64,000 nt of DNA from positions 818,501-882,500 of the forward strand of contig NC_087082.1 in assembly GCF_026151205.1 (NCBI RefSeq). The letters are read 5' to 3'. Made by a program: the position numbers and the translations under genes. This document shows, in pieces, positions 1-64,000 of the stretch. The stretch comes from Bolinopsis microptera (Eukaryota > Ctenophora > Tentaculata > Lobata > Bolinopsidae). Position 1 is the first letter of the stretch. Every line of letters begins with the position of its first letter. The notes beneath the pieces were generated by a model. That model was not told where the DNA came from, did not search any database, and saw nothing but the letters and a program-made list of their open reading frames with translations.

Positions 1-1453
1 GTATGGATATTACCCAAAAGCCAGTAAGACCGTCCTGATTGTGAAGAATAGCGAGGACCTAGATCTTGCGCAGAAAGTATTCTCAGGCACTGGTATTAAA
101 ATCGAGTCTGAAGGAGAACGCCATTTGGGTGCAGCAATTGGCAGCGAAGCTTTTCAGAACAAATATGTCTCAGATAAAGTCCATAAATGGTGTCAGGACA
201 TCAAGCTGTTGTCATCAATTGCTATTGAGGAGCCCCAAGCTGCTTTGACTGCATATACTAAGGGAATTTGTCACCGGTGGACGTTCATTCAGAGGACCAT
301 CCCGGGTATAAGTCACTTGTTTCAACCATTGGAGGATTGCATCAGAACAGATTTTATTCCAGCAATCTTGGGTAAGAACGTATCAGACTTGGACCGCTCC
401 ATATTTGCATTGCCAGTCAGACATGGTGGCCTAGGTATCTCCAACCCAGTTGAAAACTGCAATAGAGAATTCACAGCCTCAGTCACCATCACAAAAGACC
501 TCACAGACCTGATTATCAACCAGCAAAACACCCTTGAACATTACAACATGTCAATTCAAAATGACACTATAAAAAGTCTCAAGGCAATCAAGGAGAAACA
601 CTTATTTACGGTTAGCAAATCAATAGAGGACAGTGTAAGAGATCCCAACCTAAAGAGATCCCTCCAGTTCATCAAAGAGAAAGGTTCAGGATGTTGGCTT
701 ACTGCACTTCCATTGAAGAGATTTGGCTATTCCCTGAACAAGATTGAGTTCCGTGATGCTCTGTACTTGCGTTATGGTTGGGAGATCCCTAACACCCCAT
801 TTCACTGTGCTTGTGGAGATAGAAATAATGTGAATCACACACTTATATGCAAGAAAGGTGGCTATGTTTCTATGAGACACAACAACATCCGCGATCTAAA
901 TGCAGAGCTGCAGCGTGAAGTATGCAGAGATGTAGTGACTGAGCCAGCATTGATACCCCTTGATAATGAAGAAATTGTTGGTACCAATGCTGATAGAGCT
1001 GCACCTGATGTATCCTCACGAGGTCTCTGGAGCACATTTGAACGAACATTCTTTGATGTCTGTGTTACCCACCCCAACTCACCCACATATGACAAAAAAG
1101 ATATGGAACAGATCTATAAAGCTCATGAAATGAGGAAAATGAAAAAGTACAACAACAGAATCATCCAGGTGGAAAAAGGCACCTTTACTCCACTTATATA
1201 CTCAACAAATGGCGGATGGGGTCCACAAGCCACAAGATACCACAAGAGACTCGCTGAAAAACTATCCCAGAAGAGAGGAGAAGACTATGCGGCTATTATG
1301 TGTTACATGCGCACCAGGATTAGATTCTCAATCCTCAGGAGCACCCTGATAGCGGTCAGGGGTGAGAGAGGGAGACGGCAATCGTATACATTGCCAGTCA
1401 GTGTAACTTCGTTTAACTTGATACCTGCCACCATGGACTATGAATGTTTCTAG
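1..1453 (+). CDS. 3' part of RLE-type LINE polyprotein (end of RT, zinc knuckle, nuclease)
   Basis: The frame is already open at base 1, so the protein starts outside the window. About 480 residues are visible. The first part reads like the region after the RT catalytic core (a GYYPKASKTVLIVK-type stretch, then a thumb-like segment). Near residue 260 there is a Cys/His knuckle, CACG-x6-H-x3-C. About 55 residues later comes APDVSSRGLW...FFDVCVTHP, which fits the PD-(D/E)XK restriction-like endonuclease that R2/NeSL/CRE-type LINEs carry after their RT. The order RT, knuckle, RLE is the usual one for such elements. The frame has no internal stop up to the TAG at 1451-1453, so decay is recent or absent. 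The exact clade is not resolved. Confidence 0.8.
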   Translation, partial: YGYYPKASKTVLIVKNSEDLDLAQKVFSGTGIKIESEGERHLGAAIGSEAFQNKYVSDKVHKWCQDIKLLSSIAIEEPQAALTAYTKGICHRWTFIQRTIPGISHLFQPLEDCIRTDFIPAILGKNVSDLDRSIFALPVRHGGLGISNPVENCNREFTASVTITKDLTDLIINQQNTLEHYNMSIQNDTIKSLKAIKEKHLFTVSKSIEDSVRDPNLKRSLQFIKEKGSGCWLTALPLKRFGYSLNKIEFRDALYLRYGWEIPNTPFHCACGDRNNVNHTLICKKGGYVSMRHNNIRDLNAELQREVCRDVVTEPALIPLDNEEIVGTNADRAAPDVSSRGLWSTFERTFFDVCVTHPNSPTYDKKDMEQIYKAHEMRKMKKYNNRIIQVEKGTFTPLIYSTNGGWGPQATRYHKRLAEKLSQKRGEDYAAIMCYMRTRIRFSILRSTLIAVRGERGRRQSYTLPVSVTSFNLIPATMDYECF

Positions 1454-1850
1454 ACACTATCCTTTTGATATTGAGATATTGGTATTTCAGATCACGTGTA
1501 CATCGTTCCTTTTTTTACGACACAGTAATTTATTGAATCAGTATTTTTATCTGTGCTCTGCGAATGCATCACATGAATCAGTTTTTTAATCTATTAACTT
1601 ATTACACATTTGTGCTCTGCTTTAGCATCACTTGACTATTTAAAAAAAATTGTTTGTTCAGGCCATGACCTTATAGTCAGCCAATTGGCCATTGCTATAT
1701 TATGTGTATATTGTTTGAATATTCATTACTATGATCATAAATAAATGTGTACACAGTTCAGTCAATATTTCATTAATCCCATTAATCAAGTGGTGATATC
1801 AAAAAAGTCATCATCTTTTAATATCTTATATACCTTAATCCATATTCAAT
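1454..1850 (+). other. 3' untranslated tail of the RLE-type LINE, no gene
   Basis: AT-rich sequence after the stop codon. Two weakly similar segments around 1540-1640 share 'tgtgctctgc' and 'catcac'. AATAAA-like sequence lies near 1738. The end of the element and any target duplication cannot be fixed by eye. Confidence 0.4.
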
Positions 1851-2516
1851 CTAATAACTAGCTCTAGAACTAAACAGAGTAGTTATATCTCTTCCTCTGT
1901 ATCCCCTCAGTGCAATATTAGTTGTCTTGCTTTTTGAGTGTTGTTTGCAATGCAAGTTCAGCTCAAACGTCAAATGTGAATCAGTGAGCAGGCATATCGG
2001 ACTAGACCAAGTTGTCTTGAACAGTGAGTACACTAAGGCATCCACAAAGGCATCCACAAATTCTTCCCTCATGTTGTGACTGATTTGCGTAGAGAGCTTG
2101 GATTTTGAAGAGGATGAGTGGGGGAAGTTATATTTGGTGAGAAGATTGGAGATGTTGGTGTACCAAGGAAGGCCCAGCATAATCTGCTCGTGAAATGCAG
2201 CGGAGAGAAGTTCATTTTCAGAGCTTTCAAGGCGACTATAGAAATCTATTGCAAGTTTGCAGGCTTCAAAGAAGAGGGGGTGGCGCCCACTTTCGCCCCA
2301 GCAGCCTATATTTGATGCTTTAGAATGGACAGACAAGGACCACTTGATAAACTTTAGGTGGAATCTTTCATAGTGGTCTTGTGAGATGTTCTTGAGATTA
2401 TGCTGGGGGTTGGCTTTGCTATCTGTTTTAGGGAGGTATATCATGGTTTTTGAGTGGGGACACAAGATTTGGCAGCCATAGAGCAGGATCGGTTTAATTA
2501 GAGAATAAAGAGTCAA
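1851..2516 (-). pseudogene. LINE ORF2 C-terminal remnant
   Basis: A 221-residue frame on the minus strand begins with LLYGCQILCPHS and continues with an HYERFHLKFIKWSL...GESGRHPLFFEACKLAIDFYSRL stretch. This is the post-RT region common in jockey/CR1-like LINEs (the 'LLYG.E.W' and 'GELG..PL' blocks). The RT catalytic core is not present upstream on this strand, so this is a 5'-truncated or broken copy. It is too short to assign a family. Confidence 0.55.
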
Positions 2517-3416
2517 ATAGAATGTTTAGGGAACGGTGAGAGAGGGCATCTTTAACGATAAATTGCTACAGAGGGTACATTGTGCAATGTATATGATGCT
2601 GTTGCTTTTGCAATTGAGTCTGTAATCCAAAATCTTTATATACATATATTAGATCTATATATTTCACCTCTATTGATTTCAAAGTTGCCGAAGGGAGTTT
2701 ATATGGGCGAGCATGAGACACTATGGGCATCCTGAGAAGTATGTCAGAATCAGTCAGGCATTCTTTAATGGAACTATAATAAGTGCTTTTAGGGTCAATC
2801 ACGATGGTGGATTTTTTTTGTTGAAATTAACAATTTAAACAATATACACATAATATAGCAATGACCCTATATAAAATCAACCCTTTAAGAATTCAAAAAA
2901 TTCCCTTAACAATTAAAATTACCCTTGGCCTTGTGGCTCCAAGTTAAGATCTAGACTGTTTATATCAACAATGTTGGTTCCACCAATGTTGGTTCCACCA
3001 TCACGATGGTGGATTGACAGATTGGTTTCTGTTAACTCGGCACACGTTGCGTCTTACGATTCAGGAAAAAAAGCGGCCCCTATGATCAGTATCTACAAAA
3101 CTGCTGTTATACGGATAGGAGCTGAAGCCTGGAACTCGACAAAGCAGAGGCCCCTTTTTGAGGTTATCCATCTGACCTCCCTTAAAAGAATTTGAAGATT
3201 AAATGGTTCAACCATGTCTTCAATGTTCTCAGGCTTGCAGGTGTTCAGTCTATTGAAACTTTCATCGGTTGTGCTAGACTGAAGTGTAACTAACACTTAC
3301 CTGCTGACTAGATATGGCGGAATGAAAGGATGAATGCCACCCAGTAATACTGACATAATGACACTGACATAATAATACTGACATATAAGCATGAAACTTG
3401 GAAAGGGGACAAGAGT
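2517..3416. other. No gene recognised
   Basis: Short open frames here show no recognisable domain. A 15-base tandem pair (atgttggttccacca twice) lies at 2971-3000, followed by a small hairpin built on ccaccatc/gatggtgg. A 'cacgatggtggatt' string occurs at both about 2795 and 3001. Confidence 0.5.
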
Positions 3417-3900
3417 TGATACACGTTACATACGAAAAGAGGTATACAACGTGTATCAAGTCGATCTTCGAGATTTTTCTAAAAGGGCTCCCAACAGTTG
3501 AAACTAGATTGAATCGATGTATTTTCGAACGCTGATTCCGAATCACCCTAGGTGACATATCGTTAAAATGCTTCCATTGCGAGATATCTGTCTCGATCAC
3601 GTGATATGACCATATAATGAAATTTGTATAATTTCTCAAAAAAAACAATTGTAGGTTTACAACTTGACATACGTTGCATGCCACTTTTCGCGCGCGAAGC
3701 GCGCGCCGCCGAAGGCGGAAAAATATATTATCTCTGATATTGGGATACGAAACATGTATCAATTTACAACTAACCAGGACGTTGTCATACGTTGTATGAC
3801 CCGCCGCGCACGAAGTGCGCGGCTCCCCCTGTATCGTCGAAGACGATACTATAGTGAAGCGATACTATAGTGAAGCGACAGTGGGGGTCACCACGTGATA
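3417..3900. repeat. Cluster of perfect short hairpins, four with an identical C-GAA-G loop
   Basis: A 12-bp stem (TTGATACACGTT and its complement) spans 3417-3461. Four perfect hairpins share the core C-GAA-G: 3689-3705 (7-bp stem), 3706-3718 (5 bp), 3803-3823 (9 bp) and 3831-3849 (8 bp). A fifth hairpin, GTCATAC-GTT-GTATGAC, lies at 3784-3800. A 16-base unit ending in gtgaagcg is doubled at 3850-3880. There is no coding signal. It is established that d(GCGAAGC)-type GAA triloops form unusually stable DNA hairpins. That the block is part of a mobile element is inference. Confidence 0.7.
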
Positions 3901-4305
3901 CAACCAGGACGCGCGCCGAGTTGGACTCGTCGACGGTCCTGATATTTGGAACAAATATTTTACAAATATTTTACGAGTATCACCCGTTTAGAAAACAACA
4001 ATAGGAGCAAAACTTTAACGATATAGGAGCAAAATAGTTTGTATTGAAATTGGAGGACTTCGCCCCTTCGCTGCGCCGCGCAAGCTAGCATTCTTGCTTC
4101 GCATCGATCGTTGCTCTGATTCGCAGAGCAACGATTTGAAAGGGTTGACATCGTTAATCAAGTATTGGAATTATAAAATGGTACGCTATTCCAATCCCTC
4201 CACAAAAAGTTGTTTCATTTCACATTTAGCAGCTAGCTAGTCTCATGTCAGAAAACTTGAAAGCAATTAACGTAATTTAAATAAATAAATTCACCTTGCT
4301 CTAAG
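3901..4305. other. Non-coding stretch with one strong hairpin
   Basis: The perfect stem ATCGTTGCTCTG/CAGAGCAACGAT with a 5-base loop lies near 4107-4135. The rest is AT-rich with GC-rich patches such as cttcgccccttcgctgcgccgcg. No gene is recognised. Confidence 0.5.
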
Positions 4306-5050
4306 TTCTAACCAGAGCCCTTTCGCTTATACGCGCTTCACGCTTGCAGTAGCGCCGTAGTCACGCAGTACGCGTAGACACATAGCTAGAGCTATGTGAA
4401 AAATTCTCCCGAAAGTGGTGATTCAAAAAAATAGCGTCAAGCATGTGTTTAAATATTTTTGATGCGGTAAACCTTGGTCTTTTATTTTATTTTTTGATTT
4501 TCAATTTTGCAAAAAACCTTTTTTAACATTCAAGCCTATCGGCTAAATATTTTTCGCGCGGCGCTCTTTTCAAGCCACAATCTCAAATCTGGGCTGTACT
4601 AATTATTTCGTTAAAAAATCAAGTCACCGATTAATAAGCTGCGTAAAATATTTAAAAGGAATTTTAATTGCTTTATAACGTGTGTTAATGGTTAAGTAAA
4701 AAGCGCGCACAAAAGCTTTTGCTTTTGCTTTTCATGGAAAAAGATCAGTGTGCAACAACGTTAATTTAAAATATTTAAACTCGTATCGGCCGTTAAATTA
4801 ATATTAAAGCAATCAATCAATAATTTGATATTTAAAAAGCAAGTGCATTATATTATGTGCAGGGTTGAGAAAATACAAATTTAAGTTTATTTGATTATTT
4901 AAATAATTCTTCTCGCAGATACATGTACACCACTGGATTCACATAGCCATGTGTCTACGTGATTTGTTTCTTCGGCGGTCGCGCGCTACTGCAATTAGCG
5001 AGAGGGCTCCATGGTTGCTCTATCCAGAGCCCTTGCGCTTGCAGTAGTAA
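4306..5050. mobile_element. Possible foldback/MITE-like element with imperfect inverted ends
   Basis: The left end contains 'agagccctttcgctta', 'tgcagtagcgcc' and 'cgcgtagacacatagct'. The reverse complement of the right end (about 4920-5040) contains 'ggagccctctcgcta', 'tgcagtagcgcgcg' and 'cgtagacacatggct' in the same order. The ends are therefore imperfect inverted repeats around about 500 bp of AT-rich DNA. The hairpin CACATAGCT/AGCTATGTG sits at 4380-4400. No transposase and no clear target duplication were found. Confidence 0.4.
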
Positions 5051-5130
5051 GTTGTTGTGAAACTTGTATGTTGTTGTCATGAAAATCTCGCGAGCTCATG
5101 GTTAGAACAAACTAATAATAACTGTATGAT

Positions 5131-5212
5131 AGGCTGTATAAATATAATATATATATAGGCTGTATAAAATATATATAGGCTGTATAAATATATATAGGCT
5201 GTATAAAATGTA
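5131..5212. repeat. Short tandem repeat (aggctgtataaa with TA tails)
   Basis: Four copies of aggctgtataaa, separated by variable TA-rich spacers. Confidence 0.7.
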
Positions 5213-5315
5213 TCTAGGTAAAATTCATTGTAAGAAGTCGAATTTGACAGCAAATCGAAATTTGAATGCGTTTGATTTACCATTGAACAAAAATGTTTAA
5301 AATTGTATTTCAGCA

Positions 5316-5320
5316 TTTAC
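5316..5320. repeat. Target site duplication of the copia element (left copy)
   Basis: The five bases tttac directly before the LTR recur directly after the other LTR at 24336-24340. A 5-bp duplication is standard for Ty1/copia integration. Confidence 0.85.
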
Positions 5321-5630
5321 TGTTTGTAGGTAATAAGCAATGAAACCCAGTAATCGTATAACCAAGCTGAAATGATCTATATCAATGTATAGTAAATAAT
5401 ACCTTTAGTCAATCTGAATAACTCACAATACTTCTATAAAGAGTAAAAAGGGATAAACCCATAAACACTTGACGGAGAGAAAGTAACTCACCAAGAAAGC
5501 TCCGTCAAGGATCGTAAGCTCTAGTAGGTCTCTAGAGTCTGTCATATAAAACAACCATGCTTAAGGAAAACATGGGGTTACATAAAGATATATCCTAATA
5601 TAGGAAATCTAGAGAAAAGGATATATGACA
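5321..5630 (-). repeat. 3' LTR of the copia element
   Basis: A 310-bp repeat with TG...CA ends, matching 24026-24335 at every position I compared. On the minus strand it is the downstream LTR. It contains 'cttgacggag' near its middle and a partly complementary 'gctccgtcaagg', so the transcript could form a stem. Confidence 0.92.
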
Positions 5631-5662
5631 ATATCCCGCCTAACAATATCCCGCCTAACAAA
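5631..5662 (-). other. Polypurine-tract region, duplicated
   Basis: The bases inside the 3' LTR read, on the element strand, TTAGGCGGGATAT twice in tandem. The purine-rich core GGCGGGATA next to the LTR is the expected position for the plus-strand primer. The tandem copy may be a reverse-transcription slip. Confidence 0.5.
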
Positions 5663-6231
5663 GCAGAAAACTAGAAACGATTAAATCACCCAGAGGAAAG
5701 ACAAAGCATTCTTGCTTGATTAAAATATTAAAATGAGATACTCAATATCTCTCACTATAAACTCTAACAAATATAAAAGCATTATTAAAAATACACTCTC
5801 ATAATATTATCAAATAAGTAGAATAAAAAACCCCGCAAATTATAAGTTCATCAAATATAATAAATAAATCTCAAGTAGTCACCAATGCCAATTAAAACAC
5901 AGCATCTCTTACAATAAATGTCTTTTACAATACAATACAAAAGTCCATGGCCAATTCAGTTTTGAAGATAGCAGAGTAGAAGAGTAGAGAGAATCATCCA
6001 CCAGAAGCATACACAAAGAAAACTTACAGCAGGAGAGAAGAGCAAGACACTTCAGCCATCATACACACCAGATGACTCACTTCAGATCATCGGGCACCTT
6101 AAACAAGCCCAACTGTCCAATAAGAAGGTTAACTCAAGTTTTTTTTTCTGGGAAAGACAACACCCTCTCTACTCAACACGCCAACAGTCAGAACACCGGT
6201 TTAGAATAGGACCAGGCATAACCAGGAAGAA
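5663..6231 (-). other. Copia region between the pol stop and the 3' LTR, non-coding
   Basis: About 570 bp of AT-rich sequence without a convincing frame. It is longer than usual for copia elements. No envelope-like or accessory protein is seen. Confidence 0.55.
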
Positions 6232-9200
6232 TTAGTGTTGAATAGGATGAATATTCAGCTTCCCAGTCTGAATAACAGCCAGTAAATTTTCCACTGGATC
6301 TTTATTCTTTGGACTTTTGGTAAGACAGTCAGCTAGTTGCTGAGGATCAGGAATCCATACAACCTTGTTTATCTCCTCATCGTCTATAATCTTTCTGAGA
6401 TATGCAACTTGTACTCTCATCTTTAAGTCAACAGATGGATTAGTAGAGTAGATGTTCTCTTTTACAGATAAATTGTCAGTTAAACCAATGATAGGAACAG
6501 TGTCTTTTGTCTTATTTTGAGATAGACATAGAGCGGTGATGATAGTCTCTCGTATCAGATAAGCTTCATCCAAACATTCACCAAGAGCCATGGCTTCTGC
6601 ATAACTGATGGTCTTGGTAACTTTTTTGATCTTTCTTGAGCACCATGATAAAATTCCTGCACTGTCTCCACTAACGAGAAATATAGCGTGCCCGCGTGCA
6701 CTTGATGTCCTACCAGGGAGCATATTAAGCGAAGCATCAGCATAAGCATAGATCTTTAATTGAGAGATGTCTTTAGACAAGGATGGAAGCATTATGGTTA
6801 CCGTTTGCTTCTTTAATTTCTTGACAATAGCATTTAGATTTATTAAATCAGAAACTCTAGGCTTTGCTGCTTTCATACTGCTCTCGAGGACTTTGTAGCG
6901 TAGGTCAGGGCGGCTTTGAGATGTTATCCACTGAAGCTTGCCTAGTAGTTGTTGAAACTCAGTCTTCTCAAGATCGCTCAGTTCATAATCAGGTTGGTTT
7001 CTCCTTCCTGAGCTTATACTTACAGGGCTAATTTTAGTTTCTTGGTAATCTATTTGATCAATAGTCACGGTATTATTAGATACAGCAGATTGTTTTATGT
7101 TCCAACCAACATAGGTGAAGTCACCGTACTCCTCTGTTCCAATCTGAAACTTCTCTTTCAATCTCCTTAAAACTTTTTCATGGAAGTCCTTATTTCCCGC
7201 CGCTAAGAAATCGTCCACATGCACATTTAGGAAACCCGAGAATTCTTCATTGGGTTGGTACACAAAAACTGACTTGTCAAGTGGCATCTGAACACAACCA
7301 TAAAGAATAAGCTCTTCTTTCACCGTCATATACCATGCCCTGGCAGCATCATTTAGGCCATATACAGGCTTCTTGAGTCTCCAAACCATGTTGTTATCAG
7401 TTCTCTTCTCCTTTGGGGGTTTAACCAATATCAACCTATCCAAAGGCTTGGACTGCAAAAAGGCAGCACGTACGTCAATGCACAATAGTTTGTACTCAAA
7501 CATGTTAGCTAGCATGATGAATGTTCTTGTGACACATTTACCAGCTGTAGGTGAGTCAGCTACCTGAGGATTGGACTCCTGGAATCCTCTTATCACAAGG
7601 CGAGCTTTGGTGCATAAACCCTCTGGTTTCTCCTTTTGATTTATAACCCAACGACATGATAACACTTCTTGATTTGGAAATTTTCTTTTATCAACTTCTT
7701 CGTAGACGTCGAACTTCTGCCATTGTTGCATTTCCTTTTCCATTGCAATTTCTTCTTCGTTGGATGATGGTCTAGCTATGTTTAACCAAATCTTTTCGTC
7801 TCCAATTGCATCAGCAAATAATCCTGCATCATCATTTTTAGCAGGCATCTCTTTGGTTCGTAACCATTCGACCAATTCTAGGTCAACAATGAAGCGTTCA
7901 CCTGAATTGTTGACAACTTTCCATCGTTCACCTGCCAGTCCTTCTTTTTCAATTAGGCTGCATGACACCCATGTGTTGAATTCAATGTTCTTAATGTAGA
8001 TGACATCTCCTCTTGTCATTTGAGTCGATGAGCGTGATCTAAGTCTGGAAGATATTCCATTGTCCTTTTCCTCATCTATGGAATCCTCAGCATCAAAGAA
8101 TTCCTCTGTGTTGACTGGTTCCTCGACTGTTGCTTCTATCTCCATAGACTCAGGCTGTATTTCTGGTGTCTCATTTTGCACATTTTCTTTCTCTGCGTCA
8201 ACTTCGATGTTGTTATGCTCTGTGCTTGCAGCAGTGTCTTCTGTTACCTGTTCTAATGGAGGAATGACTGGTCTAGGTTCATCATCATCAGAATCACTTT
8301 CGGTGTTATCAGGGATTGTCTGTTTCTCAGGACTCTTATTAGTCTGTTCAATTTCTTCTGCTTGTGTCTGATCTGGTGAGTTCATCTGTTTTTCAGCAGT
8401 TTGCTTTAAGATTAGCTTACAAGGATGGACTTTTATTAAGGTTCTGGCTCCTGTTTTGACCAATACCTGCGCTCCATCTTGTCCAAGTACTTTTCCTGGT
8501 CCTTGCCATTGTTTTAAGTCTCTCTTCTTGTAATATACAATATCCCCACTGAAGAACCTTTGGTGTGTTCCAGCATAAACTCGTCCTCTCATAGCACGAG
8601 CAACTCTTTCTGCATTCTCTGCTTTGATGTAAGCTTCTCTAGACATTCTCAAGCTGTTTAGGTGATTTGCAACAGTTTGACTGGATGTGTACGATGACAT
8701 TGCTGGTAATTTATTGGTACTATTTCCTGGAATGTTTGGATTCTTCCCAAAGACTAACTGGTACGGTGAGAAACCTAGTACGCTAATAAGAGAATTTTTA
8801 GCGTGTATAGCCCACATAAGAGCAATTTCAATCTTGCATTTAACATCCTCCATTACCTTTTGAGTCATGTGACCAATCAAGTCATTGTGACGTTCGCAAA
8901 TACCGTTCTGGAATGGTGCTTCTGAAGCAGTGTCTTTGTGTAGTATGTTGAAAGCTGCAAACATTGACTGCCATTTGTCATTGACAAATTCTCCGCCGTT
9001 GTCTGTAAGAATCTTTTCCGGTGGCCCGAGTACTGAAATCCAGCATTCAAAAAGTTTCTCCATCACCTCATCTGAGTCTTTGCTCATCAGGACGTGTGCA
9101 GATGAGAAACGGGTTACATAGTCACAGCAATGAAGGATCCACGTTCCATTTATCTTCTTGAGATCCATGGTTACTAATTCATTGAATTGGTATGCAAGAG

Positions 9201-10137
9201 GTAAGGCAACTGTGGGTCTTGGATGAGCACGTTTATGTTTAAGGCAGTAGTCACAAGAGGTATCTAAAACTATCAGCTCTCTCTCAACTTCTTTATTGGA
9301 CATATCTGCATTCTTCAGAAGTTTAATTACTCTCCCTGAACCTGCATGTGCAAAGCGCTTATGAAGTTTAAGGGCTTTCTTCTTAGCTTCAAGTAAGCCT
9401 GTATGATCTTCATTGGCAATCATAATCTCACAAGTGACATTGTTGACATAGGATGGGTCTCTCTCTTTTGCTAGTGGTAAGGCATAATGTCCTGTACTTG
9501 TTGTTGTTAAGGAGAATGAATTACCATCAATCTTAGCTTCATCGGTCTCAAAATCAATATTCATTCCTAAAGCTTTCATAGTCTGTAGTGATATGAGGAG
9601 GGGAATATCCGTGGCTACCACATCTACCTCTAATCTGATGTCACGTTTGCATATTGTCACTGGGATAAGAACTCTCTTTGATGCTCTCATAGTGCCGACC
9701 CCAAACCTGAACATGGTGTCGGAAGGGTATTCAGTCACTTGTTCTCTAACCTTTTCAGGGAGTGAGTCTAGGTAAATAGTGTACCATTCTGTGCCACATA
9801 CGGTACGACTGGCTCCGCAATCAAGAACTGCTTGATTGATTGTTTCGTCAACTAAAAGTATAGTCTCAATCTCGCTTCCAATATTAGATTGGAAGAATAT
9901 AGGTATCCCACTTACATCAGATGAGCTCTGTTGGCTCTCATAAAACTGATCATCATAGCTAGCTTCTTCAGAACATAAATACTTATTATAGCCTCTGCTA
10001 TTGTTGTTAGATCTGCTATTGTTGGATCTGCTATTATTGTTGGATCTGTTGTTGGATCCAGTCATTCTTTGCCGCAATTCACGTACATGAGGGCAGTCTC
10101 TAATCATATGGTTCAGGTCACCACATCCATAACACAT
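6232..10137 (-). CDS. pol: Copia gag C-terminus and pol polyprotein
   Basis: About 1,300 residues without internal stops. A zinc knuckle C-x2-C-x4-H-x4-C lies near residues 6-19, followed by an Asn/Arg/Ser-rich linker. The protease site near residue 110 reads LDCGAS, where most families have D-(S/T)-G. An HHCC integrase domain (LHKRFAH...CDYC) is near 265-310, and the DDE core has D in VTMDLKK, D in ILTDNGGEF and E in QNGICERHN. An acidic linker follows at about 590-720. RT begins near 800 and has HVDD at the active site where YVDD is usual. RNase H is near 1140-1270 (AYADAS, EAMALGE, TDN). Upstream bases to 10149 belong to the LINE-1 junction, so the apparent start Met there is not native. 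The frame looks functional apart from its separation from the gag N-terminus. Confidence 0.9.
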   Translation of the reverse strand: MCYGCGDLNHMIRDCPHVRELRQRMTGSNNRSNNNSRSNNSRSNNNSRGYNKYLCSEEASYDDQFYESQQSSSDVSGIPIFFQSNIGSEIETILLVDETINQAVLDCGASRTVCGTEWYTIYLDSLPEKVREQVTEYPSDTMFRFGVGTMRASKRVLIPVTICKRDIRLEVDVVATDIPLLISLQTMKALGMNIDFETDEAKIDGNSFSLTTTSTGHYALPLAKERDPSYVNNVTCEIMIANEDHTGLLEAKKKALKLHKRFAHAGSGRVIKLLKNADMSNKEVERELIVLDTSCDYCLKHKRAHPRPTVALPLAYQFNELVTMDLKKINGTWILHCCDYVTRFSSAHVLMSKDSDEVMEKLFECWISVLGPPEKILTDNGGEFVNDKWQSMFAAFNILHKDTASEAPFQNGICERHNDLIGHMTQKVMEDVKCKIEIALMWAIHAKNSLISVLGFSPYQLVFGKNPNIPGNSTNKLPAMSSYTSSQTVANHLNSLRMSREAYIKAENAERVARAMRGRVYAGTHQRFFSGDIVYYKKRDLKQWQGPGKVLGQDGAQVLVKTGARTLIKVHPCKLILKQTAEKQMNSPDQTQAEEIEQTNKSPEKQTIPDNTESDSDDDEPRPVIPPLEQVTEDTAASTEHNNIEVDAEKENVQNETPEIQPESMEIEATVEEPVNTEEFFDAEDSIDEEKDNGISSRLRSRSSTQMTRGDVIYIKNIEFNTWVSCSLIEKEGLAGERWKVVNNSGERFIVDLELVEWLRTKEMPAKNDDAGLFADAIGDEKIWLNIARPSSNEEEIAMEKEMQQWQKFDVYEEVDKRKFPNQEVLSCRWVINQKEKPEGLCTKARLVIRGFQESNPQVADSPTAGKCVTRTFIMLANMFEYKLLCIDVRAAFLQSKPLDRLILVKPPKEKRTDNNMVWRLKKPVYGLNDAARAWYMTVKEELILYGCVQMPLDKSVFVYQPNEEFSGFLNVHVDDFLAAGNKDFHEKVLRRLKEKFQIGTEEYGDFTYVGWNIKQSAVSNNTVTIDQIDYQETKISPVSISSGRRNQPDYELSDLEKTEFQQLLGKLQWITSQSRPDLRYKVLESSMKAAKPRVSDLINLNAIVKKLKKQTVTIMLPSLSKDISQLKIYAYADASLNMLPGRTSSARGHAIFLVSGDSAGILSWCSRKIKKVTKTISYAEAMALGECLDEAYLIRETIITALCLSQNKTKDTVPIIGLTDNLSVKENIYSTNPSVDLKMRVQVAYLRKIIDDEEINKVVWIPDPQQLADCLTKSPKNKDPVENLLAVIQTGKLNIHPIQH

Positions 10138-10150
10138 ATTCACATCCATA

Positions 10151-10460
10151 ACACTAGACTACTCTTATACTGGTGATTCAGACCCACCCCTATCCCCCAC
10201 AATCCCAGCACCCCTTGCCTCAGCCATAGACGCAGTTACATCAAAGTGCAGACTGACCCATAAGCCCAACTCCATCCTAATAAACTACTACCCTCCCTCA
10301 GTTGATACCACCACTAGTAGCAAGCTCCCTTTTCACTCTGACGATGAGTCTGAGATTATTGCTAACTCAGAAATTGCTACTATCAGCATAGGCGACGTCA
10401 GGAAGGTGTGCTTTAAGTGCATCTATGAGACCGGAAACGAAGCCTCAACTGAGTATGTTC
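10151..10460 (+). pseudogene. LINE-1 ORF1, first piece: start of AlkB-like domain
   Basis: The frame reads YSYTGDSDPPLSP...INYYPP...FHSDDESEIIANSEIATISIGDVRK. It lines up with residues 304-400 of LINE-2 ORF1, including the HSDDE motif whose His and Asp are the first two iron ligands of AlkB-type dioxygenases. The upstream part of ORF1 (PHD finger, coiled coil) is missing because of 5' truncation. The domain is then split by a 546-bp repeat insert. Confidence 0.7.
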
Positions 10461-11006
10461 GGCAACTTGGTCGTTTAGCTCCGGACAGTCTATGCAACGT
10501 CTATGCAACGTCCATGCAACAACAAAAGAACCGTCTATGCAACGTCTATGCAACGTCCCTGCACAATGAACACTCTATGCACACTCCCTGCACGGTCAGT
10601 CTATGCAACGTCTATGCAACGTCTATGCAACGTCTATGAAACTAACCGGCTTAAGAGCCGGTTAGTAGCCGGTTAGTAGCCGGCTAGTGACCGCTTTCTA
10701 AGTGCCGGCTAGTAGCCGGTTTGGAACCGGCTACTAGTAGGTCCGCTTAAGAGCCGGCTAGTGACCGGTTAGTAGCCGGTTAGTAGCCACTTGGTGGTTA
10801 CTAGCCGGTTAGTAGCCGGTTAGTAGCCGGCTAGTGACCGCTTTCTAAGTGCCGGCTAGTAGCCGGTTTGGAACCGGCTACTAGTAGGTCTGCTTTAGAG
10901 CTCGGCTAATAGCCGGCTAGTGACCGGTTAGTAGCCGGTTAGTAGCCACTTGGTGGTTACTAGCCGGTTAGTAGCCGGTTAGTAGCCGGCGAGTGACCGC
11001 TTTTCA
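10461..11006. repeat. GC-rich palindromic tandem-repeat insert flanked by a 9-bp repeat
   Basis: It is flanked by agtatgttc at 10452-10460 and 11007-11015. The left part (10486-10640) repeats 'tctatgcaacg' with 'ctccctgcac' variants. The right part repeats a unit of about 160 bp made of agccggttagt/agccggctagt blocks, itself rich in AGCCGGCT palindromes, in two and a fraction copies. The element's coding frame is interrupted here. A 9-bp duplication is the size made by Mutator-like transposases, but no good terminal inverted repeat is visible. Confidence 0.6.
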
Positions 11007-11770
11007 AGTATGTTCATAGTGTGAGTCCAGAATCTAACTCAGTGTATGTGATGACACGATCGTCACAAGCCTGGTATCGTCACGGTATTGATGAAACAGG
11101 TCCTGCTGAAACTCAGTCTTCTGTGCAGACAGGAAGGTTCTCCATCACACTGAGAACTGTGAGCAAACAGTTTAGCCGGAGCTGCATCATCATGGGCGAC
11201 TCTAACACCAAGCCCATCAAGTTCGGTGTCGGTACTGGAACCCTTGGACAGTCCTTCCCAGGTGAACGTGTTAAAGCCAACAAGGTCAGTGCAATAGACC
11301 CTAAGCTCTGCATTGGTTATAGCAACGTCATCTTAGTTTGTGGGACCAACGATCTACGAGTTGAAAATGTGCAGTCACCTGGTGATATACACCAGCTGGT
11401 AGACATTCTCCACCTGAAAATCCAGCAGATCCAGAAACTGTGCCCTAAGGCAAAGTTGTTTGTCACAGCAGTTTTACCGTCTAGACTCCCTAAGATGAAT
11501 AAAAACATTATGGCATTCAACAGCTTGGTTGATGAAATGTTGTACTCTAGCTTTAACCAGACTGTATGGCACCTTGGTGTTGGCCACTTTTTAGACGGGA
11601 AAGGGTTGCTTGCTATGAAACTCACGAGAAATGGTGATGAAATCCATCTCGGAGAGCTTGGTATTGCTAAATTTGTGAGATGTCTGAAACAGTGGGTGTA
11701 TGTGAGGGAGAGACAGGAGAGAGTAAGACAAAGGAAGGCCACCCGACCAGTGGGAGTTTATCCCACTTAG
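11007..11770 (+). pseudogene. LINE-1 ORF1, second piece: end of AlkB-like domain and SGNH esterase
   Basis: The frame resumes with SVYVMTRSSQAWYRHGID...GRFSITLRTV, the distal His and the 2-oxoglutarate-binding Arg of the AlkB-like fold. SGNH motifs follow: GDSN (nucleophile Ser), GTND (block III) and DEIHLGELG (Asp and His of block V). The TAG stop lies six bases before the ORF2 ATG, the same compact ORF1-ORF2 arrangement as in LINE-2. Because the dioxygenase is split by the repeat insert, this copy cannot make the whole protein. Confidence 0.75.
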
Positions 11771-11776
11771 TTTATC

Positions 11777-14700
11777 ATGATTATGAAACTTATTAAAGAT
11801 GTGTGCGACCCCTGTAGTAAATACATTAATATTGGCCAGCCACTCTTAGAATGTGAAAATTGCAGCAAAGTTGTTCATACTAAGTGCTTCAGATCCGCGA
11901 AATTTACAAGCAAAAACGGTCTATGGATGTGCAGTGATTGCTGTAGTACAATAGAAGATAGGTATTGCCCATTTCCAAGCAGCCAAAGATATGATGATTC
12001 AGATAAATTCTATGATACAAACAACCAGGAAGATGTCACCATAGCTAAATTCTCTTCAATACTTGAAGACTGTAAGCGTTACACAAAACAAGAACTAGCA
12101 AACTCAATCAGCAAACTTTTTCCTGAGAAAAATAAAAATTCTGCTTATCTGCCCGCTCTGTTTTGCAATATAGATGGGTTTGCTAGTAATTTTGACAGCT
12201 TTTTAATAGAACATAAGACCCTCCCGTGTAATTTTGATGTCATTGGATTGGCTGAGACCAACATCGATCCAAGCCAACAAGGCTTATACCAAATCCCCTC
12301 CTATACAACATTTTGTCAAGTACCATTCCCTGATAAGAAAAAAGGAACAGGAGTATCCTTATATGTCTCTGATCGCCTGAATGCTGTAGTAATCGAAAAT
12401 CTATCTCACTGTACAAAAGATATTGAGTGCTTATTTGTTGAAATTACTCTTAGCTCGGGTGATAAACTGACATATGGGGTTGCTTATCGTCCTCCAAATG
12501 GCTGTAGTGAGACCTTTTGTCAAACTCTTGAGGATATATATCTAAGAAGTTGGCTGGTAAAAAGTTCCATATTCTTGGCGATTTTAACTCTAACCTCCTC
12601 AATGTACAAACCTCCAGCCAGCTATTTGAGGACACGTTACTTCGTAACAATATGTATCCTACTATATCACTTGCTACCCACTTCCGTCCTAACTGTAAAA
12701 ACTCATGTATTGACAATATCCTCACATCAGAGATAGATCATGTACTTCTCTCCGGTGTATTGAATGATAGGATTGGTGACCATGCCTTTATATTCACCTT
12801 CACGTCAATTCCTACCGAAAACAGTACTGAAAAACTTAAACATGTTCGCTACTATGATTATTCAAGTTCCAAACTCACTAATTTTGTTAATGAACTCGAG
12901 GTGAAGGTGAATGACTTGACTCCCTCGGTAAACTTCAATGAGTTCTTGGACTGCTTCAATGAAACACTTGATAAACACTGTAAGCTTGATGTACCAAAAG
13001 TTACCAAAAGGACTCCCAAACTCAACCCGTGGATTACCGATGGAATCATTGTCTCAGTTGAAAGAAAACATGAACTCTGTAGAGACTGGTCAAGCACTGT
13101 AACAAATAGAAACCCTGAGGGTAATGTACTGCTCTATAAAGTCTTCAGTGACTACCGAAGAATGCTTAAAAGTATTATCAAGGTCGCCAAACGATCGTAC
13201 TACTGCAATGAAATCCATAAAAATATAGAAAACAGCAAAAAAAACGTGGCAGATAATCAATGAGCTCAGGGGCAAGAAAAAGAAGCAAACTAAGCCTCCC
13301 TTTATCATAAACAACGAACGAATCATGAATCGTAGAGTCATAGCCAATGGATTCAACTCTTACTTTGTTTCTATTGCCCCTAAGCTCAATGAAACACTTA
13401 GTACGGTGAGGCCTCTGGTTTACCAATTCTCCATATAAAAACATTCTATGATTTCCTTGGAAAGACTAATGAAAAATCGATTATGTTAGAAGACTGTACA
13501 CCTTATGAGATAACGGAAATAATAAAAGGATTTGAAAATGGAAAAGCAAGTGATATTCCTGTTAGTGTAATCAAAAGATCATCTCATGTAATTACACCGA
13601 TCCTTAGTCGATACATCAACATCTTAATGTCTAATGGCACGTTCCCCGACGTTCTAAAGACTGGTAGAATAACTCCTGTATTTAAGAAGGGAAACCCTGA
13701 AGAGATAGAAAACTACCGCCCAATCTCTACTCTCTCTATATTTGGTAAAATCTTTGAAAAGATCATTTACTCAAGAATATATTCGTTTGCTAGCTCACAG
13801 GGTATAATATCTAAAACACAATTTGGCTTCAGGCAGTCACACTCTACTTCACATGCAGTTAATCACTCAGTAAACCTTATAACTGAATCTCTAAAACTTA
13901 AGCATCATGTCTTAGGCATATTCATAGACCTTAGCAAAGCTTTTGATACAATAGATCATGGTACATTACTTGTCAAATTACAGGGCTATGGGATACGTGG
14001 GGTGGCAAATGATCTTATAAAAAGTTAAACTTAACAAATAGATCACAATATACTGAAGTTGTTGGTGAGAAATCTGACGCCTTGAAAATACAGTTTGGAG
14101 TCCCTCAGGGTTCGATTCTTGGACCTCTCTTATTTCTCCTATATATTAATGATATCGCCAACAGCTCCAGTTTGGGATCATTTGTCACCTTCGCTGATGA
14201 CACCAATATATTTGTGACTGGGAAATCTAAAAAGGAGGCATATATGCGTGGTAATTCTCTTTTAGCTAGTTTATATTCCTACATGCGAGCAAACAAACTC
14301 CATGTCAACTTGTCTAAATGCTGTTTCATTCACTTTAAACCAGCATCGTCCTCCCAGACTGACAATAATTCTGAATATACTCTAACCATTGATAACTTTC
14401 CAATAAAACAAGTTGCATCTGCTAAGTTTCTGGGAGTCGTCATCGATGAAAAGCTAACCTGGGAAGAACATATAAAATCACTTAGGCGTTCTCTCAGCCA
14501 TGCAACATCAACTCTCTGCCGCCTACGCTGCTCCCTCCCAGATTTCTTACACCGCCAGTTGTATTACACTCTATTTGAATCACACCTCTCCTATTGTATC
14601 ACGGTTTGGGGTGGGGCAGCCAAAACTCGTATAAGTTCTGTATTCAAAGCACAAAAATATTGTCTCAGGGTACTGTTTGGCGACAGGGAGGCATACCTAG

Positions 14701-15176
14701 ATAAATTTAAGACCTGTGCTCGTGCTCGACCGTTTGGCAACCAAAATCTGAACAAAAAATTTTTCTTGAAAGAGCACACGAAACCTTTGTTCAAGGAACA
14801 CGGAATACTTGCCGTCCAAAACCTGTACACTTACCATTGTTTCCTTGAGCTCTATAAAATCATGAAATTCCGTGCTCCGATTTCCCTCCATGAAAATTTC
14901 ACCTGCTCAAGTAGGAAACCCACCCTTATACTAAGCCAAGCAGACCCCCCTGACAACTTCAATAGCAGAACGACTCGTATTTGGAACGTAATTGTGCCTA
15001 AGCTTGGTATACGTGACTACTGTCTAAGTGTGGCCTGCCTGAAGTCTAGGATGAAGCAATCACTGCTCGTCAACCAGCATAACCATGCTGATCTTGATTG
15101 GACAAACAAAGATTTCGAATGCTCTAATCTAAATTTTGACATTAAGTCTACCCTAGGGTCCACACATCCAAAATGA
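11777..15176 (+). pseudogene. LINE-1 ORF2: zinc finger, endonuclease, reverse transcriptase, four frameshifts
   Basis: ORF2 starts with a PHD-like Cys/His cluster (CDPC...CENC...HTKCF...CSDCC), then an EEP endonuclease (GLAETNI, VAYRPP, GDFNSNL). RT follows (RPISTLS, FIDLSKAFDTIDH, GVPQGSILGPLLFLLYIND, FADDTN) and then a C-terminal domain with CARARPF. The frame breaks near 12548, 13248 (a run of eight A), 13402 and 14030. Each break is repaired by one base when compared with LINE-2, and I see no nonsense substitution between them. The copy is dead as read, or the breaks are base-calling indels. Confidence 0.82.
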
Positions 15177-15841
15177 TTATCTTGAAATTGAAAATTAGCT
15201 GGGTGTGCATTTTCCTTTGTCTTACTAACGTGTGTGAGCGCAGTGTAGTGAGAAAGTGTTTTTAACAGATTTATTATTAGACTTAGGATTATGATTTTTA
15301 ATATATTACATTGATATAAGATTTATTTTTGATAGGTACTTAATAAAGTTGATGAATTTCCCTCCCTATTAAAATTTTAAACCCATTTAGTGAAAATTGA
15401 TAAACGAAGATCTAGATATTGATACATATTATAACCAACATTGCTTATATTCTGCCTTGTAAACAAAGAGCAAATCTTCTTAATGCCTTCTTCATGTCCT
15501 AAAACTAAAACTTCATCCTATTAAAGTAAAGGCCAGTTGTTACCACAAGCTATTATACCGTCCCTCTCAAAAACATGCCTCAGCCTCCATCAAAAACAAT
15601 TTTAGTTTTCAGTCCTTCTAGTTTCCAAAAATCTACCGAGCTAGTGTTCTGGTGTGCACAAAAGCCCCTAAGCCCGTGCATTCCTTGCCCCGCTAGCTGC
15701 CAGTCCTTGACAAACTTCCAATAGCAAAGATCAACTAGTCATTTACAAATTGAGCACTATACAATTTTAATTGTTTTAAATATTTGACTTTGTAAAATGA
15801 GCTAAAACATTGATTTATTAGTTTCATTGATTTATTAGTTT
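15177..15841 (+). other. LINE-1 3' untranslated region
   Basis: AT-rich, no gene. It ends with two copies of a 17-base unit in place of poly(A). The copia gag frame begins immediately beyond on the other strand. Confidence 0.6.
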
Positions 15842-16497
15842 CATTGACTCACGGCTGTAGGTCGTGTTTCTTTGATCTCTGTTAAATGGGGGTCTTTGAT
15901 TTCTTCTGTCTCTGTTGTACAGTACCTCCTCTTCTTCTTGATGACTCCCATAGAAGTTTATCTCTTGCTCCTCTTTAACAACGGGTCTAATCTGAATCTT
16001 GGAAGAGTCAGATGTGATTAAAGGGGTGTTAACATGTGAATCAGTTAATCGCAACAGTGCTTTTTTGGAGTCACTCATAGTTTTATTAGTACATGTTGAA
16101 TTAGCGATGCGCTTGTCACTTTCACTGAGCTGCGCTCCTTCAATAATTAGATATGAAAGAATTAAATCTGGAATTTCAAGTCCACCAGTTTTCAGTTTAG
16201 CAACCTTGCTTTCGTAAAAGTGAATATACTCTTTCATAGTTTGATCTTTACTGCGTCTAAATCGGTAAAATTGATCAAATTGGTCCATAAGATCATTGTC
16301 GCTTTCATAAATACAGTCCAATTTTTTAATGATTACAGCTACGCTAGTGTCTGCTTCATCAATTAGTAAATCTGACGCCTTGTCAGCCATGTTCATGATA
16401 AGTAAGACACCCTGTTTCTTAGTGTCATCCTCTTCACAAACTGTCACCCACATGGTGACTAGCTTCTTCCATTTGCTGTACTCACTGGCCTTCCCAC
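15842..16497 (-). CDS. gag: Copia gag, main part (interrupted at both ends by LINEs)
   Basis: About 218 residues begin GKASEYSKWKKLVTMW, the usual start of the copia-type capsid domain, and end in a basic Arg/Asn/Gln-rich tail (YNRDRRNQRPPFNRDQRN) that would precede the zinc knuckle now at 10.1 kb. The apparent N-terminal MFKKKKKK is an artefact, being the poly(A) tail of LINE-2. Frames on both sides of each LINE are compatible, so gag and pol formed one long frame before the insertions. No stop lies inside this piece. Confidence 0.75.
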
Positions 16498-17430
16498 TTT
16501 TTTTTTTTTTTTTTTTAAACAAATTTTATTTTATACCCACAATCAATTCATATTTAGTTCAAATATTTAAAGTCAAAATAACCATTTCACATAAGTGGTT
16601 ATATTATAATAAAATAATTTGTGATAAATTAATAAATTAATTTACACTCAAAAATGAACAAAATATACACAATTTTTACCTAGTGCAACACTGGTTCAGC
16701 GCGCGGCTGATCGAAAAAGTGTGATTTGATTTACTAACTACAGTGTACAGCGTACATGAAAAAATTACTTACTGAATCTTTTAATACTAGACACATTTTA
16801 ATTCAGATGTTGTTCAATGAGTTAGCCACAAAAATGTTCAAATTATGTAGGAGGGTAAAGGACACAATTGCTAGTAGTGCTTCTTTGTGCCCGTTGACTA
16901 CAATGAACATTTTGCGGAGTTTCTCCAGACGGCTTTTATCGGAGTGCGTGTTATTTACTTGGTTATGCACAAGCCAGGCCAACATTTTGTTTTTGTGTCA
17001 GCCGTGCTACCAGGTTGCAGAGTATTATAAACACTAAACAATTATACACTATACAAATTTGCTAATACAATATCATGCAGAGTCCGATCTAGCTGCAAAC
17101 GTCAGACACCACAGTTCAGCCGCCAAGTACCGTTTAAGTGAACACCGAAACACGAGGTTTAGGTGTCATTTTGTAAATCACTTTATGGATGAATAATTCA
17201 GTAATTGTTGAAGAAAATTACAGTCACTGCCACCTATAGCGTTATGTCATGGGTCTGATTAACGGCCAAGAATAAACGTACGTGCGCGCTTAAGAAACCC
17301 GCGCAAATGTTGAGGTAGGGAGTAGCTGCGGCGCGCTTTTAACATTTATTACGTATAGCGCCGTACGGAAACGGCAATATTTAAGTAATTAAGTATTTGT
17401 TTACATAAATTCCACGTTTTTATCAATAAT
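16498..17430 (-). other. LINE-2 3' untranslated region with poly(A)
   Basis: About 930 bp without a gene, including GC-rich patches near 17280-17370 (cgcgcttaag, ccgtacggaaacgg). It ends in the A tail. The small open frames on either strand carry no recognisable domain. Confidence 0.65.
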
Positions 17431-20400
17431 CTAGCATGGTCCAAAACTGTTAAAGTTGTCATTATGCCACTCATTATCGAACCTGCTTTGGGCATCTAGA
17501 AGAGATCGGTTTAGCCTTGATTTGATTGAGTTACAGGATGTGTTCACAAAGTCAGGTTTATTCTGTGGATTGGAGTCCTTGAATTGATTCCAAAGCCAAG
17601 AAGATTTATAAATAAAGTTATGGCTTGGCTTTGGTGGTATTAGACGGTCATCCCTCAGTTCAGACATGTTAAGTAAAGAGTAGAGAGATATGGGTACCCT
17701 ATATTTCACTATTTTAAAAGGTTCAGTTATAGTACGAAGTTTGTAAAGATTATGAACAGTAAGGAGTTTATGACTGTTAAATAATGGTTTGGTTGATTCC
17801 TTGGAATAGAATTCAGCTCCTAGTTTTTGACAACATAAGGGTCTAACAAGTTTATTATGAACTACCGATTTAGAGCGGACACACTTTGCACATGGTTTAA
17901 TACGTGGATTAACAGAGTTATTAACATTAGACTCATATTTACCCAGTATTTTACATTGAATAGGTCTAGAACGAGCACATGTTTTGAATTTGTTTTGGTA
18001 TGAGTTTGCATCTCCAAAAATTATTCTAATAATCTCTTCTGTGTTAAGAATACAGGGTTGATAACTTGGTTAGAGACACCACCCCATACTGAGATGGCGA
18101 ACGTAAGGTGTGATTCAAATAGTGTGTGGTATATCTGCTTGTGCAGTTTTATAGGTAGACAGTTTTTTATGCGGTAAATACGTCCACAAGCACTTCTTAG
18201 TTTCTTATTTAGTGATTCGATGTGAGGTTTCCAGTTCAGTTTATCATCAATCAGCACACCTAGAAACTTAGTTGTTTTAACACGTATTATTATGGAGCCG
18301 TCTATGGAGAGATTTAAATCATCGGGTGTACTGCATGTAGACGATTCATTTACACGTTTGTTTGGGGAGAAATACATATAACAGCTCTTCTTAGCGTTAA
18401 TATGTAGTAGATTACATTTCATGTATCTAGAAATAGACGAAAGAATATCGTTAGCTACATCATAAACGTCTTTTTTCGAGTCTGCAGAAACGAATAGGTT
18501 AGTGTCGTCAGCAAATAAGATAAACTTGCCTTTATTAGATACGTTGCATAGGTCATTTATATACAGGAGGAATAGTAAGGGACCAAGAACAGAGCCTTGG
18601 GGAACTCCCCACTCAACAGGAAGTTTATCGGAGTTTTCATTTAAGACGTGAACATATTGGCTCCGGTTTGACAGGTAACTTTTTATCAAATTCAGTGCGT
18701 TGCCCCTAATTCCGTAATTATTTAATTTGAATAAAAGCTTCTCGTGAGATATCGTGTCGAAAGCCTTACTTAAATCAATGAAAATGCCAAGAACGTGTTT
18801 CCTGTCTTTTAAGTGTGATTCGATATGGCTAACAGATAAGTTCAGTGCGTGGCTTGTTGAGTGACCCTTTCTAAATCCAAATTGGTTCTCATAAATGATT
18901 CTTTTAGCAATTAGGAAGCTGTACATACGTTTATAAATAAGTTTCTCTAAAATTTTTCCAAATACTGGTAAGGTTGATATTGGCCTATAGTTTTCAAATA
19001 GTTCCTGATTATCTTTTTTATAGATGGGACTTATCTTTCCTAATTTAAGTTCATCTGGGAATATCCCCTGTTGCATGCAATGGTTAAAGTGCTTGGCTAA
19101 AAAGGGAGATATTATTCTAGCAGACTTTTTTATAACGTGAATTGGAATGTCACTAGATTTACCATTTGTGAACTCATTAATAATATCTATAATTTCATAC
19201 TGTGTACAATCACTTAGATATATACTTGACTCACAGGTTTTAGGTAAGAAGTTTGAGAATGAGGGAATTGCATCCAGGGTTATATAATCTTCAGAATAAT
19301 TTTCATTTAGTTTGGATGCAATCGACTGAAAATATTTATTGAATTCATTAGCAATCATCCTACGATTTATTATTTTTTGATCGTTAAGGATAAAACATGG
19401 CTTTATTTCACGCCTGGATTTTCCACGAATAGTGTTTATGATTTCCCACGTTTTCTTACTATCACCAGAGCAGTCAGTTAATTTACCTGCATAATGATTC
19501 TTCTTGACACGGTCAATAAGTACCTTGAGATGCTTCCTGTAATCCTTATATTCAAGGTATCTTTTTGCTATATTCATACAAGTGAGGCAATTACACTCCT
19601 CGCGTTTAATATTATTATTATTAGTTAGCAATAAACATTTTTTCTTCTGAGACTTTTTCCACAAATCATAGAGCGAGTCTTTCGTTCGAATTGAGGTAAC
19701 AATACCACTAGTAATCCATGGGTTGTTCAAAGCGTTACGTTTAGATAATTTCGGTTTGTCAAGTTTGAATGCCTCGTCTAGGTGCTTCTGAAAAGTAGTG
19801 CAGAAACTACTGAAGTTTTCAGGAGGATTGGTATGTAGTTCATTATCAATTGATGTGAGAAAGGCGTCTACATTTGAGGTGCTATAGTCGTAATATTGTG
19901 CGTGTTTAAGTTTAGGTTCATCAGCTACAAAATTAAGACAACTATTGATTTGAAAGATGGCATGGTGATGAGAAACATTGAGTTGCAACGTTCCTGTAAA
20001 CAACGTGCTTTCGATTTCATTAGTGAAAATATTATCAATACAGGATGGTTTACATTCAGGCTTTTCGTGTGTTTGGATAGATATCGTTGGTGAGTACCCT
20101 AATCCGAGCATTATGTTTTCTAATTCTTGTGTGCATCTTCTATTGCCGTTATGGAGGTTAATATTAAAATCACCCATTACATGTACATTTAACTTTGGGA
20201 GTTTACCCATAATTACTTGTAGCTCAGCGAGAAACTCGTCAATGTCTCCACTAGGTGGTCTATAGATTACTCCTACGTTTATAGTTTTAGATTCTTGATG
20301 AATAGTCACAAAGAGGCTTTCTAAATTACTGGTGACGTTTGATACATCTACATTAACGACTGCATTAAAAGCATTGTGAACATAAACTGCAACGCCCGTT

Positions 20401-20930
20401 CCTTTCGATTTGTTATGCATTGTAGTCTGGTAGAAACTATTGAATCCATTAATAGGGTAAACGGAACTCTCTTCTGGGCTAATATTGGTTTCGGCAAGGC
20501 CTATGATAGGGAAATTGTGTTTGAGGCACTCTAATTCAGATATGAGATGGTCGAAGTTGCTTTTATTGCCGTCGATATTCAGGAAGAAAGAGCCGCCATT
20601 TTTATGAAGATCGGCACTAAGTTCGTTATTAAATTTGTTGGTGGAGTAAGGCTTACAATATTCTAGAACTTGTGACATTTTCAGAATCAAGGGGTCGTTG
20701 TTATTGTTATCCGACTTACTAATCATATCTTTAAACGGGTTGTACTGTTTAAGGATTAGCGCTTTGCACTGACTACAAAAGTAATTTGAGTTGATCACGG
20801 TTGCTTCAGAGTTTTTGAAACATTTTTCATGTATAATGCAATTGCATTTAAAACATTCAACAAATTTTTGACCTAAACATAAGCTCTTAAGGCAGTGACT
20901 GCATTTTTCCTTATTTGAGAAAGTTACCAT
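17431..20930 (-). pseudogene. LINE-2 ORF2: PHD-like finger, endonuclease, reverse transcriptase, one frameshift
   Basis: The first 969 residues are open (18021-20930). A single-base frame change near 18030-18045 then moves the remaining C-terminal part (to 17431) into another frame. The N-terminus has a PHD/RING-like cluster (CSHC...CFKC...HEKCF...CSQC, residues 10-65). EEP endonuclease follows at about 110-330 (GLAETNI, VIYRPPSG, GDFNINL, then SHHHAIF where SDHH is usual). RT is at about 560-860 (RPISTLPVFGK, FIDLSKAFDTISH, GVPQGSVLGPLLFLLYINDL, LFADDTN). The ATG overlaps the ORF1 stop (ATGGTAA), which fits termination-reinitiation. A zinc finger in front of the endonuclease is not the usual LINE layout, but LINE-1 has it too. 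Confidence 0.85.
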
Positions 20931-22942
20931 ACCTGGTAACTGTACCCGCCTCCTCCTCTGGCAACTGAACTGAAGGGTCTCCCGTCAACTCTGCTAGTCG
21001 GTCCTCTTCGTTTATCAACTCCTCGGTGGAGCCTGGAAAATATGGTTTGTTTAATTAGGCCAGCAAGGACCCTAGCACCTAGTTCGTTAAGGTGAAGCGT
21101 GTCAGGCCTGTTTTGTCGATCAACTGTCTTGGACAATTGATGGACCAACATGCCATAATGATCAGCAAAGCCATTAAAACCTTGCACACTCTGAACACCA
21201 GAACTCATAGATGTAAGACCGTTCGTCAGCAGTTCATTAAACAAGTTAACTTTTCTATTCAAATCAGCAATTTTAGTAGGAAGCAGCGGGCAAACATAAA
21301 CAAAACATTTAGGGTTCAGCAGCTTAATTTCTTTTATTTTTGTTAACAGCGAACTACATACACTTCTGACGTTACTTTGAGGTTGCTTTATATCATTTAT
21401 CCCGCACATGATAACAACATTGCTGTAGGATTGACAGCTGTAAGGGTCAATGTTGTTGATTATAGGCGCCCATTCTTTAAGGCCAGGCATGAGTTCACCA
21501 AATGTATTACGTTTATTAGTCCCAAACTTGAGCATTCCTGTATTTGAATCTCCTATCAAGATTGTAGAGTTTTTGTTCTTCCAGTTAACTGATCTGAACG
21601 TGAGGCTATATCTGATGTCCTGGGTGACGTTACCTTCTGGAATTGAATGAGTGAAAAAGTCTTGTGATTTTCTTGTCATATGATAGAGTGATCGGTGGGT
21701 GGATGTTAGGTCAGACTTGACACCAGACTTTTTGTCAAGGAACTGGATGGAGCATTCTTGGCCGAGGGACAGTGTGAAAATGGATGATTCGACATCTATA
21801 GTGGGCTCGTCGTCTGAGTGGCTGGGAAGTGAACTATTAGGGCCTTCGTACCTATTTATGAGACATGAATTGATGACAGGAGGTGAAGGATGCCTCTCAG
21901 GATGTGACTTGAAGGTGGGGTGCTGTTCGTAGAATAATTCCTTTTGTAGGACATTGATTTTCTCCAGTATCGGCTGAAGCACCAGGGGGATTGGGGTTGC
22001 ATCGGCACCAGATTTGGAACCTGTATACGTGTAAGGAGCTCCGAATGCAACAGTTGAGCGGCCTGATTCAGACACAAATGACAATGACTCTAGTGATGTG
22101 GTGATATTTGAGGCTGTATCTTCATTGATGAATTCTAGTTTGAGGTCGGTGAAGCTTTTCTGATTGTGCTCTATGGTAGTTGTGGGTTCAGGGACAACTG
22201 TGGGTGGGTGGGTGAGTGGGTGGGTGGGTGGTGTGACACGACTAGGATGGACCCAGGGCTGAGAGCTTGATGGTGCTTGGGTGATTTGAGGGCTGCTTGA
22301 GGAGGCAGTTGATTTCTTAAGGTCATCCATACTAGACTGAAGCTCAGTGATCTGATTTTTCATAGTTTTAAGTTTCTCATCAACCTGACCTTCTTGGAGG
22401 GTCCGATGTTGAATATGTAGCTCAATGTCTCCTAGCTTGAGTATTCTCTCAGAAATGGTCTTGGTGGTAGCTCCGAGATCGTTTGTGTTGGATATCAGCG
22501 AAGTTAGTTTCTCCTCCATTTTCATGACAGTTTCTTCAAGATCAATGTTTTTATTCCTCAGATTAGACATATTGAGAAGTAAAGTCTCGATCTGTTGGTT
22601 GTTACGGATGGTCACGCCAGGGGCACTGAAACAAAGCGGACAGAGCCAATCCTCTATCTGTGTAACAAACTGTTCGGAAATACCTTTTAGATTACAACAA
22701 TTGCTGTGCCAGGTTTGAGGGCAAGAGGTACAATCAATAATCCATGAGGTTTTATCACTAGTTCCACAGGGACATTTATCATACCTGATGTCCGGTTTCG
22801 AGGTTTCTCCTGATTTGGTGGCTTTCTTCGGGGCCTTTTTGGCTGGGTCCTTTGCTATATCCTTTGCTGTACGGTTGGGGGTTGCTGCGGTCTTGGTGTT
22901 GGTGTCTTTCTTTAATACCATATTCACGGAAAACAAGATCAT
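20924..22942 (-). CDS. LINE-2 ORF1: PHD finger, coiled coil, AlkB-like dioxygenase, SGNH esterase
   Basis: 672 residues, intact. A Lys-rich start (Met1 or Met8 could initiate) is followed by a PHD-like finger at 57-104 (CPCG...CTSC...WHSNCC...CPLC), a predicted coiled coil at about 115-212 and a Pro/Ser/Thr linker. Residues 300-450 fit the AlkB fold: FGAPYTYTG, IPLVLQPI, then CLINRY, HSDDEP (His375, Asp377), IFTLSLG, THSIP (His432) and RYSLTFR (Arg444, Arg450). These are the iron and 2-oxoglutarate ligands in the right order and spacing. An SGNH hydrolase follows, with GDSN (Ser466), GIND (514-517) and DTLHLNE (Asp614, His617). Esterase-type ORF1 proteins are known in CR1/L2-like LINEs. The AlkB-like neighbour is what stands out. 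Demethylation of the element's RNA or cDNA is inference. Confidence 0.82.
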   Translation of the reverse strand: MILFSVNMVLKKDTNTKTAATPNRTAKDIAKDPAKKAPKKATKSGETSKPDIRYDKCPCGTSDKTSWIIDCTSCPQTWHSNCCNLKGISEQFVTQIEDWLCPLCFSAPGVTIRNNQQIETLLLNMSNLRNKNIDLEETVMKMEEKLTSLISNTNDLGATTKTISERILKLGDIELHIQHRTLQEGQVDEKLKTMKNQITELQSSMDDLKKSTASSSSPQITQAPSSSQPWVHPSRVTPPTHPLTHPPTVVPEPTTTIEHNQKSFTDLKLEFINEDTASNITTSLESLSFVSESGRSTVAFGAPYTYTGSKSGADATPIPLVLQPILEKINVLQKELFYEQHPTFKSHPERHPSPPVINSCLINRYEGPNSSLPSHSDDEPTIDVESSIFTLSLGQECSIQFLDKKSGVKSDLTSTHRSLYHMTRKSQDFFTHSIPEGNVTQDIRYSLTFRSVNWKNKNSTILIGDSNTGMLKFGTNKRNTFGELMPGLKEWAPIINNIDPYSCQSYSNVVIMCGINDIKQPQSNVRSVCSSLLTKIKEIKLLNPKCFVYVCPLLPTKIADLNRKVNLFNELLTNGLTSMSSGVQSVQGFNGFADHYGMLVHQLSKTVDRQNRPDTLHLNELGARVLAGLIKQTIFSRLHRGVDKRRGPTSRVDGRPFSSVARGGGGYSYQVW

Positions 22943-23923
22943 GGGGGTGTGCCAGGTGCCTCCGAGGTGCCACTTTCATCGAGTCAGCTTCGCCTGAAAT
23001 ATATAGATCATGGGTGGTGGTCTGGTGGTAATGAGTTGAAGCCAGGGAATTGATGTTGAGAGACACTTGAAAATTTCATTGATTTGCATGTTGAAACTGA
23101 AAGGTAATTTAATGAAATAATTAATTAAATAATAAGACATATGGTGACATGATAGGGGGGGGGGTGGGTGGGGGTGGTAGATGGATCTATTCATGCTTTG
23201 TTTGGGGAGGGTGGGTGGGGGTGGTGGATGGATCTATTCATGTTCTGTTTTGGGAGGGTGGGTTTTGGTGGTGGAGGGTTCCTTTTGGATTATTTATTAT
23301 GTTCGGGGAGGGATGCAGATGAACTACAGGCTTCAGAGTGAAGACAGTAGAGATAAATGGGGGTTCCTTTGAACAGGAAACATTGTGGCAGGCATGTCTG
23401 TTTGACAAACCTGCCACAAAAGGCTAGGAGTCAAGGTACAATAAACTTGAATAGTTCAATAAGTAAGTCAATTTAGAGAATAATTCATATTCATACTAAA
23501 TTCAAGTAAATAAATATATAAAATCTAATCAATCCTAAAGAATAACTCATACTCAAATTAATCAATATCATTATCATTATCATTATATAGACACTCTCCA
23601 ATATCATAACAATAGTGTAAGAACTTTCCGATAAATCAATATCAAGTAGATCATACTCTCCGAAACTACAGAAAATACAAATAATTCAAGGATGTGTCCA
23701 ACCAGAAGCCGGCAGTCCATGTGTTACATAGACTTTAAGGGATGGGGCAAGGGAGGGGATTTGGATGATCTGATGATTTATGAGGTTGTGTTCCATGATC
23801 TACTCATCTTCGGTTAGAGCTTCATCTCCGACAGTGGCACCTCTTCACACACCCTGCAACACCCCCACAGATCTTTGATCTTTAGCAACACATGGACATT
23901 GGGCTCCTGGCCTCACTTGACAT
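22943..23923 (-). other. LINE-2 5' untranslated region with G-rich tandem repeat
   Basis: No coding frame. At 23152-23280 the plus strand is very G-rich (a run of at least ten G, then gggtgggtgggggtgg blocks). An imperfect repeat of 47-bp period carries 'atggatctattcatg' (23181 and 23228). On the element strand this is C-rich, and the other strand could form G-quadruplexes. Short ATG-led frames after the leader end quickly. Confidence 0.6.
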
Positions 23924-23965
23924 CCTCAAATTATTTGTTATATAGTAGTGTTGAAAGTATTAAAA
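23924..23965 (-). other. 42-nt 5' leader of LINE-2, identical to that of LINE-5
   Basis: On the element strand it starts TTTTAATACTTTCAACAC and ends AATAATTTGAGG. The same 42 bases stand at 63819-63860 at the head of LINE-5. The sequences diverge completely right after GAGG. A short common 5' end on unrelated transcripts is what spliced-leader trans-splicing would give. See findings. Confidence 0.7.
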
Positions 23966-23991
23966 CTGAAGGATGGAACTTTGTTCTTCAT
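23966..23991 (-). CDS. gag: Copia gag start codon and first codons
   Basis: On the minus strand an ATG at 23989-23991 opens a frame of eight codons that ends at the LINE-2 junction and is in phase with the gag piece at 15842-16497. It lies 34 bases inside the 5' LTR, a typical short copia leader. This fixes the LINE-2 5' junction. Confidence 0.7.
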
Positions 23992-24015
23992 CGTTGAGTG
24001 TAGTCTGCTGTCTTC

Positions 24016-24024
24016 CTGCTACCA
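24016..24024 (-). other. Primer binding site
   Basis: One base inside the 5' LTR, the element strand reads TGGTAGCAG. This is complementary to the last nine bases (including CCA) of animal initiator tRNA-Met. The match does not extend further, so the primer assignment is likely but not certain. Confidence 0.65.
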
Positions 24025-24025
24025 A

Positions 24026-24335
24026 TGTTTGTAGGTAATAAGCAATGAAACCCAGTAATCGTATAACCAAGCTGAAATGATCTATATCAATGTATAGTAA
24101 ATAATACCTTTAGTCAATCTGAATAACTCACAATACTTCTATAAAGAGTAAAAAGGGATAAACCCATAAACACTTGACGGAGAGAAAGTAACTCACCAAG
24201 AAAGCTCCGTCAAGGATCGTAAGCTCTAGTAGGTCTCTAGAGTCTGTCATATAAAACAACCATGCTTAAGGAAAACATGGGGTTACATAAAGATATATCC
24301 TAATATAGGAAATCTAGAGAAAAGGATATATGACA
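24026..24335 (-). repeat. 5' LTR of the copia element
   Basis: 310 bp, TG...CA ends, same as 5321-5630 by eye. In element orientation it is the promoter-bearing LTR. TATA-like AT-rich strings are present, but no start site can be fixed. Confidence 0.92.
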
Positions 24336-24340
24336 TTTAC
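24336..24340. repeat. Target site duplication of the copia element (right copy)
   Basis: tttac, matching 5316-5320. Confidence 0.85.
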
Positions 24341-25350
24341 GGACGATACCCGAAAATATTGTTTTAAATATCAAAAATATTCGCAGCGCCCTGATTTTTA
24401 TCTGAATATAAAATTTCTTCACAACCAATGATTAGTGATTACATAACTTGTTAGTTTATTGCATGATTCACGATGTCAATCCTTCACAGCTCGGCAAGGC
24501 CCAGTGGTTTAGTAGAGGCACTAATTACTAGTCCATAAAACAATAATAATCCCAGGAGCCTAGGGGCTCCAGCAGAGAAGTGCCTTATTTGCCCGTAAGA
24601 GCCTCTACTATATGGGTATTGACATTTATGTTGATGCTATTACATTTTATTAAATGTTTTATACTGTTAATTATTATCACCTTCAACTGTCACATTTTTT
24701 CTATTCCATCACAAATAAGCTTGTACGGCTTCGCATGCATGCGCCCTGTCCGCCGGCCGAGCTACATCGATTAGATGATGGGTCGGCAGCATCTGGAAAA
24801 CATTAAGGATAGGTGGCTTCTGTGTAAATCAAATCAAATGGTGTAGAAGGTTCCGAGTTCGAATTCTAGTGTCACCTAGTCTAGGGAGTAGCTAAGGATC
24901 TATTGGATTCATCCGAAATCACACATCTGTGTCGAATGATCGGAAATGTGATTGAGGGTTAAATGAGGAGGGGCCCTGCCAAAAGATCAATAATATTCTC
25001 AGGATATCCACGACCCCTTCAGTACATCTACATTTTAGTCTACTGTAAACATTTTTTTTATTTGAAAATTCAATTAATTATTATATATAAATCAAGCGTT
25101 ACATTTCAGCCATGCAAAATTAGAATGACATATTTTGATAAACTAATTGATAAATGTTACTGCAATATAAGTTGCTTAATGTTTGGCCGGATGACAACTA
25201 ACTAAAAGAGAAAAATAAACTTGATTACATAATAATTAATTCGGCTGAACCAACACATAGCAAGAGCCACATTAACGTTGGGGCCGTCTACCAAATTTGA
25301 ATGACATACAAATAACAAGAAATCAAACATATCATAAATAATTATATATG
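24341..25350. other. No gene; possible tRNA-derived SINE pieces
   Basis: 'ggcccagtggtttagtagagg' near 24503 resembles a tRNA A box region. 'ggttccgagttcgaattc' near 24848 resembles a B box (GGTTCGANTCC). They are too far apart for a single tRNA, so this is at most one or two decayed SINEs. The rest is AT-rich and non-coding. Confidence 0.3.
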
Positions 25351-25474
25351 GATTTTGTTCATTACAATTCCGTCACAACTGAAAGAAGAAAAGGAAGAAA
25401 AAGCGGATAGGAAATTGGACGGACAGAATTGTAACCAACAAAAACACATTTCTGAGACTCATTAGACTGATGAG

Positions 25475-28400
25475 CTAGTCTGGCCAGACTGTATCGGCAG
25501 CCCAGAGGTACTTGATCAGATTGGCCTTAAAAGTAGAAATCCGCTCTGACTGCCGGATACATACTGGTAGACTATTCCATTTCAGCATAGATCTATGAAA
25601 GAAGCTATTTCGGAAGGCATCCGAGCAGGGCACAGTGGTACTCATGTAAGTTGAAGTATCCGACCTATCAATTATTTGAGCATTGTGCCTGGTGTATCGG
25701 GTGCCCTCTGGACGGCATAGGACTATATAAGTAGGAAGCGAAACTGGGATTATGCTATTCACTATTTTATAGAAGGTCATAAGATCGTTATAAATAAACT
25801 TCTGCATGACAGGGAGAATATTTAGCTTCTTTTGCTCTGTAGCAAGTTTATCGTCATTATAACTGGAGTAGGGTTCACCATTGATCCATTTAATAGCCCT
25901 CTTTTGGATAGCAACAAACTGTTGAAGATGAGTTGCAGATTGAGGGGACCATATGACAGAACAATGTTCAAATATAGACCTAATTAACGCTAGATAGAAC
26001 GATCTTTTCTGCCTTTTATCAGTAGTGAAATGACATGTTCTCTTAAGTAGTCCAAGTCTAGAGTTAGCTTTGGAAACAAGCGCTTTACATTGTGCACCCC
26101 AATTAAACCTGGAGTTTATTGTGACTCCTAAATCTGACTGAGAGGGCACAAAGTCAATATCACTTCCAGAAAGTTTATAGAAGAAGGTATTGAATGGCAA
26201 GTTATCCAGCACGTTTCTTTGCAGGGACACAGAGAGGGCTTTGCACTTTTGTGGGTGGAACTTCATTCGATTTCTCACTGACCAATCATACAATCTATTG
26301 ATGTCATTTTGGATTATGTGATGGTCAGGGTAACCAAGAATCTCCCTCCAAATTTTAGTGTCATCTGCATAAAGGGCGATATTGGTGCCTTCAGAGACAC
26401 ATGAGAACATGTCATTTATAAATATAACAAACAATAAAGGGCCAAGTATAGAACCTTGAGGGACACCAGACCGAACTGGTAGAGAAGAAGACGTTTGGCC
26501 TCCTATCACTACTTGTTGTTGTCGCCCCTCAAGATAGGACTTAATAAATTTAAGCATTAGTCCATCGACATTAAAAATATTCTTTAATTTACTTAAAATG
26601 AGGTCATGCGAAACGCTATCAAAAGCTTTCGCAAAATCAAAATATATTATATCAGTCCTGGACCTGTTATTCAGTGCAAGTGCAAGATTATCTGTGAAAG
26701 GTATCATTTGGGTTGTGCATGAACGTTCATTAACAAAGCCGTGTTGTCGGTCATCCAACAGATCAGAACATGCAGCGTATAATGCAGTCTTTATGCACCT
26801 TTCAAAGACTTTCATTACAAGAGATGTTAACGAAATAGGCCTGTAGTTCTCAACCGAAGACTTATCGCCCTTTTTGTGCACTGGTACTACAAGTGCCAGC
26901 TTCCAATCAGAGGGTATGCATCCGCTCGAGAAAGACAGGTTAAATAAAACACTAAGTGGGTATGCAAGGCTTTGGGCACAGTTTTTGAGGACTTTCCCAT
27001 GAATCCCATCAGGGCCAGGGGCCTTGTTAGGATTTAACTTTTTAAGAATTAACAGAACATCTTCTCTACTAAACACAAGACTTGAAAAACAATCATCACG
27101 AAAATCTATGTCAATGCCATAATCGCTCTCTTGAGAAAACTGCTCATAAAAATATTCGTTAAAAAGGGCAGCTTGATCAGATGGATTGTTTCGAAAGCGA
27201 TTATTATATTTGACAGTTTCAGGGATCCTGGTTGACTTTGATTTAGATTTAACGTAGGTCCAGAATTTCTTGGAGATAAGAGCATCATCGGAGTCATCCT
27301 CAACACTGAGTCTCATTCTTTCGTCCATCATATTTTTAAATTTTGTTCGAAATGCACGAAACTTTTGTTTATGAGACTCAGAGTTGCTCCCCTTATGCCT
27401 TATCCTCCATTTCTCCTTATTTCGTAGGAGACGATCACATTCGGAGTCATACCATGGAGGCTGGAACTGAGACTTAATGGTCTTTTTAGGGATCCATCGG
27501 TCACAGGCTGCATCAAGAACTCCTCTGAATCGACTCCAGGCAAGATAAGGATCATTACACCCAAATATACTATCCCAATCGATGCTAAATAACTCAGAAT
27601 TCAGGCCCCTAAAATTACCTTTACTATAATTAAAGATCTTTCTTTTAGGCTGCTTAATATACTTTGTCTTAACATCAATGTCAAATGTGATACAAAAGTG
27701 GTCGGACATACACATTTCGTTTTGATCTAAAACTTTAACATTCTTAATAAGGTTCTGAATGTTAGTGAACACAAGATCTAAGGTGTTGCCTGACTTGTGA
27801 GTAGGGGAGCTAATAAGTTGTGTATGTCCGAGGTCATCAGTGAGAAAATTTACAAAGCTAGAATGTAGCTGGCAAGTTGACTGACCATCTGGCCAGGAAA
27901 TCGAAGCTAAATTAAAGTCCCCTACCAGAATATGCCTTTGCAACTTTCTGGCAGATGCTAAAGTAACAAAATGTTTCTTGAAAGATTCAAAATTATCTAA
28001 GCCAAGCGTTCCTACTCTATAGAATGTAGATATGCAAAAGTTTCTTCCACACTGAGTCTTAATTATGATGGATAATAATTCAGCTTGAACGCTAACCTTT
28101 GAGAACTTTAGACTCGAAATATCAATGTCTGTTCTATGGGCAATCAGAACACCACCACCGTTTTTTCTGAATTTCTTGGGCTGGGTTGCATCCACAGGAT
28201 GCGATCTTAAGGATCGATCAAGCCTAAATACTTTGTATTTGTCAGGGAGCACCTCATTACTGAGAATGGAATTTTTCAGCCATGTCTCGTTTAGAATAAT
28301 GATGTGAGGCTTATGTTTGTAGATATAACCATGGAATTCATGTATCTTGGTCATATTTAGTGGTGGTGTTCCTGATGCTAGATCGCGGGTATTTAGGAAA

Positions 28401-28927
28401 CCATGGACATTATTGTAAACAACGGATAAATTTGGTCCAGGGTTCAGTAAGGAACAATTACAAATTACTATCAGGGAAATATTAAGGAGAGATAGAAAAA
28501 CCAGACCACACCTAGACATGACCCCAAGCCAGCTGCTGGTAACACCGAAAAGTAACTTAACAGTCTGTTTCGGTGACATGGTAGGTGACAGTTCGGTTTT
28601 TGTGGTAGATAGCAATTTTACAGAAATTGCAGCTAAGGCTGTCCCAATGCCCCTCTCCCCCCTATACACAAGTTTAAAGTGTCTGAGAAAAATGGTACAA
28701 AATATTACCATAAAGTAAAGATTTATGGATGACCTCAAACATGGTACAGAGTGTATTTTAGGTTGGAGGGGAGCACTAGGGAGTGTATTAGCATCGATAG
28801 TCAAAGAAAATATATACAAAATAACATAGAAATAAAATAGACCCAATAGAGCACATAACATGACGAGACAGAAGACAGGACAACAAATTTTCCCCGTTAC
28901 CTCTATTACTTTTACTGATGATAACAT
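25475..28927 (-). CDS. LINE-3 ORF2: endonuclease and reverse transcriptase
   Basis: Open for more than 1,150 codons, with the first ATG at about 28927. The first 170 residues are hydrophobic and Cys-rich and end in LLNPGP, which resembles the end of 2A-like sequences found before the endonuclease in some CR1-like LINEs, although the preceding GDVE is not conserved. The EEP endonuclease runs from about 180 to 420 (LNETWL, STFYR, GDFNLAS, SGNTLDLVF, SDHFCI). RT occupies about 620-880 with YADD. A C-terminal domain follows (EHCSVIWSPQ, QKRAIKWI). No stops or frameshifts interrupt it, so the catalytic part looks functional. The true start could lie inside the hydrophobic region. Confidence 0.85.
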   Translation of the reverse strand: MLSSVKVIEVTGKICCPVFCLVMLCALLGLFYFYVILYIFSLTIDANTLPSAPLQPKIHSVPCLRSSINLYFMVIFCTIFLRHFKLVYRGERGIGTALAAISVKLLSTTKTELSPTMSPKQTVKLLFGVTSSWLGVMSRCGLVFLSLLNISLIVICNCSLLNPGPNLSVVYNNVHGFLNTRDLASGTPPLNMTKIHEFHGYIYKHKPHIIILNETWLKNSILSNEVLPDKYKVFRLDRSLRSHPVDATQPKKFRKNGGGVLIAHRTDIDISSLKFSKVSVQAELLSIIIKTQCGRNFCISTFYRVGTLGLDNFESFKKHFVTLASARKLQRHILVGDFNLASISWPDGQSTCQLHSSFVNFLTDDLGHTQLISSPTHKSGNTLDLVFTNIQNLIKNVKVLDQNEMCMSDHFCITFDIDVKTKYIKQPKRKIFNYSKGNFRGLNSELFSIDWDSIFGCNDPYLAWSRFRGVLDAACDRWIPKKTIKSQFQPPWYDSECDRLLRNKEKWRIRHKGSNSESHKQKFRAFRTKFKNMMDERMRLSVEDDSDDALISKKFWTYVKSKSKSTRIPETVKYNNRFRNNPSDQAALFNEYFYEQFSQESDYGIDIDFRDDCFSSLVFSREDVLLILKKLNPNKAPGPDGIHGKVLKNCAQSLAYPLSVLFNLSFSSGCIPSDWKLALVVPVHKKGDKSSVENYRPISLTSLVMKVFERCIKTALYAACSDLLDDRQHGFVNERSCTTQMIPFTDNLALALNNRSRTDIIYFDFAKAFDSVSHDLILSKLKNIFNVDGLMLKFIKSYLEGRQQQVVIGGQTSSSLPVRSGVPQGSILGPLLFVIFINDMFSCVSEGTNIALYADDTKIWREILGYPDHHIIQNDINRLYDWSVRNRMKFHPQKCKALSVSLQRNVLDNLPFNTFFYKLSGSDIDFVPSQSDLGVTINSRFNWGAQCKALVSKANSRLGLLKRTCHFTTDKRQKRSFYLALIRSIFEHCSVIWSPQSATHLQQFVAIQKRAIKWINGEPYSSYNDDKLATEQKKLNILPVMQKFIYNDLMTFYKIVNSIIPVSLPTYIVLCRPEGTRYTRHNAQIIDRSDTSTYMSTTVPCSDAFRNSFFHRSMLKWNSLPVCIRQSERISTFKANLIKYLWAADTVWPD

Positions 28928-29165
28928 ACCTAGAAAACATACCAGTTGCAACACGGTGTTGTTGAGCTGATATTCCCATGGAACTTATAAGTATATTATT
29001 AACAGAATTGTGTCTCGCCGTTGTGTTTTGTTAGGTATTGTGCTATAATATGAAGTAACATACATTATGTTATCACTTCGTTTGAATACATATAAATAAC
29101 ATCCAAATGATCAGATCCAATAGGATACTGATGCAGGCAATGAAAAATTGAATTGAATTACCACA

Positions 29166-29971
29166 TCAGTATCCCAATGGATTAAACCACTTTGAGTGTA
29201 TAATTCTGAGATAGAACTTTGCCAACACTGGCATCCCAGCCTTGGGGCTGGGATGAATATCATAAAAGCCCCTATTGTCACATTTAGGAAATAATCTCTC
29301 GTTTCTGTTTCCATAGCGGTCTAAGAAAGCCCAAAAAACATCAAGGTAAAACAGTTTATGTCTAGAGCAGCGATCAAAGATCAAATTATTCATAGCACAA
29401 ACATTACCAGGGATTTTCTCTTGTCCGTTGGGGTGGACTGGTGGAATTGCTTGTACAAAAACACGTGCATTAGGATAAAGTTTTTTTGCTGTCTTCATAA
29501 GGTCACTCACAGGGGTCTTGAGATGATTGACACCCTGGGTACAGTACCGGATGTCGTTGGCACCGAAGCTTAAGAACAGTTTCTTTACCTGCACAAGAGG
29601 GTTCTTTGTATGAAAGGCCTCAATAGAGTTCTGTATAGCTGAGATCTTAAGCCCACCCTTAGCTATGTTGGTGACAGTTTCTTTACCTCTACTGAGGCGA
29701 TCAGCGTCCAATCGGGCAGCAAAGGAGTCACCAGCAATGAGGATGATAGACTTCTGGTGTTTGTGGGAGTCTGTGATGGGGGCTTTTGGAGATACTTTAT
29801 TAGGACTGTCGGATGTAGGAGAGGGAAGAATAGGAGATGAAGGGGAAGAGGAGGGTGTGGTTAACTTTCTGAAGGAGAGACTATACCTCCAACAAATTTC
29901 ATTGTCAGAAGGTGCATCTCCTGGAGCAATCCTGTGCCTCATGACTTGCTGTGCACCAGGCTTGATACTAT
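29166..29971 (-). pseudogene. LINE-3 ORF1 fragment: end of AlkB-like domain and SGNH esterase
   Basis: The frame opens after a stop near 29972 with SIKPGAQQVMRHRIAPGD...RYSLSFRKL, i.e. the distal His and the Arg motif of an AlkB-like dioxygenase. The SGNH domain follows: GDSFAARL (Ser), FGANDIR, and DIHPSPKAG (Asp and His). The first iron ligands (HxD) are missing because the element is truncated. The sequence is only distantly related to LINE-2 ORF1, so the AlkB-SGNH pairing occurs in a second family. Confidence 0.7.
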
Positions 29972-29985
29972 ACTATACTATTAAC

Positions 29986-31117
29986 TTGGTTGCATGATGC
30001 TGCATTGCAGGGTGGTATTGTTTGAGCTTCATGCCGAGATCATGCGATGAATTTGATGACATGGGAATCATGCAGAGGTTCAGCTGGTATTGCTATCAAA
30101 TACCATAATTATTAAATACAACATTTTATGTTATGCTTACTAATTCACCTTTTCTTGGTTTATATCTTAACAAGGTGACTTTAGTGATAGCCTAAATATA
30201 TTCAGGCTTGAGTCCTTAAAAGTTTAATATCTATAATTCTTGTCATGATTTCATTTAGGCAAAACAGTCTTGATCGTGAATGATTGTCTGTAAACAAAAT
30301 GTGTGATATGAAAGCAAAAAGAAGTCTGTTAGTCTATTAACCACTCCATTTTTATGATGATATGGGATCCAGTACAAGACACCTTGCTGGGAGGAATATG
30401 TTCTCTAAAAACATTCAATTTGTTCACTAATGTTCCCTTGTTCTTAAAGGTGCTGCCCTGGCTTTATCACCTTCACCAGGCACCACTGTACCTTCTCTTC
30501 CCCCTCATTGCATAAAAATTTCAAAGCCATGTTAATTTTGAAAAAGTTTAAGTTTAAGTGACAAGATTAACCTGAAGGAAAATTAAATTGAAAGAGGTTA
30601 ATTTAACCTGTTTGGAAGTCAAGAGAGCAATAAAATTGATAATTTTGCTCCAAATTTTTTGCCTGCGGTCAGTATTCCTTCCAGTGATCATCTCCAAAGC
30701 AAAACTTTTTTGTTTGAAAAAGTTCGAGTGAAAAGATTAACATGAAGGAAATTTAACTTGAGAAAGAAATTTTACCTGTTTGAAAGTAACAGAGAGCAGG
30801 TTTGTGTGTTTGTCGCCTGTCTGGACTCTTGGAGATATGCTATCTGTGATATGCAATCATGGGCTATATTCTGAAGTTGCTAGGTGACAAGCCTATGATT
30901 CCAGATTATTTCACAAGATTATTGAACGCAACATGATATTTAATTCAATTTCGTTTTGAATTGTTCATGTTCGTTAATATTTGTCAATTACCTTGATATA
31001 AAACAATTTAACCTCAATTGATATATAAGTTTTGCTATATCATCTTGATTTTCTGTTCCAAATGCTACAATATTATTCTGTCATTGTACCAATTTTACCA
31101 CACCTAGGTAATTCAAC
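29986..31117 (+). promoter_or_regulatory. Upstream region of CAND1, no gene
   Basis: AT-rich. Two diverged copies of a segment of about 90 bp (30535-30630 and 30710-30800) share 'aaaagtt..agtg..aagattaac.tgaagga' and 'ttaacctgttt.gaagt'. An AG 13 bases before the CAND1 ATG (ccacacctag) could be a splice acceptor for a 5' UTR exon or a trans-spliced leader. No TATA element can be assigned. Confidence 0.4.
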
Positions 31118-34100
31118 ATGTCGTCTTCGTCGTACCACATCACCACTCTTCTTGAGAAGGTATGCTATATTTCGGTTACCAGGTTACCAGGTTACCAGGT
31201 TACCAGGTTACCAGGTTACCAGGTTACCAGGTTACCAGGTACCACATCACCACTCTTCTTGAGAAGGTATGCTATATTTCGGTTACCAGGTTACCAGGTT
31301 ACCAGGTACCAGGTTACCAGGTTACCAGGTTACCAGGTTACCAGGTACCACATCACCACTCTTCTTGAGAAGGTATGCTATATTTCGGTTACCAGGTACC
31401 AGGTTACCAGGTTACCAGGTTACCAGGTTACCAGGTTACCAGGTTACCAGGTTACCAGGTTACCAGGTACCACATCACCACTCTTCTTGAGAAGGTATGC
31501 TATATTTCGGTTACCAGGTTACCAGGTTACCAGGTTACCAGGTTACCAGGTTACCAGGTTACCAGGTACCACATCACCACTCTTCTTGAGAAGGTATGCT
31601 ATATTTTGTTTCTTGTAAAAGTTTGATTATACATGATTTTTAATTCAATAATGATCTTAGATCAGCAATAATATTTACTACATCTACGAGACGGTTCACG
31701 TAAAACTTTTAATTTTTGCTAATCGCAAGTTCACATAAAATCATGAGATAATGATGCCAATCAGTTACTCGTTTTATATTTCAACTGACTTACTTGACTT
31801 AAGGCGGGTGGTATTCCCGAGATCCATTGACAACAGTTCTCCACAGCTTTCTGTCCTCCATCAGTCTAGCTATCTCATCTACTGACTTCAGCCCAGTATC
31901 TGCTTTTAGGTTATCTAGTAGTGTTAAATGAGGTCGCCCCCTGTTAGTATGCCCATGACTCGGCTTCCAGAGGATCAGTTTGTTCAGTGTCAGCTCCGGA
32001 TGTCGGTGAGCATGACCTGCAAGTCTGAGCCTTCGTTGGGTTATCTTGGAGCTGACTTTGGGAAGATCACCGTACAGGCTGTGGTTGCTGACATGGTCTC
32101 GATATTGGTTGATGTTAAGGGCCATTCTTAACATTCGCGTATAGCAACCATCAACCATCTTCTCTAGCCTTTTCGTCATTGTCCAAGTCTCGGAACCGTA
32201 CAGTAGCACCGACTCCACTAGTGCTGTAAACACTCTGATCTTGATAGACTTTCTAAGCTTAGAATTCCAAAGCTTTTTGAGTGTGTGGCATGCTCCCCAT
32301 GCTCTTCCTTTCCTAACCCTGATATCACTCTCACTGTCTCTGATTCTAGAACCCAGATAAGTGAAGTCTTCCACATGCTCTATTGTACTGTTACCCAGGG
32401 ACTTGATGGTATCAGGGTTCTCGATGTTCTGAGTAATGAATTTGGTTTTCCCTTCATTCATTCTAAGTCCCACTGTAGCAGCAACCCTTTCTACCTCTAG
32501 CATCAGCGTCTCTGCCTCCTTTACAGTATCTGCTATCAGAGCAATGTCATCTGCAAAACCAGTGTCTGATATCTTCTCCGCCTTAACTCTCCTACTCCTA
32601 TAAGGCTTAATGGTAAATCCTATTTCAGGGTGCTTGCTTAAGGCTTGTCTCATGCAATAGTCAAGGGCTATAATGAACAAGTATGGTGCTAACGTATCCC
32701 CTTGAAGAACTCCTGCCAGGATATCAAATAGCTCAGTATCCCCATCAGGTGTAATAACTTTGCCCTTTGTGTTTACATAGAGTAGATTAATGATATCCAC
32801 AATACTGTCTGGTATCCCATAGGCCTTTAGTATTTGCATCAAAATTCCCCGGTGAAGTGAATCAAAGGCCTTCTTAAAATCAACAAACACCATAGCTGCC
32901 GGTAGGTTTCTCTGTCTAGCCCCCTCTAGTATCCTTCTGAGTGCCAAGATATGACTAGTAGTGGACCGTCCTTCCCGAAAACCATTCTGAGTGTCCCTAA
33001 GTACCCCTTCTATGGCCGGCTGGATCCTATTAAGCACCATTCTATTAAGAGTCTTTGCTACAAGTGAAGTCAAAGATATCCCCCTCCAGTTTCCAGGGTT
33101 TGTCAAGTCTCCCTTTTTGGGGACCGGAATGATGTTGCTTATCCTCCACTGATCTGGCGCAATACCATCTGTCAGGGCTTTGTTGCAGAAGGACAACACG
33201 ATTTCATCCAGATCGCATCTTTTGAGGACTTCAGGTGGTATACCGTCATCACCTGGTGCTTTACCTTCTTTAATCCTGAGTTTAGCAGCTTTGAGCTCCT
33301 CTAGAGTAAAAGGTTCTGTACTGATGTTGAGTCCTTCAAATTGAGTCTCGATCCTAGGATGTTCGTTTTCCACATCAGGTGTACTCCCTAAAAGATTCGT
33401 GAAATGCCTAAGCCAATTTTCCTTCCTCTCTTCGGCTCCGTTGCCCCTTATTTGAGTTGCCCCCTTGGCCTTCCTACCAGTAATCTCATTTATGACATTC
33501 CAACTTTCTTTATTTTTGCATCTGTCTACAGCCATTTCGACCCTTTTAACCTTGGCAACTAGATCTTCCTCAAAGATGTCCTGGTACACCTGATCCAGTT
33601 CAGTTTTAAGTACGTTAACAGAGAGTCGACTGTCTTCACTAGGATCCCGGTGATAGACAGTCTCTGCTTGCTGCAACGCTGTACGCACGTTTTGAACTCG
33701 CTGATCACCCGCGAAACCGTCACGTCTCTTCTTTTCTCTCTTCGGCAGTATGGCTTTGTTGGTATCAGCAATCGCATCAACAAAATGCCCATACAGTTCC
33801 GTAACCTCACTTTCATCAGTTTGCTCGCATAAAGCAGAGTACCGATTCTTGACTTCTACTGCATATCTCTTCTGTAGGTCTTCATCCGATTTTAGTACTC
33901 CCCAATTATACCAGTCCTTGCCAAAATGTGTTTGTCAAAAGTTCAAATCTTGCTTCAGATGGGTGACGCTGACAAAGACTTTCGATACATGGCACTCACT
34001 GATCTAATGAGTGAGCTTCAGAAAGAGAGTCTATCACTTGACAGTGATACTGAAGAAAAGGTATTAATTGGGTTTTAAATAGATTCGTTATGCAATATAC

Positions 34101-37100
34101 AATAATATTAGCTTTCTTTCTGCTGCTCTTTTAAAATTAAAAATTGAGTATATAATGCTCATAATGCATTCTATATGAACTTCCAATATTTATTGCCAGT
34201 CCACAACTTTTATTCAATTATATAATGGGGAGGTGGTTTGTTTTGACAATGTGGCTGAAATTTAATTTGTTGATAGTTTCAGCTGAATGATTTATTGCTG
34301 CAACGTACCAAAACAAATATCCACAACCTCTACCCATATGTCTGAAAACTAGACTAAACACAGTTTATCCACTAAAGAAAACGTACAAATTTCAGATATG
34401 TGAGCGTCTCCTTGTGCTGTTAGGAGACAAGAACGGTGAAGTCCAGAACTTAGCGGTGAAGTGTCTGGGACCGCTGGTGGGCAAGGTGAAAGGGAACAGG
34501 GTGGAGAACATTGTGGATGTGCTGGGGAACAACATGCTGAGTCAGAGCGAACAACTCAGAGGCATTTCAACTATGGGTAAGTATTGACTGGGTAATTTTG
34601 ATGTGCATTTTGTCCCTAAAAATTCCACATGATTGATATGTGAGAAGATTAATTACAAAAATGCACGGTTTTCACGGTTTTCAAGAGCTGGTATTAAAAA
34701 TGCTGGTATTTTGAAGTACGGTATCTCCGTGTTTAGAGTATGTCACGAAAAATTAAAATTATCTGATCACTGATATCATAGAAAGTAGGAAATGAGAATT
34801 ATAATTTACAATACAACATAATATGCCGTCATGTCTTGTGTGGGTAGAATTTAAAATATGCGACTACAAAGTTATAAAATGCTCAGCTTATCAGAGATGA
34901 TCAGATAATAATATTGTACTTTGATCAGTTAACATATTATGTACAAGCAGCTAACTGTAACGTGTTTTCTCCAACGAAACAATTTAAGTTTCCAGAATCG
35001 TAATTTAAGAAGCCCGCACTTATGAGGATCAATACAATCGTGTTACAAATTAATATATAAATAGAAGTGTAAGAGTAGATTGTAATGTAGCTTGGTCATC
35101 TCACGTTATTATCCTAATTGGTAATTATGTACATGCATAATACTTAATTAAGTAATTATGTACTTACATTAACATTGTTACTTAGCTACTACACGTGTAC
35201 TCGATCTATTATTAATTACATTATTTAAATGTGAACATTCAAACTCGAGATCTGAAACGTTAACTTTATGATTGGTGTGGGTGCTGAAACGTTAACTTTA
35301 TGATTGGTGTGGGTGCTGAAACGTTAATTTTATGATTAATGTGGGTGCTGGAACGTTAACTTTATGATTGGTGTGGGTGCTGGAACGTTAACTTTATGAT
35401 TAATGTGGGTGATGATACGTTTACTTTATGATTGGTGTGGGTGCTGGAACGTTTACTTTATGATTGGTGTGGGTGCTGGAACGTTAACTTTATGATTGAT
35501 GTGGGTGCCGAGCTCATTCGTTTGGAGAATGTTAAACATTTCCATCTTTACTACAGCCGGAAAAAGCAGCCACTTAAACAAAGAATTTACAATACAATTA
35601 CATTTAAAACTTGCAATTTGAGTTCCAGTTTTTCGTTGCTGTGGAGATTCAGCTTCTATTTTTTCTACCATATAATCTGAGTTGGATAACCAGATTAAAT
35701 TAGACGGTATTGATTTATCCCAATCTGAGTTGGATAACCAGATTATATTAGACGGTATTGATATTTGGGCCTCACCTCAGGTCTGATGATGGTGATCAGT
35801 GAGCTACACAGCTCGTCCCTTGCAGCTCCTGTCAGTAGGCGGATATGTAGCAAACTCACTACTGCTCTTACCTACCCCAAATTAGAGGTTAGTAATAGTA
35901 ATTAGTTAATATATTATCTTATTTTCAAGTGTTTATCTTATTTTGTAATATATTCGGATTTTAGTAATCATCTTTTTATTTTAGTAATAATTCTTAATGA
36001 TTTTAGTTTACTTATTTAGTAGTAATCTGATTATGGCATTGGATAAAATCAATAGATAGGTTTAGAGTTATAAATATCTCCGGGATTTCGACGCGGGATC
36101 ATATTATCACTCAGCCCGGCCCGCTGTTAGATAAACATCTCAAGGTGATATCATCCCGCCCCGGAAATTTGTATAAACCCGGCCCGCTTTTTAGTCGTAA
36201 CTGATGTTTATCATTCAATTCTCCGACTTACAATAATCAATGATACTGCTGATTAGAACTCGATAATAGTAGAACAGTTAGACGCGCGATCACGTGGGCG
36301 CGTCACGTGCGTACCACGTGCCACCAATAGCATACGCCGAGTCTATACCACGTGACACGAAAGCGCACCACGTGATATGAAACATCGTAACCGTCCACTT
36401 CTTTTACACGCAAATTCCTGGGAACGTTGCCAAAGCAGCTAATTCTTGGAATTTCTCCAACGCGTGGCGTGAGAAGTTGGCGACTAGCCAGCTACCCTTG
36501 TCCGTGCCCTAAAAATAGTATTGTTTTGCTTGCTCTCCTTCCAGCTCTTGTTCCTGCTAACGTTCAAGCTATTGCTCCACTATGACAGATCGGTTTGACA
36601 TTTCTTCTAAAGTATAAATCCCTTGTCGAAATCGCCGGAGATAATTATAATCCATAAACACTTCACGCTCAGGGCTAAATAAATGTAATCCCTCAGCTGG
36701 CGCTTCGGGATTACATATTAACACAAAACTCGTGCGCTGCGCACACTCGTATGTGTTTATCAGATCATCCCGCTAGCGCGGGATGATCTGTTATATAAAC
36801 CCTTTGCGTGGCGGGTTTATGTTATTGTAGATCATTACTGTAAATTACTTCATTTTCTGCTCTCCAGGTACAGATCCAGCTAGAAAGTCTGGACATCATG
36901 AGTGAAGTGCTGCACAAGTTTGGCAGTCTAGTCCAGTCACAGCACGACAAGGTTCAGGCGGCTCTACTCCCACTACTTGCTAATAACCGCGTTGCTGTAA
37001 GGAAGAGAACCAGCGTAGCTATAGGTTAGAGTAGCTAATGTTAGGGTTTATTAGTTGCAGGGACTTTGGGTTAAATTAAACCCCAATTAAACCCCAATTA

Positions 37101-40100
37101 AACGTTAATGATAGTGTTCTCACTTTGTTTTTCTTTCAATTTGTTTTGTTGAGGATACTAGTTTCAGGTATCACAGCTGAAACTTTCTAATCTTGAAGTT
37201 AGTGATTGCACAATAATAAACTGTGCAGGGTATTTAGTACAGAACATCAGCAATTCCCTGTTTGAAGAGCTGATAAAGCATGTGATGGATAACCTTGTTA
37301 ACCCTACTAAAGTCCTTCAGAGCTACATCACCTGTATCAACGTCATCAGGTACTTCTTCTTACCGCTCTAGAGTTTTAGAGTTTTAATGTTTCTAGCAAT
37401 ATCCTGTATCAACGTCATCAGGTACTTCTTGTTTACGTCATCAGGTACTTGCTGTTACGGCTATAGAGTTTTAGAGTTGTAATGTTTCTAGCAATATGCA
37501 TTTTGTCTTTAAGTCCAAACATTAGCCGCAGTTTTGGGTTTGTTTATCAACGATTTATTATCATTTCAAGTGAAAACTGTAAATTCCATAGTGAATATAG
37601 CGTTATTTCAATAACAACCATACTCTTAGTCGACATGCTGGGCACAGGTTTGGCAACAAACTAAAGATAATAGTTCCTAAAGTAGCAGAGTTTGCTCATT
37701 CTGCAGGAGAGAATGATGACCTGAGGGAGTCTGCCATTCAGGTAAGCAGATAATTGTACAATGTACAATGTACAATGTACAATGTACACTGTACAATGTA
37801 CACTTTACAATGTACAATGTACAATATACAATGTACAGTGTACACTTTACAATGTACAATGTACACTTTACAATGTGCAATGTGCAATGTTCAGCACAGT
37901 TAATAGGTATACAATTTAAAAAAAACCGAAGCAGTCAGTTTGTCAGCTAACATTTCGTTTGTCAATTGCATGTTCTGGTTATTCATCAAATTTACATAAT
38001 ATTACACACAAATATGTAACGAATACTTGTTCAGGTTCTGGAGTCGTGTGTACTATGGTGTCCCGGAGAAATGCAGGAGTTTACCGCTCAGATAGTAGAC
38101 ATCTCCCTTACTTACATCACTTACGATCCTAACTATAACTACGACAGTGAGGATGAAGAGGATGAGGAGTATCTGTACGTTTTGAAATATTTCCTTGTGT
38201 TTTCTTTGGGCTAACACCACAATTATAATCAATAAATAATTGTGTTTTTATTGTGTTGTTTGAGGAATAATGCTATTTCTAAGTGATGCCTAGCCTCGAG
38301 GGTATTACAAACAGTTTGTGTACATTAGTTATACATGGTCTTCATTGACGAATGAGACGTAACCTTACAAGTTTTCAAGGTTTAAACTGACTAAATCAGG
38401 TTAAAATATTCACATCCCATACATTCACTCAATAAATGTATTTATTTGTAGTTGTGAAACTAGTTTAAAATAAGCTAGTAGTCGTCAGTATTACCTTATT
38501 ACATGTATTATACATTATACTGATATACTCAGGGATGACGAGGACGACTACAGTGATGACGAAGACATGAGTTGGAAAGTTAGAAGATCTTGTGCGAAGT
38601 GCCTCTCTGCTATTGTCCAGGTTATTTATATTTCGTGTTTGAAAAGTTATTCTGTTTTGAAGTTTCAGCAACAAATACAGCAAGATTTAAATGAACACTA
38701 CTACTCAGTACTCACCTCATTCAATACACCCACAAAATAACAATATAACCAGTATAACTGCAGTCTAACATTCAATACAACAAACAAGATACAAGGGCAG
38801 ATCACAGCTTGGTAACTGCTTGGGCGGCGATCGTGTTACCACTACACCACCCGGCCTCATTCAATACACCCACAAAATAACAATATAACCAGTACAACTG
38901 CAGGCCCGTCCCGAGCTGCTATGTGATATCTACACCCGCATATCCCCTGTCCTGATATCCCGTTTTAAGGAGCGGGAGAAGAGTGTCAGACTGGACATTT
39001 TCAACACTTACTCCTGTATCCTCCGTCAAACTGCTGCCAGTAAACACGATATTGCCCCTGAGGACGAGATGCAGGATGTCACGTGAGTGCAAGTGGGGGG
39101 CCGGGGGGTGTAATTAGCTGATTAGTGTTTTGTAATGCTCCGAAATTATAACGAATTAAATTTAGTGATCTGTCGATCATGATGTGGTTGTTAGAAATAA
39201 CTTCTGATCATTTACAATTTTGTTTTATAAACTGAACCTGAATGTCTAGTACTTACAATCTATTTTGTATCTACAATTTACACACCCGTCCACCCGTTCA
39301 GGCCGCTAGCCCAGCTGGCAACACAAGTAGATGCCATTGTACGTGGTCTAGAGAAACAGTTGTACGACAAGAACGACAAAACACGACAGAGTTGTTTCTC
39401 CTTGTTGGGCGAGCTGGTTACTGTACTGCCTGGCTGTCTTACCTCTTATGTGGATATTCTTCTGCCTGCTGTTCACAAGTCTCTTAGGTATTATACTAGG
39501 GGTAACTGGGTGTTGTATACTTTAATACTTTCAACACTACTATATAACAAATAATTTGAGGAAACGATATAACAGAGTCGATATATTTTAATGTTGCCAT
39601 GGGGTGGCAAGTCCCCATACATCGTGGTCCAGTAGTTTCATTGCGTCCTAATATTAGTGATACTACTACACTTTATACAGTGACTGATTAACTGATTAAG
39701 CATTGTTATCTGAACAAAACAATAAACTGCTATAATATATTATCCTTTCCACCAGTACAAAAGGAGCAAGTTGTTACATAAAGATAAGCTCTCTGTCCTT
39801 CCTCCGCACACTTCTCACTCATCACTCTCCTGAAGTGTTCCAGTCTAACCTCCCTGATACACTCTCCTGTGTTATTGGTGCTGTTCAGGACACTTTTTAC
39901 AAGGTATCATTATTTTCACACAGTATAATTAGATGGTGGGACCAACTAATGTTTTGCTTCATTTTTTATATAATTATATATAATATGCATTCTTTTCAGA
40001 ACTCATTTTTGCAATGGACATCATTTGTTTATCGATATAATAAGATGATCATACAATTCTTGTAATTCTTGTTACTCCTGTAACTCTTGTAACTCTTGTT

Positions 40101-40710
40101 ACTCTTGTAACTATTGTTACTCTTGTAACTCTTGTAACTCTTGTAACCCTTGTATAAACTGATGATTCCACCATTAATTCCACAGGTCATATCGGAAGCT
40201 CTGCTGGTAAGCGAACAGCTAGTATTTGTAATCAGACCCCCTAACAGTAATAATCCGCAAGTATCAGAGCTATGTACCGCTATTTTCAATGCCACCTTGT
40301 ACAGATTGAAGGAGGCTGATTTAGATCAAGAGGTCAAGGAAAGGGCTATAACTTGCATGTAAGTACTGTTCATGAAAAATAACAGAAAAAATAACAAGAA
40401 AGCTTTATCAATATGTTTATCATTTTGATGACGATTGTGATTAATTAATATGATGAAATCTGATTAAGACATAAAGATGATCATATCTAATCATTATATA
40501 CATTAATCAGTATATACTTGTGATTCTCTATATATTGGTATATCGTTTGTCTCCATGTTAAAGTAAATCGTCTTGCAGGGGACATTTGTTGGCGAATATG
40601 GCAGATTTACTGCAGTCGCAACTAGCAATAGCTTTGCCGCTGTTTTTGGACAGACTGAGAAACGAAATTACAAGACTCACGACCGTGAAAGCTCTTAGTG
40701 TCATCGCCAA
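31118..40710 (+). CDS. CAND1: CAND1, exons 1-14 (N-terminal half)
   Basis: Cullin-associated NEDD8-dissociated protein 1 wraps around cullin-RBX1 and exchanges SCF substrate receptors. Exons: 31118-31159, 33959-34060, 34396-34576, 35781-35887, 36868-37024, 37229-37349, 37648-37741, 38035-38174, 38533-38620, 38904-39082, 39302-39487, 39756-39903, 40186-40358, 40579-40710. All introns are GT-AG, phases agree, and about 616 codons result, roughly half of animal CAND1 (about 1,230). Diagnostic stretches are [46 protein letters not shown] followed by an acidic loop, [28 protein letters not shown] and [15 protein letters not shown]. It is a HEAT-repeat protein. The next exon was not found up to 64 kb. 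Intron 1 carries LINE-4 in antisense. Confidence 0.95.
31132..31610 (+). repeat. Minisatellite that repeats the end of CAND1 exon 1 with its splice donor
   Basis: The segment 'gtaccacatcaccactcttc...gagaag|gtatgctatatttcgg' starts at 31132 (the real exon), 31239, 31345, 31467 and 31566. The copies are separated by runs of an 8-base unit, gttaccag. Each copy keeps a gt donor (31160, 31267, 31373, 31495, 31594). The reading frame of the CAND1 ATG stays open to 31618. Confidence 0.9.
31790..33926 (-). mobile_element. LINE-4: RTE-like LINE, 5'-truncated, antisense in CAND1 intron 1
   Basis: Only the connector, RT and C-terminal domain remain; the endonuclease is missing. It begins at about 33926 with [22 protein letters not shown], a conserved pre-RT block of RTE-like proteins, and ends just after the stop at 31799 with a short tail 'taagtcaagtaagtcagttg'. 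Confidence 0.8.
31799..33926 (-). pseudogene. LINE-4 reverse transcriptase (truncated, one frameshift)
   Basis: 629 codons are open from about 33688. The upstream part to 33926 is in another frame, so at least one indel lies near 33690-33740. RT motifs: [60 protein letters not shown] and [12 protein letters not shown] (catalytic Asp pair). The C-terminus has [11 protein letters not shown] and [11 protein letters not shown], typical for the RTE/BovB side of LINEs. No ATG opens the frame. Confidence 0.82.
34577..35250. other. CAND1 intron 3, unique part
   Basis: AT-rich intronic sequence without a recognised feature. A short 'tattaagtaattatgtac' motif is repeated near 35120-35165. Confidence 0.5.
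35251..35510. repeat. 32-bp minisatellite in CAND1 intron 3
   Basis: About eight copies of a unit built on gaaacgttaactttatgatt and ggtgtgggtgct, with small changes. Confidence 0.85.
35676..35764. repeat. Two-copy tandem repeat before CAND1 exon 4
   Basis: 'atctgagttggataaccaga' and the following 'tagacggtattgat' occur twice, about 48 bases apart, just upstream of the exon 4 acceptor. Confidence 0.8.
36040..36840. repeat. Hairpin- and CACGTG-rich block in CAND1 intron 4
   Basis: Five CACGTG sites lie at 36291, 36304, 36314, 36349 and 36369. Hairpins include cagatcatcccgc/gcgggatgatctg (36761-36790, 13-bp stem), tgtaatccc/gggattaca (about 36686-36717), ataaaccc/gggtttat (about 36796-36821) and gtgcgc/gcgcac (36732-36744). 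This resembles the block at 3.4-4.4 kb, which also has CACGTGATA strings. A DNA element or an intronic enhancer are both possible. Confidence 0.6.
37337..37500 (+). repeat. Duplication of the CAND1 exon 6 donor region
   Basis: The end of exon 6 with its donor (gtatcaacgtcatcag|gtacttctt) recurs at about 37406-37430. A shorter copy (acgtcatcag|gtacttg) follows at 37435-37450. 'agagttttagagtt.taatgtttctagcaatat' is also doubled. The decoy donors would lead to a stop soon after 37349. Confidence 0.85.
37754..37893. repeat. 8-bp minisatellite (acaatgta) in CAND1 intron 7
   Basis: Tandem units of acaatgta with actttaca and actgtaca variants. TGTACA palindromes make both strands similar. Confidence 0.85.
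38715..38903. repeat. Duplicated acceptor region of CAND1 exon 10 around a tRNA-like insert
   Basis: A 49-base segment beginning cctcattcaatacaccc and ending aactgcag stands at 38715-38763 and at 38855-38903, with one mismatch. The second copy supplies the real acceptor. Between them, on the minus strand, 'ggtggtgtagtggtaacac' looks like a tRNA A box, so a short tRNA-derived SINE fragment may be present. No good B box is seen. Confidence 0.6.
40055..40150. repeat. 9-bp minisatellite (cttgtaact) in CAND1 intron 12
   Basis: About ten units of cttgtaact/cttgttact run almost up to the polypyrimidine tract of exon 13. Confidence 0.8.
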
Positions 40711-43700
40711 GTAAGTTTGTAATTGTAATTAAAGCCTATAGTTTCAGCAATATACCAGGTTCAGTAATCTACCGGTATTGTTCCGAGTTGGGTCTTCTGC
40801 GCCGTGTGTGCCGGTCACATTTTGATTGTTTCTTGACTGTTATTGGAGCAGGTGATAAACTTTTTATAATTAAAAGTTGCATTGCGCGCATCGAGAGCAA
40901 TTGCTGCACATGCTGCAAATGCGCGTCCTATGAAATGATCTTGATAGCTGATTGACTGTTGATGTTTGAAAACGGTTTTTTCTGGTATTTGGTATATACC
41001 CTTTAGGGCATCCAAGTTCAATTAATATATAAAGACAAATCCTATTAGGCACTCAAAATTCATGAAAATCTGCAATCGTCAGGGATTCTTTCTTCAGCAA
41101 ATAATTTATAATACTCTGCTATTCTTTAATCTTGATAAAATTACATTTGCTGCAGTCGTTCACAATTTTCGGTTAGATTTCCTGGTTTTTATGAGTTTTC
41201 TGCTCCTTTTTAGATATATCGAGTGACAATTAGAGCTTGTCATAGCAGAAATGAAGCTCAGTATTACAATGTCTACAAAATGTTTGCCTTGCTCAAAACT
41301 TAATTTTAAAATGTTTTAGTCCGGATGAACAAAAGAAAATATGTAATGATAACCATGAGGTAAGAAAATATCTTCTTTCTTATCAAGTGCCTGAACTATA
41401 GAAGGATTATTGACAGTTTTTTGACGTTTCTATAAACCACAAATCCTCTTAAAGATGTCCTTTGTCACCTACCAGAATAAAGTCGGAGAATTTAAAAGAA
41501 AACATCACCATCTTGGGACAGCTTCATTAAGGGAAATGAATCTTCCTATTAAACGTGTATTTAAACCATGCTTCCTTGAGCAACGACATATGGATTAATC
41601 CGTTCTTGAGGATAAAGCAACATGACAGAAGATCATATCTATTGAGGCAAAGCTCTAAAGTCAGACTTAAGAGTATTTTCCTTGCATTGAAAGAGTACCA
41701 TACTCAACTTCTAACAAAAAATCAATCACCATAGAAACACCACGTTGCTGATAATCATTTTTACTCCAAGATCTTACGAAAAATTGTTATATCTGGGTAA
41801 GCAGAACCAAGAATTACTCCCATGAATGTTGAAAAAGCCATACAAATCTTGATGAGATCGTATCATACACATACTTGTCCAGTATGCTTTATGAGATTGC
41901 ACTTGTTTCACTAGGGATATACACTGGAAAAATAATTATTTTCAAAGTCAAGCTTAAAACAAAATGCTCTTGAAACTCCAGATAATCAGATGAAACCAGA
42001 AAATAAAGAAAAACTCCAAGAGTTGATACCATTTCGAAACTGCCTCCCCAAATGTTCTGCCTAAAATTTTTAAAAACTTAGACCTCAAGTCAAGAATAGC
42101 TTGCTCAATGGTATGTACCACCTGTCATGTTCTGCTACAAAGTGTAACTCTTTACACAGAGCTCGCCTAGACTAAAGCTGGATTTGAAATCAATGATGTC
42201 GTTTTCTGCAAAACATATTAAGACGTTATACATTTTTCCTTTACCATATAAAAATGGAAACCTGTGATAGTGTTTCCCCTAAAATTTTGGAGAACATGAA
42301 GATTGTAAGAATCTTCCAAGAAATTGATTTCAGGATGAATGTGAGGTCTCATTTGCTCCAGCAAGTAGGCGTAAGCTGTCCCTTTGTGGGCTATCCCTGA
42401 ATCTAGCAAACAGCAAAGTGTTGATGAACCTGTTTTCGCTAGCTAATATTGCCCAAAGTACTTCCCTTGTTTGAATACTTAGACGTCTCTATTGTGTAGA
42501 CCTACCTGAAGCTGGGTTTTTATTATCTGTTTGATAAGCAAGTCTTTGAGGACACTCTCTTAATTTTGACAATCTGTCTGGGTGTCCAATGTATTAATGG
42601 AAATTGCTTGCAAACATTGGCCATGTTGTGTTCTTCTCAACTCACTTTTATTAGACAACATACCAGGCCTAACGATGATTGCCTTTCTAAATTGGGCTGC
42701 CACATGTCAAAGACAAAGGATTTTATCCACTTATACAAGCATTAAAATAACTCGATAGAGGGATGAAATACATTGCTACTAATTTTGTTCAGCTTGAAAA
42801 GTTTTACTTGAAGGGAACAGAATTTTTACAGCAGGGTGTTGCTGAAATAATGGAGGAAGAAACATGCACCACCTCATCTTGTCGATTGTCTTCAGAAAGT
42901 TTAGGACACTGCTTTAAAACCTATTGCAAAACTCCTCGAACACCACAGTCATCATCTGACAGACTGTGTCCGACTGACAGATGCAGGCATCAAAGCATAT
43001 TCTTGATAGTCCTGCCGCTCCTTACCTACAAGAACTCACCGTACCAATTGCAACGAGTTGGAGATAAAAGCATCCAAAAGGCTTTGACTGTTGTCCGAAA
43101 GTTGGCAATACCGTCTCTATTGCTTACGTGTGAAAAAGTTGTAACTGATGTTGGTATGGCCATGATTGGCCACTCATCCCACCCTAGATGCTTGATGTTT
43201 CCTTGGCTGTTCCACCACTGACTATGGAGCAGGTTATCTTCGTCAATGCCAAAAACTTGACCTATTTATCAATTGCTGAATGCAATCTCATTACAGATAT
43301 CGGTAAAGAGCGAATGGCAAGTCCCAGAAAAACTTGAAGTATTTGGATATTTCTACTGTACTAGTAGATCATATATGGTAATGAAAATGCTAATTTTGAA
43401 AAACAAGGCTTGAACACATTTGAACATTGTGGTTTGTAAATTGATAACTAATACTACCCTAAACCAGCATGGCCAGGTTTTTGCATTTACCTGTCAAACT
43501 GAATATTTCAAGAGATTAAAAAACGTAACATATAAAGGAATCAGAAACCTTCGTGTTGGTTTAAAGATCTAAGTATCTTAATGTTTCTTATGTCCCGAAT
43601 TGACCTAGGTAGCATTGCTAAGTTTTATTCAACAAGGATGGGTACAGTGGTTCATACTTTAAATGTAGGATTAAGTTTTATTAGCTAGATGCCAATTCAT

Positions 43701-44099
43701 TAAATCCTTGAAGTTTAAGGTAAATTTTATGCTTAGAGAGAACAATACTATTTACTGTATATTGTATAGTGAATTTTATTTACATGTTAATGAATACAGT
43801 GATTTTTTATAATGTGTTATCCATGATTTTTTATGTACAGAAGATTTTATGAGTGTGACTGTTTTTATTGAGATCAAGAATAGTTTATGACTTTTTACTA
43901 CTTTTGTTTGACTTGTTTATAACATAATGGTAAACCGTTCATATCAAGTCTCAAGAATTCCATATCAAGTCCTCAAGATTTGAAACATTGCCCCACTCGT
44001 TCCATTTTAATTTTCTGTTCTCTTTCCATACATAATCATAATTTAATGGTAAATTTTATTTAGAGTTAAATAAATCCCACCCACCTCATTTAGGACATG
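40711..44099. other. Sequence after CAND1 exon 14: no gene recognised
   Basis: The donor gtaagt follows exon 14, but the next CAND1 exon is not seen. The stretch is AT-rich. Several short frames exist, e.g. 152 codons at 42763-43221 (…GDKSIQKALTVVRKLAIPSLLL…), without a domain I recognise. They may be decayed coding sequence belonging to the pseudogene that follows. Confidence 0.4.
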
Positions 44100-47000
44100 T
44101 TACAACAGAGACAGCGACTATCAGTAGCACAACCTGAAGCAGAAAAATCGATATGAATATACTTCAATCACCTGCAAAACTTTCAAGCAGAAGCTGAGAA
44201 AAAATTCGAAAATGGCAAACGACTTCCAGAAATTGAGGCTTAAGCAAAAAATCGCCAAGCTCAAAGAGTGTGACGTCTTTATCACAAACCAACGTAATAA
44301 GTGTTAAGAACAGATCGAAATGAAAATCTGTGACTTTACTTCAAAGGAACAGATGAATCAAGCACGGGGGGAGATCAATGTTAAGTTAAAAACTGCCAGA
44401 GGAGTTTGTTTCATAATGCTCTTAAAAATCACTCTGAAAAATCTTCAAACTCTATTGTCCTGGTGAAGAAGATAGAGACTCATTAAGAATGTTAGCTGCT
44501 GAAAACATGTAAGCCAGATTCAAGAATGAAAACCAAAATGCTGAAGTGGTTGAAGCTACTGAAAAAAGTGTAGATTCTCTGAAGCTTGTGTCAAAGAGAA
44601 AGAATTACCCTTGAAGAACTAGCATTTTTCATCCAAATTGAAATTGAGGAGCACCAAAAATACCAATATGGCTTTAGAAAAGGAATGTTGCTTCTTGTAA
44701 ATTTGGACTGATGATATTTTCTAGACAGTTAATTGAACAAACCAGTGCATCTCTTCCCTCGAAATAAAGAGAAGAATTTAGGAAAGTGACAAAACAAAGC
44801 AGCAGCTTTTATAACATCTCAAGACTCAAAGCTAATGAACTTCAAAATATATCAATGTAACTAAATCAGCCTATAAGAGTGCACAGGAGAATGTAGAAAA
44901 ACTACAGCAAGAAAGTAAAAACATTTCAGATCAGTTTCAACAGTTTCAAAGATGATGCTGGCCGCAAATTGAGGAACTTCAAACTGAGCTGACTGAGCTT
45001 ACTGATTCACCTACTCAGCTTGTCGACCAATATATGAGAGGCATCAAAATGATCGTCATTGAGAGGAAAATAGGTCGCTAAAGAAGTGTTTCCAACTGGT
45101 CAAATGCTGGAAGAGCTACAGGAACAAGCAAGAAATGATGAAGCTGAAGTGAAGAATCTAACTGATACATGTAGCACAGCAATGAAGAATGAGCTTGAAT
45201 GAAGGCTTTAGTTGAAGCTATAAAGCCAAAATGCAAGAACTGTCTCGTACCAGATAAGAGATTGAAACTCAGCTTAACTCTATATCGAAAGTCTAATAGT
45301 GTTCAATTAAAAGAGGTTGGAATACTTGCAAGAAATCGAACCTCACGTGTCCAATAGAACAAAGGGATAAACAACTAGTAGAGTTAGAAAAATAAATCAA
45401 ATCTGACCATGACAATCACTCAAAAACAATTTGCATTCTGATTTAGACAAATGGTGTTGGAATATCGTGAATTGAAAAGCAAATGTGAACAACTTGAGCA
45501 GGATTCCATCTATGGCCTTGTCCATTGTCGGGAAAAAGATTGTGGAGCTAGGAGCTGGTTTTCTAAAATGAGTCATTTAAACTGTTAGTCAATGATTGTG
45601 TTGCTGAGTATGCTACATTTTAAAAGATGAACACGATAACCTCACCAGGACAGTGTCAGTCATGCAAGAAACATTTGACTGCTGCAGCAGTGAAATGAAA
45701 ATCATTGGAGGAAGTGACGACATCAGGACAAACATACTTGCCAAAAAAGATGCAGCATCTTTAAAGCAGAAAGAACCAAATTCCAATCTCAGCTCAGAAG
45801 ATAACAGATCCTATGAAATCTTGCTATGAAGTTAGAGCAAAATTTGTCGGACATCTTCAAGAAAAGATAAAGCATAAAAATTAGTGAAGAAAAGATGAAG
45901 ATCCTGCTGTGACCTAGAGCATAAAGAATTTCCAATTACAAGCTAGAGTCGATCAGCTTTAGATAGAAGTTGACAAATCTACATCGTCATACATTCAGCG
46001 TAATTGATCCTCAGATCGTCAACAGAAATTATAACGATAACTGATTGAAGCCACTGAAGTCTTCGTGAAAAATATGTTGGATAAAAAACTTAAACGGTGA
46101 TTTAGCAAAGTGAAGCATTGATTGTCTAAAGAGTGAAAAACGTCGCATTCCAAAAAGAAGCTGTGAAAAGGAGAATGTGCAATAAAGAGCTCCATTTCCA
46201 ATAAGGCTGGGATATATCAGGGCATTGGAAGAAGAAATCAGCAACCAAAACAAAATACTGAAGCTTGATGATCCAAAATAAAACATCAACCTCTGCCAAC
46301 CACTGACGAACTAAATCGTTAAACTTTGAAATCGGACTTTTGACAAGCCAAAAAGGAACTCTTGGAAAAATGTCCTCTTCATCAAGCTGAACAGAAATGA
46401 GTGATTCTGAAAGGTTTAAAGTTTGAAGGATTTTTGACTGAAAAGCAAAATGAAGTTGCTGACCCTACATTTGAAAATGGAGCAGTTGAATCAGACAATT
46501 CTAAATATCGTTTGCAATATGAGGATCTTAAAACCGCAAAATGGGTGTATTGAAGGACAAACAAAAGAATTTCAAGTCACTAGTCAAAAGTTTAAGAGAT
46601 AGAAGTCAGTTAAAAATTGCAAATGCGAAGTTAGAACATCTCTAATGCGGAGAAGGGAAATCTGTCGACTATTGATAAACTGAAGAAGGAGATTAAGAAA
46701 GCTCAACAAGAGCAAAGTTAAGCTGTTTTATCCAATGAGTCCTCTAAATCCCCAGCAGTTGGTGACATATCTTCCTCACGCCCAATTAAACGACCCAAGA
46801 TGAGCCAACCCTGAGTCCCTAAAACGCCCACTGTTAGTAGGTCCAAGAAGCGACGTGTTGCATTGGAAGTCTCCCACGTGGCTTGAACCACAGAGAAGAA
46901 GAAGCTGATATGACTGTGTTCAAGTCCACTAATTCTAAACCAAACAAAGTAAAGTACCTGTCAATGAGGCAGAATCACCAAAATCAACTACATATGCCCC

Positions 47001-47460
47001 GCAAAGTCCCTTGCCCAGATTGCAACGATCAAAATCTCCTGGCCCATTTACGGAATTTACTTGCTAAAATACCCCACCCCATCTAGTGCACAAAACGGGG
47101 AGTCCAAACTTCCAATGCTTAACTTAAGAGAAAAGAAGCTAATGAAAAGAAGAAACAAAAAATTAAGGTCGAAGCAAGTTTCATGGTTTGATTCAGACTC
47201 CTGCATTGGTTTGATGAAATGGGTCAATCACGAAAATCTCAATCAAAAAACTTTTTATACTACCTGTGTGCCTAACTACCAATATTTTTATCGAGTTATT
47301 GTTCAGAAACAGTATGTTTAGAAGATGTACACGGATATGGAACCAACAGGTTCAAATCACAGCGACAAATTATATGGTAGAAGTAATGTTTGCCAGTCTC
47401 CTGTATTTTATTTTATTAAGATTGTTATTATATTTGTTAAATAAATGGATTAACTAATTT
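44100..47460 (+). pseudogene. Decayed coiled-coil protein sequence, possibly a retrocopy
   Basis: All three plus frames alternately read Glu/Lys/Gln/Leu-rich heptad-like sequence (e.g. SAYKSAQENVEKLQQESKNISDQF and QIEELQTELTELTD), broken by many stops and frameshifts. Near the end come a basic nuclear-signal-like stretch (SRPIKRPKM, SKKRRVALE) and a CPDCNDQNLLAHLRNLL segment. AATAAA at about 47440 follows the last frame. No introns are evident, which suggests a processed copy of a long coiled-coil protein such as a kinesin or centromere-type protein. The parent was not identified. Confidence 0.45.
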
Positions 47461-48290
47461 TTTTATTTTTGTTGTAAAATGTATGTTTTCTCAGATTATT
47501 TACACAATGATTGTATGGTTATCATTATTTTGCTAACGTTATTTGAATTTCAACTGTACATACTATCTGACTAGTTTTATTTGCATTATTTTGATTTAGC
47601 TTGTTAGATTTCATAATTTCATTTCCTGTATCATGACTTATCAGCTGGCAACGAATACTTATTACGCGTTAACTTCGAAGCAGGATTAAACCATAAAAAA
47701 GTAACACCACACGCAAGGTGGTCCACAGATTAGAAAACTTTCTGCAGCACGTTACTAAGCACATTCGTAAGAACTCTTAGAAACTATATTCTAATGACTC
47801 ACGTGTGAATGATTACATGACGGTTAAGCTAAGAAAATGTAATAAACACCATCCCTCTCTCAGTCCGTCCTCTCAGCACCCCCTCTCAGACCCCTCTCAG
47901 ACCACTCCTCAGAACCCCTCTCAGACACAACACACACAAAGTGGGCCCCACACTGGCCCTCTCAGTGGGAAATTACTCGTCCCTTTGATTCGCCCAGATG
48001 TAAAAATCTAATTAAGGTACAGTAAGAGGTTTATTATAGGGTGCAGAAATTTGACCGGGCATATAAGGGGGGGCCACCTAGATATTAACTTCATTACCGC
48101 CGTCTGCCGTCCTGACCCCACATTAAACCCAATCGACAGTACAAGAACGTCCTGAAAACTCAAACAAGCTTAATAAAAACACACACAATCATGCACACTA
48201 ACGATCTAAATTATAGTCACATTATATAAAATCAGCGGTGAATAATGGACTGTTAATCTAATCACAAACATTCTGCAATACACCACATTT
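47461..48290. other. No gene; short CT-rich repeat
   Basis: AT-rich, with a degenerate tandem 'cccctctcagac' repeat at about 47850-47935. Confidence 0.5.
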
Positions 48291-48299
48291 TTTGTTTTC

Positions 48300-48431
48300 C
48301 CCCACATTGTCCTCCATCTCTCTCTCTCTCATCTTCTCCTTCTTCTCTCTCTCTCTTCTCTCTCTCCTCTCTCTCAACATTCTCTCTCTCTCTCATCTCT
48401 CTCTCTCTCCCCTCTCTCTCTCTCCTCTCTC

Positions 48432-48478
<47 letters not shown>

Positions 48479-49170
48479 CTAATATATATACTCCCCTCTC
48501 TCTCTCTTCTCTCTCTCTCTCTCTCGGGGTTTGCTTCTCTCCGCCCTCACTCTTCCCTCTCTCTCTCTTCTCTCTATGTATATCTATATCTCTCTCAATC
48601 TAAATCTCCCTCCCCCGTCTCAATCTCCTCTCTCTACCTCTCTCCTTCGTCCTTCCTCTCTCTACCTCCCTCTCTCTAATCTAGAATCACAAACAGACAA
48701 CAGTTCTGCCAATTACACCACATTGTGCCTCCTTTTCCCTCCCTCCCTCCCGTCCCTCCTTCTCTCTCTCCTCCTCCCCTCCCTCCCTCTCTTCCCTCCC
48801 TCCCCTCCCCCCTCCGAGCTCTCCCATCCCTCCCTCCCTCCTCCTCCCGTCCCTCCCTCCCTCCTCTCTGCCTCCCTCCTTCCCTCCCTCCCTCCCTCCC
48901 TCCCTCCTCTCTCTCCCTCCCTCTCCCTCCCTCCCTCCTCCCCCCTCCCTCCCTCCCTCCCTCCCTCCTCTCACTCTATCCCTCCTGCTCTGCTGCCCTC
49001 CCTCCTCCCTCCCTCCCTCCCTCCCTTCCCACCCTCCCTCTCGCTCTCTCCTCCCTTTGCCTCTCATCCTCCCTCCCTTTCGCTCACCTTCCAGATCTCC
49101 ATCCCATCCCTCCCCTCCCTCCAATCCTCTCCTCCCTCCTTCCATCACTCTACCGGTCCTCATAAACGTT
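48300..49170. repeat. Long pyrimidine tract: CT microsatellite and CCCT repeats
   Basis: About 850 bp of almost pure C/T on the plus strand. (CT)n dominates to 48640 and (CCCT)n from 48720. All long frames on both strands here are low-complexity artefacts. Confidence 0.9.
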
Positions 49171-49185
49171 GGTTTTAATCCAGTA

Positions 49186-49350
49186 AACCCGAGACCCTGT
49201 AATCTTCACCTACACTGTAACAGTATAAGTAACCCTGTAACAATAACACTGTAACAGTAACATTGTAACAGTAACACTGTAACAGTAAACAACTGGAACA
49301 GTAACACTGTAACAGTAACACTGTAACAGTAACACTGTACAGTAACACTA
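49186..49350. repeat. 14-bp minisatellite (gtaacagtaacact)
   Basis: About ten partly degenerate units built from gtaacact and gtaaca. Confidence 0.8.
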
Positions 49351-49439
49351 GTAACACACGAACTAAGTATCACTGTGTAAACAGGGTGAGGGGGTGTGTT
49401 TAAAGCTTGGGGACGTGAGGCGTCGTATGTAAACATTTT

Positions 49440-49800
49440 AGTGATATTCGATATACTCTCTCTCTCTCTCTTCTCTCTCTCTATCCTCTCTCCTCTCTAT
49501 CCTCCCTCCCTCCCTCCCTCCTCCTCTCTCTCCCTCCCTCCCTCCCTCCCACCCTAGGCCTCCCTCCCTCCCCCCTCCTCTCTCATCCCTCCTCTCTCTC
49601 CCTCCCTCCCTCCCTAGGCGGCCTCCAATCGCCTCCCTCCCACCGCTTCCCTTCCTCTCTCTCCCCTCCTCTCCTCCCTCCATCCATCCATCCCTCCCTC
49701 CCTCCAATCCCCCTTCCCCTTTCCATCTCTCTACCCTCACTCCCGCCCTTCCCTCCCTCCCTCCCTCCCTCCCACCTTCCGTCACTCTACCTTCCCTCTA
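49440..49800. repeat. Second pyrimidine tract (CT and CCCT repeats)
   Basis: About 350 bp of C/T-rich repeats, like 48300-49170, ending in a short (TA)n. Confidence 0.88.
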
Positions 49801-49923
49801 TTAATATATATATATGTAATGGCGACTTGTTTTTAAAGCTAGTATTTGTGGATTCGAGTACTCATTTCTAGACTTTATAATATTAAAATTAACATCAATT
49901 AAAATGTGTTGCCCCTACCTTAC

Positions 49924-52900
49924 AAGCATCATGAATAGGAGGTAAGCTGAACACCATCCATTTTCTTCTCCACCCACGAACCCAACAAAACTAGGGTCTA
50001 TGATTCCCAGTCCTCTAAACATACCAACAATCGCTATGAGACAATCACTAATAGCCAGATTGAACATGAAATATTTCTGAAAGTGAATAGAATGTGTAAA
50101 ATCTCTTAAATCAAACTTTTTTGTGTGTGTATTATATTTATCTATATGGTCAGTATATGGTCAGTATTGTAAGTATTGTAAGCATTATATGGTCAGTATT
50201 GTAAGTATTGTAAGCATTATATGTTTATATGGTCAGTATTGTAACTACTAACTAGGGAGAGAGACCTCTACTTCAAAGAACTGATTGGCTACGTGCAGAC
50301 CAGGGAAGGAGCCGGTATTGGATTCGGTGATCAGAGGAGGAAGAAGAACAAAAAGGAGCAACTGGTGGAGATAATTAAGTCTCTGAAAGAAGAGGAGCTC
50401 CTTCAAACTCTCTACGATAAGAGAGTCCAAGGAAAGTTTCTAACCTGGGAGAACACCATGCAGCTAGACACTGGCTGGCAAAGCCTGCTGTATACCTTGA
50501 GCCCCGAGCTGACAAAGTTCCACCTAAATGCCATCCACGACGTTGCAAGTACACCTAGCAACCTCCAGCTTTGGAACTACAGCTCCACGAACAACTGTCC
50601 CCTTTGTGGGCGTCAGCAGTGCAACCTAAAGCACATTCTAACGTGTTGCCCAGTGTCGCTTAAACAAGGAAGGTATAATTGGAGACATGATCAGGTGCTC
50701 AGGGTAATCGTGCAACCAATTGCAGAGAAGCTGAGGGAGATAAACAGTGCTACCCCAAAGACAGAAGTAAAGAGAGAGTGGAGGAAGTTCGTATCCGGAA
50801 AAGGAACCTACAGGAAACCCGAAGTACGGCTTACAGAAGAACCTCATCTTCTAGAGGAAGGTAACGACTGGAAACTAGTGTTTGATGAGGACGAAAGGAC
50901 AAGACAATTCCCCCAACATATTGTCAACACAGCTCTCAGACCTGATGTGGTAATATACTCTAACACACTCAGGAAAGTCATCCTGATAGAGCTGACCTGT
51001 GGAAACGAGGAGAACTTTGAGGACCAGAGATCCCGGAAAGAGAAGAGATACGAAGAGCTAATGGTGGAGATCGAGACCGCAGGCTGGGAAGGATATCTCT
51101 TTACAGTAGAAGTTGGATGTCGTGGATTCTACCACCACACATTACCCCGAATTTTCAACTTCCTTAACATCACCCGGGCAAAGAAGAAGAGGGCACTTAA
51201 CACAACAGCGGTGGTGTCCCTGAAAGGTTCCTACACTATCTGGCTTAGTCGCTACAACAAGACCTGGAGTGACAACTGGCAGCTGGCTGAAAGACCCTGC
51301 CCAGTTTAACCCTGATGAACAGCTGAACGTTGGGCCCTTAAAACGTCGTTGAAAGCTACATCTGGGGTCGTAAGTCCCAGACATCAGAAGAAGTCAGAGA
51401 GTGTAGAAGATTCTGCGTCTGAAAAGACTAGAGAATTGAGGTAAATATAGTTGGTTTGGTCTCATTGTAAGCATTATATGGTCAGTATTGTAAGTATTGT
51501 AAGCATTATATGGTCAGTATTGTAAGTATTGTAAGCATTATATGGTCAGTATTATAAGTATTGTAAGCATTATATGGTCAGTATTGTAAGCAGCTATACC
51601 ATTTAGCTGGTCGTGGGATGCTTTATTAGAATGTATTAACTATTATTAAACAGTAGAATCACCTGGTTACTCAGGTGAACCTTTTGTCCGATTATGACAA
51701 ACATGACGATGACATTCAGCAAGATGCCGCAGAAACTAACCAACGCCAGGGTCCCTCCCTGAAATAGGGAAATCATCAAGCTTTATAGGTGATGCCATAA
51801 AGATGACCCGCAATAACTGGCATATCCAGCGCTGGTATAATTTCGTATACGAAGTGAAGTAAAGTGAAGTAAATTTTTTATGATTGTTACAATGTTCTTT
51901 TTGAAAGGGAAGTTTTGCCTTCTTGCTGATGACACACTGAAGCTAAGAAATCCATAGCCAGCAAACCTGAAAAAGATCTGACCTTCACCCCAATGAGGCT
52001 ATAATCACAGAGTTGTGATAAAGTCAATTGAAAAATTACAGTTTTGACTGATTTTTTCACCTGCAACCAATTAGTATGTCAACTATAGATTGGAAATGAC
52101 ACGATTGAGGTGGTGGAAGTTTGATTTCGGTCGGAGGAAGCCCACAGCAGAAAGCTTAACAATACGAAAAGTTGCATTTTCAAAATCCTGTCCCATTTTC
52201 AAATATGTAATTTTCTGAGCCCAAATTTGACAGATTGGATGAAATTTTTGTCCAGAAACCAATTAGTTGGTTAATTGATGATGGTATGAAACCAAATTGA
52301 GGTACTGGGAGTCAAAATCCCGAATAGAATTGCAAAATCATATTGTCCCAATCTCTGTCCCATTTTCAGTTTTTGAAGATGAAATCTCCAGGACCGAAAT
52401 TTTACAGTTTTGACTGATTTTTTCACCTGCAACCAATTAGTAAGTCAACTATAGATGGCAAATGACACGATTGAGGTGGTGGAAGTTTGATTTCGGTCGG
52501 AGGAAGCCCACAGCAGAAAGCTTAACAAAACGAAAAGTTGTATTTTCAAAATCCTGTCCCATTTTCAAATATGACATTTTCTGAACCCATATTTGACAAA
52601 TTGGATGAAATTTTTGCCCAGACACCAATTAATTAGTTAATTGATGACGGTATGAAACCAAATTGAGGTACTGGGAGTTAGAATCCCGAATAGAATTGCA
52701 AAATCATATTGTCCCAATCTCTGTCCCATTTTCAGTTTTTTGAAGATGAAATTTCTAGGACCGAAATTTTACAGTTTTGACTGATTTTTTCACCTGCAAC
52801 CAATTAGTATGTCAACTATAGATGGCAAATGACACGATTGAGGTGGTGGAAGTTTGATTTCGGTCGGAGGAAGCCCACTGCAGAAAGCTTAACAATACGA

Positions 52901-54408
52901 AAAGTTGTATTTTCAAAATCCTGTCCCATTTTCAAATATGAAATTTTCTGAACCCAAATTTGACAGATTGGATGAACGTTTTGCCCAGAAACCAATAAGT
53001 TAGTTAATTGATGATGGTATGAAACCAAATTGAGGTACTGGGAGTCAAAATCCCGAATAGAATTGCAAAATCATATTGTCCCAATCTCTGTCCCATTTTC
53101 ATTTTTTGAAGATGAAATTTCCAGGACCGAAATTTTACAAATGACACGATTGAGGAGGTGGAAGTTTGATTTCGGTCGGAGGAAGCCCACAGCAAAAAGC
53201 TGAGGTACTGGGAGTTAAAACCTGAATGGAATTGTAAAATCATATTGTCCCAAAAAAACTGAAAATGGGACAGAGATTGGGACAATTATATGATTTAGCA
53301 ATTTTATTCGGGATTTTGACTCCCAGTATCTCAATTTGGTTTCATACCATCATCAATTAACTAACTTATTGGTTTCTGGGCAAAACGTTCATCCAATCTG
53401 TCAAATTTGGGTTCAGAAAATTTCATATTTGAAAATGGGACAGCATTTTGAAAATACAACTTTTCGTTTTGTTAAGCTTTCTGCTGTGGGCTTCCTCCGA
53501 CCGAAATCAAACTTTCACCACCTCGATCGTGTCATTTGCCATCTTTAGTTGACATACTAATTGGTTGCAGGTGAAAAAATCAGTCAAAACTGTAAAATTT
53601 CGGTCATTATCCCGAATAGAATTGCAAAATCATATAATTGAAAGCAACATGGACTGGAGATCCGAAAGTCCGGCCGCGATTTGTTTTTGGATAATTCGAA
53701 AAAGGTGAAAGATATTTCATCTGTAAAAAGGTTTCAAAAGCTTTAAAATAGAAAGATTTCATGATTGATTCTGAATTGCCTTACCTAGCAGGAACCCGTC
53801 TAACCCTAAAATGGTGTCAAGACTCAAGAGACTAAAACAATTATTACCTATTTAATTCGCGTTTTTGACACCACTTGGGGTAACAAATTTTGGGCTCTAA
53901 AACTCCTATTTCTTGGCCAATTTTTTATTGTTTCATGCTGATTTGGAGGCCATTAAAGCATTTGACCCAGTCAAAAAAGTTTCAGTTGTATATCTTTGAC
54001 GGTTTTTGCAGAAATTCGCGTTAAATTTGATGCCGTGGTGTCAGTAAAATGGCACGGATAAATATATATATATATCGTCTCGCTTTATATATAGTAAGAT
54101 AAATGACGAGCGGCCGGTGTGTGTATTTTTCTGACTTAAATTGTAACAATCTCATAGTCATAGGCCAGAGCAGAGGTTCCCTCGCTTTAAAAATGCTGTT
54201 CAAAGTTCAAACCCTCAACGTCTTCTCTGTGAAACCTGCCAAATTGTATAATCTTCTGCTTAAGCCCTAGGATCACACTAGCCCAGAGCATGACACGAGC
54301 AAACTGTAAACTTACGTTTATGAGGCGAAATTCACAAATATCCGGAAAGGTCCCTGCAACACAGTCGTCTTTTTTAACCACAAATTCTGCATTTGATTTA
54401 TTCGTCAT
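49924..54408 (-). CDS. Class A GPCR gene, copy A (exons 1-3, incomplete)
   Basis: Exon 1, 54316-54408: 31 codons, ATG start, an extracellular N-terminus with two Cys. Exon 2, 51663-51758: 32 codons, GILLNVIVMFVIIGQK, which is TM1 with the conserved Asn. Exon 3, 49924-50076: 51 codons, KYFMFNLAISDCLIAIVG (TM2, NLxxxD motif), then loop 1 and W-C at the start of TM3, the usual disulfide Cys. All junctions are AG/GT and phase 0 (gtaagt, gtgatt, gtaagg donors). Intron 1 holds a 366-bp tandem array. Intron 2 holds a satellite with an RLE-type LINE. Later exons (TM3-7) were not found below 49.9 kb. An opsin-like or orphan amine/peptide receptor is possible; the ligand cannot be told. Confidence 0.75.
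50148..50244. repeat. 32-bp satellite, left block of copy A
   Basis: Units of gtaagcattatatggtcagtattgtaagtatt (32 bases, shown in two parts: gtaagcattatatggtc and agtattgtaagtatt). It continues after the LINE insertion at 51464. Confidence 0.85.
50245..51463 (+). mobile_element. 5'-truncated RLE-type LINE inserted in the satellite
   Basis: It interrupts the satellite and is flanked by attgtaa (50238-50244 and 51464-51470), a 7-bp duplication that could also arise from the repeat itself. Only the 3' part of the element is present. Confidence 0.65.
50257..51309 (+). CDS. RLE-type LINE protein, C-terminal fragment (zinc knuckle and nuclease)
   Basis: About 340 residues. CPLCGRQQCNLKHILTCCP is the Cys/His knuckle (near residue 100). 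ALRPDVVIYSN...VILIELTCG...ENFEDQRSRKEKRYEEL fits the R-PD-x-E-(LT) core and following Lys of the R2-type restriction-like endonuclease. The RT is missing by truncation. The frame is open to the TAA at 51307-51309. It is clearly different from the RLE LINE at 1-1453. Confidence 0.7.
   Translation, partial: ERDLYFKELIGYVQTREGAGIGFGDQRRKKNKKEQLVEIIKSLKEEELLQTLYDKRVQGKFLTWENTMQLDTGWQSLLYTLSPELTKFHLNAIHDVASTPSNLQLWNYSSTNNCPLCGRQQCNLKHILTCCPVSLKQGRYNWRHDQVLRVIVQPIAEKLREINSATPKTEVKREWRKFVSGKGTYRKPEVRLTEEPHLLEEGNDWKLVFDEDERTRQFPQHIVNTALRPDVVIYSNTLRKVILIELTCGNEENFEDQRSRKEKRYEELMVEIETAGWEGYLFTVEVGCRGFYHHTLPRIFNFLNITRAKKKRALNTTAVVSLKGSYTIWLSRYNKTWSDNWQLAERPCPV
51464..51592. repeat. 32-bp satellite, right block of copy A
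   Basis: About four units; one carries attataagtatt. It continues the block at 50148. Confidence 0.85.
52030..53640. repeat. 366-bp tandem array in intron 1 of GPCR copy A
   Basis: The landmark ctgcaaccaattagta recurs at 52061, 52427 and 52794, giving a period of 366-367 bp. The last unit is partial. At 53255 the orientation flips and an inverted unit runs to about 53610, making a local palindrome. Confidence 0.85.
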
Positions 54409-56698
54409 ATCGCGCGCGTTCGTGTTCCCGAGCCTGTCCCCTTATTCTCTCAGAACACCTCGGGTACACTTGTTCGTCCAAGTACCTAGTGGTAGACACT
54501 TTGACAGTCATCACACTGTTATGGATTTGGCACAGTTGACATGAAAACTTTTTCTTATCAGTCATTATCATGTCACCCATCACAACATTTTGAACTTCGA
54601 TAGTACCTCACATGAATTTATCGACAGTTAACTCTATTTCACTACGACATACTTAACTTTGTCACACAGTATCATATTTTCATTAGACACCTACATTTTG
54701 AGAATCATTTAATTTTCGAATGGAATTTTACCGAATTAAAACCGAGTGTGTGTGTTTGAGCGATTTGTACAACATTTCTGTAATGTTTCAAATTATATTC
54801 AAATGTTCTAAAAAATGTTCTATCATCACCTCAGAAAGTATAGTTATAATATTTAAATACTATAATTATAAGGGCAACCACCTTTTGAGTTTCAACTTTC
54901 AATATACGTTTAAAAGACAGTTTCTTAAAACGAGATAATGTCTAAAAGAAATAACGATGCTTATGAATTTGTTCAGCTGCGTATGTAGTTGTACGGTAAT
55001 GTAATAAATAATACCTTGACTGTTGACTTTGAGTGCTACCCGCGACAATTCCCGACGCTTTAGCGGAGGGATCGCGGGGCACGAAACTAAGCCAAGATAT
55101 TATTTATTATTATATTATTACACGAGAATATGGTGCCTCTTTTCTAAAACCCTGTTAACTAATTATTTGACGGTTCTTCTACCGATCATAGCCCTAAAAT
55201 ATGTTGTTTTGAAAAACTAGCTAATACCTGAGGCACTTATTGGGAAATGAGGTTAATTCTGTCACATTATATTATGGAATTTGAAATTTTCGGTGAATTG
55301 TCGAAATCATTTATATCTGATTTTGGTTTGAAAAGCAGGAAAACTCTATATAAGGACGATAAAGTTGATTCAAGTTAAGGGCAGTTAATGCGAACATTGT
55401 CAAAAAATTATACGAAATCGTTATTAGGTTAAATTTCGAAACAATGATAACCAAACCTCGATTAGAATCAATATTCTTCCAGAAATGATTGGAAGGTTAT
55501 TAATATTATTCAGAAAATCGAAACTTAAGTTTAACAATGTTGAGGTTAATTTTAGTTACCGAAATGTGACAAAATTCACTTTTCCTGCCCCAACAGTAAA
55601 AAATTCAATTCAAAATATGATAAGGAGAGTTTGATGTGAAAGAAAATGTATCTAACTTTTACAATAACTTATGTGACGAAATTTACATTTCTTGCCCCTA
55701 TCACATTTCTGTAAGGATCTTTTTGAAACAGTAAGCGTGACCAAAAAGATAAAATTAAAAACGTTAGAAAGTTTATAGCAGGAGGATTTGTATATAAATC
55801 GAAGATCCGACTAGAAACGATTTCATTTTCATTGTCTTTTCAAACTATAATTTGGTTTTGATTAATTCGGAATTTGCAGTACTTAGTAAAGTGTACGTGT
55901 TTAAACTAACCTTATTGTTCAACAAAATCGTTCTAATTAAGAATGAATTGAAGACAAGTTTATTCCCAAATAACCTCAACATTGTTAAACTTGAGTTTCA
56001 ATTTTCTGAATAATATTAATAACCTACCAATAATTTCTGGAAGAATATTGAATTCTAATCGAGGTTTGGTTATCATTGTTTCGAAATTTAACCTAATAAC
56101 GATTTCGTATAATTTTTTGACAATGTTCGCATTAACTGCCCTTAACTTGAATCAACTGTATCGTCCTTATATAGAGTTTTCCTGCTTTTCAAACCAAAAT
56201 CAGATATAAATGATTTCGGCAATTCAGCTAAAATTTCAAATTCCATAATATAATGTGACAGAATTTACCTCATTTCCCAATAAGTGCCTCAGGTATTAGC
56301 TAGTTTTTCAAAACAACATATTTTAGGGCTATGATCGGTAGAAGAACCATCAAATAATGAGTTATAAGGGTTTTAGAAAAGAGGTACCATATTCTCGTGT
56401 AATAATATAATAATAAATAATACCCTGGCTTAGTTTCGTGCCCCGCGATCCCTCCGCTAAAGCGTCGGGAATTGTCGCGGGTAGCACTCAACAGTTAACA
56501 GCCAAGGTATTATTTATTACATTACCGTACAACTACATAATCAGCCGAACAAATTCATAGGCATCGTTATTTCTTTTAGACATTTTCTCGATTTAAGAAA
56601 CTGTCTTTTAAACGTATATTGAAAGTTCAAACTCAAAAGGGGGCCCTCATAATTATAGTATTCAAATACTATATAACTATAATTACTGAGGTGATGAT
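54409..56698. promoter_or_regulatory. Divergent intergenic region between the two GPCR copies
   Basis: 2.3 kb between the two ATGs. A 424-bp spacer (55548-55971) lies between the mirrored arms. Both sides carry the GC-rich hairpin CCCGCGA...TCGCGGG (about 55037-55080 and 56443-56487), embedded in 'ataataccttg...' type AT-rich repeats. It would hold both promoters. No gene is seen. Confidence 0.55.
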
Positions 56699-58617
56699 AT
56701 GACGAATAAATCAAATGCAGAATTTGTTGTTAAAACAGACGACTGTGTTGCAGGGACCTTTCCGGATATTTGTGAATTTCGCCTCATAAACGTAAGTTCG
56801 TGTGATGCTCTGAAATGGAATACAGTGTTTAAAGTGTGATAAAAAAACTGAAAATGGGACAGAGATTGGGACAATATGATTTTGCAATTCTATTCGGGAT
56901 TTTGACTCCCAGTATCTCAATTTGGTTTCATACCATCATCAATTAACTAACTAATTGGTTTCTGGGCTAAAACTTCATCCAATCTGTCAAATTTGGGTTA
57001 AGAAAATTACATATTTGAAAATGGGACAGCATTTTGAAAATTCAACTTTTCGTTTTGTTAAGCTTTCTGTTGTGGGCTTCCTCCGACCGAAATCAAACTT
57101 CCACCACCTCAATCGTGTCATTTGCCATCTATAGTTGACTTACTAATTGGTTGCAGGTGAAAAAATCTGTCAAAACTGTAAAATTTCGGTCCTAGAAATT
57201 TCATCTTCAAAAACTGAAAATGGGACAGAGATTGGGACAATATGATTTTGCAATTCTATTCGGGATTTTGATTCCCAGTACCTCAATTTCGTTTCATACC
57301 ATCATCAATTAACTAACTAATTGGTTTCTGGGCAAAAAGACCATCCAATCTGTCAAATTTGGGTTCAGAAAATTTCATATTTGAAAATGGGACAGCATTT
57401 TGAAAATTCAACTTTTCGTTTTGTTTAGCTTTCTGCTGTGGGCTTCCTCCGACCAAAATCAAACTTCCACCACCTCAATCGTGTTATTTGCCATCTATAG
57501 TTGACTTACTAATTGGTTGCAGGTGAAAAAATCTGTCAAAACTGTAAAATTTCGGTCCTAGAAATTTCATCTTCAAAAACTGAAAATGGGACAGAGATTG
57601 GGACAATATGATTTTACAATTCTTTTCGGGATTTTGACTCCCAGTACCTCAATTTCGTTTTATATTATCATCAATTAACTAACAAATTGGTTTCTGGGTA
57701 AAAAGTTCATCCAATCTGTCAAATTTGGGTTCAGAAAATTTCATATTTGAAAATGGGATAGCATTTTGAAAATACAACTTTTCGTTTTGTTAAGCTTTCT
57801 GCTGTGGGCTTCCTCCGACCGAAATCAAACTTCCACCACCTCAATCGTGTCATTTGCCATCTATAGTTGACTTACTAATTGGTTGCAGGTGAAAAAATCT
57901 GTCAAAACTGTAAAATTTCGGTCCTAGAAATTTCATCTTCAAAAACTGAAAATGGGACAGAGATTGGGACAATATGATTTTGCAATTCTATTCGGGATTT
58001 TGATTCCCAGTACCTCAATTTCGTTTCATACCATCATCAATTAACTAACTAATTGGTTTCTGGGCAAAAAGTTCATCCAATCTGTCAAATTTGGGTTCAG
58101 AAAATTTCATATTTGAAAATGGGACAGTATTTTGAAAATACTACTTTTCGTTTTGTTAAGCTTTCTGCTGTGGGCTTCCTCCGACCGAAATCAAACTTCC
58201 ACCACCTCAAAAATCAGTCACAACTGTAATTTTTCAATTGACTTTATCACAACTCTGTGATTATAGCCTAATTGGGGTGAAGGTCAGATCTTTCTCAGGT
58301 TTGCTTGCTATATTGGATTTCTTAGCTTCAGTGTCTCATCAGCAAGAAGGCAGAACTTCCCTTTCAAAAAGAACATTGTAACAATCATAAAAAATTTACT
58401 TCACTTTAATATACTGCAAAATATACCTCGTATACGAAATTATACCAGCGCTGGATATGCCAATTATTGCGGGTCATCTTTATGGCATCACTTATAAAGC
58501 TTGATGATTTTCCTATTTCAGGGAGGGACCCTGGCGTTGGTTAGTTTCTGCGGCATCTTGCTGAATGTCATCGTCATGTTTGTCATAATCGGACAAAAGG
58601 TTCACCTGAGTAACCAG
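56699..58617 (+). CDS. Class A GPCR gene, copy B (exons 1-2, continues beyond window)
   Basis: Exon 1, 56699-56791: 31 codons, same as copy A except for small changes (e.g. VVKT for VVKK). Exon 2, 58522-58617: 32 codons, encoding the same TM1 as copy A with no difference seen. Splice sites are kept (gtaagt donor, tttcag acceptor, gtgatt donor). Intron 1 holds four units of the 366-bp repeat. Intron 2 starts with the satellite in which LINE-5 sits. Exon 3 would lie beyond 64 kb. Intact codons in both copies argue that both are, or were recently, functional genes. Confidence 0.72.
56830..58240. repeat. 366-bp tandem array in intron 1 of GPCR copy B
   Basis: About four units in the orientation opposite to the array at 52030. 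Units within the array are more alike than they are to the other array, which hints at local homogenisation. Confidence 0.85.
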
Positions 58618-58680
58618 GTGATTCTACTGTTTAATAATAGTTAATACTTTCTAATAAAGCATCCCACGACCAGCTAAATG

Positions 58681-59193
58681 GTATAGCTGCTTACAATACT
58701 GACCATATAATGCTTACAATACTTACAATACTTACAATATAATGCTTACAATACTTACAATACTGACCATATAATGCTTACAATACTTACAATACTTACA
58801 ATATAATGCTTACAATACTTACAATACTGACCATATAATGCTTACAATACTTACAATACTGACCATATAATGCTTACAATACTTACAATACTGACCATAT
58901 AATGCTTACAATACTTACAATACTGACCATATAATGCTTACAATACTTACAATACTGACTATATAATGCTTACAATACTTACAATACTGACCATATAATG
59001 CTTACAATACTTACAATACTGACCATATAATGCTTACAATACTTACAATACTGACCATATAATGCTTACAATACTTACAATACTGACCATATAATGATTA
59101 CAATACTTACAATACTGACCATATAATGCTTACAATACTTACAATACAGACCATATAATGCTTACAATACTTACAATACTGACTATATAATGA
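58681..59193. repeat. 32-bp satellite, left block of copy B
   Basis: About 16 units of gcttacaatacttacaa + tactgaccatataat, with shortened variants near the start. Confidence 0.9.
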
Positions 59194-59562
59194 AAAAACG
59201 AAACGAAACGAAACACTGTATTTACTACCCCGCTACTATGCGACAAAGATATTGTATAAAGTTAACTAAATAATTTACACAATACGGTGCCCATGTCTGA
59301 GCGGCTCTCCTCAAATAACTTTCTCTCCTCCTCGGAGCAGAAAGTTAAAAACAAAACACGGGTCTCATAAATCAAAAAATACTAAATAATGTTAAAGAGA
59401 TCATATCAGATTAACTGTCGCAAAAAATGGTTAAAGTATACATATTACATAATTGATTTTATTGACACACCGATAAAAACCAGAAAAACAAGAAGTGGAT
59501 ACTCGGAAAACAAAAAATAACACAAAAAAAGACTAGAAGCCACAAAAAATAGCTTAACCAGG
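59194..59562 (-). other. LINE-5 3' untranslated region with TTTCG tail
   Basis: The element strand ends ...TTTCG TTTCG TTTCG TTTTTTC before the satellite. There is no gene. Confidence 0.7.
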
Positions 59563-62541
59563 CTATAGTTGATCATACAAATAGTTCTTTAACTTACCCT
59601 TAAAAGAGACAATATTGTCGATATTACGGACATTAAGAGGGAGAGAGTTCCATGATTCAGGTGCATAGTTGCTGAACCGCCTGCTAGTTGCCTTCAATTT
59701 AGAGAACTTAGGTATCTTCATAAGAAGGTTGCATGCTGTTTTTGTTCTGGTTTCTTTGACAGCCTTATCATCTCTGTTCATTTGAACCAACTCTTGGAGG
59801 TACATTGGTGCCAATCCATGGGTCACTTTGAAACAGATGAGACACACTTTGAAAAATATCCTCTTTTCAACAGGGAGAATATGAGCTTTCTTGTAGAAAG
59901 GAGACAAGTCAGTATTTCTGTCATAGATGTCGTAAATGAAACGTATCCCTGCATTTAGAACAGATTGCAGCTTCTTCACTCTAGTCTTTGAAAGATTCAT
60001 GTAGAGGGCATTACAATAGTCCAGCTTTGATATGATCAGTTGTTTGACCAGCATGAGCTTAACTCTCTCATCTAGATACTTTCTGATAGTTCTAAGATTG
60101 TTCATTGTCCAGGAACAGTTCTTCCTAACGTTGTTAATCTGCCTTTCCATGTTGAGAGATTCATCTAGTAACACTCCAAGACTCTTCCAGGTATCGTTTT
60201 TGCATACAGTTGGTGTAATAATGGTGTCACCAAACTTTATTGTTATTTCAAGGTCAAACTTCTTCAGTACCAAAGGCTTTCCAATGACTAACAATTCTGT
60301 CTTGCTCTCATTCAGTTTCATGAAATTATTAACCATCCATACTTTGATTTCAGACAGACAGTCATTGATCCTACTAGTGACATTCTGCAGCTCCATGGGT
60401 CTCATCGGGTGGAAAGCTATATAAAGTTGTGAGTCATCTGCATAAAGCTGAATATCGAGACCATACTTTCTAGCTATTTCCTGGAGCAGCTTAATGTATA
60501 AGATGAACAGGATCGGTCCCAATAGAGAGCCCTGGGGTACCCCAAACAACAGACACAGGAAGTCAGATAATGAGTCATCTACCTTAACCTTGAAAAACCT
60601 GCCTGAGAGGTATGAACTAAACCATTTCAATGCAGAGTCCTTAATACCAAAATCTTTTGCCAGCTTCTTAAGAAGGATTGTATGATCAATCGTGTCAAAA
60701 GCAGCAGAGAGATCAAGTAGGACTACAATCACAATGTTGTTCTTCTGCACTTCCTTAAGAATATCGTCTGCCATCCTGACCATCAGGGTTTCACAACTGT
60801 GGTTCGCTCTGTATCCAGACTGAACTGGGCAATGCAGACTGTTTAAATGTAAGTGATTGTTTAACTGCTCAAGTACAATCTTTTCAATCAGTTTAGACAT
60901 AACTGCAAGATTTGAGACTGGTCTGTAATTCTTCAGAATATCTGGATCAGCATTCTTCTTCTTGATAGTGGGCTTGACCAGTGCAGTCTTCATCTCGGCT
61001 GGAAACACACCTTGCAACATAGAACCGTTTATTATGTGCAGGAGGATCGGTGCCAACTCCTGAGAGCATTTCTTCAACATGAAAGTTGGAATAGGGTCAA
61101 GACTACAAAACTTGTTAGACATCTTAGAAATGGTGTGTAACAGGTGCTGCCTAGTGATGGAGTGAAATTTATCAAATGATGGCCCTGAATAGGTGCTTTC
61201 AAGATTCTCTGACGATGACAAGTTCCCTCCGATATGACTTCCTTCTTCTTCTATCCCAAGTCTGATATCATTCACTTTATCCGCAAAGAAAACTTTAAAA
61301 CTTTCTGCCAGTTTTTTAGTGTCATTACCATGTGGCCTTTCTTGGGTAGTTTCACCCGTGAGTCTATAAACTTTCTTGTACAGAGCCTTCGTATCTCCCG
61401 CAGAGGCTAAGAGGGCTTTTCTATTGTAAGTAATCCTCTTCTGTCGCTCAATGACAATAAATTTGTTCCTGAGGTTGACAAAAATATCCTTCTGTCCCTT
61501 GCCTTTCCTCCAGGCTCTCTCAGCTGCTCTCCTCTGCCTCTGTAAAGCTTTCAGATCCTGATCCATCCAAGGTTTACCTTTGTCTTCACTCTTCATCTCC
61601 TTACTGATCACAGGACAGTGCTTGTCCATAAGTTCCAATAGAATACTATTGTACATCTTAACTGACTCATCAAGACTCTCAGAGCACCAAGCATCTCTTT
61701 TACAGAGATCAGAAACCAAAATATCTGCTTTAAAATCCTCAACCACAATACTTTTAAAATCACGGTAGTTCATCACCCTAGTATCATTCAAAGAGGTCTT
61801 CAGGCTCACAGACACTACAAATTTAACAAGAAAATGATCTGATCTAGTCCCAGATTCCACAATGTTAATAGAAGTTATAGAGTCTTTAAAGACTTTGGTC
61901 GTTATCACGAGGTCAAGAGTTCCTCCTTGATTGTGAGTTCTTTCTAGTGGTACACATTGGATGAAACCAAGCTGATCAAGAAGGGAAAGAAACTTTGCGG
62001 GGTAAAGATCTTTAGGTCTTTCAACATGTAAATTAAAATCCCCTGCAATCACCGGGGTTCCTGGCTTACCGGACAAATCACACAGGTATTCACTGAATTC
62101 TTCCAAGAAGTGGCACTCAGTGTACCTGGCCTTTTTGGTGTAAGGCGGTCTATACACATCAATAAGTCTGATTATCCCACTATTTGTTTCAAGTACAACT
62201 TCCATGACTTGGTAAGACTTGTACTTCTTGACTCTACCGTTGCTTTTCAACTTAAGGTTCTTATTGAAAATTATACCTATTCCTCCGCCACTACGATGCT
62301 TCCTTGGGTTGGATAAAATACCCCAACCAAAATCTCGTATCTCTTGTAGCTTTGCAGTATCTGCTTCCTTAAGAAAAGTCTCTTGAAGAAAACAGATATC
62401 AACCCCCTCATCAGTTAGGTGCTCAAGAACCTCTACTGTCTTGTTCACTAGACGATTAACATTAAACGTGGCTAAGACTAGTTTATCCCAAGCTCTCTTT
62501 GTCGAATCTTTGCCCACTGGAGATAAGAGTTTTTTGATGTT
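59563..62541 (-). CDS. LINE-5 ORF2: endonuclease and reverse transcriptase, no early AUG
   Basis: Just under 1,000 codons, open from a TGA at 62542-62544. EEP endonuclease is at about 10-240 (FNVNRL, LQETFL, DVYRPP, GDFNLHV, GGTLDLV, SDHFLV). RT is at about 500-760 (YRPVSNLAVMSK, SGYRANHSCETLMVRM, VVLLDLSAAFDTIDH, FGVPQGSLLGPILFILY, LYADDSQLY). A C-terminal domain ends in SWNSLPLNVR. The first in-frame ATG lies inside the endonuclease (about residue 104). ORF2 is in the -1 frame of ORF1 and overlaps its end, so frameshifting is the likely route of expression. All catalytic residues are kept. Confidence 0.9.
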   Translation of the reverse strand, partial: NIKKLLSPVGKDSTKRAWDKLVLATFNVNRLVNKTVEVLEHLTDEGVDICFLQETFLKEADTAKLQEIRDFGWGILSNPRKHRSGGGIGIIFNKNLKLKSNGRVKKYKSYQVMEVVLETNSGIIRLIDVYRPPYTKKARYTECHFLEEFSEYLCDLSGKPGTPVIAGDFNLHVERPKDLYPAKFLSLLDQLGFIQCVPLERTHNQGGTLDLVITTKVFKDSITSINIVESGTRSDHFLVKFVVSVSLKTSLNDTRVMNYRDFKSIVVEDFKADILVSDLCKRDAWCSESLDESVKMYNSILLELMDKHCPVISKEMKSEDKGKPWMDQDLKALQRQRRAAERAWRKGKGQKDIFVNLRNKFIVIERQKRITYNRKALLASAGDTKALYKKVYRLTGETTQERPHGNDTKKLAESFKVFFADKVNDIRLGIEEEGSHIGGNLSSSENLESTYSGPSFDKFHSITRQHLLHTISKMSNKFCSLDPIPTFMLKKCSQELAPILLHIINGSMLQGVFPAEMKTALVKPTIKKKNADPDILKNYRPVSNLAVMSKLIEKIVLEQLNNHLHLNSLHCPVQSGYRANHSCETLMVRMADDILKEVQKNNIVIVVLLDLSAAFDTIDHTILLKKLAKDFGIKDSALKWFSSYLSGRFFKVKVDDSLSDFLCLLFGVPQGSLLGPILFILYIKLLQEIARKYGLDIQLYADDSQLYIAFHPMRPMELQNVTSRINDCLSEIKVWMVNNFMKLNESKTELLVIGKPLVLKKFDLEITIKFGDTIITPTVCKNDTWKSLGVLLDESLNMERQINNVRKNCSWTMNNLRTIRKYLDERVKLMLVKQLIISKLDYCNALYMNLSKTRVKKLQSVLNAGIRFIYDIYDRNTDLSPFYKKAHILPVEKRIFFKVCLICFKVTHGLAPMYLQELVQMNRDDKAVKETRTKTACNLLMKIPKFSKLKATSRRFSNYAPESWNSLPLNVRNIDNIVSFKGKLKNYLYDQL

Positions 62542-63695
62542 TCACATCCGCTCGTTCTGGCCATGATATAACTCTGCTCTCTCACATAAGATGGGCATAA
62601 TCTGTCAGCTGCAGAATGTGTCTTGCATTTATCTTTGACATTCTTGTCTTTACTGTTGCTGCAGTTCGTACACTTGATACTAGATCTTCGGCCCGCCGTT
62701 TTCTTCTCACAATCTTTCGATTTGTGGGCACCTGCACAGTAGAAGCACACTGGGTCGGCATTATACTTCTTACACTTACAGTAATCACTGCCACTCATGT
62801 GTCCGAAGCTCTGACAGTCAAAGCACTGGATTACATGATACCTATCCTTAACTTTATACTGTCCAAGATCAGCGTGTACAAAGTCACCTGACTCCCTTAT
62901 AGACTGCCTGATTTTCACTGACACTTGTAGGCATGCCCAGGTCTTGTTTTTCTCCAGGAAAATAACCTTGAAAGTGTTGTTCTCATCTTCAACTAAACTC
63001 TTAATGGAACTGTTCTTATCAAGGATGCTCTGGCGCAATTCTTCGGATGACTCAAAATCTCCCTTGAGATCATACATAGTAAGCTTAGGTTCAAGCATTG
63101 TCACGGTGTGGGATTTTGCAGACACTTTGTAGTCCACACTAAGAGCATCTTTAGCTTTCTCCATAAGTTCCTTGTTCTTGAATATTAACCTTGCTGTGCC
63201 TTCTTTGACACCTGAGACCCCTTTAATAGGGATGCTGGGCAGTATTGATGCGACATGTTTCTTCACCTTTGAGGACCAGAGTTCTTCTGTTATCTTATCT
63301 GCCTCATTCTGCCCTTCCAGAGTTAAAGTATGAGTCTCACTGGGTCCGAGATTGGTCTTAATCTCAGGTATAATATCTGGACCACCTTTATTGTGCTCAA
63401 TGAGAATTTGTCTAAATTGTGCTAGCTCCTTTCTCACTATATCTAGTGCCTCGGTAGCTGTCCCTTCCTGTGGTGCAGGTGTGTCTAGTTTAGACTTGGT
63501 CTTCAGTAGTGACAGGGCCCTCTTACTGAAACTGTATAGTTCCTTTATAACTTCAAACATATCCGGCTTGCTATTCCCTGTGGGTAAGTCTAAAGAATCT
63601 GCAATTATAGTATCCAACTTCTTCTTACCTTTTAAACTGTCGTTTAACGTTTCTAACTCCTTTTCCATCTTGTCATAGACATCAGTGATAACCAT
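62478..63695 (-). CDS. LINE-5 ORF1: zinc-knuckle RNA-binding protein
   Basis: 405 residues, ATG at 63693-63695 in a good context (gcaATGg). The N-terminus is predicted coiled coil (about 5-110). A middle domain (about 135-290) resembles the RRM-like part of LINE ORF1 proteins. Near residues 290-330 come CFDCQSFGHMSGSDYC and CFYCAGAHKSKDC, two CCHC-type knuckles, then CTNC. No esterase or AlkB-like part is present, unlike LINE-1 to LINE-3. The stop lies 50 bases after the slippery site. Confidence 0.85.
   Translation of the reverse strand: MVITDVYDKMEKELETLNDSLKGKKKLDTIIADSLDLPTGNSKPDMFEVIKELYSFSKRALSLLKTKSKLDTPAPQEGTATEALDIVRKELAQFRQILIEHNKGGPDIIPEIKTNLGPSETHTLTLEGQNEADKITEELWSSKVKKHVASILPSIPIKGVSGVKEGTARLIFKNKELMEKAKDALSVDYKVSAKSHTVTMLEPKLTMYDLKGDFESSEELRQSILDKNSSIKSLVEDENNTFKVIFLEKNKTWACLQVSVKIRQSIRESGDFVHADLGQYKVKDRYHVIQCFDCQSFGHMSGSDYCKCKKYNADPVCFYCAGAHKSKDCEKKTAGRRSSIKCTNCSNSKDKNVKDKCKTHSAADRLCPSYVREQSYIMARTSGCETSKNSYLQWAKIRQRELGIN
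62529..62535 (-). promoter_or_regulatory. -1 ribosomal frameshift site A_AAA_AAC
   Basis: In the ORF1 frame the element strand reads TCA AAA AAC TCT. The heptamer A AAA AAC is a canonical -1 slippery sequence, and the -1 frame is open from nine bases upstream of it (TGA AAC ATC AAA) through all of ORF2. Downstream, TTATC-T-CC can pair with GGGATAA about 30 bases later, a possible stimulatory stem. Confidence 0.65.
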
Positions 63696-63818
63696 TGCTG
63701 TAAAGGATTTGAGACCTCTCTACTTTAACTCAAACCAAATAAATATAGTGGTAAGTGCTGAAAAGTACTTGATAAACCCACTAAAAGCTGTTGGTCGTCG
63801 TTTAAAACGCAGTAAAAA
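63696..63818 (-). other. LINE-5 5' untranslated region
   Basis: About 120 bp between the 42-nt leader and the ORF1 ATG; no upstream ATG-led frame of note. Confidence 0.5.
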
Positions 63819-63885
63819 CCTCAAATTATTTGTTATATAGTAGTGTTGAAAGTATTAAAAAATAGTAGTGTTGAAAGTATTAAAA
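63819..63885 (-). other. 42-nt 5' leader of LINE-5 with a partial second copy
   Basis: 63819-63860 equals 23924-23965 of LINE-2 at all 42 positions. A further 23-25 bases (63861-63885) repeat the first part of the leader, as template jumping at the end of reverse transcription would leave. Confidence 0.75.
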
Positions 63886-64000
63886 TGCTTACAATACTTA
63901 CAATACTGACCATATAATGCTTACAATACTTACAATACTGACCATATAATGCTTACAATACTTACTATACTGACCATATACTGACCATATAGATAAATAT
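63886..64000. repeat. 32-bp satellite, right block of copy B
   Basis: Continuation of the array at 58681-59193 on the other side of LINE-5, running to the window end. Confidence 0.88.

Follow-up and report, generated by a model that had tools for sequence, protein, structure and literature searches.

We find that LINEs of the ctenophore Bolinopsis microptera encode an ORF1 protein in which an AlkB-family dioxygenase domain is directly followed by an SGNH/GDSL esterase domain, and that the same two enzymes, with the esterase ahead of AlkB, occur in Helitrons of the same genome (264,652,675 bases, or 264.7 Mb; 232 contigs). One such LINE, element 1, lies in the 64-kb window (C11:818501-882500, the whole stretch of DNA analysed), where its ORF1 spans 20924..22942 (-) and encodes 672 aa, starting at Met1 or at Met8 (position 22921). 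This protein opens with a tail predicted at low confidence, followed by a Cys4-His-Cys3 zinc finger of the PHD type (aa 57-104; 22631..22774 (-)), long predicted helices (aa 115-210; 22313..22600 (-)), a linker, the AlkB domain (aa 265-455; 21578..22150 (-)) and the SGNH/GDSL domain (aa 457-640; 21023..21574 (-)). The AlkB domain matched its Pfam profile (2OG-FeII_Oxy_2, PF13532) at 51.4 bits against a curated cut-off of 31.2, with NCBIfam reporting AlkB below threshold only (E 0.02), and it holds the motif residues H375-x-D377, H432, R444, R450, E379, N363 and Y304-x-Y306. The SGNH residues are S466, G487, N516, D614 and H617, and the SGNH fold is present in the predicted structure. All eight ligands of the PHD finger (C57, C59, C71, C74, H79, C82, C101 and C104) are in place, although the Pfam PHD match (E 0.0016) falls under the Pfam cut-off, and among the matches listed each is kept in 87/88 to 91/91 of the relatives with a residue there. 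Structure prediction placed helices at 115-153, 160-167 and 171-210, and together they look like a coiled coil.

The ORF1 stop is overlapped by the ATG of ORF2 (18021..20930 (-)), which encodes an N-terminal PHD/C1-like finger, an endonuclease and a reverse transcriptase (RVT_1 at E 4e-38; APE-type endonuclease matches at E 4e-5 and 6e-5, just below Pfam cut-offs). Because the ORF2 frame shifts close to its C-terminal end, this copy of element 1 is broken. The preliminary description had proposed that one LINE ORF1 joins AlkB to an SGNH esterase without a gap, and the profile match, motifs, predicted fold and adjacent endonuclease-RT ORF2 bear this out, with S466, D614 and H617 all inside an SGNH domain that begins two residues after AlkB ends.

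Scanning the window with the family's own AlkB and SGNH profiles revealed two further elements, whose AlkB-SGNH pieces both adjoin endonuclease-RT ORFs. Element 2 retains an ORF1 remnant (29166..29972 (-)) holding the end of AlkB and then SGNH, with the N-terminal part missing, and a relative that is 90% identical (P0121) has a complete AlkB domain. Its ORF2 (25475..28954 (-); endonuclease and reverse transcriptase) shares 25.6% identity with the element 1 ORF2 across 816 aa, a distance similar to that of another LINE at 59.6-62.5 kb, which shows 24-25% identity to ORF2 of element 1 or 2. Element 3 is in pieces: the first part of AlkB (10133..10636 (+); Pfam E 9e-9) ends in tandem repeats, the last part of AlkB (Pfam E 2e-5, below the cut-off) is followed by SGNH (family SGNH profile E 8e-44) at 10997..11767 (+), and ORF2 is represented by a first part with a PHD/C1-like finger and endonuclease (11777..12736 (+)) and by a reverse transcriptase part (14082..15176 (+)) with 48% identity to element 1 over 200 aa. 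Such an additional PHD/C1-like finger preceding the endonuclease, with Pfam matches below cut-offs, was seen in the ORF2s at 18021-20930 (-) and 11777-12736 (+), and also at L044:3993-7604 (+). Elsewhere, the window holds a Copia-type polyprotein of 1305 aa (RVT_2, integrase; 6232-10149 (-)), a 310-base repeat pair of 100% identity (24026-24335 and 5321-5630), about 49 copies of the 8-base unit GGTTACCA (31174-31571), and a long inverted repeat at 92% identity that carries tandem units of roughly 366 bases inside it (51464-53139 and 57177-58816). Strand asymmetry is extreme at 48001-50000, with a GC skew of -0.657 and a G+C of 0.50 against 0.37 and 0.42 in the adjoining blocks.

The predicted structure of the element 1 AlkB domain is a double-stranded beta-helix, the AlkB fold, in keeping with what the preliminary description had read from the motifs. 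Structure comparison placed DNA-bound ALKBH3 and ALKBH2 structures nearest, with ALKBH5 and FTO at lower scores, and the HxDxE spacing is likewise ALKBH2/3-like; motif and best fold matches together point to a domain of the ALKBH2/3 kind. A shortened nucleotide lid in the LINE AlkB was considered and dropped, as the domain is about as long as ALKBH2/3 in superposition.

Protein searches gathered relatives of the ORF1s of element 1 (family 1; 120 listed of 270 hits), element 2 (family 2; 89) and element 3 (family 3; 32). The catalytic ligands are not free to vary among them: H375, D377, H432 and R450 are identical in 120/120 listed family 1 relatives and R444 in 119/120, and the ligands hold in the two further ORF1 families, where the H, D, H, Arg450 and Arg444 equivalents are kept in 87/88, 88/88, 88/89, 89/89 and 85/89 of family 2; in family 3 the distal H is kept in 31/32 and each of the other four ligands in 32/32. 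Only 16 of 191 AlkB columns are invariant across the 120 listed family 1 relatives, H375, D377, H432 and R450 among them (hypergeometric p 3e-5), and in family 2, where 11 of 192 columns show at most one departure, the ligands are enriched at p 6e-6 (hypergeometric). Pairs of relatives match across the domain at a median identity of only 0.50 (family 1) or 0.46 (family 2), so this conservation goes beyond mere closeness. The SGNH site is kept as well, with S466, G487 and N516 in 120/120 listed family 1 relatives and D614 and H617 in 117/118 and 119/119 non-gap rows. One rigid motif pattern fits 110/120 listed relatives in family 1 and 73/89 in family 2, as spacing varies, whereas the column counts show near-universal ligands. 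Compared profile to profile, the AlkB domains of the first two families align with 99.5% probability at 25% identity. Named species among the family 1 matches listed are Mnemiopsis leidyi and Bolinopsis microptera; one AlkB-SGNH ORF1 relative, P0186, is filed in NCBI as a protein of a Gammaproteobacteria MAG and is probably animal DNA in the bin.

These counts bear on whether the domain could be merely structural or RNA-binding, its enzyme activity lost. Captured enzymes can, as a general fact, lose activity, but here the ligands are nearly invariant in 241 listed relatives while the other 19 H/D/R columns of the family 1 AlkB vary, none reaching 99% identity (the highest being R424 at 92%), and we regard such a loss as very improbable. 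In our estimate, the element 1 ORF1 very probably carries an active 2OG nucleic-acid demethylase.

Genome-wide, a PF13532 search gave at least 151 AlkB matches (150 of 587 candidates scored), and among the matches listed internal stops appeared only in the last row, the other rows being open frames. An assembly or contamination artefact, or a chance resemblance, might be suspected from the many relatives on short contigs and the one from a bacterial MAG (P0186), but with this many matches in a 264.7-Mb genome, nearly all listed rows free of stops, and Pfam, fold and tree in agreement, we consider it barely credible. Twenty loci of about 10 kb each, picked by frame length and therefore a non-random set, were examined for their surroundings. 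Twelve (L034-L038, L040-L046) are LINEs, in which the AlkB frame is followed by an endonuclease-RT-like frame on the same strand. The other layout, with an esterase ahead of AlkB, was seen in 8/20 loci (L027-L033, L039): the two domains share one frame in L027-L031 and L033, the esterase of L039 sits in a separate upstream frame (its AlkB frame giving AlkB alone in the Pfam scan), and that of L032 lacks a profile match, the frame merely starting inside such a domain as judged by eye.

Three of these loci, L027, L030 and L031, are Helitrons, because Helitron_like_N (E 3e-23 to 5e-22) and PIF1 helicase (E 3e-24 to 1e-20) share the AlkB frame in the Pfam scan. Their frames, 2459-3203 aa within the fetched stretch, read SGNH, AlkB, DUF6570, a Rep-type domain and PIF1 helicase in that order (L027:383-9991 (+), L030:348-9899 (+) and L031:603-7979 (+)). 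L028, L029, L032 and L033 are assigned as Helitron-type by likeness only. The AlkB motif is intact in 7/7 frames inspected with this SGNH-AlkB layout, and against the family 2 profile the SGNH domain scored 97.7% probability for the LINE group LINEb and 96.2% for the Helitron-type frames. At the ORF1 ends of a further LINE group, LINEc (L036, L037, L038, L046), SGNH-like motifs could be seen by eye; profile comparison gave 21% probability against less than 1% for three shuffles, with no PDB match. Across L007-L046 there were 43 AlkB frames, counting five places fetched twice and three host genes; one motif pattern missed 8 of them and another missed 2, one with S for T in the last motif and one cut before it.

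Nei-Gojobori dN/dS was computed for the AlkB part of 12 copy pairs, which are non-independent, and revealed strong selection on the AlkB domain, with values of 0.05-0.20 across nine usable pairs. Among LINEs, the ratio was 0.20 for L020-L041, 0.05 for each of L036-L038, L036-L037 and L037-L046, and 0.13 for L035-L043 (dS 1.85); the Helitron-type pairs gave 0.18 (L027-L031), 0.11 (L030-L032), 0.16 (L028-L030) and 0.15 (L031-L032), L028 and L032 counting as Helitrons by likeness only. For two pairs of nearly identical copies the values were 0.07 and 0. The flanking parts of the nine usable pairs ranged over 0.10-0.94 where computable and exceeded AlkB with two exceptions, the next part of L020-L041 at 0.16 and the upstream part of L035-L043 at 0.10. 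The sole pair with element 1 itself, element 1-L042, was saturated; the selection documented here is that on related elements.

The host's own candidate AlkB genes are L007 (ALKBH2-like) and L008 and L009 (ALKBH3-like), labels that follow motif likeness; they make useful outgroups. In a tree of mobile AlkBs (21 LINE rows, five Helitron-type rows), L007-L009 and two cyanobacterial AlkBs, 19/21 LINE rows and 5/5 Helitron-type rows (groups LINEa, LINEb, LINEd and Helitron) fell on one side of a branch supported at 98/98, apart from the host ALKBH2/3-like genes, and LINEc (L036 and L038 tested) fell with the ALKBH3-like cellular rows. A smaller tree, which left out the Mesorhizobium and E. coli rows that were very long in the first tree (one of them splitting family 1), gave a single LINE AlkB group at 93/84; with host genes and Helitrons included, one LINE group moves among cellular AlkBs. 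The AU test did not reject a common clade for the mobile AlkBs as a whole (p 0.31) and came close to rejecting one for LINEs alone (p 0.056). There may thus have been a single early capture, with later transfer among kinds of element, or more than one capture, and the LINEc AlkB (L036:2703-5033 (+), L037, L038, L046) is perhaps a separate one. Because the element AlkBs stand apart from the host genes, one LINE group excepted, their substrate cannot be read from kinship.

Enzymes of the ALKBH2/3 kind remove m1A and m3C from nucleic acid. Our best explanation, which we hold with about even confidence, is that ORF1 supplies a working Fe(II)/2-oxoglutarate demethylase of this type that acts on single-stranded nucleic acid of the element itself; that its substrate is an m1A/m3C-type methyl on the element's own strand has, in our estimate, an equal chance of being right or wrong. 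The coiled coil would make the ORF1 protein multimeric on element RNA, AlkB would oxidise base-pairing-face N-methyls (m1A, m3C) in the element's single-stranded RNA or its first strand of cDNA, and this cleaning would let the reverse transcriptase and the second-strand polymerase read through the template, with the SGNH esterase of the same particle possibly serving as a membrane or acyl-group enzyme. Domains, fold, intact catalytic sites, selection on AlkB in related elements and its spread among mobile elements are computed results; activity, substrate, the ribonucleoprotein setting and the gain for the element are inferred, as is the role on element RNA or cDNA that the preliminary description put forward. 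Such methyls block reverse transcriptases and are removed by AlkB at the bench, as stated in PMC8053708. A LINE that packs AlkB with its RNA would in this way keep its template copyable, and the enzyme might offer a new source for stripping RT-blocking methyl groups ahead of RNA sequencing.

Helitrons have no RNA template stage and nevertheless carry AlkB, so cleaning a template for reverse transcription can be only part of the explanation, and what AlkB acts on in both element types might be mRNA, single-stranded DNA or element DNA that bears marks. If it were single-stranded DNA, the domain would repair LINE cDNA and the Helitron rolling-circle strand by reversing 1meA and 3meC damage, much as cellular DNA is treated by ALKBH2/3 and AlkB; LINEs and Helitrons are generally known to have this intermediate in common and the nearest folds are DNA-bound structures, but LINE ORF1 proteins are generally thought to act on RNA, and we find repair of this kind unlikely. 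The main rival in our analysis is an eraser of host silencing marks (m6A in RNA; 6mA or others in DNA), which would serve counter-defence and not repair. An eraser suits retrotransposons and DNA transposons alike, as AlkB and SGNH occur in LINEs and Helitrons of one genome, and an ALKBH5-like protein of an orchid Gypsy element demethylates m6A in vitro (PMC9289625); against it, both HxDxE and the top fold matches resemble ALKBH2/3, with ALKBH5 and FTO scoring lower, and we judge this alternative rather doubtful, if somewhat better placed than DNA repair.

Returning to a demethylase that acts on the element's own nucleic acid, the AlkB and SGNH pair in several kinds of element suggests that elements clean or unmark what is theirs, and its presence in LINEs and Helitrons of one genome points to a common host pressure. 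Tentatively, and with confidence short of even, we propose that AlkB and SGNH form a two-enzyme module serving counter-defence or self-repair, repeatedly acquired by mobile elements of ctenophores in either order: several LINE lineages, deeply separated from one another, have AlkB-SGNH in ORF1, and Helitron transposases are fronted by SGNH-AlkB. Such a module would free an element's nucleic acids or particles of methyl groups, perhaps of acyl groups too, and, if real, would mean that host methylation marks or damages the nucleic acid of mobile elements. To our knowledge, little is known of the defences of Ctenophora against mobile elements. If the enzyme is active, it becomes testable whether direct reversal of base methylation decides mobile-element copying.

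LINE ORF1 proteins are known for RNA binding, zinc fingers and esterase domains. According to the preliminary description, a LINE with both AlkB and SGNH is not known to have been described, and our search for LINEs with AlkB, which covered mostly freely accessible literature, likewise found none. The terms 'AlkB' and 'dioxygenase' are absent from the text of PMC4120745, PMC3905857 and PMC5408684, which deal with ORF1s or added ORFs. No nucleic-acid demethylase domain within a LINE ORF1 came up in the literature covered; if active, the domain would give this retrotransposon an enzyme, packaged together with the element RNA, for cleaning templates or erasing marks.

The closest relatives in layout are CR1/L2-type LINEs (Type IV ORF1; ZfL2-1 ORF1p, PDB 4c1b), which likewise have a coiled coil, SGNH, PHD and an endonuclease-RT ORF2. 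The PHD finger is known in CR1/L2-type ORF1s, and the ZfL2-1 esterase is active and lipid-binding (PMC3905857; PMC4120745); esterase ORF1s are reported only for vertebrate subgroups (PMC4120745), whereas element 1 is from a ctenophore, and their CR1/L2-type ORF1s come with no mention of AlkB, which the ORF1 of element 1 has. Human ALKBH3 and ALKBH2 share the fold, HxDxE, distal His and two Arg with the element 1 domain, but they are cellular enzymes with about 25% identity to it over the domain. In plant RNA virus replicases and picorna-like polyproteins, AlkB is likewise built into a replication polyprotein, and several of these were among the best viral structure matches (about 160-190 alignment columns, roughly one domain); the viruses that carry them are RNA viruses without reverse transcription. 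Neither the AlkB-SGNH alignment nor the AlkB domain found a relative in a viral contig set. The orchid Ty3/Gypsy element is likewise a retrotransposon with an AlkB-family protein, an ALKBH5-like m6A demethylase active on RNA in vitro, and in the available portion of its description (PMC9289625) it is an LTR element of one plant genus that encodes this protein in an additional ORF, with SGNH unmentioned. Element 1 is not of this type, being a LINE with endonuclease-RT whose AlkB scores higher against ALKBH2/3 than against ALKBH5, and the ctenophore AlkB differs in lying inside ORF1 of several animal LINE lineages, in being ALKBH2/3-like and in its fusion to SGNH.
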